Origin: Watersipora subatra
Lineage: Eukaryota > Bryozoa > Gymnolaemata > Cheilostomatida > Watersiporidae
Length of the DNA: 64,000 nt
Direction: 5' to 3'
NCBI RefSeq assembly: GCF_963576615.1
Contig: NC_088713.1
Location: 39,845,776-39,909,775, forward strand
Shown here: positions 1 to 64,000 of the stretch, one piece after another
Layout of the letters: every line of letters begins with the position of its first letter
Numbering within the stretch: position 1 is the stretch's first letter
Position numbers and translations under genes: made by a program
Notes under the pieces: generated by a model
Told to the model about the DNA's origin: nothing
The model's input: only the letters and a program-made list of their open reading frames with translations
The model's database searches: none

Positions 1-810
1 TGAAATTGCTAATCATTCCAGACTAGAAACCTAAAAACTTAGTTATTTTTCTTTGCACTAATAAATAACAATATTTGTGTGCTTCATATCTAATTCAAAT
101 TGACACGAGAGAGTGCAAAAGACTGTTTTCGCTCTGTCACAAGCGGTTTTAGTAAGACGTCCAATTGGTATACATCTAAGTGCTGCACAATCCCCCGGCA
201 GAAAAACATCTAAAAATAGCGAGTTTTTGTTAGCTGTAATTTAGTTTCTTTTTAGCGCTACAAACTGAAGACCTCAACGGAAGAACGATCCTTGTCACAA
301 TTGTTCTAACTTGAGATATACCCAATTTAAAGTTTACAAATTGTTTTTGAAAAGAGTTACAACATATCATAGAAACCTTTTAACTCTTGGTCAATGAGGA
401 TGTGACCTGGGATTGTGATCAACAAAGAAGCGGTAGACCTAATTTTGGGTGGCAAAACATGGCATAAGTTAAAACCACTACTCGGATATTGATCGATTTA
501 CTTTGGAAATCATTGACAACTCTCTACGCATTATGTTTTGTTAGGTGACAATGCTACAATGTTACATTATTCTAATTTTAACTGCTATATTGCCGTAAAA
601 CATGGAGTTTCTACCATCCAAATTTCAACCAAACAAAAATGAGCAGGTCACAATACTACAACAAAAACCGTTTTTACTGTGTCATTGAAAAACTGCAATA
701 TTTTGTTTTGCATTACACTACACGCTTTTGCACACACTTCTTTTTTGCTTATTGGTACTTTTCAGATATTTCCCTTCACTCCAACTGCCTCTGTTCATTG
801 TATCAAGTTA
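1..810. other. AT-rich stretch, no gene seen
   Basis: No frame here shows a recognisable domain or a convincing pair of splice sites. The short plus-strand frames that begin near 640 and 679 run into the repeat that starts at 811 and look like chance frames. Confidence 0.5.
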
Positions 811-1080
811 TTAACCCTTTCACTGCCATCCATGTACAAATTTAGCTACCGTCCTTCTGCCAGCCATTTTCCAGAAAATTGCAAATGTTGCTTCATGAGA
901 TGTATACAAATTTTCAACTTTAGCCTTTATCTAGAACATTTATGTTATGTATTTATTTTTGCACACTGGTCAACAAATAATGCCATGAAAAATTTCAACG
1001 TATCTACACTTTGTGCATTTTTAAAGCTATGTGAAGCTACGATCGCCACAAAGGTAAATCGACCCTTAACAATGTTCTCT
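811..1080. mobile_element. TTAA-type (piggyBac-like) MITE fragment
   Basis: It begins TTAACCCTTTCACTGCC at 811, the same terminus as the complete MITE at 60416. The interior (AGCCATTTTCCAGAAAA, then a block around GCTTCATGAG) is the reverse complement of sequence near 29770-29870. The far end is not clear, so the right boundary is approximate. Family assignment rests on the TTAA target and the CCCTTTCACTGCC end. Confidence 0.5.
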
Positions 1081-1092
1081 ATTCTTACATAA

Positions 1093-2396
1093 TTATTAAT
1101 TTCAGCACAATTAATGTCAGTGTTGCTACTTGAATTGTTTGTGAAATCAAAATATCTGAATCTGAATTAGCAATAGTGTCATCAACATACGTAAGTATCT
1201 GTTTGCTAACACGGGCGGTACTTACAAAAACTTACACAAAAAATGTTTGTTTTCAGGTTGAAAATTCTCAAACCAAAATTGGAAATTTCTTCACTGTTTT
1301 AGGGTAATTTGATAAAAAAATGTGACAAAATCTGCATAAGTAATTCTCTGCTTTGTAACTTGAAAGGTACTTACGAAAGCCATAATAACACTAAATAGTT
1401 CGAACGTCCAAAAGAAAAAACGATCGTTTTAAGTGGGAAATTCCCAAACAAGTACGCGTTGCTATTGGCTGAAAGTAATCACAGGACTAGAAAACGATTG
1501 TTGTTGCTGTGTAGCCCTTGGACATTGATCATTTTTGCAAATAGCTAGTTTATTTTAAGCAAGAACATCTCTGGACCTTGTTCGATTTTGCTGAAACTTC
1601 GTCACAGAGACTAAACTTTTTGGCCAGAACACTTTGAATAATAGAAAAAAAATAATTTTATAATGTTTTATTACTCATCTTAATGTGTTGACTGATGTTC
1701 TAAAAAAGAATCGAGGAGATTGACTGACCAGAAGCTGAGATACAGCCAGCCAATTGCAGGTCTACCTAATAACAAATCGGAGGAACAACCCTTCGAAAAT
1801 CCCGAGAATTGTGACGTATGAAATGGACTTATTGGACTTGTGCCAGAGTTGCGCACCCTTACCGCCATACGTATACTGATTGTTTTAAGTTACGGGATGT
1901 GAAACACTTCTCACGATAATGAAGAATTTACAGACTACCTCTGGTTTCTCAGAAAAACCAAGCAAAGATTGTGTGGTAAAGGCAGTTGCCCACAACCCCT
2001 TGCAATGATTTTTAAAAAACATAAGAGCAGATTTGGACTATTGCGGCTCAAAATTTTACTCGATCTTCACGGAAGATCGAGTTCTGCTCCAAAGATCCTC
2101 TGTTCAATGAACGGTGTGTGTTAAGTCTATATTATACGATATCCGGGATTTGCAGTTTGTTTAGAATAGGAAATGGTAATGTGAGTTTGGGTTCATTCAT
2201 CATCTTTCTACTGTGTACCTACTGCAGCATTAGAGTTGATTTTCATGATTATCGTCACTGTTAACAAACTGTCAGTTCATGACAGCCATAATTTTAAAAA
2301 TAATAACTTGACCGTGCTGCTCTTTCTGTAAGAAAAGAAAACGATAACATGAAGATATAAATTACATCATTAATCTATATCTTTCTTAATATTTTT
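1093..2396. other. no gene seen
   Basis: AT-rich sequence without a recognisable domain. The minus-strand frame at 1680-1868 resembles no family I know and has no good flanking splice sites. Confidence 0.4.
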
Positions 2397-2660
2397 ATGT
2401 CACTCTATTTTCTCTCTCTCCCTCTCCCTCTATCCTTCTCCCTCTCCCTCTCCCTCTCCCTCTCCCTCTCTCGGTTTCTCTCGGTCTCTTTCGGTCTCTC
2501 TCGGTCTCTCTCAGTCTCTCTCAGTCTCTCTCAATCTCTCTCCGTTTCTCTCAGTCTTTCTCTGTCTCTCTCGGACTCTCTCGGTCTCTCGGTCTCTCTC
2601 AAACTCTCTCGGTATCTCTCGGTTTCTCTCGGTCTCTGTCGGTCTCTCTTTGTCTTTTAA
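2397..2660 (+). repeat. CTCTCGGT/CTCTCAGT pyrimidine repeat
   Basis: Short-period tandem repeat that begins as CTCCCT units and becomes an 8-base unit, CTCTCGGT with CTCTCAGT variants. It gives a spurious Leu/Ser-rich frame. Confidence 0.9.
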
Positions 2661-2689
2661 GATTCTACAAAACACAGTGATATTACTTG

Positions 2690-4420
2690 TAAATTACACA
2701 CAAATGGAAATGTAGCCATCTACATTAGATAACCTATACGCATGTACTCGTGAATTTTGACAAAATTTCGGGTATATGCGAGTTCTATGAATTACATTAC
2801 AATAAATGAATTGAGAGTAAAACTGTATGAAATAATTTATTGACACACTAAATGATAATTTAATTTTAGTCTAGTATAAAAGAAATGCTTTTTATCCACA
2901 AATCTTGATTGATAACCAAACTGTGGTTTTTGCTTTAATAAAACAATTGTTAGCCATTTTTCTTTGAAAGTAATAGCAATTCTGCCGATCCATGGGTTTT
3001 GTCTACAACTCTCAACTGAAAAATGATTTTTTAGTAGTAATTTCGAAGTAGTTATTTTTTCATTGACTCAAAGTATGCAACTGTCTTGTTATATATTACA
3101 ACTTATAACACCCTCTGTGCTGTTATTGTAATATTTAAATTTTGGAGACAACAAATATTATATCATCCTAATTTACAACCCTTCAAATTATTAAACTAAA
3201 AATTTTGATCAATACTAGTAAACCTGCCAGCCCCGTGAGAGATCATAATTAATAATAAATATATGCATAATTTATTTGCAAAGTAGAAAAAAGTTAATTA
3301 ATAATATTAATGTGAAAATATGACGCTTCACCTTATTCTTTCCGGTTGCCAGTAATGAACTTTATCTCCTGACATTGGTGAAGTGACCACCACGTTAGAA
3401 GTTTGTACACACGGCGCTACATAGTTGGGTAAATAATTCTTACTGCTATTGAAAATGATTTCTTATTTTACACACAATAAAACTTTGCTGCAACCAGCTT
3501 CAACCACTTTTGGAACCGTTCATTCCAAACTAAAAAATCAGTTTAGTGCAAAAAAGTTGACCAGCTGGTATTTATGGTTCACATAATCAACAACAATAAT
3601 TAAACTAAGCAAGAATGCCCTAAAATATTTCATAGAGTTATTTTGTGCTTTGCTTTTTTGTACTTTATTTAAAGCCACTGGTAGCTCTACTATTTTTTAC
3701 TTTTATGTAGTTTGTTCTATGTAGGTAATAAGAAAACAAATATAGCAGAGGAAGCTGAGCTAAGAAAAAAAGAGGTAGTATGTTATCTAAACAACCACAT
3801 GCTCTGAATATTGCTACATTGGTGTCAAAGCAAATTTTGAGTGCGGCAGTTGAGTTGATGCTTGCTGTTTCTGCAGAAATCCTGTCTCTGATACGCTGAC
3901 AATGTGACATTCAACAAGGGTGCTGATGTACAAAAACCTTGGCAATGAGACGCAGCTAGTCATTTAATAAGGCATTCAATTGATGATCGTTTAAGTGTTG
4001 TTCTTTTCCCACTGGTTTGTTTTTCAAAATTGATCTCTTTTGGTACTTTATTTCACATGCTGCGATAATAAAGTTGATGCAGCAACACATTAACACAAAA
4101 TACCCTAAAATGTACATATTCATATAGAATACTATTATACATTATAATAAGGTAATACAGTATCATGAAGGATAATCTTCTGCAATAAAATATAATGCTA
4201 TGTATTATAATGCTTTAGTATAAAACAATGTGTACAACATTGGATTTCATTACATATGAAAATATACATTTAGTTATATCAAACACGAGCTTGTTTTTAA
4301 TTTAAATGTGAGGTGGTGTATTGTAGAGGAGGTGTTCAAGCTTACTTTAAAAATAATATTTGCTTCGATAAATAGTGTACTAAATGGTAATAAAACACAA
4401 CATCCTGTATATAACATAAC
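2690..4420. repeat. segmental duplication, copy 1 (partner 11470-13660)
   Basis: Sequence order matches 11470-13660 with many substitutions and indels. Shared landmarks are the text around 2880-2960 and 11740-11790, the 'agcc...gtgagagatcataat' block (3227, 12060), the 'ttcaccttattctttccgg' block (3330, 12150), and the Cys-rich exon itself (about 3850-4120, 13075-13439). The two copies are in the same orientation, about 9 kb apart. Confidence 0.75.
3838..4122 (-). pseudogene. broken copy of the PAN-like secreted exon
   Basis: Read on the minus strand, it starts with a plausible initiator Met and a hydrophobic, Cys-rich leader (MNMYILGYFVLMCCC), followed by ACEIKYQ. This aligns with ACEVRYQ in the exon at 13075-13439. 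Further on, IECLIK is followed by a TGA stop where the other copy has IECAIECQ. AASHCQGF then resumes, and the frame shifts again. The short frame at 3665-3910 that begins MSHCQRIRD is the shifted tail. The first half keeps a better start codon than the intact copy, so the duplication may be fairly recent. Confidence 0.6.
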
Positions 4421-4622
4421 CACATACTATATAAGATAAAAACATTGATTTATGAGAAAAAGTAATGTATTTATGATTCAATGCCTATGCACGTAGTAGC
4501 AGGGTGGTTCAAGCAAAAGAGGTGCTTTCATAATTATTCTTTGGTCATGCAGAGTTGGATTTTTATTATTTGCTTCTTCCAGTACCTCGGAATGCCGACA
4601 CACTTTTTGATCAATATAATGT

Positions 4623-5460
4623 ACCTCCTCTCCTCCTTTCTCCCTCTCTCCCCTCTTTCTCCCTTTCATCTCTTCTCCCCCTCTCCCTTTCTTTCCATCT
4701 CCCACTTTCCCTCTCTCTCCCTCACTCCCTCTCTCTCTCCCCTTCTATATCTCTCCTTTTGCATCTTCCTCTCACTCTCACTTGCCCATGCCTTTTTCTT
4801 CACCCTCACTTTCTTCCATCCTTCTTCATCTCTTACTCTCTGTCCCTCTCCCTGTCCTACTAGCCAACTTTCCCCCTTGCCCCATCTCCCTCTCTTCTTC
4901 TCTCTCCCTATCTGCTTCTCCTTCTCCTTTTCATTTTTTCTCTCCCTCTCCTTATCTCTCTCTCCTTCTGCCTCTCCCTTTGCCTCTCTCTCTTCCACTC
5001 CCACTTAAACTCCCACTTCCACTTTCACTCCCACGGTTACTACCTCTCCCTCTTCTTCCTCTCCCTATCACACTTAGCCTCTCTATTACTCACCCTCTTC
5101 CTCTCAATGTTCCTCTCACTCTTCTCCTCACACGCCCTTGCTCTCTCATTCACCCTCTCCCTCTCTCCCCCTCTCCCTCTCTCTCCCCCTCTCCCACTCA
5201 CTCTCCCTCTCCTTGTCCTTCTCCCACTTCCTCCTCTTTTCACTTTCCCTCTCCCTTTCCCTCTCCCTCTCCCTCTCCCTCTCCCTCTCCGTTTCTCTGT
5301 TCATCTCCTCCTTCTCTCTCTCACTCTTTTTTTTCCCTTCTTCTTTCCCTTTCTCTTTTCCTTTCACTCTCCTTCTCACTCCTTCTCTCCTTTTCTTTCC
5401 CGCCCTATTTTTTTGTTTTTTCTTTGTCTCTCTCATTTTCTCTTTTTGTCGCTTTTGTAT
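4623..5460 (+). repeat. 840-bp polypyrimidine tract
   Basis: Almost pure C/T on the plus strand, with CTCCCT, CTCTCC and CTTTCC units and a few interruptions. It produces several overlapping spurious Ser/Pro/Leu-rich (plus) and Arg/Glu/Lys-rich (minus) frames. None is a gene. The lack of a strict period distinguishes it from a simple microsatellite. Such tracts can form triplex (H-) DNA. Confidence 0.9.
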
Positions 5461-6073
5461 TCAGTTAAAAATTTTCGGTTCACAAAATACATGTTTATGC
5501 ATTTTCTGTTGTTAGAGAGAGAGAGAGAGTGCTTTATAAATATGCTGTTTTTTATATAGCTTCCAGTATTTTTTCAATTAGCTTGTGATTGATGCAGTTT
5601 CATGCAAACTTATTAGGTTAATGTGATGCAGTGTTTCAAGTGCTGGTTTATTTTATCACATCCAAAAGCTATATATTATTGTGTTTAATAAAAGACAACA
5701 CCCACTTTTTTATTCACTATCATACTTTGCCATCATAGATATATAAAAAAACAAAAGGCGTTTAAACGCGAGTGTTAAATCATTTGATGCTGACCTTAAT
5801 ATTGGTGAAAACATAAACGAAGTCAGCTACCAAACATGCAAAAATTGCTGACTCACTTCTGGTCTTATTATTTATTTAGAAAACAGTTTACCGTCTCAAC
5901 CATCTTTTACATCTCAAGCAAGCGTTAACAACAGATTAGCATTAGGTAACACAACACATTTCTGACTTAACTTGAGCAAATGCAACAAACATTTGGTCAC
6001 TGTTGCAAATGCTGCACATAGCTGAAGATATCAGAAAACCATGTCAGTGAGTGATAAATTGCAAAAGTTATTT
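5461..6073. other. no gene seen; region 3' of the lectin gene
   Basis: It lies just past the stop codon of the minus-strand lectin-like gene, so part of it should be that gene's 3' UTR. A short GAGA run (5515-5528) follows the pyrimidine tract. No clear polyadenylation site could be picked out. Confidence 0.4.
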
Positions 6074-6298
6074 TTACAATGCAGCGTACACTTCAAGCTC
6101 ATACCAGCTCATTTCATCTGTGACCATGAGCTGAATCTGAACGAGCTGACCGTTAACAGGTGACATACATTTAATCACGGTGTAATATCTTTCTAGTTCC
6201 CCATTATGGCTGCCACAGAAATTTACAGCTGTTTCTGAGCTAAAGAATATATTCCTAGCATCGTCAGCAACCGTGACAGCTGCATTAGCTGTGCGCTG
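6074..6298 (-). CDS. fucolectin (FTP) domain, C-terminal exon
   Basis: Seventy-four codons and a TAA stop (6074-6076), after an acceptor (aactttag) at 6299-6300. The peptide contains VNFCGSHNGE, then a Cys about 15 residues later (VIKCMSP), then QLVQIQLM and ends SWYELEVYAAL. This is the usual end of an F5/8-type or fucolectin/tachylectin-4/pentraxin-1 (FTP) domain: a CG pair, a Cys, a strand giving the 'yvtvql' motif, and a terminal 'lcEVeVy'. FTP domains bind fucose-containing glycans extracellularly. It lies downstream of the FTP N-terminal exon at 10565-10765 on the same strand. That exon ends in phase 1 and this one starts in phase 0, so a middle exon (the usual CC..RL..F region) must lie between them. 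I could not locate it. Family assignment is good; the exact acceptor is less sure. Confidence 0.75.
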   Translation of the reverse strand, partial: QRTANAAVTVADDARNIFFSSETAVNFCGSHNGELERYYTVIKCMSPVNGQLVQIQLMVTDEMSWYELEVYAAL

Positions 6299-6309
6299 CT
6301 AAAGTTCAA

Positions 6310-7914
6310 AGCCTGAAATTAGATAAGCATTCAGAATGTGAGAAAAATTTTAATAGAAGTTTGGTTGTTGCACTGTCTGCGAAATTAGAAATGGTAAATG
6401 AGTGTATCTTTCTATTAAACTGCCGTGTATACTAAACTTTCATTTTGGTAGAATTGGTCAAAGATTTTTCCTATTTTATGGGTGCTTATCTACATTGTTA
6501 CTAATGCACTGTTTAATCAACCCTTTTATTATGGCTGATCAGACTATCAGCTACCATTTTGGCTAAACACTACGAAAAGGTCAAGTGAGATCAGAAACCA
6601 TCAATGTATCTACATACTAAGCTGTAATGTTTGTTACCCCAAGTAAGAAAGCATCGGCTGGCAAAGACTATGCCTCAATTTCCTAAAGAATTAAAAAACA
6701 AACTAACCCAAATTTTAATTACAAATAATCAGAAGTTATCAATATCTTTTTATAGTTTTCGATCGCTATTAATGTTTGAGATGATCTGACGGCCGGAACG
6801 TTTCAAAAAGACAATAGCCAAAGCTTGCGAAAGTGTTTGGCAGAAAGAAAGGCTATCCGTCTCTTTTATTATATATGTTGATTTCCAAGAAGCAGCCTTT
6901 CAAACACCCAACTGATTAGAAACACTAAAATGTAATCACATGTACGAAGGACAATTATCATCAACAAACACTTTCATGGATTGTTATTGTGAAAGCGGTG
7001 CAGTAATTTAAGTTGAAGGCCCATGAAAATGTTGCTAGCCATCTGATTATAAAATTAAAAAAGTTCTGTACATTGCCGCACTAAATTTATAGGTATATAA
7101 ATTTGCCTGATGCGCTGTGCTTCAATAACTCACAAATTAGAGCCTACCTGCAGGTTGTCCACGTCATAGAAACGACATAAATTCGTAAGCTAACCAAGTT
7201 TTGCGATCAGCAACATTTTGACAATTCAATCATGCTTGCAAATCATAGAAACGGCACTTGCAAATTATGCACATTAGAATATTGAGGCTATTATAATCTA
7301 AACATTGTCATGCTTTGGTCATTTTTAATTTGAATTCAGGAGTCTCAACGCACCAATGTTCCCAACGAATGCTGTTAAGCTTACATGCCTGCAACAGCTA
7401 ATCATAGAGTCATTAATTAGGCTAATACTAAATCTATTGAATCAAGCGCTGGCATTAAGGGTCCAAATGCAGGTGGTTATTCAAACGCTTAGTTGCAAAG
7501 TAGCTCAAAATGCGCACAGCCTCAAATGCGAACCATGCGTATTATGAGAGTCATGGAAACATAGTGATAGTGATTTGTTTTCAGGTACTAATCAAAAGTT
7601 ACTATATAATAAAATGTCCAAAACATCATTCCTATCAACTAAATAAGAATAGCATATGCTCTCAGATGAAATATTTTAAATAACACAAATTTTACTACAA
7701 AAACCGCTTAAACATGTCAGAGTTACACTCCAACAACTACCAAGTCATATATTTCTTCAATACTATTTTTTCAGTCTTATTGAATAATGTGTCTGTCACT
7801 ATAATTCTAAAATCTACTTTTGAAATACTATTGCTACAAATAAAAGTGTATAATATTTGTAACATTGTTCGATTAGACTCGAGACCTGTGTGGGTTTAGT
7901 AAGATCTAGTTCAG
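6310..7914. other. intron of the lectin-like gene
   Basis: Sequence between the last FTP exon and the piggyBac element. It should contain the missing middle FTP exon, but I could not recognise it. The plus-strand frames at 7356 and 7714 have no family resemblance. Confidence 0.4.
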
Positions 7915-8018
7915 TTAACCCTTTAGCGACCGCGAGGTTACGATGGAAAAACCACTAGCGTACCAGCCAATAACTGGCGCGATTTGAGCTTTCGACATGA
8001 CCGCATAGAAACTGCAGT

Positions 8019-8950
8019 AACTTACATCAAAATTGTGGCAGTTACATAAATTGACATGCATAGGAAAGCTGAGAAATTTATCTACAAGCTGATGCTTCTT
8101 CTATGTAGATAGCTTGCAAATATTTACCAAAAGAAGTCTCAATTTGCTGAAGCAATGATTTTTTTATTTTTGTACGTCATTTCTAATTGTATTTTTCTAT
8201 TTGATAAAGGCAATTGACAGTGTTGTCTAAATAATTCTTGCATAGATTCATATCTTCACAACAATTTGCAAAAAAACTGGACGTCAAAGAGCATTGATAG
8301 TGTAGATATGAGCTCCGTTACAATGCAGGAGCGCCTTTCCAGATTTTCACCGCGTGACCCTAACAACCTGCGAAAATCGAGGCTTGACATGGCCGACTAA
8401 AATTGGCAATAACTCGCATGCAAATTAGCATGGAGCTATAAATGAATATGCATTTGAAAGCTTAGAAATTTCTCAACGGACAGCCATTTATTCCCTGCAA
8501 ATCAGCTGTGCACACTTTAGTCAAAAATCTGATTTAACGAAGTTGTCACCTCTCTATCATGAAATATCGATTACAAATATATTTTTAAAAGCAATATCTC
8601 TGCCAAAACTGGTTTATGATAAACATATGCACGGTGTCATATGTTTACAAGAGTTTGCAAAAAAATTGGGTTATTCAAGCACATCAAAAGTTGAGTTAGG
8701 TGCTTCTGTGCATTGCGGGAGCAGACCTTCGAAATGCTCATATCGCAATGGCGATAAGCAGTGCAACTGTTACCCGACATGGCTTCTCAAACTCTGCTAT
8801 AACTCTCGTGCAAATTGGCATAAGACTGCAAATGAATATGCATCTGAAAGCTGAGACATTTTCCTTCTAGCAGCTTGTCGAGACTGCAACTTGAGATGAA
8901 TATATTCACAGATATGATTTTTTACTGGCAGATTTATGTGCATTTCTTGA
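8019..8950 (+). repeat. three degenerate ~391-bp tandem repeats inside the piggyBac element
   Basis: The anchor 'aact(t/c)(a/g)catcaaaatt' and its variants begin at 8019, 8411 and 8801, giving periods of 392 and 390. Each is followed by an 'aatgaatatgcat.tgaaagct.aga.att' block and then a 'gcagcttgcaaat' type block. A second landmark, 'atgagctccgttacaatgcaggagc', occurs near 8310 and again near 8690. The repeats lie between the left terminus and the end of the transposase. Confidence 0.75.
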
Positions 8951-9332
8951 AATTATAGATTCAAGTAACAATTTTGCATATAAACTCATTGCACGGATTC
9001 AGGTGTGATGCAGCTAAGATCAATGTGTGCTGCAGCAAGGATTAACTGGTTGTGCACAAGAATTGAGTGGTGAGCCTGTATTCACACACTTTGTGAAACA
9101 GCAAAAGACAGGAAGCAATATTTATTATGAGCAGTTACAGCAAATGATGGAGAAATCATTCTGCTAGATGGCAAAGCAATATGAGAACTTAACTCTTTTG
9201 ATAAGGTGGGTGATAAGGGCAATGGGCATCAAATACAACATATCAATACACAACAAATACAATAGATAATGACATTTCAGCGAACGTATGTACAAAAGCT
9301 AGCAATACAAAGCGAGGAAGCATTTGCAGAAA

Positions 9333-10254
9333 CTAAATAAAATACAATTTGTAAATAAATTTATTTTGCATGGTCGGGATCAAAATATGACTCGCATAGA
9401 GATATTCCACAAGAGAATCTGCTGTCGGTACCTTCAGCTTTACTTGCTCATCACCCATGTAGACAGACAACTTGTGCACATAGCCAGAGACAGCATCGGA
9501 GAGCAAATAACTTTGATCCATATCTGTTAGATGGAATACACTGTCTGAAGTTGAGCCGTCCTTTCCATGCCAGCAAGCTTTCATCTATAGATAGAAATTT
9601 ATCAGGCAGCAAAACAGAATATAACCAGTCACATATCATGGCAAAAACATTTTTCAACTTGAACAATTTATTGCCAGCAGGGTCTTCAAAATTGTCTGTA
9701 AAAGGTAAACTTGCTTCTATTTTTCTTTCTACTTTCAATTTTATTAAAAATCCGCGTAGATGATGAAGGATTGTGGACCAGTAAGACAACAGAGTATGCT
9801 TTTTGAGAATACCTATATGCAAAACTAAACCAACAACTCGTCACATATATTTATCATCAACAGGCTCCGCAGCATCGCGATGGTTTTGAAAGCCATATTT
9901 ATTCGTTTCGTTAAATATTACATTTATCATGGCCAATGTTATAAAAAGCTTCAAATAATAAAAAATACTTACCTGTTTAAGTATTCGAACTTATCTCCTG
10001 CCATGCTGTCATCAAAATGTAATTATTTTGGTTTTAAATCAGCTCCTCTTTGATATCCGTCATTATTCACTGTTTCAACGCCGGCCGTTTCAATCCCACT
10101 TTCGCAATCCAATTCACTCTGACGATCTTCTTTTTCACTTTCATCGTCTTCCCCACATTCTTCTGACCTGAAATCCTCTTCTTCACTTTCGAACCAGTCG
10201 ATATCATCCTCTAAACAAATTTTTTAGCCGAGCTCAAATAATTACGAACGTCCA
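9333..10254 (-). pseudogene. piggyBac transposase (PGBD-like), broken
   Basis: On the minus strand an acidic N-terminal part (10254-10000, DDIDWFESEEEDF and more Glu/Asp) is followed, after a stop and an apparent donor near 9971, by a frame at 9822-9451 containing LPDKFLSIDESLLAWKGR. That is the piggyBac core motif around the first catalytic Asp, followed by FRQCIPSNRYG. The frame then shifts, and the continuation SDAVSGYVHKLSVYMGDEQV is found at 9584-9333. The segment between the acidic region and the core is much shorter than in intact elements, so there is an internal deletion as well as a frameshift. No functional product is expected. Confidence 0.8.
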
Positions 10255-10564
10255 TGTTGATCAGCTTTCCATAAAGAAAGATCAAATCTTTACAACGTGT
10301 TCTTTTTGCACATGCGCATAAAATTTATTATTTATAACCTCAAAACAGTAGTAAAAAACTTACTGAAATTGCTCAAATTTTTAGTTTTAATTTTTAGCGT
10401 TGTTTTTAAAATAAATACAACGTTTTAAAAAAGGTCTATCGAAAACGGCAAAAATGTCGGGTTTGTCGGTTTTGGTACGCTGAGACATTGCTCGTAAACC
10501 GACAAAGGTCGGTCTTGGTACGCATAGGGTTAAAGACTCATTGTAATTCACCCTGCAAGCTTAC

Positions 10565-10765
10565 TTCTATTTAGGATGTTGATACCCCAAACGCAATATC
10601 GTTTCAGCAAATCTACTCGCCACCAGGGATTTGTTGCTCTTTGTGTATTAAGAAGGGAAGATTTTCCATCTCCTGGTGGAATGTATATTCCGTCTACTCC
10701 TTTCTCAGCTTCAAAGTTTGAGCTGTATGCACTAATCATTTTTGCTGGTTTTTCTGCAAAATTTA
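10565..10765 (-). CDS. fucolectin (FTP) domain, N-terminal exon
   Basis: A 201-nt exon between an acceptor (ctaagag, 10766-10767) and a donor (AATAGAA|GTAAGC, at 10564). The peptide reads VNFAEKPAKMISAYSSN, then a loop containing VDGIYIPPGDGKSS, then ATNPWWRVDLLKRYCVWGIN and ends ILNR. The order (N.A..KPA...S.Y, VDG, NPWWRVDL, I.I.NR) is diagnostic of the FTP/F5-8C fold of eel fucolectin and tachylectin-4. The exon starts in phase 1, matching the PAN-like exon upstream, so the two appear spliced. The piggyBac element starts 35 bp past its donor. The NPWWRVDL strand is intact and I see no stop or frameshift, so this exon looks functional. Confidence 0.8.
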
Positions 10766-10779
10766 CTCTTAGCACATCA

Positions 10780-13070
10780 ACCAAACAAATTTAGTCCACT
10801 TGTCTACAGGATAATTAGACATGTCTGTAAGTAAGACTATGCTGATGGGTAATGAACATGAGCTAACTCTGGACAAATAAGTATGTTTCTTTCCAAAAGT
10901 AATTGTATCAATAAAGTAGTTACTTTGCTTAAAGAAACTTACAACAGATTATTTCAAACCAAAGAATATAATTTGATGACAGTGAAAAATCCATAAATTA
11001 AAAATTGTACCCCGACTTTCCGAGAAAATTAAACAACCTCTAATTAATTGTCCAATTAATTTGGTTATTGAATTGCTTTAAAAAGCTGAGCGCTGACACA
11101 TGGTTAGTTTTCATTTGAGTTATATAAAGCATTTTTAAATGTCTGAAAAACCTTCAGTATTCATATGGAAAAGCTATAAATATTGTAAATGAATATATTT
11201 TGTTGAGCAGACCTTAGTCATCCTTATAAAAAGTGTTTCACAGTTGGAACCACAATCATTCAATGAATAAGAAAGTGTTGCCGTGTGGTGTCACAATTGG
11301 AAAACCCAAAAGTATATAAAGAAGAGTTGAACCCATAATGTTGAGGTATACATCTTATTTATTTTATTTTATTTTCTGTTTACGAAAGATTACATAAATT
11401 AGCAATACATTTTTTTTTAGTAAAAAATAAAATCATCAGTCAGTGGATGTTCAGTACTTAAAAATGAAACGTATCAGCAGTATATGCATAATTTACATAG
11501 CCTTACCGTATTCTGTATCCAAAAATATTAGTAAAAAAATTATATATATCTTGCAGTAGGAGAACTTCAAATCTTCTAAACAGAAATTTAGATGGCAAAA
11601 GCTTAGGTACACATGAGTTTTATAAATGAAATGACAATTAATGAATTGGAGGTAAAACATCTAAAAAATGTAATGGAAACACCAAAGGATGGTTCAATAT
11701 TAACTCAAATATGAAAGACGCGCTTTGTCTCCACAACTCTAGATTGATAAACAAAACTGTATTTTTGCTAGCATAAACTAGTTGTTGATCACTTTTGTTT
11801 GTAAATAATATAATTTCTACTCTTTTTTAGATTTTTTAATTTTTTCACTTGGTAACCACATTTTAATGGCAATATCAATGTAGTTATCTTCTCATCAACT
11901 TGAAGCGTGTTGACAGCTCGCTACATATTACGCACTATGACACCATCAGTATTGCTAATGTATTGTTTGAAATTTTGAGACCACAAATATCATATCATTT
12001 TGTTTCACATCGTTTCAAAATATTAAATGAACAATTTGGATCAATACTTTTAAACTTAGCAGCCCATGAGAGATCGTAATACGTCATCATCTTATGCATA
12101 ATTAATTTGTGAAACGATAACAAATTTATTATGCATATAATTTGTAAAGATGAGGTTTCACCATATTCTTTATGGTTGTCAGTACAGAGTTTTGTCTGCT
12201 GCCATTTTATTCTGCTGCTTGACCACTTTTATTGCTTGAAGTGATCACGCAATAGAAACTTGTGACGTCAGATATAACTGTTACAATAGCCTGTGTATTT
12301 GCTATTGTAAACGAGGGAGGGAAGAAAAGCTAATAAAGTTATCAAAATTATCAAAAGAAGGATTGCATATGCTTATATGATTAGGCAAGTTAGCAAACAA
12401 TATGAAATTCAGAAGTCTTACTATCTTGGTATTTCAAGCTATAATCAGTTGGCAGTTATGACGAAACACTTTCATAACTGTTTGTATAAGAGATACCAGG
12501 TTAAATATATCATCAATACTTCATAAAAAGGTTTATAAGCTGTAAATCTTCTTCACTCTGAATACTTCAGCAGCAATTTCTCTTTTCAAGTTTTCAGCCT
12601 GCATTTATGCCAAATAGCTTTCCAGATGACTTAGTCAATAAGGTTTGGCCAATCACGCGGGTGTGTAGACAATTCTTAATGCCATTGAAAATGACTTATT
12701 ACATGACACGTAAAAAACACTTCCTTGCAATTAGCTCATTTGCAAGAATCAAAATAGTATCAGCCACTTTTGGTATTGTTCATTAAAGATGGCAGATCAG
12801 ATAGGTACTGTAATAGTTGACAAACAACTAACTACATGTATATTGTCCTTGATCAATGGCATTAATCACACCAAGGAAAAGTGAGCTAAAATATTTCATA
12901 GAGCCATTTTGTGTTTTTTGCTCTCGTTTGTACTTTATATAAAATTGCTTGTAGCTTTTCTCAATTAGCTTTCATGCAGTTTTTTTATATAGATAATAGA
13001 AAGGCAAATATGGCAGATGGAAATGATCAAAGAAAATATGAGGTAGCATGCTATCAAAATTTGCATACTT
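10780..13070. other. intron between PAN-like and FTP exons
   Basis: Holds part of the second copy of the 2690-4420 duplication (from about 11470). A TTTTA-rich microsatellite lies near 11357-11385. No coding sequence was recognised. Confidence 0.5.
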
Positions 13071-13660
13071 TTACCTCTTGCTACACTGGTGCCGACATGA
13101 ATTACATAGGCTTCATTTGAGTCGATGTCTGCTGCTTCTGCCAGAAATCCTCTCTCTGATGTGCTGATAAAGTAACAACCCGAGGAGACATTGTGTACAA
13201 AACCCTGGCAATGAGATGCAGCCTGGCATTCAATAGCGCATTCAATGGATCGTCTAATGGCTGGTCTCTCTTCCATTGGTGTGCTTTTCAAGATGGCTGT
13301 CCTTTGGTATCTTACTTCACATGCTGAACTTCTCAAGATGATGCAGCAACACAGGAACACTAAACACCATGCAGTAGATAGGGTAATATGAAATGCTGAA
13401 CTTCTAATAAGGCAATATAATATTGTGATTGGTAATATTCTGCAATAAAATATAAAACAATGTGTTATAATGTAAGTGCATAAAACAATGTGTACATTGA
13501 TAGGGTTTATTGTATATACATATATACATATAGTAGTATATTTATATAGCATCTATAACACAAAACTGTCATTAATTGAGATTTGAAGTGGTGCCTCATA
13601 AGGAAGTTGTTCCGACTTACTTTACATATTAAAGTTTGATATAACACGTAATATAATGTA
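11470..13660. repeat. segmental duplication, copy 2 (partner 2690-4420)
   Basis: Same order of blocks as 2690-4420 (see that entry). The coding part is preserved here and broken there. Alignment outside the exon is patchy, with indels of tens to hundreds of bases. Confidence 0.7.
13075..13439 (-). CDS. secreted Cys-rich (PAN/apple-like) exon of the lectin-like gene
   Basis: Read on the minus strand, a hydrophobic leader (WCLVFLCCCIILRSSA) is followed by CEVRYQRTAILKS, RRSIECAIECQAASHCQGF, VHNVSSGCYFIS and a hydrophilic end, finishing with an AG|GTAAAA donor at 13074. The Cys spacing (C..EC..A..CQGF....GCY) is that of PAN/apple modules, which mediate protein or carbohydrate contacts in secreted proteins. 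The donor is phase 1, matching the FTP exon at 10565-10765. In-frame initiation is unclear. The paralogous exon at 3838-4122 has a Met at the start of its leader. This copy does not, so translation would begin at the ATG at 13550-13552 or in an upstream exon. Confidence 0.6.
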
Positions 13661-15060
13661 AAGTTATTTATTACTAGATTTATATTTTAACAAAATACTG
13701 TACAATGTAATTAAATTACAATAAAAATCAATATAGTTATAAATTAATATAATAGCAAGTAGGTCAAGTAAAGGAAGTGCCTCCACAAATCTTCTTTTTC
13801 TATGCCGAGTTTGATTTTCCTGGTTTCCTAGTTCTACTGCTTTCGAATGCTGAAACGCTTGTAGGCAATCATGACAGATGCAATGTTGTAGATGAGGTGG
13901 TCAATCTCTAAGGTTTAGCTAGGGAATTAGGCTTGTTCGGACTTGTTAGTGCAGTCGCATTTCATTAGCCAGTTTCTGGGAATGTTCTGAATGACCTTTA
14001 TAAATATTGTGTTATCTTGAATTCAAGTTGAATAAACTATCATATACTTATGGTACATTTAATATAAAACTCTGAGCTGTCTTGCCAAACATTGGTATAT
14101 AAAACTGTTAAATCATTTGCCATAAATTGGAGTAGATTTGAAATTTAAAGTGGACAGACTCTTTACTGTCCTTTTGTAAAATTAAATAAAAATATGTTTA
14201 GTCAAAAAATAAATGTCCATTCTTTACTATGTTTTATCATCGTACTTTATTGAGATAGTGAACCTTTTAATTTACGCAGTTATTAAAATAATAATTCGTG
14301 AAATCTAAATATTAATGTGCAAAATAATCGTTTATTTCAATGTACCATTTTACTTAACACAATAAATATATTAAAACTATGTGAGCTGTTGAAATTACAG
14401 GCAAAAAAAAAATTAGTTGATAAGCGGATGACTCATAGAAACATCGATATCAGTAATTTATTTAGCTGTATTTTAGATCAAAAGGTTAGAGGGAATGCAC
14501 AGTAAGTTATAATAGCAAGTTAAAAGAGCTAAAGAGCTATACATTAAAATATTGAATTCACCTTGTAGAACAGCTGTTGTAGGTTGAAGCAGCATTTCCG
14601 TTTTATAAACATTAAGTGATATAGCAATTAAAATTGTCGGTCTCTATGCTTGTTCAACCGATTCAACTTGATTGCAGTCTCCAACTGTTTGAATAGAAAG
14701 CAATTATTCCTACACCGCATATTGCTTGCGTTGCTAGGAAGTTATTGATGAAATGAATTCAAAAGGACATTCAGTAAAATCCCGTCATACGAGCTTAATG
14801 CATTTTGGCACCGAGCTTGTATGTCAATGTGCTCAAATGTGAAAACATATATATATTTAATATAATATATATAATAATATAATATAACATATTAATATAC
14901 ATATATATACATAGTACATACATAATACATATATTTTTTTTTAATACACCCTACAGGATGAAAATGTCCGATGAATAAAATAGCTCGCGATTTTGCAGAC
15001 AGTCAATTCCGCAAATTATTAATTTCTGTGAATAATTATTTCTATTTTTAAACACAAGAG
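13660..15060. other. no gene seen
   Basis: AT-rich sequence with a TA-rich patch near 14850-14935. The frame at 14317-14505 resembles nothing. Confidence 0.4.
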
Positions 15061-15090
15061 AGAACATCTACTGCATCAAATTAAAAATTA

Positions 15091-15385
15091 GTTGCTAGGC
15101 AGAAGTACTAAATGTAGCGAGTTCTAAAACTTTTTTAAAATTATCACCGGAGCTTTGAGATAACCCCATTGCTAATGCATCACAATTCTTTACAACACTA
15201 TTCAAGGTTTTTACAAGTTATGCATAATGGCATCAGCGCAAAAATAGCTGCTAGGCAGAAGTAATAAACGTAGCCAAGTTCCAATTTTTTTTAAAAGCAT
15301 TGCTGAGCTTTGAGTTGACCTCATTGCTAATGCATCACAATTATTTACAGAATTATTCAATGCTGCCACGTTTTATGCAGAATGG
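15091..15385 (+). repeat. ~157-bp tandem duplication just 5' of the transposase start
   Basis: The unit 'gctaggcagaagta.taaa.gtagc' begins near 15093 and again near 15250. Both units continue through 'gctttgag.t.acc.cattgctaatgcatcacaatt' and end at an ATG context (gcataATGGCATC, gcagaATGGCTTC). In the first unit the frame closes after six codons. In the second it opens the transposase N-terminus. Confidence 0.8.
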
Positions 15386-16690
15386 CTTCGCAAAAATCTA
15401 TATTACAGTTTTTGACGTTAAAATCGACTGCATCAACTTCTGAAACTGAAGTTGATGACTCTAGTGATTCTGATCTGGATATCATGGAATGTATTTGATT
15501 TTCAGAATCGTTTTACCATTTTTTTCCACAAACACCTAAATGCGTTAGTTCATTTTCTTGTTTAAAACCAATCGCTTTTATTCGATACTTCAGCTATTGT
15601 TTCTGTACCTCTTGTACACTTGTTAATATTTTTCTCTTTGTGTTTATTGCAGATTAAGAATGAAACGGCATCTCTTCCTGTCACAAAAATTAGGGACAAA
15701 TATTCCAACTACACCGATAGTGAATGCCTTACCGTTTGCCAACATGCATATACCTATGGCACAGCATCTACTTTGCGAAGATTTCTAAAAACCAAAAACG
15801 AATCGACTGTACGAACATGGCTGAAAATCTACAAGGACAAAGTTGACGCATTAAAAAATAAATTCAAAGAAGATTATGATCTCAAAATCCATGTGATGTC
15901 ATGTTTATATGGCAAGTTTGATGATAAGCGCAGACGCCCTTAAAAAATTAGGAAACAAAATTAACAATCTTGTTATAACAAACTTGAAGAAATGCACACA
16001 GCTGGTGGCGTGATTAATCGGTGGATAGCTCAGTGCGTGGCAAAAGCAGTTATTAGCAAAGAAAACCCAGGTCTTCTTAAGGAAAACGAAGGTAGCATTG
16101 AGCTGACTGAGGGCTTGGCAAAGTCGCTATTCAAGAGAATGGGACACACACAAAGGAAGGCCACTACTGTAAAATGTAAGCTCCCTACGGACTACATAGA
16201 ATAAATGTCGCTAACTTTTACGCGTGAGATTTCCCAGCACGTGATGGCAAAATACATTATTTTGTGTCTGATATTTAATTGGGACCAAACACCACTCAAG
16301 TATGTGCCAGCCTCAGATAAAACCATTGCCCCCAAGGGCTCGAAAAAGGTAGCCATTAACGGCCTTAGCGACAAAAGAGGGGTTACTGTTGTATTAGCTG
16401 TGTCTATGGACGGTACGATGCTTTCATATCAGGTTATTTACCCAAAACTGCTAAAAGTTTGTCACAGCACAAAATGTGTTTATAGGCTTTGATTTACATG
16501 TACAAGCAAACCCTAGCCACTGGGCCAATGAGGAGACAATGAGCAAATATGTGGAGAAAGTCATTCGGCCATACTTAGATGAAACGATGACTCGACTTTG
16601 CAAACCAGATACGCCAGCTCTTTTCTTTATGACGCTTTTCGAGCACACAATACTGATAATTTCGAAAGAAAACTCAGCTCCATGAATGTG
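15382..16690 (+). pseudogene. pogo/Jerky-like DDE transposase, broken
   Basis: A first segment from the ATG at 15382 reads MASQKSILQFLTLKS and then an acidic SETEVDDSSDSDLD stretch. After an apparent intron (acceptor at 15650) come KIRDKYSNYTDSECLTVCQH, KESTVRTW-type DNA-binding helices, MHTAGGVINRWIAQ, KENPGLLKENEGSIELTEG, then SLFKRMGHTQRKATT. This is the HTH/CENP-B-like region of the DDE_1 superfamily. A stop at 16202-16204 is followed at once by a frame holding FNWDQTPLKYVP (first catalytic Asp) and GVTVVLAVSMDGTMLSYQVIYP. There is then a further frame change to HWANEETMSKYVEKVIRPYL. The second catalytic Asp context (LYDAFRAH, about 16628) is in yet another frame. With these breaks the protein cannot be made. 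No terminal inverted repeats were identified. Confidence 0.8.
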
Positions 16691-16800
16691 ATCTGCGTGC
16701 AAGTAAGCCTAGATTTTAAATTGATACTTTCCTAAACTTGTGTATCAGTTTTATGACATAGCCAAATCCTGTTCTTCGTTTCATGGTTTGCAGGTCATAG

Positions 16801-16860
16801 TTATATATATATATTTACATATATATATATATATGTAAATATATATATATATATATATGA
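16801..16860. repeat. TA microsatellite
   Basis: Mostly (TA)n with imperfect TATATATTTACATATATA inserts, just upstream of the hammerhead-bearing repeat. Confidence 0.9.
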
Positions 16861-16864
16861 GTAT

Positions 16865-17118
16865 ATGCTCCCTCACTTCGGTTTGGTTGAGCACTCTGTG
16901 AGAGGTGCGGCACTACTAGCCTTTGTGCAAAGCTCATCACTTTTGTGATTTGAGCACTCTGGTGCCAGCACATTGACTTTCTTAAAGTCTGTGAGGCAAC
17001 CTAGTTGTTTCATGGCAGGAAGTCAACTCTCATTGGTAATGGGATTTGTGTCCCTTGCCAAAGCTCTGAGCTGCACTGATGAGGCTTCAATAGCCGAAAC
17101 AGTACTGTCTGTAGCATG
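16865..17118 (+). mobile_element. short interspersed repeat carrying a hammerhead ribozyme
   Basis: A ~250-bp block of much higher GC content than its surroundings, bounded on both sides by TA repeats. It contains no open frame of note. It ends with a hammerhead ribozyme (17070-17115) followed directly by a (TA)n tail. This layout resembles the non-autonomous hammerhead-bearing repeats and Penelope-like element ends known in animals. Which family it belongs to cannot be decided from one copy. Confidence 0.5.
17070..17115 (+). ncRNA. type I hammerhead ribozyme
   Basis: The full hammerhead core is present. Stem I: GCTGCA (17070-17075) pairs with TGTAGC (17110-17115), with one G-T pair. The core CTGATGA is 17076-17082. 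Stem II: GGCT (17083-17086) pairs with AGCC (17092-17095), with loop TCAAT. GAA is at 17096-17098. Stem III: ACAG (17099-17102) pairs with CTGT (17105-17108) through a 2-nt loop. The nucleotide before the cleavage site is C17109. The very short stem III and open stem I are typical of the minimal type I ribozymes of metazoan retroelements, which self-cleave tandem or read-through transcripts. The pairing is read directly from the sequence. Activity is inferred. Confidence 0.8.
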
Positions 17119-17460
<342 letters not shown>

Positions 17461-17489
17461 GGGATACCTCAAAAGCAGTTTCCCTATTT

Positions 17490-19810
17490 AGACTGTGATA
17501 AAAAATGTCTATAGTAATACACAAACAATATTTGGCCTTAGTAGATTGTCATAAAAAGGCCACTAATAATTCCCAATAAACGGCTGAAGTTGAAAAAATG
17601 TAATAAAAACCCATGATACCCAAGAAAAAGTGCACCTTGAAAAATTGTGATAAACCACACCCATCATGATAAGCAAAAACTTGTTGACTTATATAAAAGG
17701 TCAGGAAGTAATTTGTTTTTCTTTCATTGCTTGCTCACTCATGACTATCCGCATATTTGACCAAGAACTTTTAACATCAGCAACAAATTTCCATGGATTT
17801 TTATCAAATGGCTTCAGTTTTTTATCCACAAGGCCCTTCAATAATTGATATGGAAGACAAATGACATAAATGCAAGTTAGCGTTGGTAAATGTCCCTTGT
17901 CTGTATAGCTCCAAAATATTAATCTATCAGAAGTTGTCAGAACATGTGTTAGTGATTTTCACACTGGTCATTTACTCTGTGAATGATAATACATGCTAGT
18001 TGATTTATAGACAACTTCCTAGTTTATAACCTTTTTGAGATAAGCACATGCTACTATTTTTATAAGAGAGCAGGTGTCACGCTGGCTATTGAGAAGGATA
18101 AAGTGTCAATCCGTTGGGCTGACTATCTGTATATGACACATTTTTAAGGAAGTTATATAACAAGTGACTATATTCTTGTCAAATATAGTCACTTGTTCAC
18201 CCTGTTCACACACTCAAAACTCAGAGTCCACAAAAGTTGGATAAACAGAAATAGAAGATAATTCTTGAAAAGCCAGTCAGACAGTTTAGATCAATATTTA
18301 GAGATATGATAGGAAAGTGCAACAATAAACAGAGTTTTCATGAAGTTTTCGCTCATTGCAAACCGCTGGGCATCTCAGATTTACAATATGTTACAGTAAC
18401 CAAGTTTTTAAATTAATTGTGGAAATTTTAAAAGCTTTTGAAAAAGTCACAATAGCAGTTATCTCACCATGAATGAAATATTAAAACTGCATCCAGGTTT
18501 TCAAAAAGTTACTCGAATTCATAAATTTAACTCTGTTGTGATAAACCCACTAGGCAAAAGTTCTGTGTTATTATCTACAGTATGTTTACAATGGAACTAA
18601 TCTTGGTGTGGTAGTTTTAAAGGTAGTTTTAATATCATGGTGCACCTAGAATAAACCCATCATATTAACGAGATGTTATTTTTTATTTTCTTTATGCAAA
18701 AAGCTGAGTGTTGAATACCCATGCATGACAATATTGTTTCCAACGCTTTTGGAATTAGTTCAGACAAATTGATGCACTCAGCATTCGTTATTGCAAAATA
18801 AAGTTCTTCGCAGCAAAAAACAAAATACTAGCACATTTAATTTGGCTAAACAAACCTCACCCAGTCATCTAAATAATTATTTTTAAATTAGGGCTGTTAA
18901 TGGATTTTTAAAGTGAAAGTGTGTGTAGCGGCTATGAACGATGAATAAACTGGGTTCTATTTATGCGGATTAAATTCACAACTTTGACAAAAATTGACGA
19001 AAAATGATCGCAATTTAAAACTCACAAGAAAAATATGTGCCAAGATAGCCTCACTAATTCCAAGACTGCCTATTTCCATTCCAGCCTATGATCAATTATC
19101 CTATGGAGGCCATGTTGTACCTTTTAGTTTCCGCACTATGAACGACTTCCTATTTGTATGCTAAACTCACCATAATAGGCAGCAATGATGACCTACAGGG
19201 TAATAGTTTATTTTAATTCAGAGTTTTAGTCACAGCCCATGTATCTATTAACAAATATTTCTTGTTTAAAAAAGTTATAATTTTGAGTTATCAGTCTTAT
19301 CAGAATTATTGGCCCTTAAAAGATTGACCATTTGGAGTTGTTTACTCTATAAGTTTTTTTCCTGGATTTAGTTTTTAAATCAATTCTTCTTTTGCTAAGT
19401 ATCAGGTCATGAGTACATAACCAATTTGCAGGCTTCTGAGAGTGTTTCATTGTGACAAAATATATTTACTGTTTTTGTATCTGATGCCTAGTTTGGGATC
19501 GTTGAAAAAAAGTGAAAAAGTTTTAAAGAAAGTAAAAGAAACATTAGCTCATTTAACTAGACCTGGTGATGACTACTGCAACTGGAATTATGCTTTGAAC
19601 AATTCAATTTTAGCAGTAGCTGCATTTTTGCCGAATTCAATCATTCAGCATTTTATTATGCTAGTATTTTGTTAAAAATCATGGTTGTTTTTAGCCATAG
19701 AGCTAGGTGATGAGAGCATTTATCAACGATTTACATAATAAGTTTTGGTTAAAAAAGATTCGTTGCCGCTTTGAAAACACAACCAAAATGTTGTTCACAA
19801 AGCACAATAT
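17490..19810. other. no gene seen
   Basis: No recognisable domain. A frame at 19442-19675 follows a possible acceptor (ttgcag near 19431) and reads SLGSLKKSEKVLKKVKETL. It matches no family I know, so it is not called. Confidence 0.4.
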
Positions 19811-19814
19811 AACT

Positions 19815-19886
19815 GGCTTGATGGTCTAGGGGTATGATTCTTGCTTGGGGTGTGAGAAGTCCCGGGTTCAAATCCCGGTCAAGCCC
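19815..19886 (+). tRNA. tRNA-Pro with GGG anticodon
   Basis: A 72-nt cloverleaf. The acceptor GGCTTGA (19815-19821) pairs perfectly with TCAAGCC. The A box is TGGTCTAGGGGTATG. The anticodon stem CTTGC/GTGAG has one G-T and one T-G pair. The anticodon loop is TTGGGGT, and the T arm is CCGGGTTCAAATCCCGG. A T5 run follows at about 19894 as Pol III terminator. The sequence is otherwise that of eukaryotic tRNA-Pro. The anticodon at 19847-19849 reads GGG, where eukaryotes usually have AGG, TGG or CGG. The fold and promoter boxes look intact. It may be a functional variant or a young pseudogene derived from AGG. Confidence 0.85.
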
Positions 19887-20490
19887 ATTAGCATTTTTAA
19901 GAATGATCCAAAAATGCATTTTTAAAAAGTTTAATTGAAATTATGAGCCTAATTATTCATGGAACTGAAATCATATGTGATTTTTTTGTATCTCAAAGCA
20001 ATATTTCTTATATGAAATTAAAAATAAAACTTAATCTGTTTCACTGTTTCACTTAATCTGCACATAAAAAAGGATATTATGATAGAATGTATTTTAATTG
20101 TTCGAATTCACTACTAGTGCTCCCAAGATAGCGCTAGTAGTGAAAGTAGCGGTTAGTAGGTAAAATTCATTTAGGTTAAATTTAAAGCTTATGTTATGTT
20201 ACATAGCACAAAAGAAGTTTAGCGTACCAAATGTATTGTTGTGAAACCTGTTTTACACCAGTGTTATCCACTCTGTCTGTCTCGAAGGTATAAGAACTCC
20301 ATACATTATTGTGCATAATTATGTTACACCCTACAATAACATGGGCATAAAAGAGGCTTCACATTAACACATTTAGTACGCTACACTTTAGTTGCGCTAT
20401 GTAACATAACATAACCGTTACATTGAACCTATATAAATTTTACTTACTAAACTCACACCTGAAATGAGTGTTGATTTCAAGTGTGTGTTT

Positions 20491-21697
20491 TAGAATTAAC
20501 ACTTAAACTAAGTGTTAATTCTATTTTGTCTTCACTTGAATTTTTTTTTTCTTTGCACTTTTTGCCTCGCTTTCACTACTGCTTTTAGCTTTTTAAAACT
20601 TTTTCAACTAAGTCTAACCATCACAAAGAGTCTGATGATATAGATATATTATTCTTGTTTTGGGTGTAAAATGTGTGTGAGTTCAAATCCCGGTGAAGCC
20701 AAAAAGATTTTCAGAACAAACAGAAAACTCGCAAACATCACATTACAGTTTGTCTGCAGTCTGCAGTCTTCAGTTTTTTTTAGATTGAATGGTGTTAAAA
20801 ATTGAATTTTGATTAGATGCTACATGGCTTAGTCATCCATCTAAATAAAGATTTTATCTGTGAGGAAGTTATGTACATTGATATGCAGGTTTGGCATTAA
20901 TTATCAGTAGCGAGTATGCGTTTTCTTCTTTTTGAAGTTTAACAAAGCATTGTCATGAGTAGATAACTCCTTGATTTGGAATAGCTGATTAAAAATCAGA
21001 ACAAATCGAACTTTTTTTGAACATGAAAAATGTGCGCTCCCAGTTACTGGCAGGTACAAACATATACTGTACAAATAACACAGACTTTAGTAATACTGAT
21101 GGGTTATTAGTTGTTATTTTATGAAACAGTTTCATGTTGGTTGATTAGAGTTCACTTCTCTGTAAAATAAGCTGCTAAAGCAGTTTTACTTACGCAGTAT
21201 TGCCGATTCCATAAATTTAAAAAACTGGACATTCTGTGCCATGCTAAACATACATCTTGTGTCATGCGAAAAAAGTATAGAGTTTTCTTATGCTTTTTTG
21301 TGTATGCCAGCTTTTTGACAAAGCAAACTGATGAGTTGTAACTGAAATATGTTATGCATATCTTTAATTATCTGAGTCAGCCATCTCGTCTGACGATATT
21401 GTCTTTTTGAAAAAATTATACCTACAGTCTCTTTGGAATGCACTTTATATGGTTTAGTCTGCTTCACAACACAAGCACCAACAATAGCTTTATAACAGTA
21501 CTGTTGGTAATAACAACACCTGAAAATGAAACATATGCTTTATATAAATATATGTAAAATACTACATTAGAAAAACTAGATTTTGTATGCAAAACTATAT
21601 CGATAACCTGATATCCAGCAGAAACATATTTTATTTGTAATCAAACCTAATGAGTGAAGGCCAAGAGGTGAAGGTCATGATAGAGACACATGTCATG
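20491..21697 (+). repeat. duplicated block, copy 1
   Basis: Starts with the palindromic 'agaattaacacttaaa' block and ends with 'gtgaaggtcatgatagagac'. It matches 22058-22977 nearly base for base over long stretches (tRNA-like block, 'gctacatggcttagtcatc', 'gcaggtttggcattaattatcagta'). The partner lacks roughly 150 bp corresponding to 21240-21390 and also sequence near 21470-21640. Confidence 0.85.
20629..20701 (+). pseudogene. decayed tRNA-Pro-like sequence, copy 1
   Basis: Reads GTCTGATGATATAGAT, then TTATTCTTGTTTTGGG, then GAGTTCAAATCCCGGTGAAGCC. This aligns along its length with the tRNA-Pro at 19815. The B box and 3' acceptor strand survive, but the A box and anticodon arm no longer pair. 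It may instead be the head of a tRNA-derived SINE. Confidence 0.6.
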
Positions 21698-22057
21698 TAT
21701 CAGCCTGTGTGATTTCACTTTGTAATAGGTTTTTTTAAAATCAATTCACTTATTTGTAAATTTGCATTTTAACAACTAATTATCGGCTTCAGTGTTTACA
21801 GTAAGACCTGTACTTCTATTTTAAGGCTAACATTTTAAAGCTTTCACGCATATGCAAACTGTACGCAGGGTTTAAAGTTTTGCTCTGGTAAAACCTATTT
21901 GGATGCTTATATCGACTAACTCAGAAGGCAAAAGAAGAGTTGATGTGGGAAGAGATACTGTGAAAAAAATCGAACAGTCAGAAAAAAACTGAAACATGTT
22001 TCAATGAAGGCAACAATCAGTATGCAATTGGAAAAGCAAATTAACAAATCACAGAAT

Positions 22058-22977
22058 GAGAATTAACACTTAAAATAAATGTTAATTCTAATTTGTCTTC
22101 ACTTAATTTTTTTATTATTTTTTTCTTTGCGCTTTTTGCCTCGCTTTCACTATTGCTTTTAGCCTTTTTAAATTTTTTCACACAAATCTAACCATCACAC
22201 AGAGCTTGATGATATAGATCTATGATTCTTGTTTCGCTGTAAAATGTGTGTGGGTTCAAATCCTGGTGAAGCCAAAAAAAGATTTTCAGAACAAACTGAA
22301 AACTTTCTAACATCACAATACAGTTTGTCTGCAGTCTTCAGTTCAGTTTTGTTTATAGATTGGATGATGTTAAAAATTGAATTTTGATCAGATGCTACAT
22401 GGCTTAGTCATCTATCTAAATAAATACATGTATTTTATCTGTGAGGAAGTTATGTACATTGATATGCAGGTTTGGCATTAATTATCAGTAGGGAGTATGC
22501 GTTTTCTTCTTTTTGAAGATCAAACAAGTTTTGTCATAAGTAGATAACTCCTTGATTTGGAAAAGCTGATTAAAAATCAAAACAAATCGAACTTTTTTTG
22601 AACATGAAAAATGTGTGCTCACAGTTACTGACAGGTATGAACATATACTGTACATATAATACAGACTTTAGTAATACTGATGGGTTATTAATTGCTATTT
22701 TATGAAACAGTTCCATGTTGTTTGATTAGAGTTCACTTTTCTGTAAAATCAGGTTTTAAAGGAACTTTATTTCCGCAGTAGTGCCGATTCCGTAAATTTA
22801 GAAAATTGGACATTCTGTTCCGTTCATTTATGCCCTTTTTGAAAAAAATTATATCTGCAGTCTCTTTGGAATGCACTTTATAGGGTTTAGTTGATAAAAT
22901 CATATTCAGTGAGTGAATGACCTAACCTAATGAGTGAAGGCCAAGAGGTGAAGGTCATGATAGAGACACATGTGTCC
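22058..22977 (+). repeat. duplicated block, copy 2
   Basis: Partner of 20491-21697 in the same orientation, about 1.57 kb downstream at its start, with internal deletions. Confidence 0.85.
22203..22273 (+). pseudogene. decayed tRNA-Pro-like sequence, copy 2
   Basis: Reads AGCTTGATGATATAGATC, TATGATTCTTG, then GGGTTCAAATCCTGGTGAAGCC. It is closer to the 5' half of the intact tRNA than copy 1, but the anticodon loop is disrupted. It lies in copy 2 of the duplicated block. Confidence 0.6.
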
Positions 22978-22979
22978 TA

Positions 22980-24240
22980 ACTTACTCTGACATATACTAG
23001 TAAATATTTAAACTAACCTAGCAGATATACCAACTTATTACTTCTGTATTTTTTGTGAGCTAGTATGCTCACAGTCCCGAGAGAGAGATCATCATGTGCA
23101 ATCAGTATGTGCACAATTATTCCATAGTACTGCAAGGGAGCTCGGTGGTGACAGTAGTTGGGAGTGTGCGTGTCTGCAAAGCCTGATATACATGTATAAG
23201 TTCATCTGTACATTTCGTCTTTTTCTAACGCTCCATTCTTTAAGCAGATGGAATGACAAACACGGCTCCTATTATAGTAAAGATTGTTGCCAGTTTCATT
23301 AATTTTGTTCACAGATATGTTCAAACACGTTGTAGTTGGCATTAGCAATGATATACAGCCCATAAAGGATAGGCGCCGGCTATCATATGGGTGGGGTTAA
23401 CTAATCGTTCTCTGTTGGGATTGTGCTAGCCTGGGTTTTGGAGCTAATACAACTCTCGCAGGGCAGTCGCGTTGCCTTGTTAGGTATTGTAAAACACAAC
23501 TCGCTGTTATCATTTCATTAGCTCATTCAGTCAGTAGACCCTGTGGTTCACAATAGCAAACCTTAAACTTCTACAATGTAGGGGTAATACCTAACCAAAA
23601 TAATGGATCCATGCAAAATAAAATATTTCAAATTATCTACTTTTACTAGTTTTAAAATTGGTTAAAGTCGTAGTATATGCTTATAGTTAAATATAATTTA
23701 CCCAAAATTACCAGACCAACGGCTTTTTTTCCTCGTTTTTGATTAATATTTTGCCACCCCTAATCTAAAATGACAAAGTCTTTCATTGATGTCACATATT
23801 TTTACCTGGCCCATATGATGGGACAGCAGGCAAAGCTGTGCAGTGTAGTTTTCCTTCTCAAAATCTAAACATAAAACCTAATTTGGGCTATTTTACGATT
23901 GTAAATGGTGACTGGCTGATCATAGTGGTGACAATATTGGGATATTATATTTATTTGACAACAAAAGGAATTCAACAGATCTGTAAAATGACCGCTTTAA
24001 AACTTTATGTTGGTAAATTTCCAGGGGGCTTTATACAGCATATTAGTTTGTTCGGGTGCCGTGTTGGCGTTCATGCCAACAGAGATTGTTCATTAAACCT
24101 CACCCATATGATGCCCATTGCCTCTCCTTGGGAGGCTGCGTATCAATGGCGTTAGGGAATTTTTTTAAACTTGTTAATGTGACACCTACACATAGTATAT
24201 CTAGTTAAAGGATCTCAATTAAAAAATATGTAAATAATTC
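22980..24240. other. no gene seen
   Basis: A moderately GC-richer patch at about 23340-23560 and a 'cccatatgatg' motif (23812, 24106) suggest old repeats. No coding match was found. The plus-strand frame at 23838-24155 has no recognisable features. Confidence 0.35.
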
Positions 24241-24249
24241 GAAAATCTA

Positions 24250-24490
24250 TCGTTTTTTTAAGCCATCATCCTGCTTGCACATGCGCTCGTCTGCAAAAAA
24301 GCCGCCATATTTGTTGAAAGCGATTGTCATTCTCTTGATCAATACTATTTTTCGATGTTGTTTTGATACTAAATTAAAAAATTTGCAACAAATGCATTGC
24401 TTGCCACAATTAATGGCAGAAGCTTTGTGTTTTTAACGATGAAAGTTGTTCATAAAGATGGCAGTATATGTTTTAAGATTATATATCTAT
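24250..24490. repeat. dispersed repeat (partner 33870-34090)
   Basis: 'gcacatgcgctcgt.' and the following 'atatttgt.gaaa.cgat.gtc' and 'tttaacgat.aaa.ttgt.cataaagatggc' blocks occur in the same order in both places. Length and lack of coding content suggest a MITE or SINE fragment. Confidence 0.65.
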
Positions 24491-24849
24491 AACAATCTAA
24501 AGATGGCAGGCAATATATCTTCTAACTCAGTGTTTTCAAAACTGAGAGAAAAAATTGTTGTTTTTAAGTTAGAAATTCTCAAACAAAGTATTATATCTAA
24601 GTTTTAAGCTAATTTTATTGATAAATCTTTGGACAACAATGTCGCTACCATAAAAGTCTTAAAGATCGTTGGTTCTGTTATCAACGAATAATAAAATTCA
24701 GTTGCTAACAATTGCGAGGAAAATTGCAAAAATGTGTCTATGGCGGTCGATCATAGAAAACGCATGAATGAAAGGGTGAAAACGTTGGATTGGCCACTGT
24801 TTGTGGTAGTAAACATGTTTATTTCCTTCTGCAGCTGAGTTACTTTTAA

Positions 24850-26336
24850 TTTTTTCCAGCTACAAGTACTACAGAACAACAGCTACTACAGAACTTGCCC
24901 GGGCACTCCGAGCGTTGCGATAGGCGACGGTGAGAAGAAAGCGAGCAGCGTATATTACAAAAAAGCACAACATCTCATTTACTCTTAAAAACACTTGAAG
25001 CAATACAATGCCTCCTAAATAGCCTACTGCTCCATCGGAAGAACAGATTGATTCCCGTAGAGATAGAGACTGAATTCGCAAAGCAGCAGCTAGACGAGCA
25101 AAAACTGCAGAGCAAACACAGCTACGCCCACAAAGAAACAGAGCTGCTACTGAAGCTTCTAGAAGTGCAGACTCCTCAGAGCAAACACAGCTATGCCTAC
25201 ATAGAAACAGAGCTGCTATTGAAGCTCCTAGAACTGCAGACTCTGCAGAGCAAAAACAGCTACACCCACAATGAAGCAGACTAGCTACAGCATCTGCTGG
25301 AAACTGCAAAGCATCTGCTAAAAGTGCAAAAACTGCAAAGCAAACACAGCTACGCCTACAACATCAGCTGCTAGAAGAGCAGAGGCCGCTGAATAAACAC
25401 AGGTACATTGCGAGTGGGTCAGAATAGATGCTGCAGCTGCTAAAAGTTCAGAAACTGCTGAGCCGACCCAGCAGCGACTCAAACGGCTCAGAGCAGCCGC
25501 TACATTGCCTAGACGAGCATAACCCTCCGAGCAGATGCAGCAGCTACAAGAACATGATGCACTAGCTACAACAGCTGCTCAGCGAGCTGAATTTTCAGAG
25601 CAGATTAGACGGCGACCATAGCAAAATGTACCAACTTTGGCAGCTGCTACCAGGCACACTATATGGGCAGAAAACTTTGCACTCGACTACAGTCCTGCAA
25701 CATAGTATAGTGCCAAATTTTTCTATGGGGCAAATGTCCAAAAATGCTCTAGATGTAATGCCTTTCGTTGAAAAGGCAAAATGCCATATATGTAGTTTTT
25801 TAGTAGTTTTGTTGATAATAAATTTTATCAACACAGCGACATTACTGCAGCACAGTTTGTATATACCATGTGAAAACCCCGGGTATCAACGAATAACTGG
25901 TGAGTCATAACTAGGGTTTTAAGCATGTAGAAATCTCAATTCAAAAGATGCTGGCGATCGCTTAGCAGTGCATTAGGAAAATATTTTCTAGAAGCTTTTT
26001 AAATATGTAAAATTTTTCAATACCGCCAGTTTGAAGGACTTCGGTTTGCCTAGCAATGTCAATTTCATTAACGGTTCTTGGTACAAAATTAGAACAACTC
26101 CGATTTGAGTGGTTTGAGACTGATGCATTGTAGACTAGCTGTTAAACACATTGCATATTTCCATGGATCTCTTCAACATTATTGACTCATACGACTGTAT
26201 ATGTGTGTGCAGTCTTATCAGCACAAAAATTTCAGTAGATTGCACATTTGGAGTTGTTTTATAGTATGAAAGACAACTCTCAATAAAACTATTGCTTTAC
26301 ATAATTCTGTCCCCGAACACGGGTAATGCAGCTAGT
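24850..26336 (+). mobile_element. Helitron relic with 3' hairpin and CTAGT end
   Basis: Coding relics at 25030-25800 match the N-terminal region of Helitron Rep/helicase proteins. At 26312-26323 a small hairpin (CCCG-aaca-CGGG) is followed by TAATGCAG and CTAGT, ending at 26336. This is the Helitron 3' signature: a hairpin a few bases before CTRR(T), followed by T. The 5' TC end was not located, so the left boundary is approximate. Confidence 0.65.
25030..25800 (+). pseudogene. Helitron Rep/helicase N-terminal region, broken
   Basis: One plus-strand frame gives SEEQIDSRRDRD, a stop, then AAARRAKTAEQTQLRPQRN and two further Ala/Arg-rich repeats of the same kind (ASRSADSSEQTQL, APRTADSAEQKQL), each about 25 residues. 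This is the charged (R/A)-(S/T)-E-Q-(T/R) repeat at the start of Helitron proteins. Near 25670 comes ENFALDYSPAT, a stop, then GANVQKCSRCNAFR, a stop and KGKMP. That corresponds to the 'G.m...C..C.A..wk.E.pgmCC' zinc region. Many in-frame stops show it is dead. Confidence 0.65.
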
Positions 26337-26369
26337 TGACAAAAAAAATATTTTCTCATAGCTGGACAT

Positions 26370-26530
26370 GTTTAGGTCAAGTGGCAAAGGAAGTGTGTTG
26401 AGTAATGCCTAGTTTCAGAGAACAGTTCAAGGTTAAGCACCATATTTGTTACTCCTAGTGATCTCTTCTACATGTAGGAATTGAATCCCAGCTTCACAGG
26501 TCAGGCACTCTAGACCATGAGACCACAGCT
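26370..26530 (-). mobile_element. tRNA-derived SINE
   Basis: On the minus strand the sequence has an A-box-like TGGTCTAGAGTGCC and, about 30 bases on, a B-box-like GGGATTCAATTCC. A non-tRNA body runs to about 26370. Pairing is too poor for a real tRNA, so a tRNA-headed SINE is more likely. Confidence 0.5.
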
Positions 26531-26999
26531 ACAGTATGTTAGATGGTGAAACAAGTGCTCTCAGGTCATCCTGGGCCTAGTCTTGCTACCAATAAAATAT
26601 TTTCTATTCCCTACACTTGTTGTATCAAAATAAAAGCAGATTTCAGTATATATTATATATCTCCAAAAGATTTACACAGGTTAAACCTTTTAGGATTATG
26701 GCACAATTGCAAAACATGTTTAAATGGTAAAGCAATGATTAGTTAGCAAATTTCTAGTGACTAATGATGATCAGAGTGCAGTATCAGAATTACCAAAAAC
26801 GTGTTGTTTTTTTCTGCTTAAAGTTAATGGCAGGCAAATTGGGAGACATATTGCATGCTAATCGCAAGGGTCACTTAATATAGTGAATTGGCATATAAAC
26901 ATATTTCTGTTATGAACAGAGGCTTTCATATCTTTTGACTTTTTCCACATGCAATGACGCACAATTTTGCTACAGAGTAAGCAGATCTTTGATAGCTGT

Positions 27000-28860
27000 T
27001 TTATACCTGAAACATAGACCTATTTAAATCAGCTTTTTAAAATGTCACTCGCAGCAATCTTAACCTCCTCATCACTATAAAAGTATGCTTCTTTTAATAA
27101 ATCTTTAACAGACCCAAACATATAGATGTCAGATGACGCAAGATCAGGACTTGAATGAGGATGAACTAGCTGAGACCAATGAATATTGTTGATTGATTCT
27201 AATGTTTTGGCAGGGTTAATGATGCTTCTTTTGTTGTAGCTTCACCGCTTTCTGTAGAGTGCCAATTTTATCTTTTAAATCTGTAAGAGCTTATCAAAAT
27301 TTACAGAAAATTCTATACACAACTACTGCAATACAACGTTAATCAGCTTTGGCAGTAGCTTTGTAAAAAAAAACGAGAGTTGTAAAGAGGGTTGTGATTG
27401 ATCACCCCTACTCATCTCTGTACTTTGACAATTCAGCTTTCATCAAGTCATCATCACACTAAAAGTCATTAAATACTCTGTGTAAGAGAGTGTTTGCGCG
27501 AAAAGACCTCGAATAAACTATTTTTATCTGTAGCATTTCATATTCTGGTAAAAAAATTGTAATGGTTAAAATAAGTGTTTGAATTCTAAAGAAAAATAGG
27601 CAAAAATTAAGAGTTAGGAAGCAAAATGTTTTTTCTCAGCTTCGCAAAGCAATGCGATTTCAATGCCCTTTAACCTCCAGCAAAACTTTTTTATGTCAAG
27701 TTTTTGTTGGTAGTTACAAAAAAAAGAACAGAATAGCTCGTAGCAAAAAAAATAGTAAAACTAATAACTTTATATTGTTACAAAATAAAACAAACTAAAG
27801 GGTGTTGAGCTACATTGCTTTGCTTGGACAGTGAGAATAGCTCTAAGTTAATGAACCACTTTGTTTAAAATTTAATAGTGGCTTGGGTAATGTAAATTTT
27901 ATATAGGAAGGGTTACAGTTAGTGATTTGGTGGTTTTGGTTTTGTTCACATTAGAAAGTAAAAACTGCATAATTTGGAATTTTAAGAAAAATGTTACATA
28001 CAAAATGAAAATGTCGATGAAACTTGAGCTGTAGATTGAAACAAATACCTTATGCATAAAATATTCCTCATTTTTTGTGCCATGATACTACCCTGGCCCT
28101 TTATGGCATTTATACGTATTTTTCCTATTGTTATGTATTCAGAAACAGGTGATACTATAACCATTACACTGACATATAGAAGAGACTGTGCATATTTTTA
28201 TGAATGACCCATAACATGTTGTTTAATATGTTGATTTCATTAACTATTTACATGTAAATCTTACTGTGTAATAGCTTCAAACTGAATTCCAAGTTTTTTT
28301 CTTAATAATAGCATTGTCTGTCTGTCCAAAGCCATTGTTGGAGGTTGTGAAAAAAGATTGCATGGCTTGATATTCGAACATACAAGATAAAATATTCATC
28401 ACTTGAAAGAATGTTGTTGCTATTGATATAGTACTAGAAACGAACATGCAGTAATAGCAAGAATTCTTAGGCAGCAGTTGAAAGTTAAACTTTGAGTATT
28501 TACCAAAGGTCATTAAGAACAATGATTTAATAACCACTTAGACAAACAGAAGTATTCTCCATTCTTTCAATAATGACTGGCTCCATATATCGCTGACCAC
28601 TATCTTTGTAACATCATTGGGGAGTGAACGAAACTACCATTTAATGTAAAGGGGAGTAAACTTAATTTTACAGCAGGAGGAAGGGAAGATAGTAGGGGTT
28701 TATCTAGGATTAGTTGAGCCTGACAACTTAAGGTTGTCAACTCAAGAAGATGTATCGCAAGCAACACAGTCTCACAAAGCAAAACATATGGTTGGTAAAA
28801 TTATGTATTGACTTATTAGCACACCAATATTTTGACTGACGCCTGTTAAATTTCTGGTTA
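27000..28860 (-). mobile_element. mariner-family transposon relic, copy 1
   Basis: On the minus strand at about 27190-27020 the frame reads HWSQLVHPHSSPDLASSDIY, then MFGSVKDLLKEAYFYSDEEV. This is the hallmark mariner C-terminal region ('HPPYSPDLAPSDy.LF.s....l....f.sdeev'), just past where the third acidic residue lies. Stops follow in all frames upstream. The rest of the block, up to about 28860, matches 44870-45910 in order, so both derive from one element. The minus-strand frames at 28277 and 28600 lie inside it and show no family resemblance. Confidence 0.7.
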
Positions 28861-29146
28861 GATTGGTCTGTCTCTACAATTGTCTGTTTAGCCTGAGTAT
28901 TTTAACAAGTTTTGTCCTGATTTGCATTTTTGGCACTCCAACATATTTCTTCACTTTTGGCAGGTTTCATTTGTTTTAAATTATTCAATAACCAATCAGA
29001 TGATATTCAGTTTGGCTCTTCAGCTGTTTTTCTCAGTAGTGAACTCTGACCATACATGGCTGTTTAAACGATGATATTCATTTGTACTTTAGCAGTCCTG
29101 TGTTTTAGTATTGAATTTTCTATTCCCAATGTGGAAAAGCTTTGAT

Positions 29147-29212
29147 GTGATGCAGATAGTAGCATGCCTGTTTGGGAATCAAAATATCCGGGTTCAATCC
29201 CCGTCTAGTTTG
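29147..29212 (+). other. tRNA-like sequence (SINE head or tRNA relic)
   Basis: GATGCAGATAGTAGCATGCC followed by TTTGGGA and CCGGGTTCAATCCCCG resembles an A box, an anticodon loop and an intact T arm. The acceptor stem does not pair well. Confidence 0.35.
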
Positions 29213-29559
29213 ATTCCCCTCGTTTGATTTGTTAGTACAAAACCATGTCACTAGCATAGGCATGTGTGGTAACAGCTGCGATCACTTTTTAAGACAGCAG
29301 ACATATTTTGGCAAAATTTACATCGATTGCGTAGTAAGTGAATATTAATTATTCGTGAACCCATAACCAAGAGAGTGTTGTCTAAATATTACTCTGAAAA
29401 TTAGTTTATGTTTGAGAAGCAAACTATAGTCTTTGATCAAGATATTCCAAGTCAAAATCAAACTTTTTTTTACGATCAAACTCTTTAGTTAGAGTGTAGC
29501 CCTCATGCACCTTCTGTGTTAGAACATCAAAAGCTATGGTTGAGGAACGTATAATCAAT

Positions 29560-29891
29560 TTTAATTCAGATGAAAGTCACACCACTAATTCTGATGACGG
29601 TAAAAGTAATGGATTTGTAGAAGTAATGAACATTGTAGAAGATTGTTTTAGCTTTACAGCAATTTAAGCTTCACATAGCTTTAGTAATGCACATACTATG
29701 AATACAATGCTTTTGTGCGTAGATCTGTAAAGAAGATAGATAAAGTATATTAAAAATAATGTTCTAGATAGGATTTGAAATTGAAAAAAATGTATACATA
29801 TCATGAAGCAAAATTGTCAGTTTTCTGTGAAATGGCTGGCAGTAGGCTAAAAAGCTAAAGTTGCACATGGATGGCAGTGGAAAAGTCTTAA
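29560..29891. mobile_element. TTAA-type MITE or piggyBac fragment
   Basis: The right end (GGATGGCAGTGGAAAAG near a TTAA at 29888) and the interior match the elements at 811 and 60416. The left part ('gatgaaagt.....gtagaa.taatgaacatt') also matches 60270-60330, upstream of the MITE there. An acidic Ser/Asp/Glu reading of that part looks like a piggyBac transposase N-terminus. Confidence 0.45.
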
Positions 29892-29899
29892 GCACAAAT

Positions 29900-32800
29900 T
29901 TTGCTAAAGACAAACTCGTAAATGATTAAGATTAGGCACAAAGTCTCAGTTCTACAAAAGTGGGAGCAAAGCTGTCTTATACAGTAATATCTTTATATTT
30001 GAGTCATGTTATATTCTTACTTTCCCAAACAAAATTGAGAGTTATACCCTTTATCAAAAGATAACTGACAATAATTCTGCAATAACACTACTTTTCCCGC
30101 TGTGAGCTACAACCATTGTTTCAAAAGGTATATTAAACAACCATTCAAACAATTCCTAGCTAGAAATAACGCTCCATACGCTGTACCCACTGAATCGACT
30201 TCTACCAAACCAGCACTGCTTTGTATGGACAATGGTGAAACTGCTTTAATTTTCTGAGCAACAATTAATATCGGAATATGTTTAATTATGTCGTGGTTGT
30301 TAGAGCATTTGTATGCCATCACTTACAATTCTAAGGAGAATTTTAAAAATCAGGTTTTTCAATAAAGATTTTGTGGACATGTTCTGGTGGTTTATAGTAT
30401 AACAGATATGTTTAGCTGACTTGAGGTATGAGCAATTGCATAAGCAACACAGCTTTAGATTTTCACTTAATTTTTTTACTTTTTCATGTTTACTTATCTT
30501 TTTTAAAATTGCTTGTTGCCAATATTAAATTTGTTGTCACATTTGAGAGGAACAGGTATGCATCTTGAGCAATTATAATTCCTGCAATTGTGATCTTTCT
30601 GCTCACATGTATGAATGTGACATCTGGCGCCTAAATAATCTGTACTTTTCATACATTTGGGGGTAATGATGAATTGTGATAATTTTCACTATATTAAAGG
30701 AAATTTAATCGTACACTACCTATTACAGGTGTATTACCAGATGTGTCTTAGAACAAGTGACTTCGAGGAGATATAACTACAATTCTTACCTTCTTTTCAG
30801 TTGGAGTGACTAAAAACATTTTTAATTGTAAAAGTTGCCATAAGTTATTGGGTTGTCAGGGTTCAGTCCTATTGCTTCACAAGTCTCAAGAGCGGTTGTA
30901 TTTTGAAAATTTCAGCCTTTCCTAGCAATGTTTTTGTATCTTTGTTGAGCCATATCACAAGCAAATTAAACTGGCTACTCTCACACACATGTAATTCGAG
31001 TTTTCAACCAATACTAAACTTTTTTGTAATTTAATTTTGCTGATTGCTTTGTTTTTTTAAGATTTGTCATTTAGTGTATTTGACAAGAAAATGTTGGTTT
31101 CTACAGTGTACATGCTCAATAAAAAAGAGTTTCTTATATTTCAAAGTTAAACCCAATAAGAACATGAATACTCACAATGTTTTTTCTTAAAATATACTGG
31201 TTTAATCCTTTCAAATATAAATGTAAATATATATTGTACTCTAGTGTCTGTAGGCAAATTTAAACTATTCACAACTGTTTTAGCAAACAACGATTAATGC
31301 ATTATTATGGTTCATCCTTCTTCATTTAATATAAATATATCGCCATATCCTTTAATATAAATCAACTTTAGAGATCATGATAATTACCACATAATCAAAT
31401 ACTTTTAAGATTTAGTGCTACAAAGGTAGTTTACAAGTGTGTAATGAAAATATTATTCGCAACACTCTAAACTGACAAACTCAGCACACCAGACCATCAA
31501 ATTGTTTGAGTCTACTTGATCAAGTTAAAAAATAGTAAGAAAACAAGGCTTATCCATGTTTATAAAGTCGGTACAAAATATTGATTGTCAGTAATTTAAA
31601 TACCATTTTGCAAGACTAGCAACAGATCTAAATGTCTCAAAACAAGGCTTGCAATATAGTTATAACAGAAGCTACATTATAGCTATATAGAGTAGCGGTA
31701 TTTAAAAAAATTACATTTTAACTTACAACAAACTTACGCAATGGTCGGTATCAAGTATGTAAGTAACAATGATAAAAAGGACGACTACGCAACAAAAACC
31801 TCAACACATTGTTGTGTCGTTGTTACGTGTTCAAAAGTTACATGTTTGTGATCTAACCTTGTATTTGGCACCAAAATTGTAGCAGAATCATGGGTCTCTG
31901 TTTCTTCGTTGTTATAACCTTAACACGCGTTGTTCTGTAGCCGATTGAAAGGCATCATAAAGCACATACCGAAGCCTCAGTTGTATATGGCCTATGATGA
32001 AATGGAAGCCCGAGCTGTACAGCCTCACTCCATCTAACATACTTTGGCTATGATGTACTACTGTTGTTAGTTTTTGTAATCTATTGTTATGTATTTCTAG
32101 TACTTGTATTATTTATCAATAGTTATTGATAACATTTTTAATTGTAAATTTTATTGGTTAGAAGTCAATTATTAACTAGCTGGTCAATTAGCTTTAATTC
32201 CAATAATAGCCTGTGTCCTTTTTTGTTAAGTTGTAACAACTAAAATTGTAGCCCGTGTAACATCTGCTCATTTACGCACAGTCAATAAAAAGTAGATTGC
32301 TGAAAATCATAACTAATAGTCATGCTAACACTTGATACAAGTAGCTAATCAAATTAAGAGACTGGTGCATATTTAAGCCACTGCGGTAGGACTACAGATT
32401 ACAATTTATATAAATCAAAGGAAAACCCCAGGCTGAGATCAATTAACCACAAAGAGTATGAAGTGTGAGTTGTCATTAGATTTAATTTTTACAGCCAAGG
32501 CTAAAGGCATTTAATATTTATCTAACACCAATGAGACGCAATACTAGATTTTGGAAACATTTTGTATTCTTTGAAATTGACCTACTTTTTAAAATGGAAT
32601 GCAAACCATCATGTTAGATTTAGATTAGATATTTAGTAAAATTCTAATGAGTAGCGTACCACCAAATCTCTAATGAGCAACACCTTTATTTTAATCACAT
32701 CTATATCTGAGTGCCACTATTTAACATTCTTAATATTTACGAACTCGGAATAGAAAGTGATCAATAAAAAATTTCCACAAAAGCGAATTAATAATGACTC

Positions 32801-33860
32801 AACTACATTGATAAAAATTAATTTGTTTGTTGTTTTTGTTTGTATCAAAGTCCGTCTTCCTACTCAAGGTCTCTACAGTTTTTTTCGTTAAAACTCTGAA
32901 TGCAGCATCACAGAAGAAATTAGTACTGTATCAGACAAATAGTAGTTTATTTTTAATGTAGTTTTGATAGTTTAATGCAGGTAGAAAAAACCTTTTGCAT
33001 TTACGATTAAATTTTTCTACTTTATAATTTGAAGCTCAAATTTTGAGGCAGTTTTGATTACACGCGGTTTCTCTTCAGTTGCTCCAGAAGTTCATACAAG
33101 TACATAGCATAGATTTTGGTTCTGCAAAAATTGTTTCTATGCTGATATCAGTTAACTCAGCTGTGCAGAAAAGGAGTTGAGGTCAGAGAATGTGTACGAG
33201 GTATTAAGCAGGCAGAAGAATATAAGATGGTTCCAAATAGAGGCAACAAGTAGAACAAAACTGGCTGATCAAATCTTGCTTGATCAATCTGTTGCCAATC
33301 TTTGCTTTAAAGGGTCAAATTTTGTTTTTGAATGTATTATGAATATTGTTTGTTTATTTATGTCAATTGTTCTTGAGTATGTTTGTGTAGAATGTTAAAA
33401 TACTATTATATAATTTATAAATTTGCAGATTTATAACATATTACTTGATAGCACAACTGCGGTAATTCAACCTTGGCTTGCAATGGATAGACACTCATAA
33501 CCCATTTTATATACACTGTAGCACATACAAAGCTAATTTTGGCTGAAATCTGTAGAGAACCTACCATGAGTGCAACAAGCTTTTATGCAACCTTGTTAAA
33601 TATAATGACAAAATGAAAATATCTTCGTCCTCAAAATATTATCATTTATTCACCGTGAACCACGGTCAGATTTTGTCATTACAAATTATGATGTTATATT
33701 ATTATCAGTTATTACTTCTTATGTTGCATGGCGAGATGAATCGATTGACCAGAATATATTTTTTCACCAAATCAAGATGTACTAGACACTTGGTTTGGCT
33801 TAGATATTTTTTCTTTTGCTGTGTTTGGTTGGCCTGACAACACCTCAAATTTACAAGATT
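29900..33860. other. no gene seen
   Basis: AT-rich stretch without domains, tandem arrays or tRNAs that I can support. A short segment at 33140-33230 weakly resembles 21905-21990. Confidence 0.4.
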
Positions 33861-33869
33861 ATCCGTCTT

Positions 33870-34090
33870 TTTTTGACATCATCAAGTCGATTGCACATGC
33901 GCTCGTTCACGAAAAAGTTGTCATATTTGTAGAAAACGATCGTCTTGTTTTAGTTAACGGTACTTTTGGGTGTTGTTTTAGTACTATAATAAAAAAATTG
34001 CAAACAAAAGCAGTGTTTTCAAAAATCCAGTGCAAAAGCATCGTGTGTTTAACGATAAAATTGTCTATAAAGATGGCCGACAATGATAAA
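33870..34090. repeat. dispersed repeat (partner 24250-24490)
   Basis: See the entry at 24250. The frames at 33821 (plus) and 33907 (minus) are chance frames within it. Confidence 0.65.
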
Positions 34091-34440
34091 ATGACGTCCT
34101 GAAAAAACGAAGGTACCCTGTGAGAAACTAAACATGACACCGTACTCTTCTAGTTTGCCAGAATACTAATGATAGGTTCCACCTACATTTACAAGCTACC
34201 TTCTATGGAGGTCAGTGTCTTCTCACATCAAGTATTGTATCGAGTTGTGTTCTCTTTGTTTCATGCTTAGGGATGGCCGCGCACTCGTTGCTTAGCCAAA
34301 AAGTAAAGTAATGAGAGGTGCCGGATTTTTAGACTGAAATGAATAAAGATTTCTGTTAATAATTTGCTGGTAGTTGTTTTTGACTAGATTTGTTCAATTA
34401 TAGTTGTAGTTGCTATTTTTGGTCAATGATTTATGTTGCT

Positions 34441-35081
34441 TTAACCCGTTCAACACTAACAGCCAATTTTCGGGCCTCGCGTAGGGTGTGTCAGAATCCC
34501 TCACGGCAGGTTTTCCGGCATTCACATAGATTTTGTTGACAAAAGCCGTTTCTAAATAACAGCGTAAATCAATCAAATTGATTTTTCCACAAGATGTTAG
34601 ACCAAAAGTTTTACTTCCATTTGTAACAGTTTACAAATAATTTTAACTACTTCCTTCGTTTTAATAACCAATTTGGTTAGAATATCCCGAAAAAAACTGT
34701 ACCACTTGTTTGTTGGTAGGTTATAAATTATTTTAATGCAAATGCAAAAATTTATGATACTAGTTGTTATTTACCAGTATATTTTCAGACATGAAATGAT
34801 GATGAACAAGTGCTACATGTTTATGCTGCTCGCGTAAATCTGTCAAGAGTTTTGTAAAATGGTATGAACTTTTATAATTTAGCTCAAATAATGATACAAG
34901 TACTTTTTTTCTGTTTGATGACATTTGCGATGGGTTGCCCAACATTTTTACTAGGGTTTTATCAAACAGCATTGTATTATGAGCACGTTTAGATATAATT
35001 AATAGAAGTTTAAAGACTTCGGATCGTTTGACAGACTGCCCAGAGTTACTGACAGGCGTTGACCAAAATGGCCAGGGTTAA
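34441..35081. mobile_element. possible TTAA-bounded element
   Basis: Bounded by TTAA-CCC (34441) and GGG-TTAA (ending 35081), about 640 bp apart, as for other TTAA elements in the window. Beyond the CCC/GGG the ends do not match well. Two minus-strand frames (34394-34576, 34760-34972) with moderately protein-like composition lie within it. I recognise neither. Confidence 0.35.
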
Positions 35082-35384
35082 AAGGATTAAAAATTAATAT
35101 ATTGTACTGAGTCTCCATAACTTTTCTTTGGGTAACAAACAGCCCAATTTGGTATTTCTGCGTGCGAATAGCAATAAAAGTACCACCATGCTCTACCAGT
35201 TACACTGAGTCTAGATGTATGGCTTTTACCAACCTACTCTCAAATTTATCTTGCATAGCTGGATGTCCTTATTTTTATAGTATCCAGAAGACGTGCTGAT
35301 GATTTTTAATCTAAACATAGATGTTATTAGTAATGGCACAGTTTAAACCCAGACCATTTAACCATTATTATAAAATGGTGCATG

Positions 35385-35595
35385 TTAGGCTGTAATAGTG
35401 ATGTTCGAACTCAAGTTCGAATAAACTCCAGTAATACGAAGCAGCCTTTTTGGGCTATAAACAGTCATAGTGTGAATACACGCTTCTTGATCATCTCTTA
35501 ATCTACTACATTTGTCTTCTATTATCTCACATACTTGAATGCCCATGTTACTAGAGCCTGCTCTAACACAGCTGCTGTATGTGTCACAGGTGTTC
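35385..35595 (-). CDS. possible terminal exon of a Cys-containing protein
   Basis: After an acceptor (ttgcatttag, 35596-35597) the minus strand reads NTCDTYSSCVRAGSSNMGIQ, then VCEIIEDKCSRLRDDQEACI and HTMTVYSPKRL, to a stop at 35385. Five Cys with regular spacing and no low complexity make a real secreted-protein exon plausible. I do not recognise the family, and no partner exon was found. Codon composition differs from surrounding random frames. Confidence 0.3.
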
Positions 35596-35793
35596 CTAAA
35601 TGCAATTATCGGAGATGCACAAGAAAGGATAATGTCTAAGACCTTAAACGGTGTTGCTGACCCTGTTGATGTCCTCAACAGAATCAGTCGGGAAGGCCTA
35701 CCAAAAACACCCCAATGTGGCAGCCTCGATCTCAAAGAGATCGCAAAGGCCGAGGCTAGTCATATAGTGTCTCCTACTACTTGTTGCCTCTGA
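35590..35793 (+). CDS. possible terminal exon, plus strand, unknown
   Basis: After a good acceptor (gtgtcacag, 35589) an open frame reads VFLNAIIGDAQERIMSKTLN, GVADPVDVLNRISREGLPK, then DLKEIAKAEASHI, ending in a TGA at 35791-35793. The composition is protein-like and amphipathic. It abuts the minus-strand candidate and overlaps it by only a few bases. Either, both or neither may be real. Confidence 0.25.
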   Translation: MFLNAIIGDAQERIMSKTLNGVADPVDVLNRISREGLPKTPQCGSLDLKEIAKAEASHIVSPTTCCL

Positions 35794-35799
35794 GCATAT

Positions 35800-36430
35800 G
35801 TAGCTACTGATTGAGTGTCTTTGTTTCAATGTCAACTGTATGCATAAAAACATATTTTTATCACGTTTCTTTAAATATCAGCTGGAGTTAGAATGTTTTT
35901 AAGTTTGGGGCGTTCTCAAAATGCCCACAAAACTTTTGGCCAACTTTATTACTGCACTTTTTGCCTTGTTTAAACCTGCGGAAGAAAAAACTTAAAATAT
36001 TTCAGTTTCAACATATTTTCTGTACTAATCATAGAGATAGGACAACTCCAAAAGGATCTAATAGTGCACAACATACAGTATGATCTTTAAGCTGCTATGC
36101 GCACCTACACAGCTCAGGAACTCTACAATCATATTGATGAATGTATAACTATAATTATGGTTGCTTTGCAACTGCGTTAAATTTATTCAATTTAGCTTTG
36201 CGCTTTCCTTGACTTTACTTAAGTGTTCTTTAGGTGTTCTGTTACATCCAATAATACAAATCAATAATACCATCAATATTGTACAGTCATAATGTTTTTA
36301 ATTGTGGAAGTCTACCATGGCAGTAAAACACTGGGGATTCTCAAAACTTGTTTGTTGTTCAACTAAAGTTGTTGCAATCTTATTTCCTGTGAGCTTATCG
36401 ATTTGTTTTAGAGTTTGCTTCTCCACTGAA
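35800..36430. other. no gene seen
   Basis: AT-rich, no recognisable features. Lies just outside the segmental duplication that begins near 36440. Confidence 0.4.
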
Positions 36431-37794
36431 ATTCATAGAGCCATGACAGTAACTTGAGTGTATCCTCAGAGAGTAATTATCCTCTCTTGTCAGTAGTAAT
36501 GGGATAAGTCCTACAAAGTGTTGATTACCCTCGAAATATGCAAACTGCACATGCACCGGCAGTAAAGTCAGAAATGAGTTATCTTCTTCTTTTAGTAGGG
36601 ATGAGATAACTCTGAGGAATTATTGCTAATTCATGGAATTTGAAAAAATTCACATCACATCAATCATCACTGGCGATGGAATGGCAAAATTATATTTGTT
36701 TTTGTGTCATTGCTAGCAAATGAAGTATGTTTAAATCAAAAATGATTCGATTTTTGGTCAAATGGTTTAAAAAGAAATTGGAAATTGTTCTTTTAGAATC
36801 AGTATCTGGAACCCATCTTTCTAAACTATTTTATTATAAAAAAATACATGTGACTTTGAGAGTATAGATAAGTCTCTCATAATGATCTAGAGAAAGGTGT
36901 GTAAAGGATTTTGTGTATAATAGGAACTTATATGCATACAAAACAGTGGCGACTGTTGGATTGGTACAGAAAGCCTGAACAATATGATACAATTAGTGCA
37001 AGGTAAAACAACTGCATGACATAGAACTGATACCAAACATTATTGAGACAAATAAAATAGTAGAAGTTACACATTGCGCAGATTCATATCATATCAGAAA
37101 ACCCACACACTGATGATATTCATTTCAAATTTTATGAACTACAAGATTTAGAATGCATGAACTACACAGAGTAAACTCAGATATGATGCCATCTGGTTCT
37201 TCAACATTATTGACATAAACCAGAGTAACATATTATAAGCAGTCTAATGAGAATGTCTTTATATGAATACCACAAAATAAAAATATAATATGGTAGATAG
37301 AGTTTTTATGTTTGACAAGCCATCTCTCGGAGCAGTAATATCATAAGGGATCAAAACGGCTATAAGGCCTGTCACTACCTTGAAATTTGTCTTTCAATTG
37401 GTCACGAAACGCTACAGTTGCCAATAGACCCGAAGACTGGCAGGGCAGAAAAGAGTTAGCAGGCGATTAATCAGGGTCAGGGGGGTTGTATCCAGGAAAC
37501 AAGAAGAGTTTCTTTTGAAGAGTACAACTCATATCTGGTTGTTGACCATTTCCATAGCGTATGCTTTGTTTTCTCACTTTCTCCCTAATCTATTGTAGCA
37601 GAAGACAGTGACAGTCAGTATACATTGGTAATGGTTCCATGAATATAGAGACACCAATACATAAGATACTTTTTTACAATTATCTGTGAAGGCAAATTGA
37701 ACACTTCAGCTAAAACCATTTTCCATAACCATAAAACTATCAGGTGTTAACGTAAGATCACCTGAAAATGCAGTTTCTTGTGCATTTCAGTAAA

Positions 37795-39170
37795 AGATTT
37801 GTCACAACGTGTTAACTAATTTCCAACAAACTATGGCTGAAGTTTTTTTTAAACATCTCAAATAAGTAGATACATGTTTACAGTTTTCATTCAAATAGTT
37901 TGATTCTATGTTGCTCTAGCAGTATTTAACATAGTTTCATGCATAAATTTATTCCAGTTTTAAAATAAAGGACCTCAGTAGACCTGTAGTTAAAGTCGAA
38001 AAGAAAAATGGCAGAAAATTTTGTTTAGAATTGAAGCAATTACTAGGAAAAGATGAGTAAATATCTGAAGATCATTTTTTTTAAATCTCGGAAAAGGTTT
38101 AGAAGTTATCACAAAATAGCTCTTTTGTATTTTCTATTTACACCCTGGAAAATTACACATGACGAAATGTAAAAAAATGTTTATCATCGGATATGGTGCA
38201 GTAACCCCTCTCCACTTGGAAGCCCACCTTTTGTTCTTTGTGAATAAACAATATTTATTAAAAACTGAAAATAAAGCTAATTTAATTATCTATATGTAAA
38301 AAATTAATATAAATAAATCCCTTTCCTATTCTGACCTAATGAGATTCTCCTGTAAGCATTGGTGTGCTAGCATAAGTCAAAACTCACTGTTCTCATGCTG
38401 TGCTATGTTTTTTTAGGTTTAAAAGCAAAATTTACTTGCTGCACTATTAAACATGCCTTTAAAATGTTCACTACTCTCCAAACTGTGTGATGAGCTTAAG
38501 ATGAAAAAAGAAAACTCATGCAATTTAAGAAAATGTATCTGTATTCGTTATGATAAATTTTGTTTTAAAAGTTATACTTTCTCCCATGTTTACAATTATG
38601 TGACTTTCTCACAGCAACCTCAATTAGACACAAGTCTGAAGTTTAAACTAATTTTTAACCAACTATGTTCGAAGCTTTGTGAAACATCTTGAATAATTAC
38701 ATACATGTTCACAGTTTCTCTTCATAAAGTTGGGTTCAATGTTGCTTTAATAAACTTTGACAGTTTATTATTTATACGTTTCCTTCAATGTTAAAACTGT
38801 GGACTTCAAACAGGAATGGCAATATAAGTGAAAAATGTAAATGGCAATGTTCTTGTTGAGGACTAGGACAAATACTTGCAAAATATGAGTAAATTTTTTC
38901 AGATTAGATATTTCAGAAAAATATCTGGTGAGCTCTTGTGGCTATCACAAGCAAAATGACTCTTTTGAATTATCTACCATGTAAAATCACTCATGACAAA
39001 ATGTCAAAAAAGCATCTATCATGGAATCTGGTATAGTAACTCCTTGTTAATTCACTATTCACTTTCCTGATCTCAGTACTTTGCAGTTAAAAATGTTCAA
39101 TAAAAAATAAAAACCTTAAAAAATTAATTAAAATCAAACATAAGTTAAAATGCAAAAATACATATACAAA
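37795..39170. repeat. ~0.8-kb internal tandem duplication
   Basis: The blocks 'aactaattt..aaccaactatg...gaagtt', 'aaacatct.gaataa.ta.atacatgtt.acagtt' and 'tttta.aactgtggactt' occur at about 37815-37985 and again at about 38645-38815. The following 'cacccatgacaaaatgt.aaaaaa' blocks also repeat (38155, 38990). A third partial copy lies at 39240-39480. These lie between the last two caspase exons of the downstream cassette and account for part of its extra length. Confidence 0.65.
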
Positions 39171-39734
39171 GAATACATAAAGTCTCTTTAATAGCCACAC
39201 ATGAAAAACCGGCATAAGCATCAGCGTGCCAGCAGCAGTCAGCATTTGCTATTTTAATGCTGTGCTATGCTTTTCAAGTGTGCAAGTGAAACGTTCTTGT
39301 GACACCATTCAGTGGGCCTCTCAAGTGTTTACTACTTTCAAAATCATGTAATGAACTTAAAACAAAGATAAATGCTTACAAGTCAATAATAAATATGTGT
39401 TTACTAGGCCTATATATGATAAAGGTAGTAAAAAGTTATACCCCCTCTCGTGTTTACAATCATGTGATTTCCTTATCACAATGAACACAGTTAATTACAA
39501 CTACAAATATTTAAACTAGAAAAAGCCCAACCTATGCCCCTGCTACATACATGTAAATGCATTTTTGAGCTTAAAATACTGGAAATGAAAGTGAAATATG
39601 AACTGAAAACCAATGAAGATAATTTCAATTTACTTACTCATTGTATAAATAATAAACATATGTTTAGCCCTTCCGCTACCAAAAACGTATTTATGTGTTT
39701 TCTAGGGTCGGGTGCCACAGAGGCATAATTTCGA

Positions 39735-39821
39735 TTTTTCCAGCAATTGCGTAGCAACTTCATTTTCTTATTAATTGACAACATAACCCATATATGCATA
39801 TATGTATAGATATATAAATAG

Positions 39822-39854
<33 letters not shown>

Positions 39855-40106
39855 CTTGTATATATATACATGTATATATATACTTGTATACAGTAGATGC
39901 AGTATGAACAGTCTCTTGCATGAAAGTGCTCAATATTAAAATATTAAAATAGAGCGATGTAAGTGCTCAATATTAAAATAGAGCGATGTAAATATATAAC
40001 CCATATATGCATATATATATACTTGTATATATATATGCATATATGGGTTATGTTGTCAACAAATAAGAAAATGAAGTTACTACGCAATTGCTGGATATAT
40101 ATACAG

Positions 40107-40148
<42 letters not shown>

Positions 40149-40154
40149 GTATAT

Positions 40155-40245
<91 letters not shown>
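39735..40245. repeat. TA array flanked by a ~60-bp inverted repeat
   Basis: 'ccagcaattgcgtagcaact' with 'tcattttcttatta' and 'gacaacataaccc' lies at 39739-39792. Its reverse complement lies at 40043-40096. Between them are TA/TATG repeats and two direct copies of 'gtgctcaatattaaaatag' (about 39927 and 39963). A long (TA)n array follows to 40245. The arms could extrude as a hairpin. Confidence 0.8.
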
Positions 40246-40247
<2 letters not shown>

Positions 40248-43200
40248 CTTATGGTGGATTGAACTTGAGTTCAGGGCTTTTACTTTATCTCGATTTTCAA
40301 AGTTTTGAGAAACACTTACAAAGTTGCTGCAACACTGCAGTGAAACGAGTTCTGTTGGGCCTATTTTGGTTTTTTCATCGCTATCAATGAAATACTTGCC
40401 TTAGCTGTCTAAAATTTCTTTATAGTCAATCCAAATATATTTTTCCATTAAATATTTAGGTTCCGTAGATATTTTTAAACATATTATGCTCATTCACCAG
40501 TCAATAAGTTTCATAGACTCCGAGCCACTTTTTTTATCTGAACCTCCCCAGATTCTGGCACTTGGATCGTGTAAGCGTTTGCACAAAAGTGCCAAAATGG
40601 CACCCAAAGAGCCAATAAGTCATGCAGTGGCTTATGCTGATCAGTCATAAAACATGCTGTTAATACATGTCAACTGAAAATTAACAAATAACCAAAATTG
40701 GTTATTTTATATCATTGTCAACCTCAACCAAGAGAATTGCAACCATATTCCTGCCAAACTGTAAGGAATGCGATATAAGTGTATGAATCCTGCCAAAAGC
40801 TGTTGTTAGATTTTATAAACTTTATTTGGTCGATGTAAAAAGTCTTTTTTCTCATTACTACACTTTTGTCAGTTGGATTGGGGCGAACATCGGCATATTA
40901 TTAATAAACCAATGCTTAATACGTAAAATAGAGTTAGAAGACAAAATTTTCATTATAAATAGGTTACTCTTACCTGTCTCTCAAACAGAGTCTTGAGGTC
41001 TCGATGGCAGGAATGTTTGAAAAGGGACTCAACAACAGCATTAATAAACCAGGAGCCGAATTGCGGGTGTCTATATGCCGAGTGACCTGTCACATTGGAA
41101 TAGAGTTTGAGCGCTCAACTAGCTATGGAGGTAGGTCAAGACAATCCTTTAGCATAGCATGTACTTGATACTAAGTAGGTTTACCTTTACAAGCTCACAA
41201 GAGCCAACAAGATCTAAAGAAATAGTTAAAATAAATGTTCAAAGAAATATGTTAATGAACAGCAAATGTATTCTCAATCATTCTAATTTTAAAAATTTTT
41301 ATTTGAAGCTGTAGTTAGTCATGGCATTTACCAGAAAAACTCACTTTCCAGATTAGCAGGTCATCAGTGCTCAAAACTGCATGAGACCCCAGTGGGTCCA
41401 TAAGATCAGAGGATGTGCTTGACCCTGAAGGTGTTGATAGGGATGCAGCTGAAGAAAGAGGAACTGTACTTGTAGATAAACCAGAAACCGATGGAGGAGA
41501 AGAACTTGGATGAGATGATGAAGCAGTAGGTTGATGGTCATTCACTACTCTGTCTTGCAGTCCTACAATAATAAAAATGCTATTGTTATTTGAGACATGT
41601 CATATATATTGTTTGTCGGAGGTTTAGTATTTTTAGTAACCAATTATAGGAAAAGTTAGAATAAAAGCATTTTGCCTTACAATATATAAACCATCGAGTA
41701 GATAACATGACTAGACTCTTACCAATATATGTAGGTTTCACGCTGATTGTGAGCCTTTTTCAAACCTGCCCATTATATTCCAATTGTCAAAAAGGTTTAG
41801 TCAAGAATTGCTTGGTGTTAATATAACAGTCGAGCCCAAAACCAATTTTACACAGAAATAAATTTTGTCAGACAATGGTCAGTCTGGGGACAATTTTAAA
41901 CAGATTATAAATTTGGGTACCTTAAGCAGTTACTCCTCACAGCGAATCACATTTCCAATTAAAGTAAACACTTAATTTGTTTATACATTTATGCATCTTT
42001 TTTGTTATGGTTGCAAACACAAGTAATAATTTTTTGACAGAGAATGTGCTTCAAAAAATGGTAGAGGTAATTTTAAGCTGTTTCCTTTTAGGCCTGTAAA
42101 TAGGGAAGGTGCTCCAAACACTTATTTATCGGATACGCGGCTGTTTACACTTACACTTACATAAGTCAAATGAAAATAAAAAATTACAAAAAGTTAAGTT
42201 AGCAAAAAGCTGGAAGATAATTGCTATAATTGAACTAGAATATTCTAAGTGCTTATTATAATAATTAAAATGTTTCTATAATAATTGACACTGGAGCTGT
42301 CTGCAAAACTTGCTCTGCCTAAATATAACACTGTTGGCACATCAGCTGGCGGGAATGCAGTTTAAAAGTAACAAAAAGCAGCAGAAACCAAGTAACTCAC
42401 TTCCAGAGCATGCCTGAATAATCACTAGTTTTGGTTTCCTGGCCATCGCTGGAAAATTCTGAGCATTTAAAGCTTAATTTATTTCTTTTCTTTTCACAAT
42501 TCTTTCATCAGTGCCATATACGCCTGTCTCAGAACCATGACTAAGGATGACCAACACAAACATCCCATAGTTTACATGTTCAGGCCTTCTTGTCTCATTT
42601 CTGATCATCTCCCACATGCGCTGAAAAGCAACAATTAAAAGCTTTTAATCTGGAAATTTGGTTAAATAATTGTATTTACAAATAGATTTGTGACACCTAT
42701 ACAGAATCAATACATTGTTGAGTCTAATTTTTAGGTTCAATTAAACTGTCAAAAGTGCTTGGCAGAAATATCTTAGAAAAATACCAACTATTTTACACTA
42801 TGGTAAAATTTAACAAAACTTGTATCTTTTTTATTTACGTTGCTACCATACTCAGCCTTGGTTGGGGTTTCATTCATTTTAATCATATAGCCAACAGCAC
42901 ACGGCCTACAGACTCTTGCGTGCTCATTTGTAATGCTAGTTTCTAGAATGTCTTCCTAATAAAAATCCAAGAACGTGCTTATAGATGGCGGTGGTCGCTA
43001 ATGCATGTAAATGCATCCACAGCAATCCACAGAGAATTAACTACAGCATCATTTCTATCGACATGTAAATTTAATAAAAACTATTTGTCAACAGCAACCC
43101 ATAAATTCATTTACCAAACGCTAAGTTTCAAGTTCAAACTTTACACACATGTACAAAATGTTGCTACATGTACATGTACCTGTTTTCAGGCCTTCAATGA

Positions 43201-43904
43201 ACACATTGGTAGGCCGCCTAAGTAGTATGACTGTAAGTATTCGAATGTAAATATCAAATGATTACTCTAGTTATCTCCTATTTCAGACTGCGCTCTGTTA
43301 ACGCGTATATAACACATGTAACTCAATTTACTATACATTGATTTCTACTAAAGTTTTCACTAATTACATACCGTAACAAATATTTAACACAAAGATTAAC
43401 TGCTCGGTTATCAAAAATACAACAAATGGCTGCATGTAAATAGTTTAATCATTTAGAAGAACTTACAATTATAACTATGAATGAAAAGAAAGCAGATCAC
43501 AGAAGTGCACCAGCAGTCGGTAGCATATGCTAGTGCTTCTAATCTCTCACTGCTACAATAGCATTTATGCATAAAAACACATACATGTACACATGCAATT
43601 AAATAATTTATGTTTGCTGAAACAAAGCCATAGCAATTGCAAAATATACATAGTTTGACTAAAATTTCTTAGTTTACAAGTTACATACATACAGTGATGT
43701 AGTGCTATCCTAACTCTCCCTAACTAAGTTATGGTTAAAAAGATTTGTGCGTTGTATAAGTAAAACTATAGATAGGGTTAAACAATTTTAGACTGCCAAT
43801 TCTCAAGGTATATTATAGCTCTATTTCGATATTATTTTCTCAACTTATTTATTACTACAGATGTGCTCATTTCTCTTATCATATACATGTACATTAGTTT
43901 CATG

Positions 43905-44040
43905 CCCTGTAGGCTTTGGCCGCCAGGGCTTTGCCCCGGACCCTACTGGGGGGCTTACATCGCCCCCCCCCAGGCCCCCAGTGATTCCAACCGCCACTAC
44001 GTGGCTGTGGAGTTGCCTTGGTCGCCTACCTCCACTAATC
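43905..44040 (+). repeat. GC-rich insert in AT-rich DNA
   Basis: About 130 bp with CCGCCAGGGCTTTGCCCCGG, a run of nine or more C, and GGCCCCCAG, well above the GC level of its surroundings. It has no counterpart in the paralogous duplication. I take it to be part of an interspersed repeat. The family is unknown to me. Confidence 0.5.
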
Positions 44041-44487
44041 TCAACTTTAGAGTTATGGTAAAAAGAAGGTTAGCACTACATCACTGCATAGATACATTAC
44101 ACAGTTATGAATAATATTTATACATATAAAATTAGTCATCAACATGAAAATCTAATTTCAAACTGTTCCTTGCTGACTATCATCCTTCAAACAAAAACAT
44201 AGCAAATCTACATGTCAATATAACTTAAATAGATTGTCATAAACATGTTTTAAATAATAAAAATATGTTCTATATCTCTGTTTTTGACATTTGAGATTTC
44301 AGAGACCATTTCAAGAATCAATATGATCCTGTTAAAGTTTAACGAGAAATTTAGCCTGACTGTGACATAAAGCCTGAAAAGTGCATTTTTATTCTAGCAT
44401 AAAAATTCAAAGGGGTAAAATTAAAAAGTAATAAAAAACTTTGAAACATTAACAATAACGTTTTAATTTGATGTATGTAGTCTTTAC

Positions 44488-44666
44488 CTGTCTTATCACT
44501 TTTGTGAATCTGCATAATTACTTCTGGAGTTGAAAACAAAGGAACACGAACAATAAAATCTTTAGTCGCCATGAGGACTTCTGGTTTAGGTAGATGTCGA
44601 TATGGGTGTGATATTTTGGTTATAACTTTTGCCAGAGACCTTGTTGTGGCATATTTGTACATTTTT
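44488..44666 (-). CDS. isolated exon-like open frame, unknown
   Basis: Between a good acceptor (tttttgcctaccag) and a good donor (AGACAG|GTAAAG), the minus strand reads YATTRSLAKVITKISHPYRH, then LPKPEVLMATKDFIVRVPLF. The end vaguely resembles a caspase p10 terminus. Its phases (2 in, 1 out) do not fit the neighbouring caspase exons, and both cassettes have clear terminal exons elsewhere. It lies in the interval between the two duplicated copies. It could be an orphan exon or part of a mobile element. Confidence 0.25.
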
Positions 44667-44869
44667 CTGGTAGGCAAAAAATATTATTTTTAACTAATCA
44701 AAGATTTTCCTCTATGACTTAAAAATGACGATGCCAGGAGTAGGAAAATTTCATATGCGAGATAGCTCGCGTTGGGTGCCTGGCAAAGCTATAAATACCC
44801 GAGTAACCTCGAGTCGGGTGCAAATGAGCTAAAAGGTCACTATTGCTAACTTAACCTTGTCATCACTAA

Positions 44870-45910
44870 GTCTGTTCCTCTCAGAAACTCCTTAGTCGAC
44901 CCAAACTGATAGATGCCAGATGATGCCAGTTCAGGACAGGAAGGAGGATGTAATAGCAAGTGCTGATGATCATTGTTGATTGTTCCTATTGTTTTGGCAG
45001 GTTTAATAAAGATTCTATAGTAGTAGCTTTAATATTTTCTGTACAATGCTAATTTTATCTCTTGAAATTGTAAGAGCTCATCAAAAACCTACAGCAAAGT
45101 CTGTGCACAAATTCTGCAAGTCAAAGTTGATTAAAATTTTGTCTAGCTTGGTGAAAATACCATTAGTTGTAGAAAGGGTTGTGCTTGAGCACTTCCAACA
45201 TTTCTATACTTTGAAAAATTTAGTTTTCATCAAGCCATCATTACACTGATTTGTATATTTGCTGTATGTAAGAGCATGTTTGGGTCAACAGACTTCAAAT
45301 ATACATATTTTACCCAATACACTTATTATTCTGATAAACAAATTATAATGATTACAATGAGGGTTCAAATTGCAAACAAAAATTGTCAAAAAAATTTTAC
45401 ATGGGGTTCAAACTTGTAAGGAATAATAGTCATGACTGGAAAAAAGATATTTGTTGCTATTGATGTAGCACTAGAAAAACACGCTGCAATAACAGGAACG
45501 CCGGAGCAGGAAGGAAAAGCCTTGATTTTTTGCCAAAGGTCATTAAGGAAAGCAATCTAAGAGGTGCCTAGACAAACATAAGTATTATTCATTCTTTCAA
45601 TAAGGACTGGCTCCGTATACCACTGACAACCATTTTTGCAAAATCAACTGGGACTAATTTAGATCACCTTGTAATGTAAAGGTCAGTAAACCTAGTTCAA
45701 GAGCAACAGGATGTGCAGATAGAAGGGGTGTTAGATCTAAAGTTAATTGAGCTGACAACTTAAGGTTTTCAACTCAGGATGATGTACCGCAAGCAACACG
45801 ATCTCACAAGGCAAAATATGTGGTTGGTGGAATTATGTATTGACCTATCAGCACACCAGTCTTTATACCGGGGTCTGTTAAAACGCCGGGAGAATCGATG
45901 TGTCTCCTCA
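44870..45910 (-). mobile_element. mariner-family transposon relic, copy 2
   Basis: At about 44970-44890 the minus strand reads LLHPPSCPELASSGIYQFGS, then TKEFLRG, the same mariner motif as at 27000-28860. The two copies share 'ttgttgattg.t.ctattgttttggcaggtttaat', 'ccaaaggtcattaagga' and 'attctttcaataa.gactggctcc.tat' blocks in order. It lies between the two copies of the caspase segmental duplication. Confidence 0.7.
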
Positions 45911-45919
45911 TCCTGTTTG

Positions 45920-48240
45920 TTTAGCGTAAGTACTTAAATTTAAGTTTAAATGTGGATGAGGTGCTTGATAAATGCAAAAAAATGAGTAGAAAACATTTTG
46001 TTTTTGCAAAAAATATTTAGTTTAGTATGTCGGCAGAATTATCTAATTAGCGGCATGAACATTAGATTATTTTCTAGCCTTACTATAAATTTGTTGGAAG
46101 TTATAAAATATATGTGGCTGCAAAACAAAAGTGAAAAAAATTAATTTATATTAACAATCAAGGTCTATGCTCCCCTTATATATAAATTCATGTAAATGGT
46201 TGCAGGGGCTCCCATCCAAAAGTAATAATTTTTTTGCTAGCAGTAATGAGATAACTCCTAAGTAACACTGGCAGTTGCTACAAGTGGCAATATATGCATT
46301 CACCAACTTTGGGTGTGGGATGGTTCAAAATAGTACCCTCAACTGGAAAACCTAATGATTGTCATAATCAAATATAAAATTTTTTATTGCACTCAATTGC
46401 AATCAATTTTTATTAATTAGTTTTGGAAACTACTAGTTTCCCACAGAAATACATTCACTAACAATTGCTAAGACGATAGTTCAAAATTTATCTTTCAAAA
46501 AGCAGTCATCTTCCCTTGTCAGTAGTAATGAGATAACTGCCAAGAATGGTTGGTAATCCTTGAAATTTTAAAATGCACATCAATTATCACGGGTGAAAGA
46601 AACGTTCAAATATCTGTGTTTCCCTAGACTGCCCTAATATCTATGATCAAGGAGTTGAAAGATTTTGGTGGCCTGACTAAAAATTTAGTATCTCTCCATG
46701 AGTATATATGCTGATAAATGCATCATTAATGTCTATTAACACTTGTTCTGCATTTATTAATTAATATAATAATTGTTTACAGAGTAGAGTCACACAATCT
46801 CATCAGAAAAATCAAAGTAATACTAATACGAAAAAGAATTATATTTCCAGTTGAGACAACAAACTGTTTTTATTTACTTTCAAAACTCAATAAATTTTTA
46901 TGCTGTCTTTTAGTCACAGTCAACAAACTTTAATAACCAGCCTCCTAAATAACTTTGTCTTTGATGAAATGTTTTATAATGATATTTTACACATTCTGTA
47001 CATAGGATAAAACATGGCAAAAACTTTGTCAGTGTTCCAAGGGCAAAAAGCTCATTTTATTTGTTAGCAATACAAAACTATTGCTTTTAGTTTAAAATAT
47101 CTTGGCTTATTTTTATTAATGAAAGGAATTTCAAAAACATATCGAGATAATTTTACTTAAGCACACTGAGAATTCTGTAACATATCGTTTACAGTCAAAC
47201 ACTTTAAAAACTTGGTTTTTTCCATTATTTCAAGTCAGTCATTTAAGGATTGATAATTTCAAATTCAAGTCTGTCTATACTAACTATGACTAACGTTATA
47301 GAATTTACGGCACTTGATAGCCGTCAATTATCAATTCATTTTAGAAATTGCAAGTTTCTCACAAAAATATTTACATGCACAATTGTTATGATAACAGCTC
47401 AAGAAGCCTGTCCAAAAGCAGTTATCTTCTCTTGTCAGTAGAAATGACATGACATCTAAGAATAGTTAAAAATCTTTAAAACCTAGAAAATCATAACTGG
47501 TGATTGAATTTATATCATTATTTTTAAAATGCTTTTGATAACATAGAAATGGTTTTGACTCAACGACTGTTTTATTTTGGTTCGAATGGTTTACAAAGGT
47601 AATACAAGTCGTTCGTGCAGAATCAGAATATGGAACCAATCACTCTTAACTATTTTATTATAATTAAATCTTCTGTGGTCGTGAAAGTACATGTACAGAT
47701 GACTTCTCACAAAGATCAAGAGAAGTGTGTGTAAAAAGCTTTGTATGTAATAAAAAGTGATGCGCATCCAAAATTGCAACAATTGTTTGATTGGTACAGA
47801 AAACGCATACAATATGTCAAAAAAGTGCAAAATAAATTAGTCTCATGGCATAGAACTAATACCAAACATTGGTACAAAACATAACGTCAAGCAAGTCACA
47901 TTCTGATCTTATTCTAAACTTATGGACTTATTGGTTCAGAATGTATGAAATACACCAAGTAACCTTTTCACAAAAATTATCCTGTTCTTCAATATTGACA
48001 AAGTAAATCAGAATAACATGATATAATATATATAATATGAATATGCTAATGTAATATGACAATGTAAGATTAAAATATGAGAGAGTTTCCATGTTTGACA
48101 AGTCATTCCTCAAAGCAGCGTCAAAGGGGATAAAAAAGGATGAAAGACTTGTCACTACCATAAATTTGTTTTTCATTTGGTCAGTAAACACGACGACTGT
48201 CTATAGATATGAAGAGGGGTAATCCAGCAGAGGATTAGCA
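45920..48240. other. 3' flank of the Roco-caspase gene; no other gene seen
   Basis: From about 46480 this is the upstream-copy side of the segmental duplication. It should contain the 3' UTR. A polyadenylation site cannot be assigned with confidence. Small frames at 47250, 47591 and 47928 resemble nothing. Confidence 0.45.
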
Positions 48241-48245
48241 GGTGA

Positions 48246-48362
48246 TTAATCAGGGTCAGGTGGGTTGTATCCAGGGAACAAGAAGAGCTTTTTTTGAAGC
48301 GTGCTGATCATAATTGGATTTTGACCACCTTGATGATGTATGCTTCGGTTTCTTACTTTCTT
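48246..48362 (-). CDS. Roco-caspase exon 10 (p10 end and stop)
   Basis: A 117-nt exon after 'aatagattcag', phase 0. It reads KKVRNRSIHHQGGQNPIMIS, then TLQKKLFLFPGYNPPDPD and TAA (48246-48248). The 'q.P...sTL.kkLfFp' end is the last strand of the caspase fold. This block is conserved in the paralogue at 37467-37580, in contrast to flanking introns, which supports its being coding. Confidence 0.9.
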   Translation of the reverse strand, partial: KKVRNRSIHHQGGQNPIMISTLQKKLFLFPGYNPPDPD

Positions 48363-51300
48363 CTGAATCTATTGTAGTAGAAAACAAGGCCAGTCAGTAA
48401 AAATTGGCAACAGTTCAATGAATATGAAGTCTTTGCAATATGTAGGGTAATTATTTACAATTTTCTGTAAATAAAAATTGAACATGTCAGCTATAACCAC
48501 TTTTCATTGTACAAAAACATATTACGATCACCCAAACATAACAAATCTTTGGATATACGAAAACTCAGCAAGATTTGTTTTGATATGTGAACAAATTTTT
48601 AATTAACAAAATCTGAATCTTTCTGAAACATCTCAAACAAGTAGATACACGTTCACATTTTTTATTCATATAGTTGGATTCTTTGTTGGCCGGAGATTAT
48701 TTAAAAATTGTCATATTTTTGCTTCTTTCACAAGTTTATCTTAGACCATACAGATGAATGATCTAAGATTGACTGGTTGCTGTCTTTCTCAAAATCTTTG
48801 GAACAATTATTTAATATTTATTACAAAAAGGGCTTTCTTAATTTTCTTATTTAAGCATATGATAAAATGCCAAACAATCTAGCTTGAAATATAGCGCATT
48901 GCAAGTATTCGCTTATTCCTACATGCATCTAGACACTTGAAGTTATTTCCTCAACGTAACTTTCACTGATGATCAGTTATGAACAAATGAATCCAATAAG
49001 GCATTTTATTGTGTGTTGAACTTGCTTATTATAAGGTAAGTATTTGCAAATCTTATGAGCAAACACTGTTAATTAGCATTATCAAACACTTTAGCATAAA
49101 AACATTAAAACGTTTATTAAGATCTCACACCACTGCTTTCAAAATGCATTCCTATGGTTGCTCTTATTTGGTATTGAAGGATATTATGGTATCGGCAGAC
49201 CCGACTCAGTTTGAGTATTGTGGATCTTGGTGAAACCCAACCTAAGCAAATCTACAGTAACTATCCAAAAACTGTGAAGAGTATAGATGAGAATAAGATT
49301 CATTGAGAAATTATTGGATGAGATAAGCTTCTCATGTCCAATTTTGACTGTTTTTGGCTCATATTGGTACTTTTGTAATTTCATAAACAAATAAACCTGT
49401 AAATAACTAATATAAACACAAAAGACCTTCATCAAGGGCATCTGCATAAAATATCAACTGTATTACCCTTTACGAACAGCGCTAATCAAGAGAACTTACT
49501 TGCAAAATTTAAAACATCATACCATCAAAATACCGCCCTGATTCATTCCTGCATATAAACTATAATAATTGTGATGTGCGTAAACACGTTGTCAATAAAC
49601 TAGCACTCGATTCCAAAATAAAGAAAAGATTTAGCTAGAACATGTAGTTATTATTATAAGCACTGAGTGTGTTCACCTCTTACCTGTTTGTCAAAGAGAG
49701 TCTTGAGATCTCGATGGCAGGCATGTTTAGAAAGGGACTCAACAACAGCATTAACAAACCAGGAACCGTATCTGGTATGTCTATGTGCCACGTGACCTGT
49801 CAGAGTTTAAATGTATAACTAGTTACAGTATGTTGGATGATTAAAATCATGCTTAAACTGAAAATGTACTGAATACTAACAATGTTCACCTTTAAATGTC
49901 TTCTTGAGTACATTGGTCAGGTTATTAAAATATGCAATGAAATATATTGATGACCATTAATATTATGAATTAATTGTTTGAATTTGAAAATTATTAGGTT
50001 TACCAGGAAAACTGGCTTGCCAGATTATCAGGTCATCAGTGTCTAAGACTGCAGGAGACATGGGCATAAGCATTGGATCAGAGACTGTGTTTGGCTCTGG
50101 AGGTGTTGTCAGGGTTGTGGCTGAGCTAGAAGGAAATCCAATTGTAGGTGAATTTGTAATTGATGACAGGGGAAAACTTGGATGAAGTGATGAAGTGGAA
50201 GGTTGAGGGTCAGTCACCACTCTATCACGCAAGACTACAAAAAAGCAATTCATAATGTTTACCTTAAACATGTTAAAATATTGTAGATTGAGGTTTAATC
50301 ATTGATTGTAGGTTCACTAAAATTAGTAACCAATAACAACGAAACAATATGCCTTACAATATATAAGATTAACAGTGCTTAGCTGGTCAAACGCCTATTA
50401 ATAGAAATTATGTTTACTTTTGATGTGCAAAAATAATGTAAGATGGAGTTCTATTTATGAATAGCTTCAAGAAATATGTAACTCACCTCCAGTGCATGCC
50501 TGAATAATAAGTAATTTTGGTTTTCCGGCCATTGCTCGAAAGTTCTGAGCGTATAAAGCGTTATTTATTTCTGTTCTCTGCACCGTCATTCCATCAGTTC
50601 CGGATATCCCTGTCTCAGAACCATGACTAAGGATGACCAACACAAACATCCCATAGTTTGCATGCTCAGGCCTTCTTGTCTCATTTCTGATCACCTCCAA
50701 CATGTGCTGTAAGGCAACCATTAGAAGCTTTCAATTAAGAAATTGGGTTGACTAATTGTATTTACAAATAGATTTGTGACACCAATACTGAATCAAAACA
50801 TTGTTGAGTTTAATTTCTAAATTCCAGTAAAATGTTGGAAGTGGTTTGCAGCAATATCTCAGAAAAATATCAACTATTTTACAATGTGGTAACATTTAAC
50901 AAAATTTGTTGTATTTTATTTACATTGCTATCATACTCAGCCTTGGTTGGGGTTTCATTCATTTTAATCAAATAGCCAACAGCACACAGCCTACGGACTG
51001 CTGTGTGTTGATTTGCAATGCAAGTTTCTAGAATGCCTTCATAACAAAATTCCAAGAACGTGCTGATAGATAGCGGTGGTCCCTAATGCATGCAGCGGGT
51101 GAGCTTGAGAGGCTGGTGCCCAGGAACCGGGTAGAGTTTTGAAGTCAGATAATTTTATTGAACTGACAGAAAACACGTAACAAATGCGTGTGAAGTTTGA
51201 ATAAATTCAGCTAAAATATGCAGAAGCATAGCAGTTGCAGTCAGCAAAGTGTTGTTGTGGTTTTACAAAATTATTCTAGATAAACTTGATAGCCGTAAAA

Positions 51301-54300
51301 CTACAATACAGAGAATTAACTACAGCATCATTTCTATCGACAATTAAATTTAATAAAAACCATTTGTCAACAGCAACCCATGAATTTAATTAACAGACGC
51401 TAAGTTTCACGTTCAAACATTACAAAAATATACAAAATGTTGCTACATGTACATGTACATGTTTTCAGGCCTTCAATTAACACATTGGTATGCCGCCTAA
51501 GTAGTATGACTGCAAGTTATCAAATGCAAATATCAAATGATTACGCTAGTAATCTCCTATTTCAGACCGCGCTCTGTTAAGGCATATATTATACCTGTAA
51601 CTCAATCTACTTATTATAGACTGATTTCTACTAAAGTTGTCACAAATTACATACCATCAAAAATATTTAATATAAAAAATTACCTGTTTGGTTATCAAAA
51701 ATACAATAGATGGCTGCATGTAAATTGTTTAGTCATTTAAAAGAACATAGAATTATAATTATGAATGAATAGAAAACGGATTACAAAAGTGCCCCAGCAG
51801 TCGATAACAAGTGCTAGCGCTTCTAATTCCTCACTGCTACAATAGCATTTATTAATACACACACACATACATGTACACATGTTCAAGCACACAAACACAC
51901 CCAAACATGAGCACGCACAAATGCGCTCACTCACACAAATGCAAGCTTGCGAATGGCACAAGAAATACACACAAACTCACAAACACATGAACACACTAAC
52001 ATCCATACCGATGCGCACACTGCAGTAACACAAGCACCAATACTAGCACTAACGCATGCACTAACTTGAGCACTAGTACTCTAATACACACAAACATAAT
52101 AGCAATGTGAAAATTTTTAACATAAATTACATTGCATGCAGTAACATTAAAATGGTTATAGCTCATTTGAGATATCACAGCATTAAAAGGCTTTGATATC
52201 CTAATAGTTAAAACATGCAAAAACGAAAGTTCAAATGTAATATTCAGTTTTTACAAACCCAAATTTTTAAATATCAGAGCTTATTTATCGAGTTTAAATA
52301 AAGTTTTCAATAATAAATTTCTCTTGAACTATAGTTAAAATAATGAAAGCAGATTTCACTACAAACCTGACCAGAAAGATTTTCCTCCCTAAAGCAACAA
52401 AATCCAAGTTTATCAAAAAGACACAAGATCCTCTGACCATCTCGAGTAGAACCTTGTCTGTCATCTGAATGTATGAAATTTATGTTGTTAATAAGAAGGC
52501 AGTGTCCTCTTATTGTGCTCATTCTGTACACCTGTGTTAACAAAAGGTACAAATAATGACTTAGTTCAGTTCATATAAAGTTGGTTACAGCTAATATTAA
52601 CTACATGGAATGACCTTTACATTGCTTAGCATGCATTTAACTAGTTACTATTAAACTGTTTATTATTCTACAGGGCTAAAAAGGGCTCACATCATCTGTG
52701 AAAAAGAGATCTTTGACATAAGATTTAGAACATGGTTTAACAGTCAGTTCCTCAGAAGCCTGGTCTGAAGTATCAGAGAGCTCACTGTCACTTGACTCTT
52801 CATCTTGTTGTGGTTGAACAGCATTTGTAAGCCTTTCTGGTTGTTGTTGAACAGGTACCACATCCTGCTCTGTGGCTGTAAAATTAGGTGCTAGTCATAA
52901 AATCATAAAATTATGTACTATGATGTCATGATGATGTGTTTATAAAAAAAACTAGTAGAACAAAGTATCAAATTGTAATAAATCATTATTATAGAACTTA
53001 CAAACAACAATAAACTATTTACTGCAATGCTATGTTATATGTTTTCGCAGCCAGTGCAACATATTTTAGTAATTTTGTTAAGACCTATGGGTGTTTTAGA
53101 TAGTTTAAAATTGTCTGATTTTGATAATGGTTTTTGTTAGTGGGTAAAAAAGTTATATAAACTGATATCAGTATTTAAATACAAATAAATATGACGTGTA
53201 TTGCTTATTGTATTTTTTAAATACTAAAAACATTAAGAACTTATCAAACATTTTATCTGCTTCACAAAGAATTATTGGTCTAAATCATATTCAGTTGTAT
53301 TGCAAGCAGTTTTTTAAATAAAGAGAAATTAAAAATAGATACAAACTAACGAAAATTCTGGAAAATTAGGCTAAATTATTATGCTGACGTATCATTTTTT
53401 TAACATAACTGTTATATTCTTGCCTCAAAAAAGGATTGTAAGCTAGCCATAGTAATTCATTATTAATTCTCTACTATTGAATCAATTAAACTTTAAGGAT
53501 TTTATAGGCAGTATATGGACATTTAGTAAAATGCATGACAAGTCATTGATAGTCAGTCTCGCATAGTGTTTCAAAGTTTAGGTTATTTATTTCGAGATTT
53601 ACTTAGCCACAATTTAAGTCATTGGTTTGCTATAATTGAAATAAAATACTGTTTAAACTGCGGATCAGCGACCAAGTCTTATTAGAGCTGTAAAATATAT
53701 CTGTTGGAATAGTATATCAAAATTTTTTAAATAGGCATGTGTACCTGTGGGTGTCACAGAGAGAGTGTCTAGATAGTCTTGTATGGTCCGTTTCTTCTCT
53801 TCATCAAGCTGATGACCTACATATAGATTGGTAAAACATTAATGAGGCATAATAAACATGTTAGTAGAGAATAAACCACTTTAGTAAATGGCATTTGTTG
53901 ACATTATAACTTACAAGGCCTTATGAGGGCTGATGGTACAGTTGGCCTTTCAATTCCAGTTTGCTCTGCATATTTTTCACAAGTCAGCTTTTCGACCCCC
54001 GAATATCGTTTGACTATGAGTGCATCACCTTCGGGACAAAACCAATCTGGATCAACAAAATCTTCTGGGTTTGAATCTCTTAAAAAAAGGCAATGACCAC
54101 AGAAAATGCGAATATATGGTTCACTTGCAATCCAAGCAGTTGAAAGCAGCTTCAAGATGCAATTGGTTGCGTTTTCGAGCTGTTTCCACATATCTCCAAA
54201 ATGAGGTTTGTCAGAACCAGCTTGCAGAGTAACTTTTTGACCATGGACATCATGTACGAAATTCACTTGCCACTCATTATGATAGACCACAGCACCATTT

Positions 54301-57300
54301 TCAGCAATCCTCTGTGTGTTTATGTCATTTGAAAACTCGTTTAGCACAGCAACTGTCATTAGCTGGAACCCATAGTTGGGAAGGGGAAGTCCTCTCAGGT
54401 TGATGTGTAGCTGTAGCTTAAATCTGCTTTCTTCCCCCCAAAGCTTGACTCTTTTTGAGGCAAAATATGGTATAGCATATCCGTATTTATGCTTTTCAGC
54501 ATTCAACACTATGGGGCCTTGTACAATCCAAAAACTTTTTAACAACTCAACGCTGATGTCAGGCTGAAATTTTGATTCCTTAGCAAGGAGATGGTGCAAT
54601 AGTGCCTCATCAAGGATGCCATTTCGGGTGAAGTTTTTGACAAACTGCTGATACAAAGCAAAACCGATGGATTTCCCCTTAAAATTAAACTCATGAAATT
54701 TCTGTGCTCTGTCTTTCCAAAGGCTGTCTGACCGGTGATGGAAGAGAATGGAAATCATTTCAGTCATTGCTGGGATGTCACGGAATATGTAAGTTTTTAA
54801 AGACTCTACTGACTGAAACCACAGAATGTCACCTATGTTATGCATGTAACGCAAAATTTGCAATGACTTCTTTCTAGGATAGCTAGCCTGGACTTCTGAA
54901 ACAGTGACAACAGGTTCTGTCAAACCATTTTCAACAAAGTTGCACATATCATTCCATTCCTGTGGTAAAAAAACCTTGTGCTTCATGCAACGAAAATCAA
55001 GAGCTTTTCTGAGTTCTTCTATTTGATGTGACTCTTTGCCAAACACGAATGTACTCTGTTCATTGAACACATCAGCTCCCTTGTTGGATAAAAATATGAT
55101 TTTATGGAGAACCTGCTTTTTTGCTCTACTTGGTAGTTGCTCAACACCTAGCATCTCATCTCGCAGTTCCTTAGAATGATTGAACAGACACTCTTTGTAA
55201 CTCTGTAGTTCTGAATCTGAAACTTTATCAGAGTGAGTCAGAACTAAAATAGGAGACTCTACTAACAAGGGACATGCAAGATAGATGTGAGACATCCATT
55301 TCCAGCAGAGTTCCTCAGTTGCTGCTTTTTCCCCTTCATTTTGGGCCAAAGATTTAAACTCATTCAAATTGACCACGATCATAGGAATGTTGCGTTCCTT
55401 TAAGATGTACCGATAGGTAATATGATATATTTCATGTCCTCCGTGATCAATCATCTTGGCGTATGAATGATCTAGCTGCACTCCTTGTATTTGAAATACC
55501 TTTGTTGTTTCATCTAGCATGTTGGTGTCAAAACGGTTTGTGAGTACGCGGCTTCTTGAGTGCAGAGATCTAATCAGGCTTGTTTTTCCTGACATTGAAT
55601 GCCCAACGACCGAAACAGGAACAATTGTAAGTTCGATTTGTTTTTGTGATGCAAGGTCTTCCAAAAATGATTTTATTGCAGCTAAACCTTGTTTAGCTAC
55701 TGCATAAGGAGGCGAAACTAAATTAAAGCAGCGATCACATTCAAAAATATTGAGATGTTTGAGGTTCAGAATCTTCTCATCTATCTTTGTTAAATTTTGG
55801 ATGCCAAAGAGGCTCATATAACGTAAGTTTTGCATTTTGAACACACAAGATGGAATTTCTGTTAGCTTGTTGTCACTGGAGTTTGACTCTTCCAACTGAT
55901 TCTGTTGATGCAGCCTGCAATCAGACAAGATGTATAAAAAGGATTAGCATTATTTAAGTTCAATCTGTGTGTGGAAACTTGTACCTTGTTTATCAGACAA
56001 AAACACTTCAATTTTACTCTTACATGCCAATGTAGTGTAATTCAAATATATAAACTAATAGATTCTTTCTATATCAACCTTGCCTTTTGAATAAAATAAA
56101 ACTTAACCTTATTTTTATTGAAGTCAACAGCAGTTAATACCAAATCAGTGCAAAAACAAATCTTCGAAAGAGATACTGCTTAGCAACAAAATCCTACCAT
56201 AACAAATTAGCTCAGTTGGGGTATGATATTCAGAACATTGCTTAATCACTCATATTACAAACAAAGCAAATCAAGGAAACTTCTCTTTTCTCAGCTATAT
56301 ACCAATATGTTAAAAATTGACTACTGTAGGTACTGCGAAATGTTCAGCAGTGAGTTTATTCAAATTTTAAAGTTTTGATATTGCAACATATATTATATAA
56401 AGGAAACACTTAATTGTCTCTATAATTTGTTAAGTTTGTTTGCATACATTTGTTTGCATACTTAACATACTTTGTTGTTACAGGCAGTTAATTAAAAATT
56501 CATTTAAAACTTTGAAAGATAAACCAAATTAAGCTAGCGCAGGAACAAAACCGGTGTTATTCATCACAGCCCCTCGCCGAACTGATTAGAAATAAAACAC
56601 CCTTACTGATCGGGTGTATATTAGTGTTTGCTAAATCTATTTTGTCAGTAAACTAAGTTATTGTGAAATAGAAAGCAAACTATTAATTTAAAGAAATTAT
56701 TCAGTTCAACCAACATTATATTTTTAGCTTTTATTTGATGCTTCAATTAAATACAATTTTTCAGCTTATAGTGCTACTATCCATAACTACATGTAATATC
56801 ATATAAACTGAGATGACTAGCTAATAATCTGTTGGTGTATTTGTTGTTGTTAATTATTATTTTCTATGAATCATTATAAATAAATATAAGGAATTAAATA
56901 TAAATTCTAAATATAAGCATAGGATGTAGTTGAAGAAAAAGCTGTTGTTTATTAAGTTTGAATATTCAGTTTGTTGACAGAAAATTTATTAGCTGAGTTC
57001 ATTTTGACAGTAGAGAACAAAAGTGAGAGCTTTATATGAAATAACTATGGGGACCAATAAGCAACAAGCTTTCAGAAAGCACAATGAGAAAAGCACAATA
57101 AAAAGCACAATTACAACCATGAAACTGCATGGTATTATAGCAACATGAATTTAATCTTTCTTATGAATTTCTGTCCTATAGTGTAATGCAAAAAATTGGC
57201 TGTTTTGAGTTCAATACTTGATTTAGTAAACATTTTAAGATTAGGGTATTATAAAGTCTAATTATTAAAATATTAGTATTCTTCTGACAATATTTAAGAA

Positions 57301-60300
57301 ATAAAATGAAGCTATTAAAAAGATTTTTAACGGACACATTTGCCAATTTTGAACTGTTATATTTTGCATATTAACTATTGTATAATAACTTTGTCGGTGT
57401 AAAATTAAATTTTGGCGACCAAATTGCATTCATTTTGAATACAATTAGGAGTTACAAATTTATGTAGAAGATAAAAAGATAATATAACCTGCAAGTTCAT
57501 GACAAGCTCAAGTAGGCCTTTAAGAAAATTACTTACATCAGCTTTCTTCTACAACCTTCGGTAGTGTGCTGTGTAGTGCAAGCCAGACTTGATTGCCACA
57601 TGTGGTTTTCTCGACAAACATATACAATTTAGTTCATTGGCTGAATTTTTCAGTAACAACACGAAAATAGTTCACAAAAAAATGGTTCAATGATTTAATA
57701 TGACATTAATCAAGGTCAAAAATAATGTAAACGGCTACAATGAAATCCTATAATAACTTGTAAATATAGTTAATATTCCACCTTATAAGAGGTCCGCAAA
57801 ACAGTATTTTAATTAAAATTTAATTTAGTTTTTGAGATTTTAGCAAACCTTGTTGGTAATTATTAAAACAAGAAATAAATAAGATGACACTTTAAAAATT
57901 TGTACTCAATTTGTAGGGAGATGTTAAAGAGCTAAAAAATAACAATTGTCTTTTGTTTCAGCAGTTCGAAATACTCCATTACTGCGTGAATGAGCACTAA
58001 AAATGAGCACAGGCTCCATGGCTAAATTCAGTGGTGCAAAAATAGTTTATTTAGGTTTTAGTGATTAGCTTATGACTTATGACACTAACTCTTAAGATAT
58101 TCAATGTGATTAGAATTTATTTTTACTTGTTTAAATTTTTAACTTTTTACAAAGTCTGATTTTATCCTAAATTTGAGCTTTTTATTTCACTGTTATATTG
58201 TAACTAGATAAAAGTATGATACTACGATTCTTTAAATAAAATGCAAAGTTACAAACACAATCGTTTATGCGCTTAGCATATTTCAGACAAATAAGCTACC
58301 AGTCGGCACAATGGATGTTACTTGAATAAATTTTTTTCAACTGAATACCAGTTACTAAAAAAAATATGAGGGTTTTTGGAATGAAACAATATTATTTGCA
58401 AATATGTTAGTTGTAACAGCCAAACCATGCCCAAGCGTTTCTTTTTCTCAAAGAGTAATGGTCTTTGGTGACATTTAGTTTCAGTAACCACTGTGGTTTT
58501 GTAAATTAGGTGATTTTAGCTGCTAGTTATGGCTATATCGTTTATTGATAATTTGGCAGAAAATATATTTTCATATATTTCTTACTGGCTAGATTTTGAT
58601 AATGTTGTGGAAGTCAGCGCTGACTAGCGCAAGTGGGTTCTGCATACAAGTTGTTACACCGAATGAGTAATAGCTCTCATGCACAACTGTAATTGTTGCA
58701 AACAAAGTGTCTGATGAATAATGGATTTTATTCACGCAAGCTCGCACTGTTCTTAATGCAGATTAAGAACGGAGCTCTCAGTCTTTAGTTCTGTCGTTTG
58801 TAGCCTGTATCGCTAGCTCTGTGCTCTTTGTTCCCCGTCTTAACACTGAAGCACCTTTGCTTATATAGCAAGGGCTGAGTGTTAATCAACGGGCTTTCCA
58901 CGTAAGCTGGCTTTTAAATTATAGGGCTTATCTGAGAATAGCTGAATGCTTATGGCAATTAAAGCAGCTCAGCTTAGTAAATCCATCACAATAATTCGCA
59001 AAACAACACTTACAAGATGATGACAAATAGTAACAGCCAAAAAATTCTTGTAACATACCAGTGAAGATTAGTAAACATAAAAATGAACAATCATTACAAC
59101 CAATCTTTGCTATCACTTTTTAGTAAATATTTAATAACCTAATTTAACATATTTTTTTAGAAGCAACACAAATTTAAGTCAAGAAAAATGCCGCAAGAAT
59201 AATTGTGACATTATTTAAGGACAGAATTAATGTAACCAGCTGCAATGACATTCTATAATAACTTGTAGATGCAGTTAATCTTTTTCTTTATACTAGGGTT
59301 GTAACGCAGTATTTACAGTACAATAAGCATTAGTTCATGAGATTTTAGCAAAGTTTATAGCAGAGGATTAAATAAGTAATTTAATAGGTTGGCAACTAGA
59401 CCTAACCTCACAGAGTTGTAAAACTGGTTTATTTAGGCAGTGATTAGCTTATGACACTACTCTTTAAGTTCTTAGATGTGATTGAAGTTTAATATTTATT
59501 GCTTAAGACTTTCAGTCTGATTTATTAAAAAAATAAGTTTTTTGTTTTAATGTTCTAGTGTGATTGTATAAAAGTATGACATTACAATTTTATAAATAAA
59601 ACACAACAATTTCCATAATAATCTGCAAGTAGGATCAATGATGGAAATTTACTAATTACACAATCTTTTATGTGCTTATCAGTGTTTGGGACAAATAAGC
59701 TACCAGTCAATGTTATTCGAGTAAACTTTACTCAAATGAAAGCTACTGTTTTTCAAAAGAAATTGGAATAACTTATTGCATGAAACACGTTTAATAAAAA
59801 ATCATTTTTTGTAGCAACAAAACCATGTTACAACAATTTCTTGCATTTGTATAGAACTATCATCTAGAGTGATCATTGACAGTTTACTTTTAACAACAAC
59901 TGATTTTGTAAATTATCCGTTTCACTGTGGTATGCGCGTGTATGCAAAATCTATGGCCAACTTCCGTATGCACATTTCTTTGCAAATTTTCCGATCTTTA
60001 GGACTTTTATGGTATTGAGAGGGATGTCCAAAGATTTCTCTATAAAATTAACCTAAAATAATGAAGCAACTTTGAATTTCTGTTAGGGAATTTCCAGCTT
60101 GAAAATGAACATTTTTGTCTTTCTGATGTTCAAGCCAAATAGTGTGACTATGGCGTTCATAAGTAGCTCCCGAGTTGGAAAATAGAGAATTACTTATTTT
60201 GATGACATCATAGCCTAATCATTTTCAGATTTCTGTGATTATACAAATAGTTAAAGTAGCGCCATTGGCTCTGATAGTGATGAAAGTAATAGTTTTGTAA

Positions 60301-62255
60301 GAGTAATAAACATTATGGAGGATCGTTTTAGCTTCGCATCGATCGTGGCTTCACATTTCTTTATCATCGCACAAGGTATAGATTAATTGATTTTTTGCAT
60401 AGCAATGTTAGTTAACCCTTTCACTGCCAACCATGTACAAATTCAAGTATCTGTCGAGTAATAGTTTTGTAAGAATAAGGAACATTGTAGAATATCGTTT
60501 TAGCTTTGTGGTGATCGTATAGCTACAAAGCTTCACATAGCTTTATCAATGCATCAAAGAATAGACGCAGTAAAAATTTTGTATAGCAGTGTTTGTTAAC
60601 ATGTTAGTAAGTAAAATATCTAACTAAAATATTCTAGATTGAGTTTGAAGTTGAAAAATAATGTATACGTTTTTTTAAGCAAAAATGACAATCTTGGGTA
60701 AAATAGCTGGCATTAGGCTGATAGCTTCCTTTGTACATAAAAGGCAGTGAGAGGATTAAATGACATTAATTTTCTGTTGAGTGCTTAAATTATAATGGGG
60801 AATTTGTTTCTTATAATTGAGTGTAGTTTGCTAATTCCAGAAACACCAATAAATAGGATGCTGAATGATAAGAACTTAAAGTTAGCAGCAGAGACATGTT
60901 TGTAACAGACCAGTAAAGGTCAGTAAGTATAATAATATAAAGATCATTACAACCATTTTACTGTTAATACAATGATAGTAAAAATTCTAAAGAATCGTCA
61001 TTGATATCGATCAGTGACAATTTTATTTCAGTAACCGCTGTGGTTAGTACACCAACTGGCTTTATTTGCTAGTTAGAGGTAAGTTTTTTATATTGTTTTT
61101 AAATCAGCAGGCTAAATTAGTTTGTGTTTGTTCTTATTAAAATAGACGGCTTATAAATTTTTTACATGTTGGGTTTTGCTAATCCACAAAAGAGTACTTA
61201 AAAGGTGTTGACAGATAAGAACTTAGAATTATTAGCAGAAACATTTTTGTAACAAACAAGCATTTTAAATTTAAAAACAATTATTACAAACATTTTACTG
61301 TAGATAGAAATATAGCTAGGTGTATTTTCAGTCTTCAGACTTTACTCACTCTTCAAGTCGATCTGTTTCATTCCATTCCTCAAACCACTGAGCCATATCT
61401 GGTTTAGCCTGTGGGGAGATATTTGCGTTGCAGAGTGCAAGGTCTTTTAGTTGAGTAAGCTTTGACAGACTGTAATGCATAAATAAAGGAAAAAAACTAA
61501 GGCATATAAAAGCTACAGACAATATTTGAACATTTTGATTGTTGGATATAAAGTAGCAATACATTGCAACCCACTTCAACTAGATTTATTATCAGTTAAT
61601 TTATCAAGTGACTGTTAGCTTTTTTGGACAGGTTTACTAATAAAACTAAATCCCTTTATGTGAGAACCTAAAATGGTTAATGCAAGTGTAATGTTGTAAC
61701 AATTCTTATAAAAAATGTTGTTGGTTAGGAACAAATAACTCCTTGTAAATTTCAGCTTAGTTTTTTCATGAAGCTTTTTAGTCATAAAATTATTATCATA
61801 ATAAACATAACAAATGATGCCTACTATCCATCACTACATTTAATGTCATAAAGACATTGTTTCAGGTTTGTTACAAGTAATAGTATTATTTCTGCTTAGA
61901 CTGCCAAGCCAAGCTTTTCATCAAAAGCTGTGAGATTTATTTATGACTTCAGCTAATATAAGCAGTTTATTGTCAAACAATGTTCATTAGCTAGTTCGTG
62001 AGGATCACTTGAGATTTTACAAGTTTTCAAGTTTTTAACCTAAGGAAGCTCCGAATTAACACTAAGTTTATTTTTTCTACTACATGTAATTTTGAATTTT
62101 TAATGACTTTTCGTACACGCGCTAAAATTAGCTTAATTGTTATTTTCCAGCAACAGCTAGTTATCTATCACAACAGCTAATATATCTCACCTTCTGGGGC
62201 AAGTTATACTAGTATTTGGAGCGAATCTCCCAACTATTGCGAGTTTTGGTACCAT
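48246..62255 (-). CDS. LRR-Roc-COR-caspase fusion protein (spliced gene, 10 exons)
   Basis: Ten exons, transcribed right to left: 62191-62255, 61350-61469, 53915-55914, 53745-53816, 52691-52875, 52367-52531, 50487-50706, 50004-50234, 49684-49796, 48246-48362. Their lengths sum to 3288 nt. Junction phases (2,2,1,1,0,0,1,1,0) all match and the frame is open to a TAA, giving 1095 residues. Domains: LRR at about 15-120; Roc GTPase at 157-345 with Walker A GHSMSGKTS (Lys172), DHGG (218) and THSD (288); COR at about 375-560; a Glu/Asp/Ser-rich linker at 730-814; caspase p20 at 815-942 with His897 (LSHG) and Cys940 (QACTGG); an S/T/P linker; p10 from about 1009 with Arg1025 before GSWF and the terminal strand LQKKLFLFP. 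Roc-COR modules are GTP-controlled dimerisation switches, and caspases are activated by induced proximity. A cytosolic, GTP- or ligand-gated cell-death or immune protease is therefore inferred. No transmembrane segment or signal peptide is seen. Exon 1 is the least certain. Confidence 0.8.
49684..49796 (-). CDS. Roco-caspase exon 9 (p10 core)
   Basis: A 113-nt exon. It reads HVAHRHTRYGSWFVNAVVES, then LSKHACHRDLKTLFDKQ. R....GSWF is the caspase S1-pocket Arg and the substrate-binding strand. The spacing (Arg, four residues, GSWF) equals that of caspase-3. Donor CAG|GTAAGA, phase 0. Confidence 0.95.
50004..50234 (-). CDS. Roco-caspase exon 8 (interdomain linker, start of p10)
   Basis: A 231-nt exon. 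Some 60 residues rich in Ser, Thr and Pro follow VLRDRVVTD, and the exon ends VLDTDDLIIWQASFPG. The last part equals the first p10 strand of caspases ('aD.LiaysT.pG'). The linker is much longer than in most effector caspases and begins and ends with Asp-containing candidate processing sites. The paralogous exon at 41332-41562 has the same length but a different Ser/Pro sequence. Confidence 0.9.
50487..50706 (-). CDS. Roco-caspase exon 7 (caspase catalytic His and Cys)
   Basis: A 220-nt exon between 'ttgccttacag' and CTGGAG|GTGAGT. It reads NYGMFVLVILSHGSETGISG, TDGMTVQRTEINNALYAQNF, then GKPKLLIIQACTGG. LSHG holds the catalytic His and QACTGG the catalytic Cys. The QACxG pentapeptide is that of true caspases. 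No stop is present, in contrast to the paralogous exon at 42401-42620. Confidence 0.95.
51850..52090. repeat. CA-rich imperfect simple repeat
   Basis: CACA, CACAAACA and GCACTAAC-type units, imperfect, in the intron between exons 6 and 7, at the edge of the segmental duplication. The minus-strand Cys/Val/Leu-rich frames here are artefacts. Confidence 0.8.
52367..52531 (-). CDS. Roco-caspase exon 6 (caspase p20, N-terminal half)
   Basis: A 165-nt, phase 0 exon between 'ttgttaacacag' and GGTCAG|GTTTGT. It reads VYRMSTIRGHCLLINNINF, then DRQGSTRDGQRILCLFDKLG and FCCFREENLSGQ. It matches the start of the caspase fold ('Y.M...RG.clIINN..F', 'R.Gt..D...l...F..LgF.v'), including the p20 Arg (839) of the substrate pocket. 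It has no counterpart in the downstream duplicate cassette. Confidence 0.9.
52691..52875 (-). CDS. Roco-caspase exon 5 (acidic linker)
   Basis: A 185-nt exon between 'aattttacag' and GATGAT|GTGAGC. It reads Gln-rich PVQQQPERLTNAVQPQQDEE, then SSDSELSDTSDQASEELTVK and finally KDLFFTDD just before the caspase fold. It contains several Asp-ending tetrapeptides (ELSD, DTSD, FTDD) that could serve as caspase cleavage sites, releasing the protease from the Roco part. Cleavage is inference. Confidence 0.8.
53745..53816 (-). CDS. Roco-caspase exon 4 (linker)
   Basis: A 72-nt exon between 'tatatgtag' and ACAG|GTACAC, phase 1 in and out. It reads HQLDEEKKRTIQDYLDTLS and VTPT, a short charged helix-like linker. 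Phase continuity on both sides is the main support. Confidence 0.7.
53915..55914 (-). CDS. Roco-caspase exon 3 (LRR, Roc GTPase, COR)
   Basis: A single 2000-nt exon. It begins at an acceptor (ttgtctgattgcag), so the upstream in-frame Met is not a start. Two LRRs come first (NKLTEIPSCVFKMQNLRYMS, then IDEKILNLKHLNIF). Next is the Roc domain with SVVGHSMSGKTSLIRSLHS (P loop), MIDHGGHE (G3), and VLTHSDK (G4-like, the THxD form usual in Roc). The COR domain follows, with ILRYMHNIGDILWFQ, IFRDIPAMTEMISILFHHRS and a long C-terminal half. A typical donor (CCTT|GTAAGT) ends it in phase 1. Read-through into the intron meets TAA within three codons. A transcript polyadenylated in that intron would encode a caspase-free Roco protein similar in layout to MFHAS1-type proteins. 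Confidence 0.9.
55915..57530. other. intron 2 of the Roco-caspase gene, no other feature
   Basis: AT-rich sequence with no coding match. It continues to 61349 with the repeats listed separately. Confidence 0.5.
60416..60755. mobile_element. TTAA-type MITE, complete
   Basis: TTAA at 60412-60415 and 60756-60759 flank a 340-bp element. Its ends are CCCTTTCACTGCC and, read inwards from the right, TCCTCTCACTGCC. No coding capacity. It lies in intron 2 of the Roco-caspase gene. Related copies are at 811 and about 29560-29891. Confidence 0.75.
61350..61469 (-). CDS. Roco-caspase exon 2 (LRR)
   Basis: A 120-nt exon between 'atgcattacag' and GAAGA|GTGAGT, phase 2 in and out. It reads LSKLTQLKDLALCNANISP, then DMAQWFEEWNETDRLEE. 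The L..L..L..L.L.N pattern is a leucine-rich repeat. A symmetric phase lets it be skipped or duplicated without a frameshift. Surrounding DNA contains further diverged copies of its flanks. Confidence 0.7.
62191..62255 (-). CDS. Roco-caspase exon 1 (candidate start)
   Basis: ATG at 62253-62255, 21 codons (MVPKLAIVGRF, then NTSITCPR) and a CAGAAG|GTGAGA donor, phase 2. Joined to the next exon it gives ITCPRSLSKLTQLKDLALCN, a good leucine-rich repeat across the junction. An in-frame TGA lies 15 codons or fewer upstream, so this would be the first coding exon unless an acceptor lies in the short gap. No signal peptide is evident. Confidence 0.5.
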
Positions 62256-64000
62256 ACATGTATGTTCAATTCAACTAAAGCATTTGCCTTTTTTTATTAA
62301 ACACCCTCTATATTTTTTCTCAACAATTGTGCACATCTTTTTTCTGTTTATAATTATGCATGATTTACTTTAGACGGGGCACAATTAAATGAATAACACA
62401 AATCTCAACTGACGAGAGCACCTATTCATTGTCGCCATCCATACGTTCCAAACCAGATAGTAGAACAAACATATTACATGTGTATTTTATGTTGTTATGT
62501 AGTTCTTGTTGGTCATACTCACTGTTCATATTTGAAAATATTATTACTGATTTTAACTATAAACACTGCATCTGACTTAATTGGTAAGTAAACTTGATAT
62601 AAACTTCTGCTAAAATAAATAAAACAAAACCACGTACAGACTTTGCACAATTTGCTAACTGAATATATTGTTATTGGGTAGTTATTTAGACACATAATCA
62701 ACTTGTAAAAAATTTTCTCATGATATTTAAACAAGGTAACCATTGTCGTTAAATTGTTATCAGAGATATGCATTTGTCATTTATTAACTGTTATTTTTGT
62801 GCAAATAAATCATGGTGAAATACCCCGTTGCTCTTAAAAACAAATCTCGGCTACTGCCACGTTTCAAGTACTTTGAAACCGCTATTCGAATGCCACATTT
62901 ATTTAAACGCCACATCTATTAACACGCCACTATAGCAAAAATTTTGAAAAAAACACTGCGACCCTTTATTTGAATACCGCTTCTAACAAAATGCTACTAT
63001 AATAAACCCTAGATGTTTCAACAAATTGTAAATAAGTTTATCTACAAATATTAATTTAAACATCTTTTTATTTATATAATAATTTATGATTTAAAACAAA
63101 TTGTAAATTGTTAAAAGATTTTACTTATAATTAAACGCGTAAATTTTGAAAATAAAATTTAACTTCGGCCAAGATTTGAGCATTTTGGTCCATTTCAAAT
63201 AATTATAAAAACTAAAGAAATAATATAAAATACAACTGACTGGTCATCCTTTAAAACCCTGTGGGAAAAAATGTTTTATCAAAGTTTTATATCTTTAATA
63301 GTGTGCTGCATTGTACAAGGTATAGTCAACTGCTTCATGGATCATGTTTCCAAAATATACAAGTTAGTTCTTATACTAAATTATCTATCAACAGCAAGAG
63401 TTCAGTCTTAAATAAATTGTGTAAGAAAAGATTGTGAAATTGAGTAAATATAAAAATAATAAAACTAACTGCAATTGCATTATATAATACAAACAATTTT
63501 ATTAATCTTTCACACAATAAGAAGCCTGCAAAACAATGTTTACAATACAATCAACATTGTTCTAGGAGGTTGTAGCAAATTTTATGAGCAAATAGGGGAG
63601 AGGATTAAAAAAGAAATAGAGTAAACTGACAAACTAGAAAACCTATGATCTAACTTAATTTGCCAGAAAGTGTTACAACAGACAAAACATTAACTTTGTG
63701 TTTACTTCTTCTAGGTATTACAGCACAAAACGCATGAAAACTTTAAACTAACACTGTCTTTCCAAACTTACAGTTACACAGTCTGTAAAACTGGTATAGT
63801 AATAAGTAATGGGTGGATGATGCTAACAATTAAGATCTTATACATGTTTGTATTTTACTATTTATCGTTTACATTTTTGGTTTTGCACAAAGTCCGAACA
63901 CATCCAACAATTGAACATTTATTTCCAATACTCTGGAGTAACTCCATGAAATTTAGTCAATTTATTTCCTTAGTAGAAAAACATAATTTATTGATCATAA
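62256..64000. other. 5' flank of the Roco-caspase gene
   Basis: If exon 1 is correct, the promoter and 5' UTR lie here. I cannot identify a TATA box or initiator in such AT-rich DNA. From about 63290 it contains a copy of the repeat unit described at 57535. The minus-strand frame at 62519-62773 has no recognisable content. Confidence 0.4.

Follow-up and report, generated by a model that had tools for sequence, protein, structure and literature searches.

A probable fusion of an LRR-Roco GTPase with a caspase in a large gene family of the bryozoan Watersipora subatra

Analysis of a 64,000-nucleotide stretch of the Watersipora subatra genome (contig NC_088713.1, positions 39,845,776 to 39,909,775; hereafter the window) suggests, with a probability that we put at about 70%, that it carries a member of a large bryozoan gene family encoding LRR-Roc-COR-linker-caspase proteins, with sensor and executioner in one chain. 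More than 100 related copies give this family the appearance of an extensive repertoire of receptors that lead directly from danger to death. The parts of the window copy, together with a second caspase cassette, are as follows:

62255-62191, minus strand: exon 1 of a preliminary description of this DNA (ATG...), probably outside the gene; no similarity support found
61469-61350, minus strand: exon 2, a divergent exon of LRR type and the last of these, LSKLTQLKDLALCN...; flanked by an AG acceptor and a GT donor, entered and left in phase 2
55914-53915, minus strand: exon 3, the Roco exon (2000 nt), with the last LRRs, the Roc GTPase and COR
53816-53745, minus strand: exon 4, first piece of the Roco-caspase linker, HQLDEEKKRTIQDYLDTL; acceptor and phase common to 37/37 loci
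52875-52691, minus strand: exon 5, acidic linker SDSELSDT...VKDLF; phase-0 donor in 19/20 loci examined
52531-52367, minus strand: exon 6, first half of the caspase p20, VYRMSTIRGHCLLINN; AG and phase 0 in 18/20 loci examined
50706-50487, minus strand: exon 7, second p20 half, with catalytic His897 and Cys940 (QACTG); Pfam Peptidase_C14, 1.4e-13
50234-50004, minus strand: exon 8, linker between p20 and p10 that contains Asp residues, its end LDTDDLIIW lying at the p10 start; read from the spliced frame
49796-49684, minus strand: exon 9, caspase p10 with the S1-pocket Arg1025 (RHTRYGSWF); read from the spliced frame
48368-48246, minus strand: exon 10, end of p10 and TAA stop; 72.5% identity to the end of protein P0029
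42623-37470, minus strand: second, decayed caspase cassette, located by tblastn with paralogue proteins

The preliminary description had joined ten exons in phase into a frame of about 1095 codons. Exons 2 to 10 do join via GT-AG introns in one frame, open from exon 2 to the TAA that caspase exon 10 supplies, and His897, Cys940 and Arg1025 are intact at the positions it gave; the frame including exon 1 measures 3294 nt (1097 codons plus stop) vs. the 3288 first reported. This frame is nonetheless a truncation: past the right window edge there are ten full LRR exons plus a truncated one, on the minus strand and phase-compatible with exon 2, which makes the gene longer than that model. The full upstream exons are phase 2, 141 nt long and hold about two LRRs each, and with their matching phase the former exon 1 is probably not part of the gene. 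The truncated one is the nearest upstream of exon 2 (window-equivalent 64597), and exon 2 itself matches the LRR-exon consensus and the last LRR exon of protein P0010 weakly (E 0.05-0.12). Inside the window the LRR part is limited to exon 2 and the beginning of exon 3, with the remainder beyond the edge.

The decisive comparative evidence comes from the family as a whole. The Roco exon ends with the same donor and phase and is followed by the same next exon in all 37 loci compared (window copy and 36 others), agreement beyond chance as had been proposed from the exon phases. Among the matches listed, 101 of 109 Roco loci are followed within 15 kb by a caspase exon on the same strand, vs. a mean of 6 and a maximum of 15 in the shifted control; 8 have no caspase, and at no locus does one lie upstream or on the opposite strand. 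The 109 loci, partial or stop-bearing ones included, were merged from 67 matches and a second search, of whose 51 rows 50 were used, the one left out being a weak 71-residue match inside an already listed copy; the 183 caspase places comprise 150 listed of 158 matches, 31 added places (including C9:18458672) and two from fetched stretches, both counts being lower bounds. Eighty-two of the 183 do not hold the nearest position downstream of any listed Roco exon; part of them are additional exons of those same genes, and others may belong to unscored Roco copies or to none. Junction conservation and family-wide pairing lead us to reject chance splicing of exons and make the Roco-caspase fusion very probably real. 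Database models point the same way, with ten NCBI-named W. subatra proteins, which we take from their isoform-X style names to be RefSeq predictions, aligning through both Roco and caspase, and with the Pfam order LRR, Roc, caspase in P0005, P0006 and P0009; the claim of one fused gene is thus strongly supported.

The Roco exon encodes a predicted Roc GTPase domain that, as expected of a Roco protein, has a P-loop and switch motifs. In the window copy the P-loop GHSMSGKT is intact, DHGGHE and THSDK are also present, and in Pfam Roc reaches 9.8e-5 (23 bits, where the cut-off is 27), while COR-A gives a weak match of 0.0036 (17.6 bits vs. a cut-off of 35.3). The exon also aligns with the Roc of Branchiostoma belcheri protein P0046, itself above the Pfam cut-off at 54.5 bits, and in the region after Roc its residues 353-545 align with P0046 972-1161 (2e-13), a stretch overlapping COR-A 938-1080 (4.8e-4, below cut-off) and COR-B 1121-1242 (3.9e-9, above). 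By this relatedness, a putative COR directly follows Roc. Searching the genome with the COR-A Pfam profile gave 2 matches only, marking this profile as a poor probe for the W. subatra family; the Roco exon itself scored 67 matches of 37-100% identity, self included. In Foldseek, the predicted structure of P0004 matched LRRK1 first, with 600-700 columns aligned to LRRK1/LRRK2 but an rmsd of 7-10 Å; the AlphaFold model used came from a 35-sequence run, a six-sequence run (pLDDT 47.2) being unused. Judged by dN/dS (0.18-0.28 vs. eight chosen paralogues), the Roco exon is under purifying selection. Near the COR end, four cysteines are invariant or nearly so (C580, C583, C620 and C642 of P0004), which suggests a metal site.

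The caspase part of the window copy has the His-Cys dyad, QACxG, the S1-pocket Arg and both p20 and p10, and at the exon 8 Asp site just ahead of p10 the models of paralogues retain xTD or NVD. No Pfam match to a death-fold prodomain was obtained in five exon frames of the window copy, a set to which its N-terminus does not belong, or in P0004, P0005, P0006 or P0009. In a structure search the 50 VIA rows listed were caspases, with no Roco row among them, which is uninformative against a Roco fold. The second cassette holds copies of exons 7-10 (42623-42402, with an in-frame TAA; 41563-41330; 41087-40968; 37622-37470), and no copy of exon 6 was found in it by tblastn with paralogue proteins. 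The model of the 40.14 Mb paralogue, P0005, takes in the second of its two caspase cassettes. Of the linker exons, exon 5 is under weak constraint, and the junction of exon 4 to exon 5 was checked in the window copy and via database models; at one locus (L033), exons 5 and 6 were not found within 1.5 kb.

Not all predicted proteins are fused, and we have weighed what this implies. Twelve of 21 W. subatra-named matches are without a caspase in Pfam, one of which (P0013) reaches half a p20, and many copies are named MFHAS1 homolog by NCBI. That a Roco gene and a caspase gene merely sit side by side, always co-inherited without a fused protein, could account for these Roco-only models and for one named caspase b-like, but we reject this as very improbable: besides the pairing, all 37 loci share the donor into a conserved linker exon; P0029, named as a caspase, starts in the Roco exon; the Roco-to-caspase gap is under 1.5 kb in 30 of the 55 pairs gauged; and the window-copy linker has no Met. 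On the other side, 4 of 8 readable paralogue linkers do hold one to three Met. More credible, although less likely than not, is that one locus makes two products, a Roco-only one by intron retention or polyadenylation after exon 4 and the spliced fusion, with their ratio setting a death threshold and the Roco-only form acting as brake or decoy. P0010, for instance, is Roco-only and ends (...LSVAPTGTHGF) about five codons beyond the exon-4 donor, despite its linker matching the C6:39.31 Mb copy, where caspase exons sit about 3 kb downstream; P0014 terminates in the linker; and in the window copy the read-through frame past exon 4 stays open for 26 residues. Such models, however, may be partial or low-coverage predictions, and the Roco-exon donor is kept at all 37 loci compared, exon 4 being linker already.

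It is also conceivable, if rather unlikely, that the family is functional while the window copy is decaying or silent; in favour of this are its divergent exon 2, the truncated LRR exon next upstream, the stop in its second cassette and its absence among the protein database matches, in which only candidates sharing words with the query were scored. Against this, exons 2-10 are open with their sites intact, ten further full LRR exons lie upstream, and the Roco dN/dS is 0.26-0.28 vs. the six C6 paralogues tested. A caspase that processes cytokine-like or structural substrates instead of killing, e.g. in zooid degeneration and regeneration, we consider improbable: bryozoan colonies do recycle zooid tissue, and the closest folds in the rows listed include inflammatory caspases, but nothing in the analysis ties these genes to tissue turnover, and family size would better fit recognition.

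Returning to the one-chain sensor and executioner, we surmise that the LRR fan would bind a microbial, damage or self/non-self ligand, that binding would shift the nucleotide and monomer/dimer state of Roc-COR, and that two tethered zymogens would thereby be brought together, with proximity activating the caspase. The caspase might then cut itself at the Asp of the interdomain linker, where LDTD immediately precedes p10, and perhaps also within the acidic stretch between Roco and p20; once released, the protease would kill or alarm the cell with no need of a separate adaptor. Such GTP- or LRR-controlled proximity activation is plausible; in the Chlorobium Roco protein the GTP form is mainly monomeric, according to the part of PMC6337361 cited here, so control may run opposite to a scheme in which GTP makes dimers. 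We also speculate, at odds well short of even, that more than 100 germline genes, whose phase-2 LRR exons are shuffled and may be alternatively spliced and whose downstream caspase cassettes are swappable, provide variable one-chain recognise-and-kill receptors for pathogen defence or colony allorecognition. Bryozoan immunity is little known. Animals usually keep sensor, adaptor and caspase separate (apoptosome, inflammasome, DISC); here these roles seem to be combined in a single chain that exists in about a hundred copies, making it testable whether a Roco GTPase cycle gates a caspase directly. Bryozoans are named among colonial animals with allo-incompatibility in the cited part of PMC8195603.

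The preliminary description knew of no animal protein with Roc-COR in place of a caspase prodomain; this does not hold, given the W. subatra proteins and two predicted B. belcheri ones already in databases. The two B. belcheri proteins are P0046 ('MFHAS1 homolog isoform X2', LRR-Roc-COR-caspase) and P0047 (LOC109465244, Roc-COR-caspase), with the same domain order as in W. subatra. B. belcheri is a deuterostome and the divergence is deep (caspase 25-30% identity for the window copy and P0009, Roc and COR 24-26%). When 15 caspases were placed in a tree, the ten Roco-caspases of Watersipora formed one group (99/99), and the amphioxus ones sat on long branches with unresolved placement. A common origin in one fusion event and convergence through two are both conceivable. 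Among the matches listed from the open PMC literature, none was by title and abstract start a paper on a bryozoan or animal Roc-COR-caspase. As far as our database and literature searches show, the architecture itself is already known, and what is new is the family size, the LRR-exon array and the phylum.

Among known systems, MFHAS1/MASL1-type proteins share the LRR-Roc-COR core; we know of no protease in the named prototype. LRRK1/LRRK2, unlike the W. subatra fusion, carry a kinase effector and relay the death signal in trans, LRRK2 acting upstream of caspase-8 via FADD in the passages cited of PMC5823876. Amphioxus LRRs-caspase and TNFR-caspase hybrid genes also fuse a sensor straight to a caspase, a proposed direct link from recognition to apoptosis (PMC2575513, in part); a whole-word find gave no occurrence of Roc or COR in its text. 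The brown-algal LRR-ROCO genes, candidate immune receptors, likewise have small, shuffled phase-2 LRR exons, of 72 bp and one LRR each in an LRR-ROC-COR-only protein, vs. 141 nt, about two LRRs and an added caspase in W. subatra (PMC11378527, sections cited). A further parallel is provided by the bacterial AP-GTPase (Roco) conflict proteins, with LRR, GTPase, COR and a variable C-terminal effector, caspase included among at least 24 alternatives, and several paralogues per genome (PMC8195603, in the part cited). The W. subatra family has this same predicted order, with LRR, Roc and caspase from P0005, P0006 and P0009 and COR via P0046; it differs in its intron-bearing gene, its animal-type p20/p10 caspase and the presence of a caspase exon downstream of 101 of 109 Roco loci among the matches listed. 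We regard it as an animal counterpart to both the bacterial LRR-Roco-caspase proteins and the exon-shuffled brown-algal genes.

Nine of the ten minus-strand exons that the preliminary description had joined into a fusion gene (48246..62255) hold, and the ten do form one frame with agreeing phases and GT-AG introns throughout, comprising 1097 codons plus stop rather than about 1095 if the first exon is included. His897, Cys940 (QACTG) and Arg1025 of the caspase were found in exons 6-10 as proposed, with a strong Pfam match for the p20 exon (1.4e-13). The Roc P-loop GHSMSGKT is encoded in exon 3 (the Roco exon), for which the Pfam scores of this copy are under cut-off for both Roc (23 bits, cut-off 27) and COR-A (17.6 bits, cut-off 35.3); COR identity of the region after Roc is assigned mainly because of its relatedness to P0046, a Branchiostoma belcheri protein with which Roco-exon residues 353-545 align (2e-13) across the greater part of its COR-A and the beginning of COR-B. 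Two further features flank this gene:

Window-equivalent 64597 to 83405, minus strand: LRR exon array of 141-nt phase-2 exons, outside the window and upstream of the gene.
Window 37470-42623, minus strand: second caspase cassette, copies of exons 7-10, downstream of the gene, its p20 copy interrupted by an in-frame TAA.

The upstream array (L051 and L052, past the right edge of the window) comprises one truncated LRR exon besides ten full ones of 47 residues, each preceded by AG and starting one base into a codon; the ten full exons end at the phase-2 position required by exon 2, with GT next in nine cases and GC in the tenth. The ATG exon at 62255, previously taken as the gene start, is without support and is dispensable given these LRR exons, and no start exon was found in about 20 kb of fetched upstream sequence. 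The complete protein of this copy probably resembles P0005, a many-LRR W. subatra protein of 1448 aa. Variation among 23 LRR exon units (ten from this gene and 13 pattern-picked from three paralogue models) was greatest at positions 38, 17, 15, 41, 39, 43, 28 and 36 of the 47, which largely fits a ligand face on the concave side of LRRs, position 28 being a possible exception.

The gene has many relatives in the assembly, taken to be that of the bryozoan Watersipora subatra (783,720,542 bases, with the window at C6:39845776-39909775; the published W. subatra assembly has 783.70 Mb in 11 chromosomes, PMC12902671). With the Roco exon as query, we obtained 67 scored matches, this copy included, at 37-100% identity, and 55 of them had a caspase exon on the same strand within 15 kb downstream, vs. 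none upstream and none on the opposite strand among the caspase matches listed; in 200 random shifts of the Roco positions by 20-300 kb, the number paired averaged 3.85 and never exceeded 9. Adding a second Roco query and further caspase places raised the set to 109 distinct Roco loci, 101 with a same-strand caspase within 15 kb downstream (median distance 1,672 bases; shifted control, mean 6.3 and maximum 15), eight without, and again none upstream or opposite among the matches listed. Among these eight, C9:15365162 has a stop within the matched stretch, and at L033 (C9:14883110) neither exon 5 nor exon 6 was seen within 1.5 kb. Conversely, 82 of the 183 caspase places are not the closest downstream caspase for any listed Roco exon, and caspases without Roco may therefore exist. 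Two caspase-like frames, at C3:67.35 Mb and C2:69.55 Mb, read DAS or DAN where QAC would stand; they are likely pseudo-caspases without the catalytic Cys motif and look like caspase frames without Roco.

The junction out of the Roco exon is conserved as well. In all 37 loci with sequence past the Roco-exon end (this copy and 36 others), where the donor motif was sought and the best-scoring exon 4 place taken (score 29-94), the exon stops at one shared codon of a ...P-C motif followed by a GT donor, and after an intron of 78-881 bases an AG acceptor opens the same exon 4 with unchanged phase. Following 20 loci further downstream, we found the exon-5 donor in position in 19 (all except L033) and the exon 6 acceptor in 18 (all except L033 and L045, the listed caspase of the latter being 10.9 kb off, beyond the stretch examined). 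Nine W. subatra proteins (P0004-P0009, P0011, P0015 and P0019) align with this copy through Roco and caspase; P0042 also spans both (two comparisons), and P0013 extends into half of p20. Models such as P0004, whose Roco exon matches this genome at 100% identity, and P0006 cross the junction of exons 4 and 5. P0029, named caspase b-like, begins already inside the Roco exon. P0040, P0041, P0043 and P0044 (853-1384 aa) have a caspase domain, three of the four also with a P-loop. The linker of this copy contains no Met, and one to three occur in 4 of 8 readable paralogue models. This copy itself was absent from the matches of three protein database searches.

A caspase Pfam match is absent from 12 of the 21 W. 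subatra-named matches of one of these searches. One of these, P0010, reads past the exon-4 splice donor and stops about five codons beyond it (LSVAPT then GTHGF) even though the matching DNA has caspase exons farther on, and a Roco-only product by intron retention after exon 4 is therefore possible. As judged from sequence, the Roco-caspase gene family is real, its parts and their linkage being visible there.

Ratios of computed dN and dS were 0.18-0.28 for the Roco exon against eight chosen paralogues. Against the copy at C6:39.13 Mb, caspase exons 6, 7 and 9 gave 0.29, 0.18 and 0.27, and linker exons 4, 5 and 8 gave 0.60, 0.89 and 0.59; against L010 (C6:39.31 Mb), exons 4, 5 and 6 gave 0.18, 0.69 and 0.27, all these exons being short. 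L010 and this copy are 92-98% identical in exons 5 and 6 vs. 81% in the Roco exon, a contrast that hints at gene conversion, or at an exchange of cassettes, among paralogues. The cassette at 37470-42623, where we found no exon-6 copy, is on sequence grounds a decayed tandem duplicate. The 40.14 Mb paralogue (L050, C6:40127000-40136900, plus C6:40145479) has two downstream p20 exons, both without stops; the caspase exons of P0005 match its second cassette at 100%, and the first is therefore unused in that model. Elsewhere in the window lie a transposase fragment (9451-9840, minus strand; DDE_Tnp_1_7, 1.8e-10), presumably of piggyBac type, and a weak galactose-binding match under cut-off (10548-10790, minus strand; F5_F8_type_C_2, 1.4e-4).

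We surmise that the LRR array would bind a ligand and that binding would shift the nucleotide state and the monomer/dimer state of Roc-COR. The Chlorobium Roco protein is mainly monomeric in its GTP form and dimeric when nucleotide-free (PMC6337361), and by analogy the activating step may thus be GTP loss or hydrolysis. The tethered caspases would then pair and self-cleave after Asp in the exon-8 linker; LDTD stands directly before p10 in this copy, and an xTD or NVD pattern occurs at the p20-p10 linker in 10 of 17 other models (15 W. subatra, 2 amphioxus).

The preliminary description knew of no animal protein in which Roc-COR replaces the caspase prodomain, but such proteins are predicted in B. 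belcheri, one LRR-Roc-COR-caspase and one Roc-COR-caspase. In our caspase tree the ten Watersipora Roco-caspases tried form one group (99/99); the bryozoan and amphioxus fusions may be one event or separate ones. Other combinations include P0045, an Ankyrin-RING-caspase that also fuses a repeat domain to a caspase, and P0048 (927 aa), with Roc, a CARD match just under cut-off and a partial caspase. In bacteria, LRR-AP-GTPase-COR proteins are described with at least 24 effector types including caspase (PMC8195603), and amphioxus LRR-caspase hybrids were proposed in 2008 as links from recognition to apoptosis (PMC2575513). The fused architecture itself is thus already known from precedents. Among the papers listed in literature searches, judged by title and opening of the abstract, none deals with a bryozoan family of this kind, and what is new seems to be the family scale, the LRR exon array and the phylum. 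The 141-nt phase-2 LRR exons of the W. subatra gene compare with 72-bp phase-2 exons in brown-algal ROCO genes, which are candidate immune receptors (PMC11378527).
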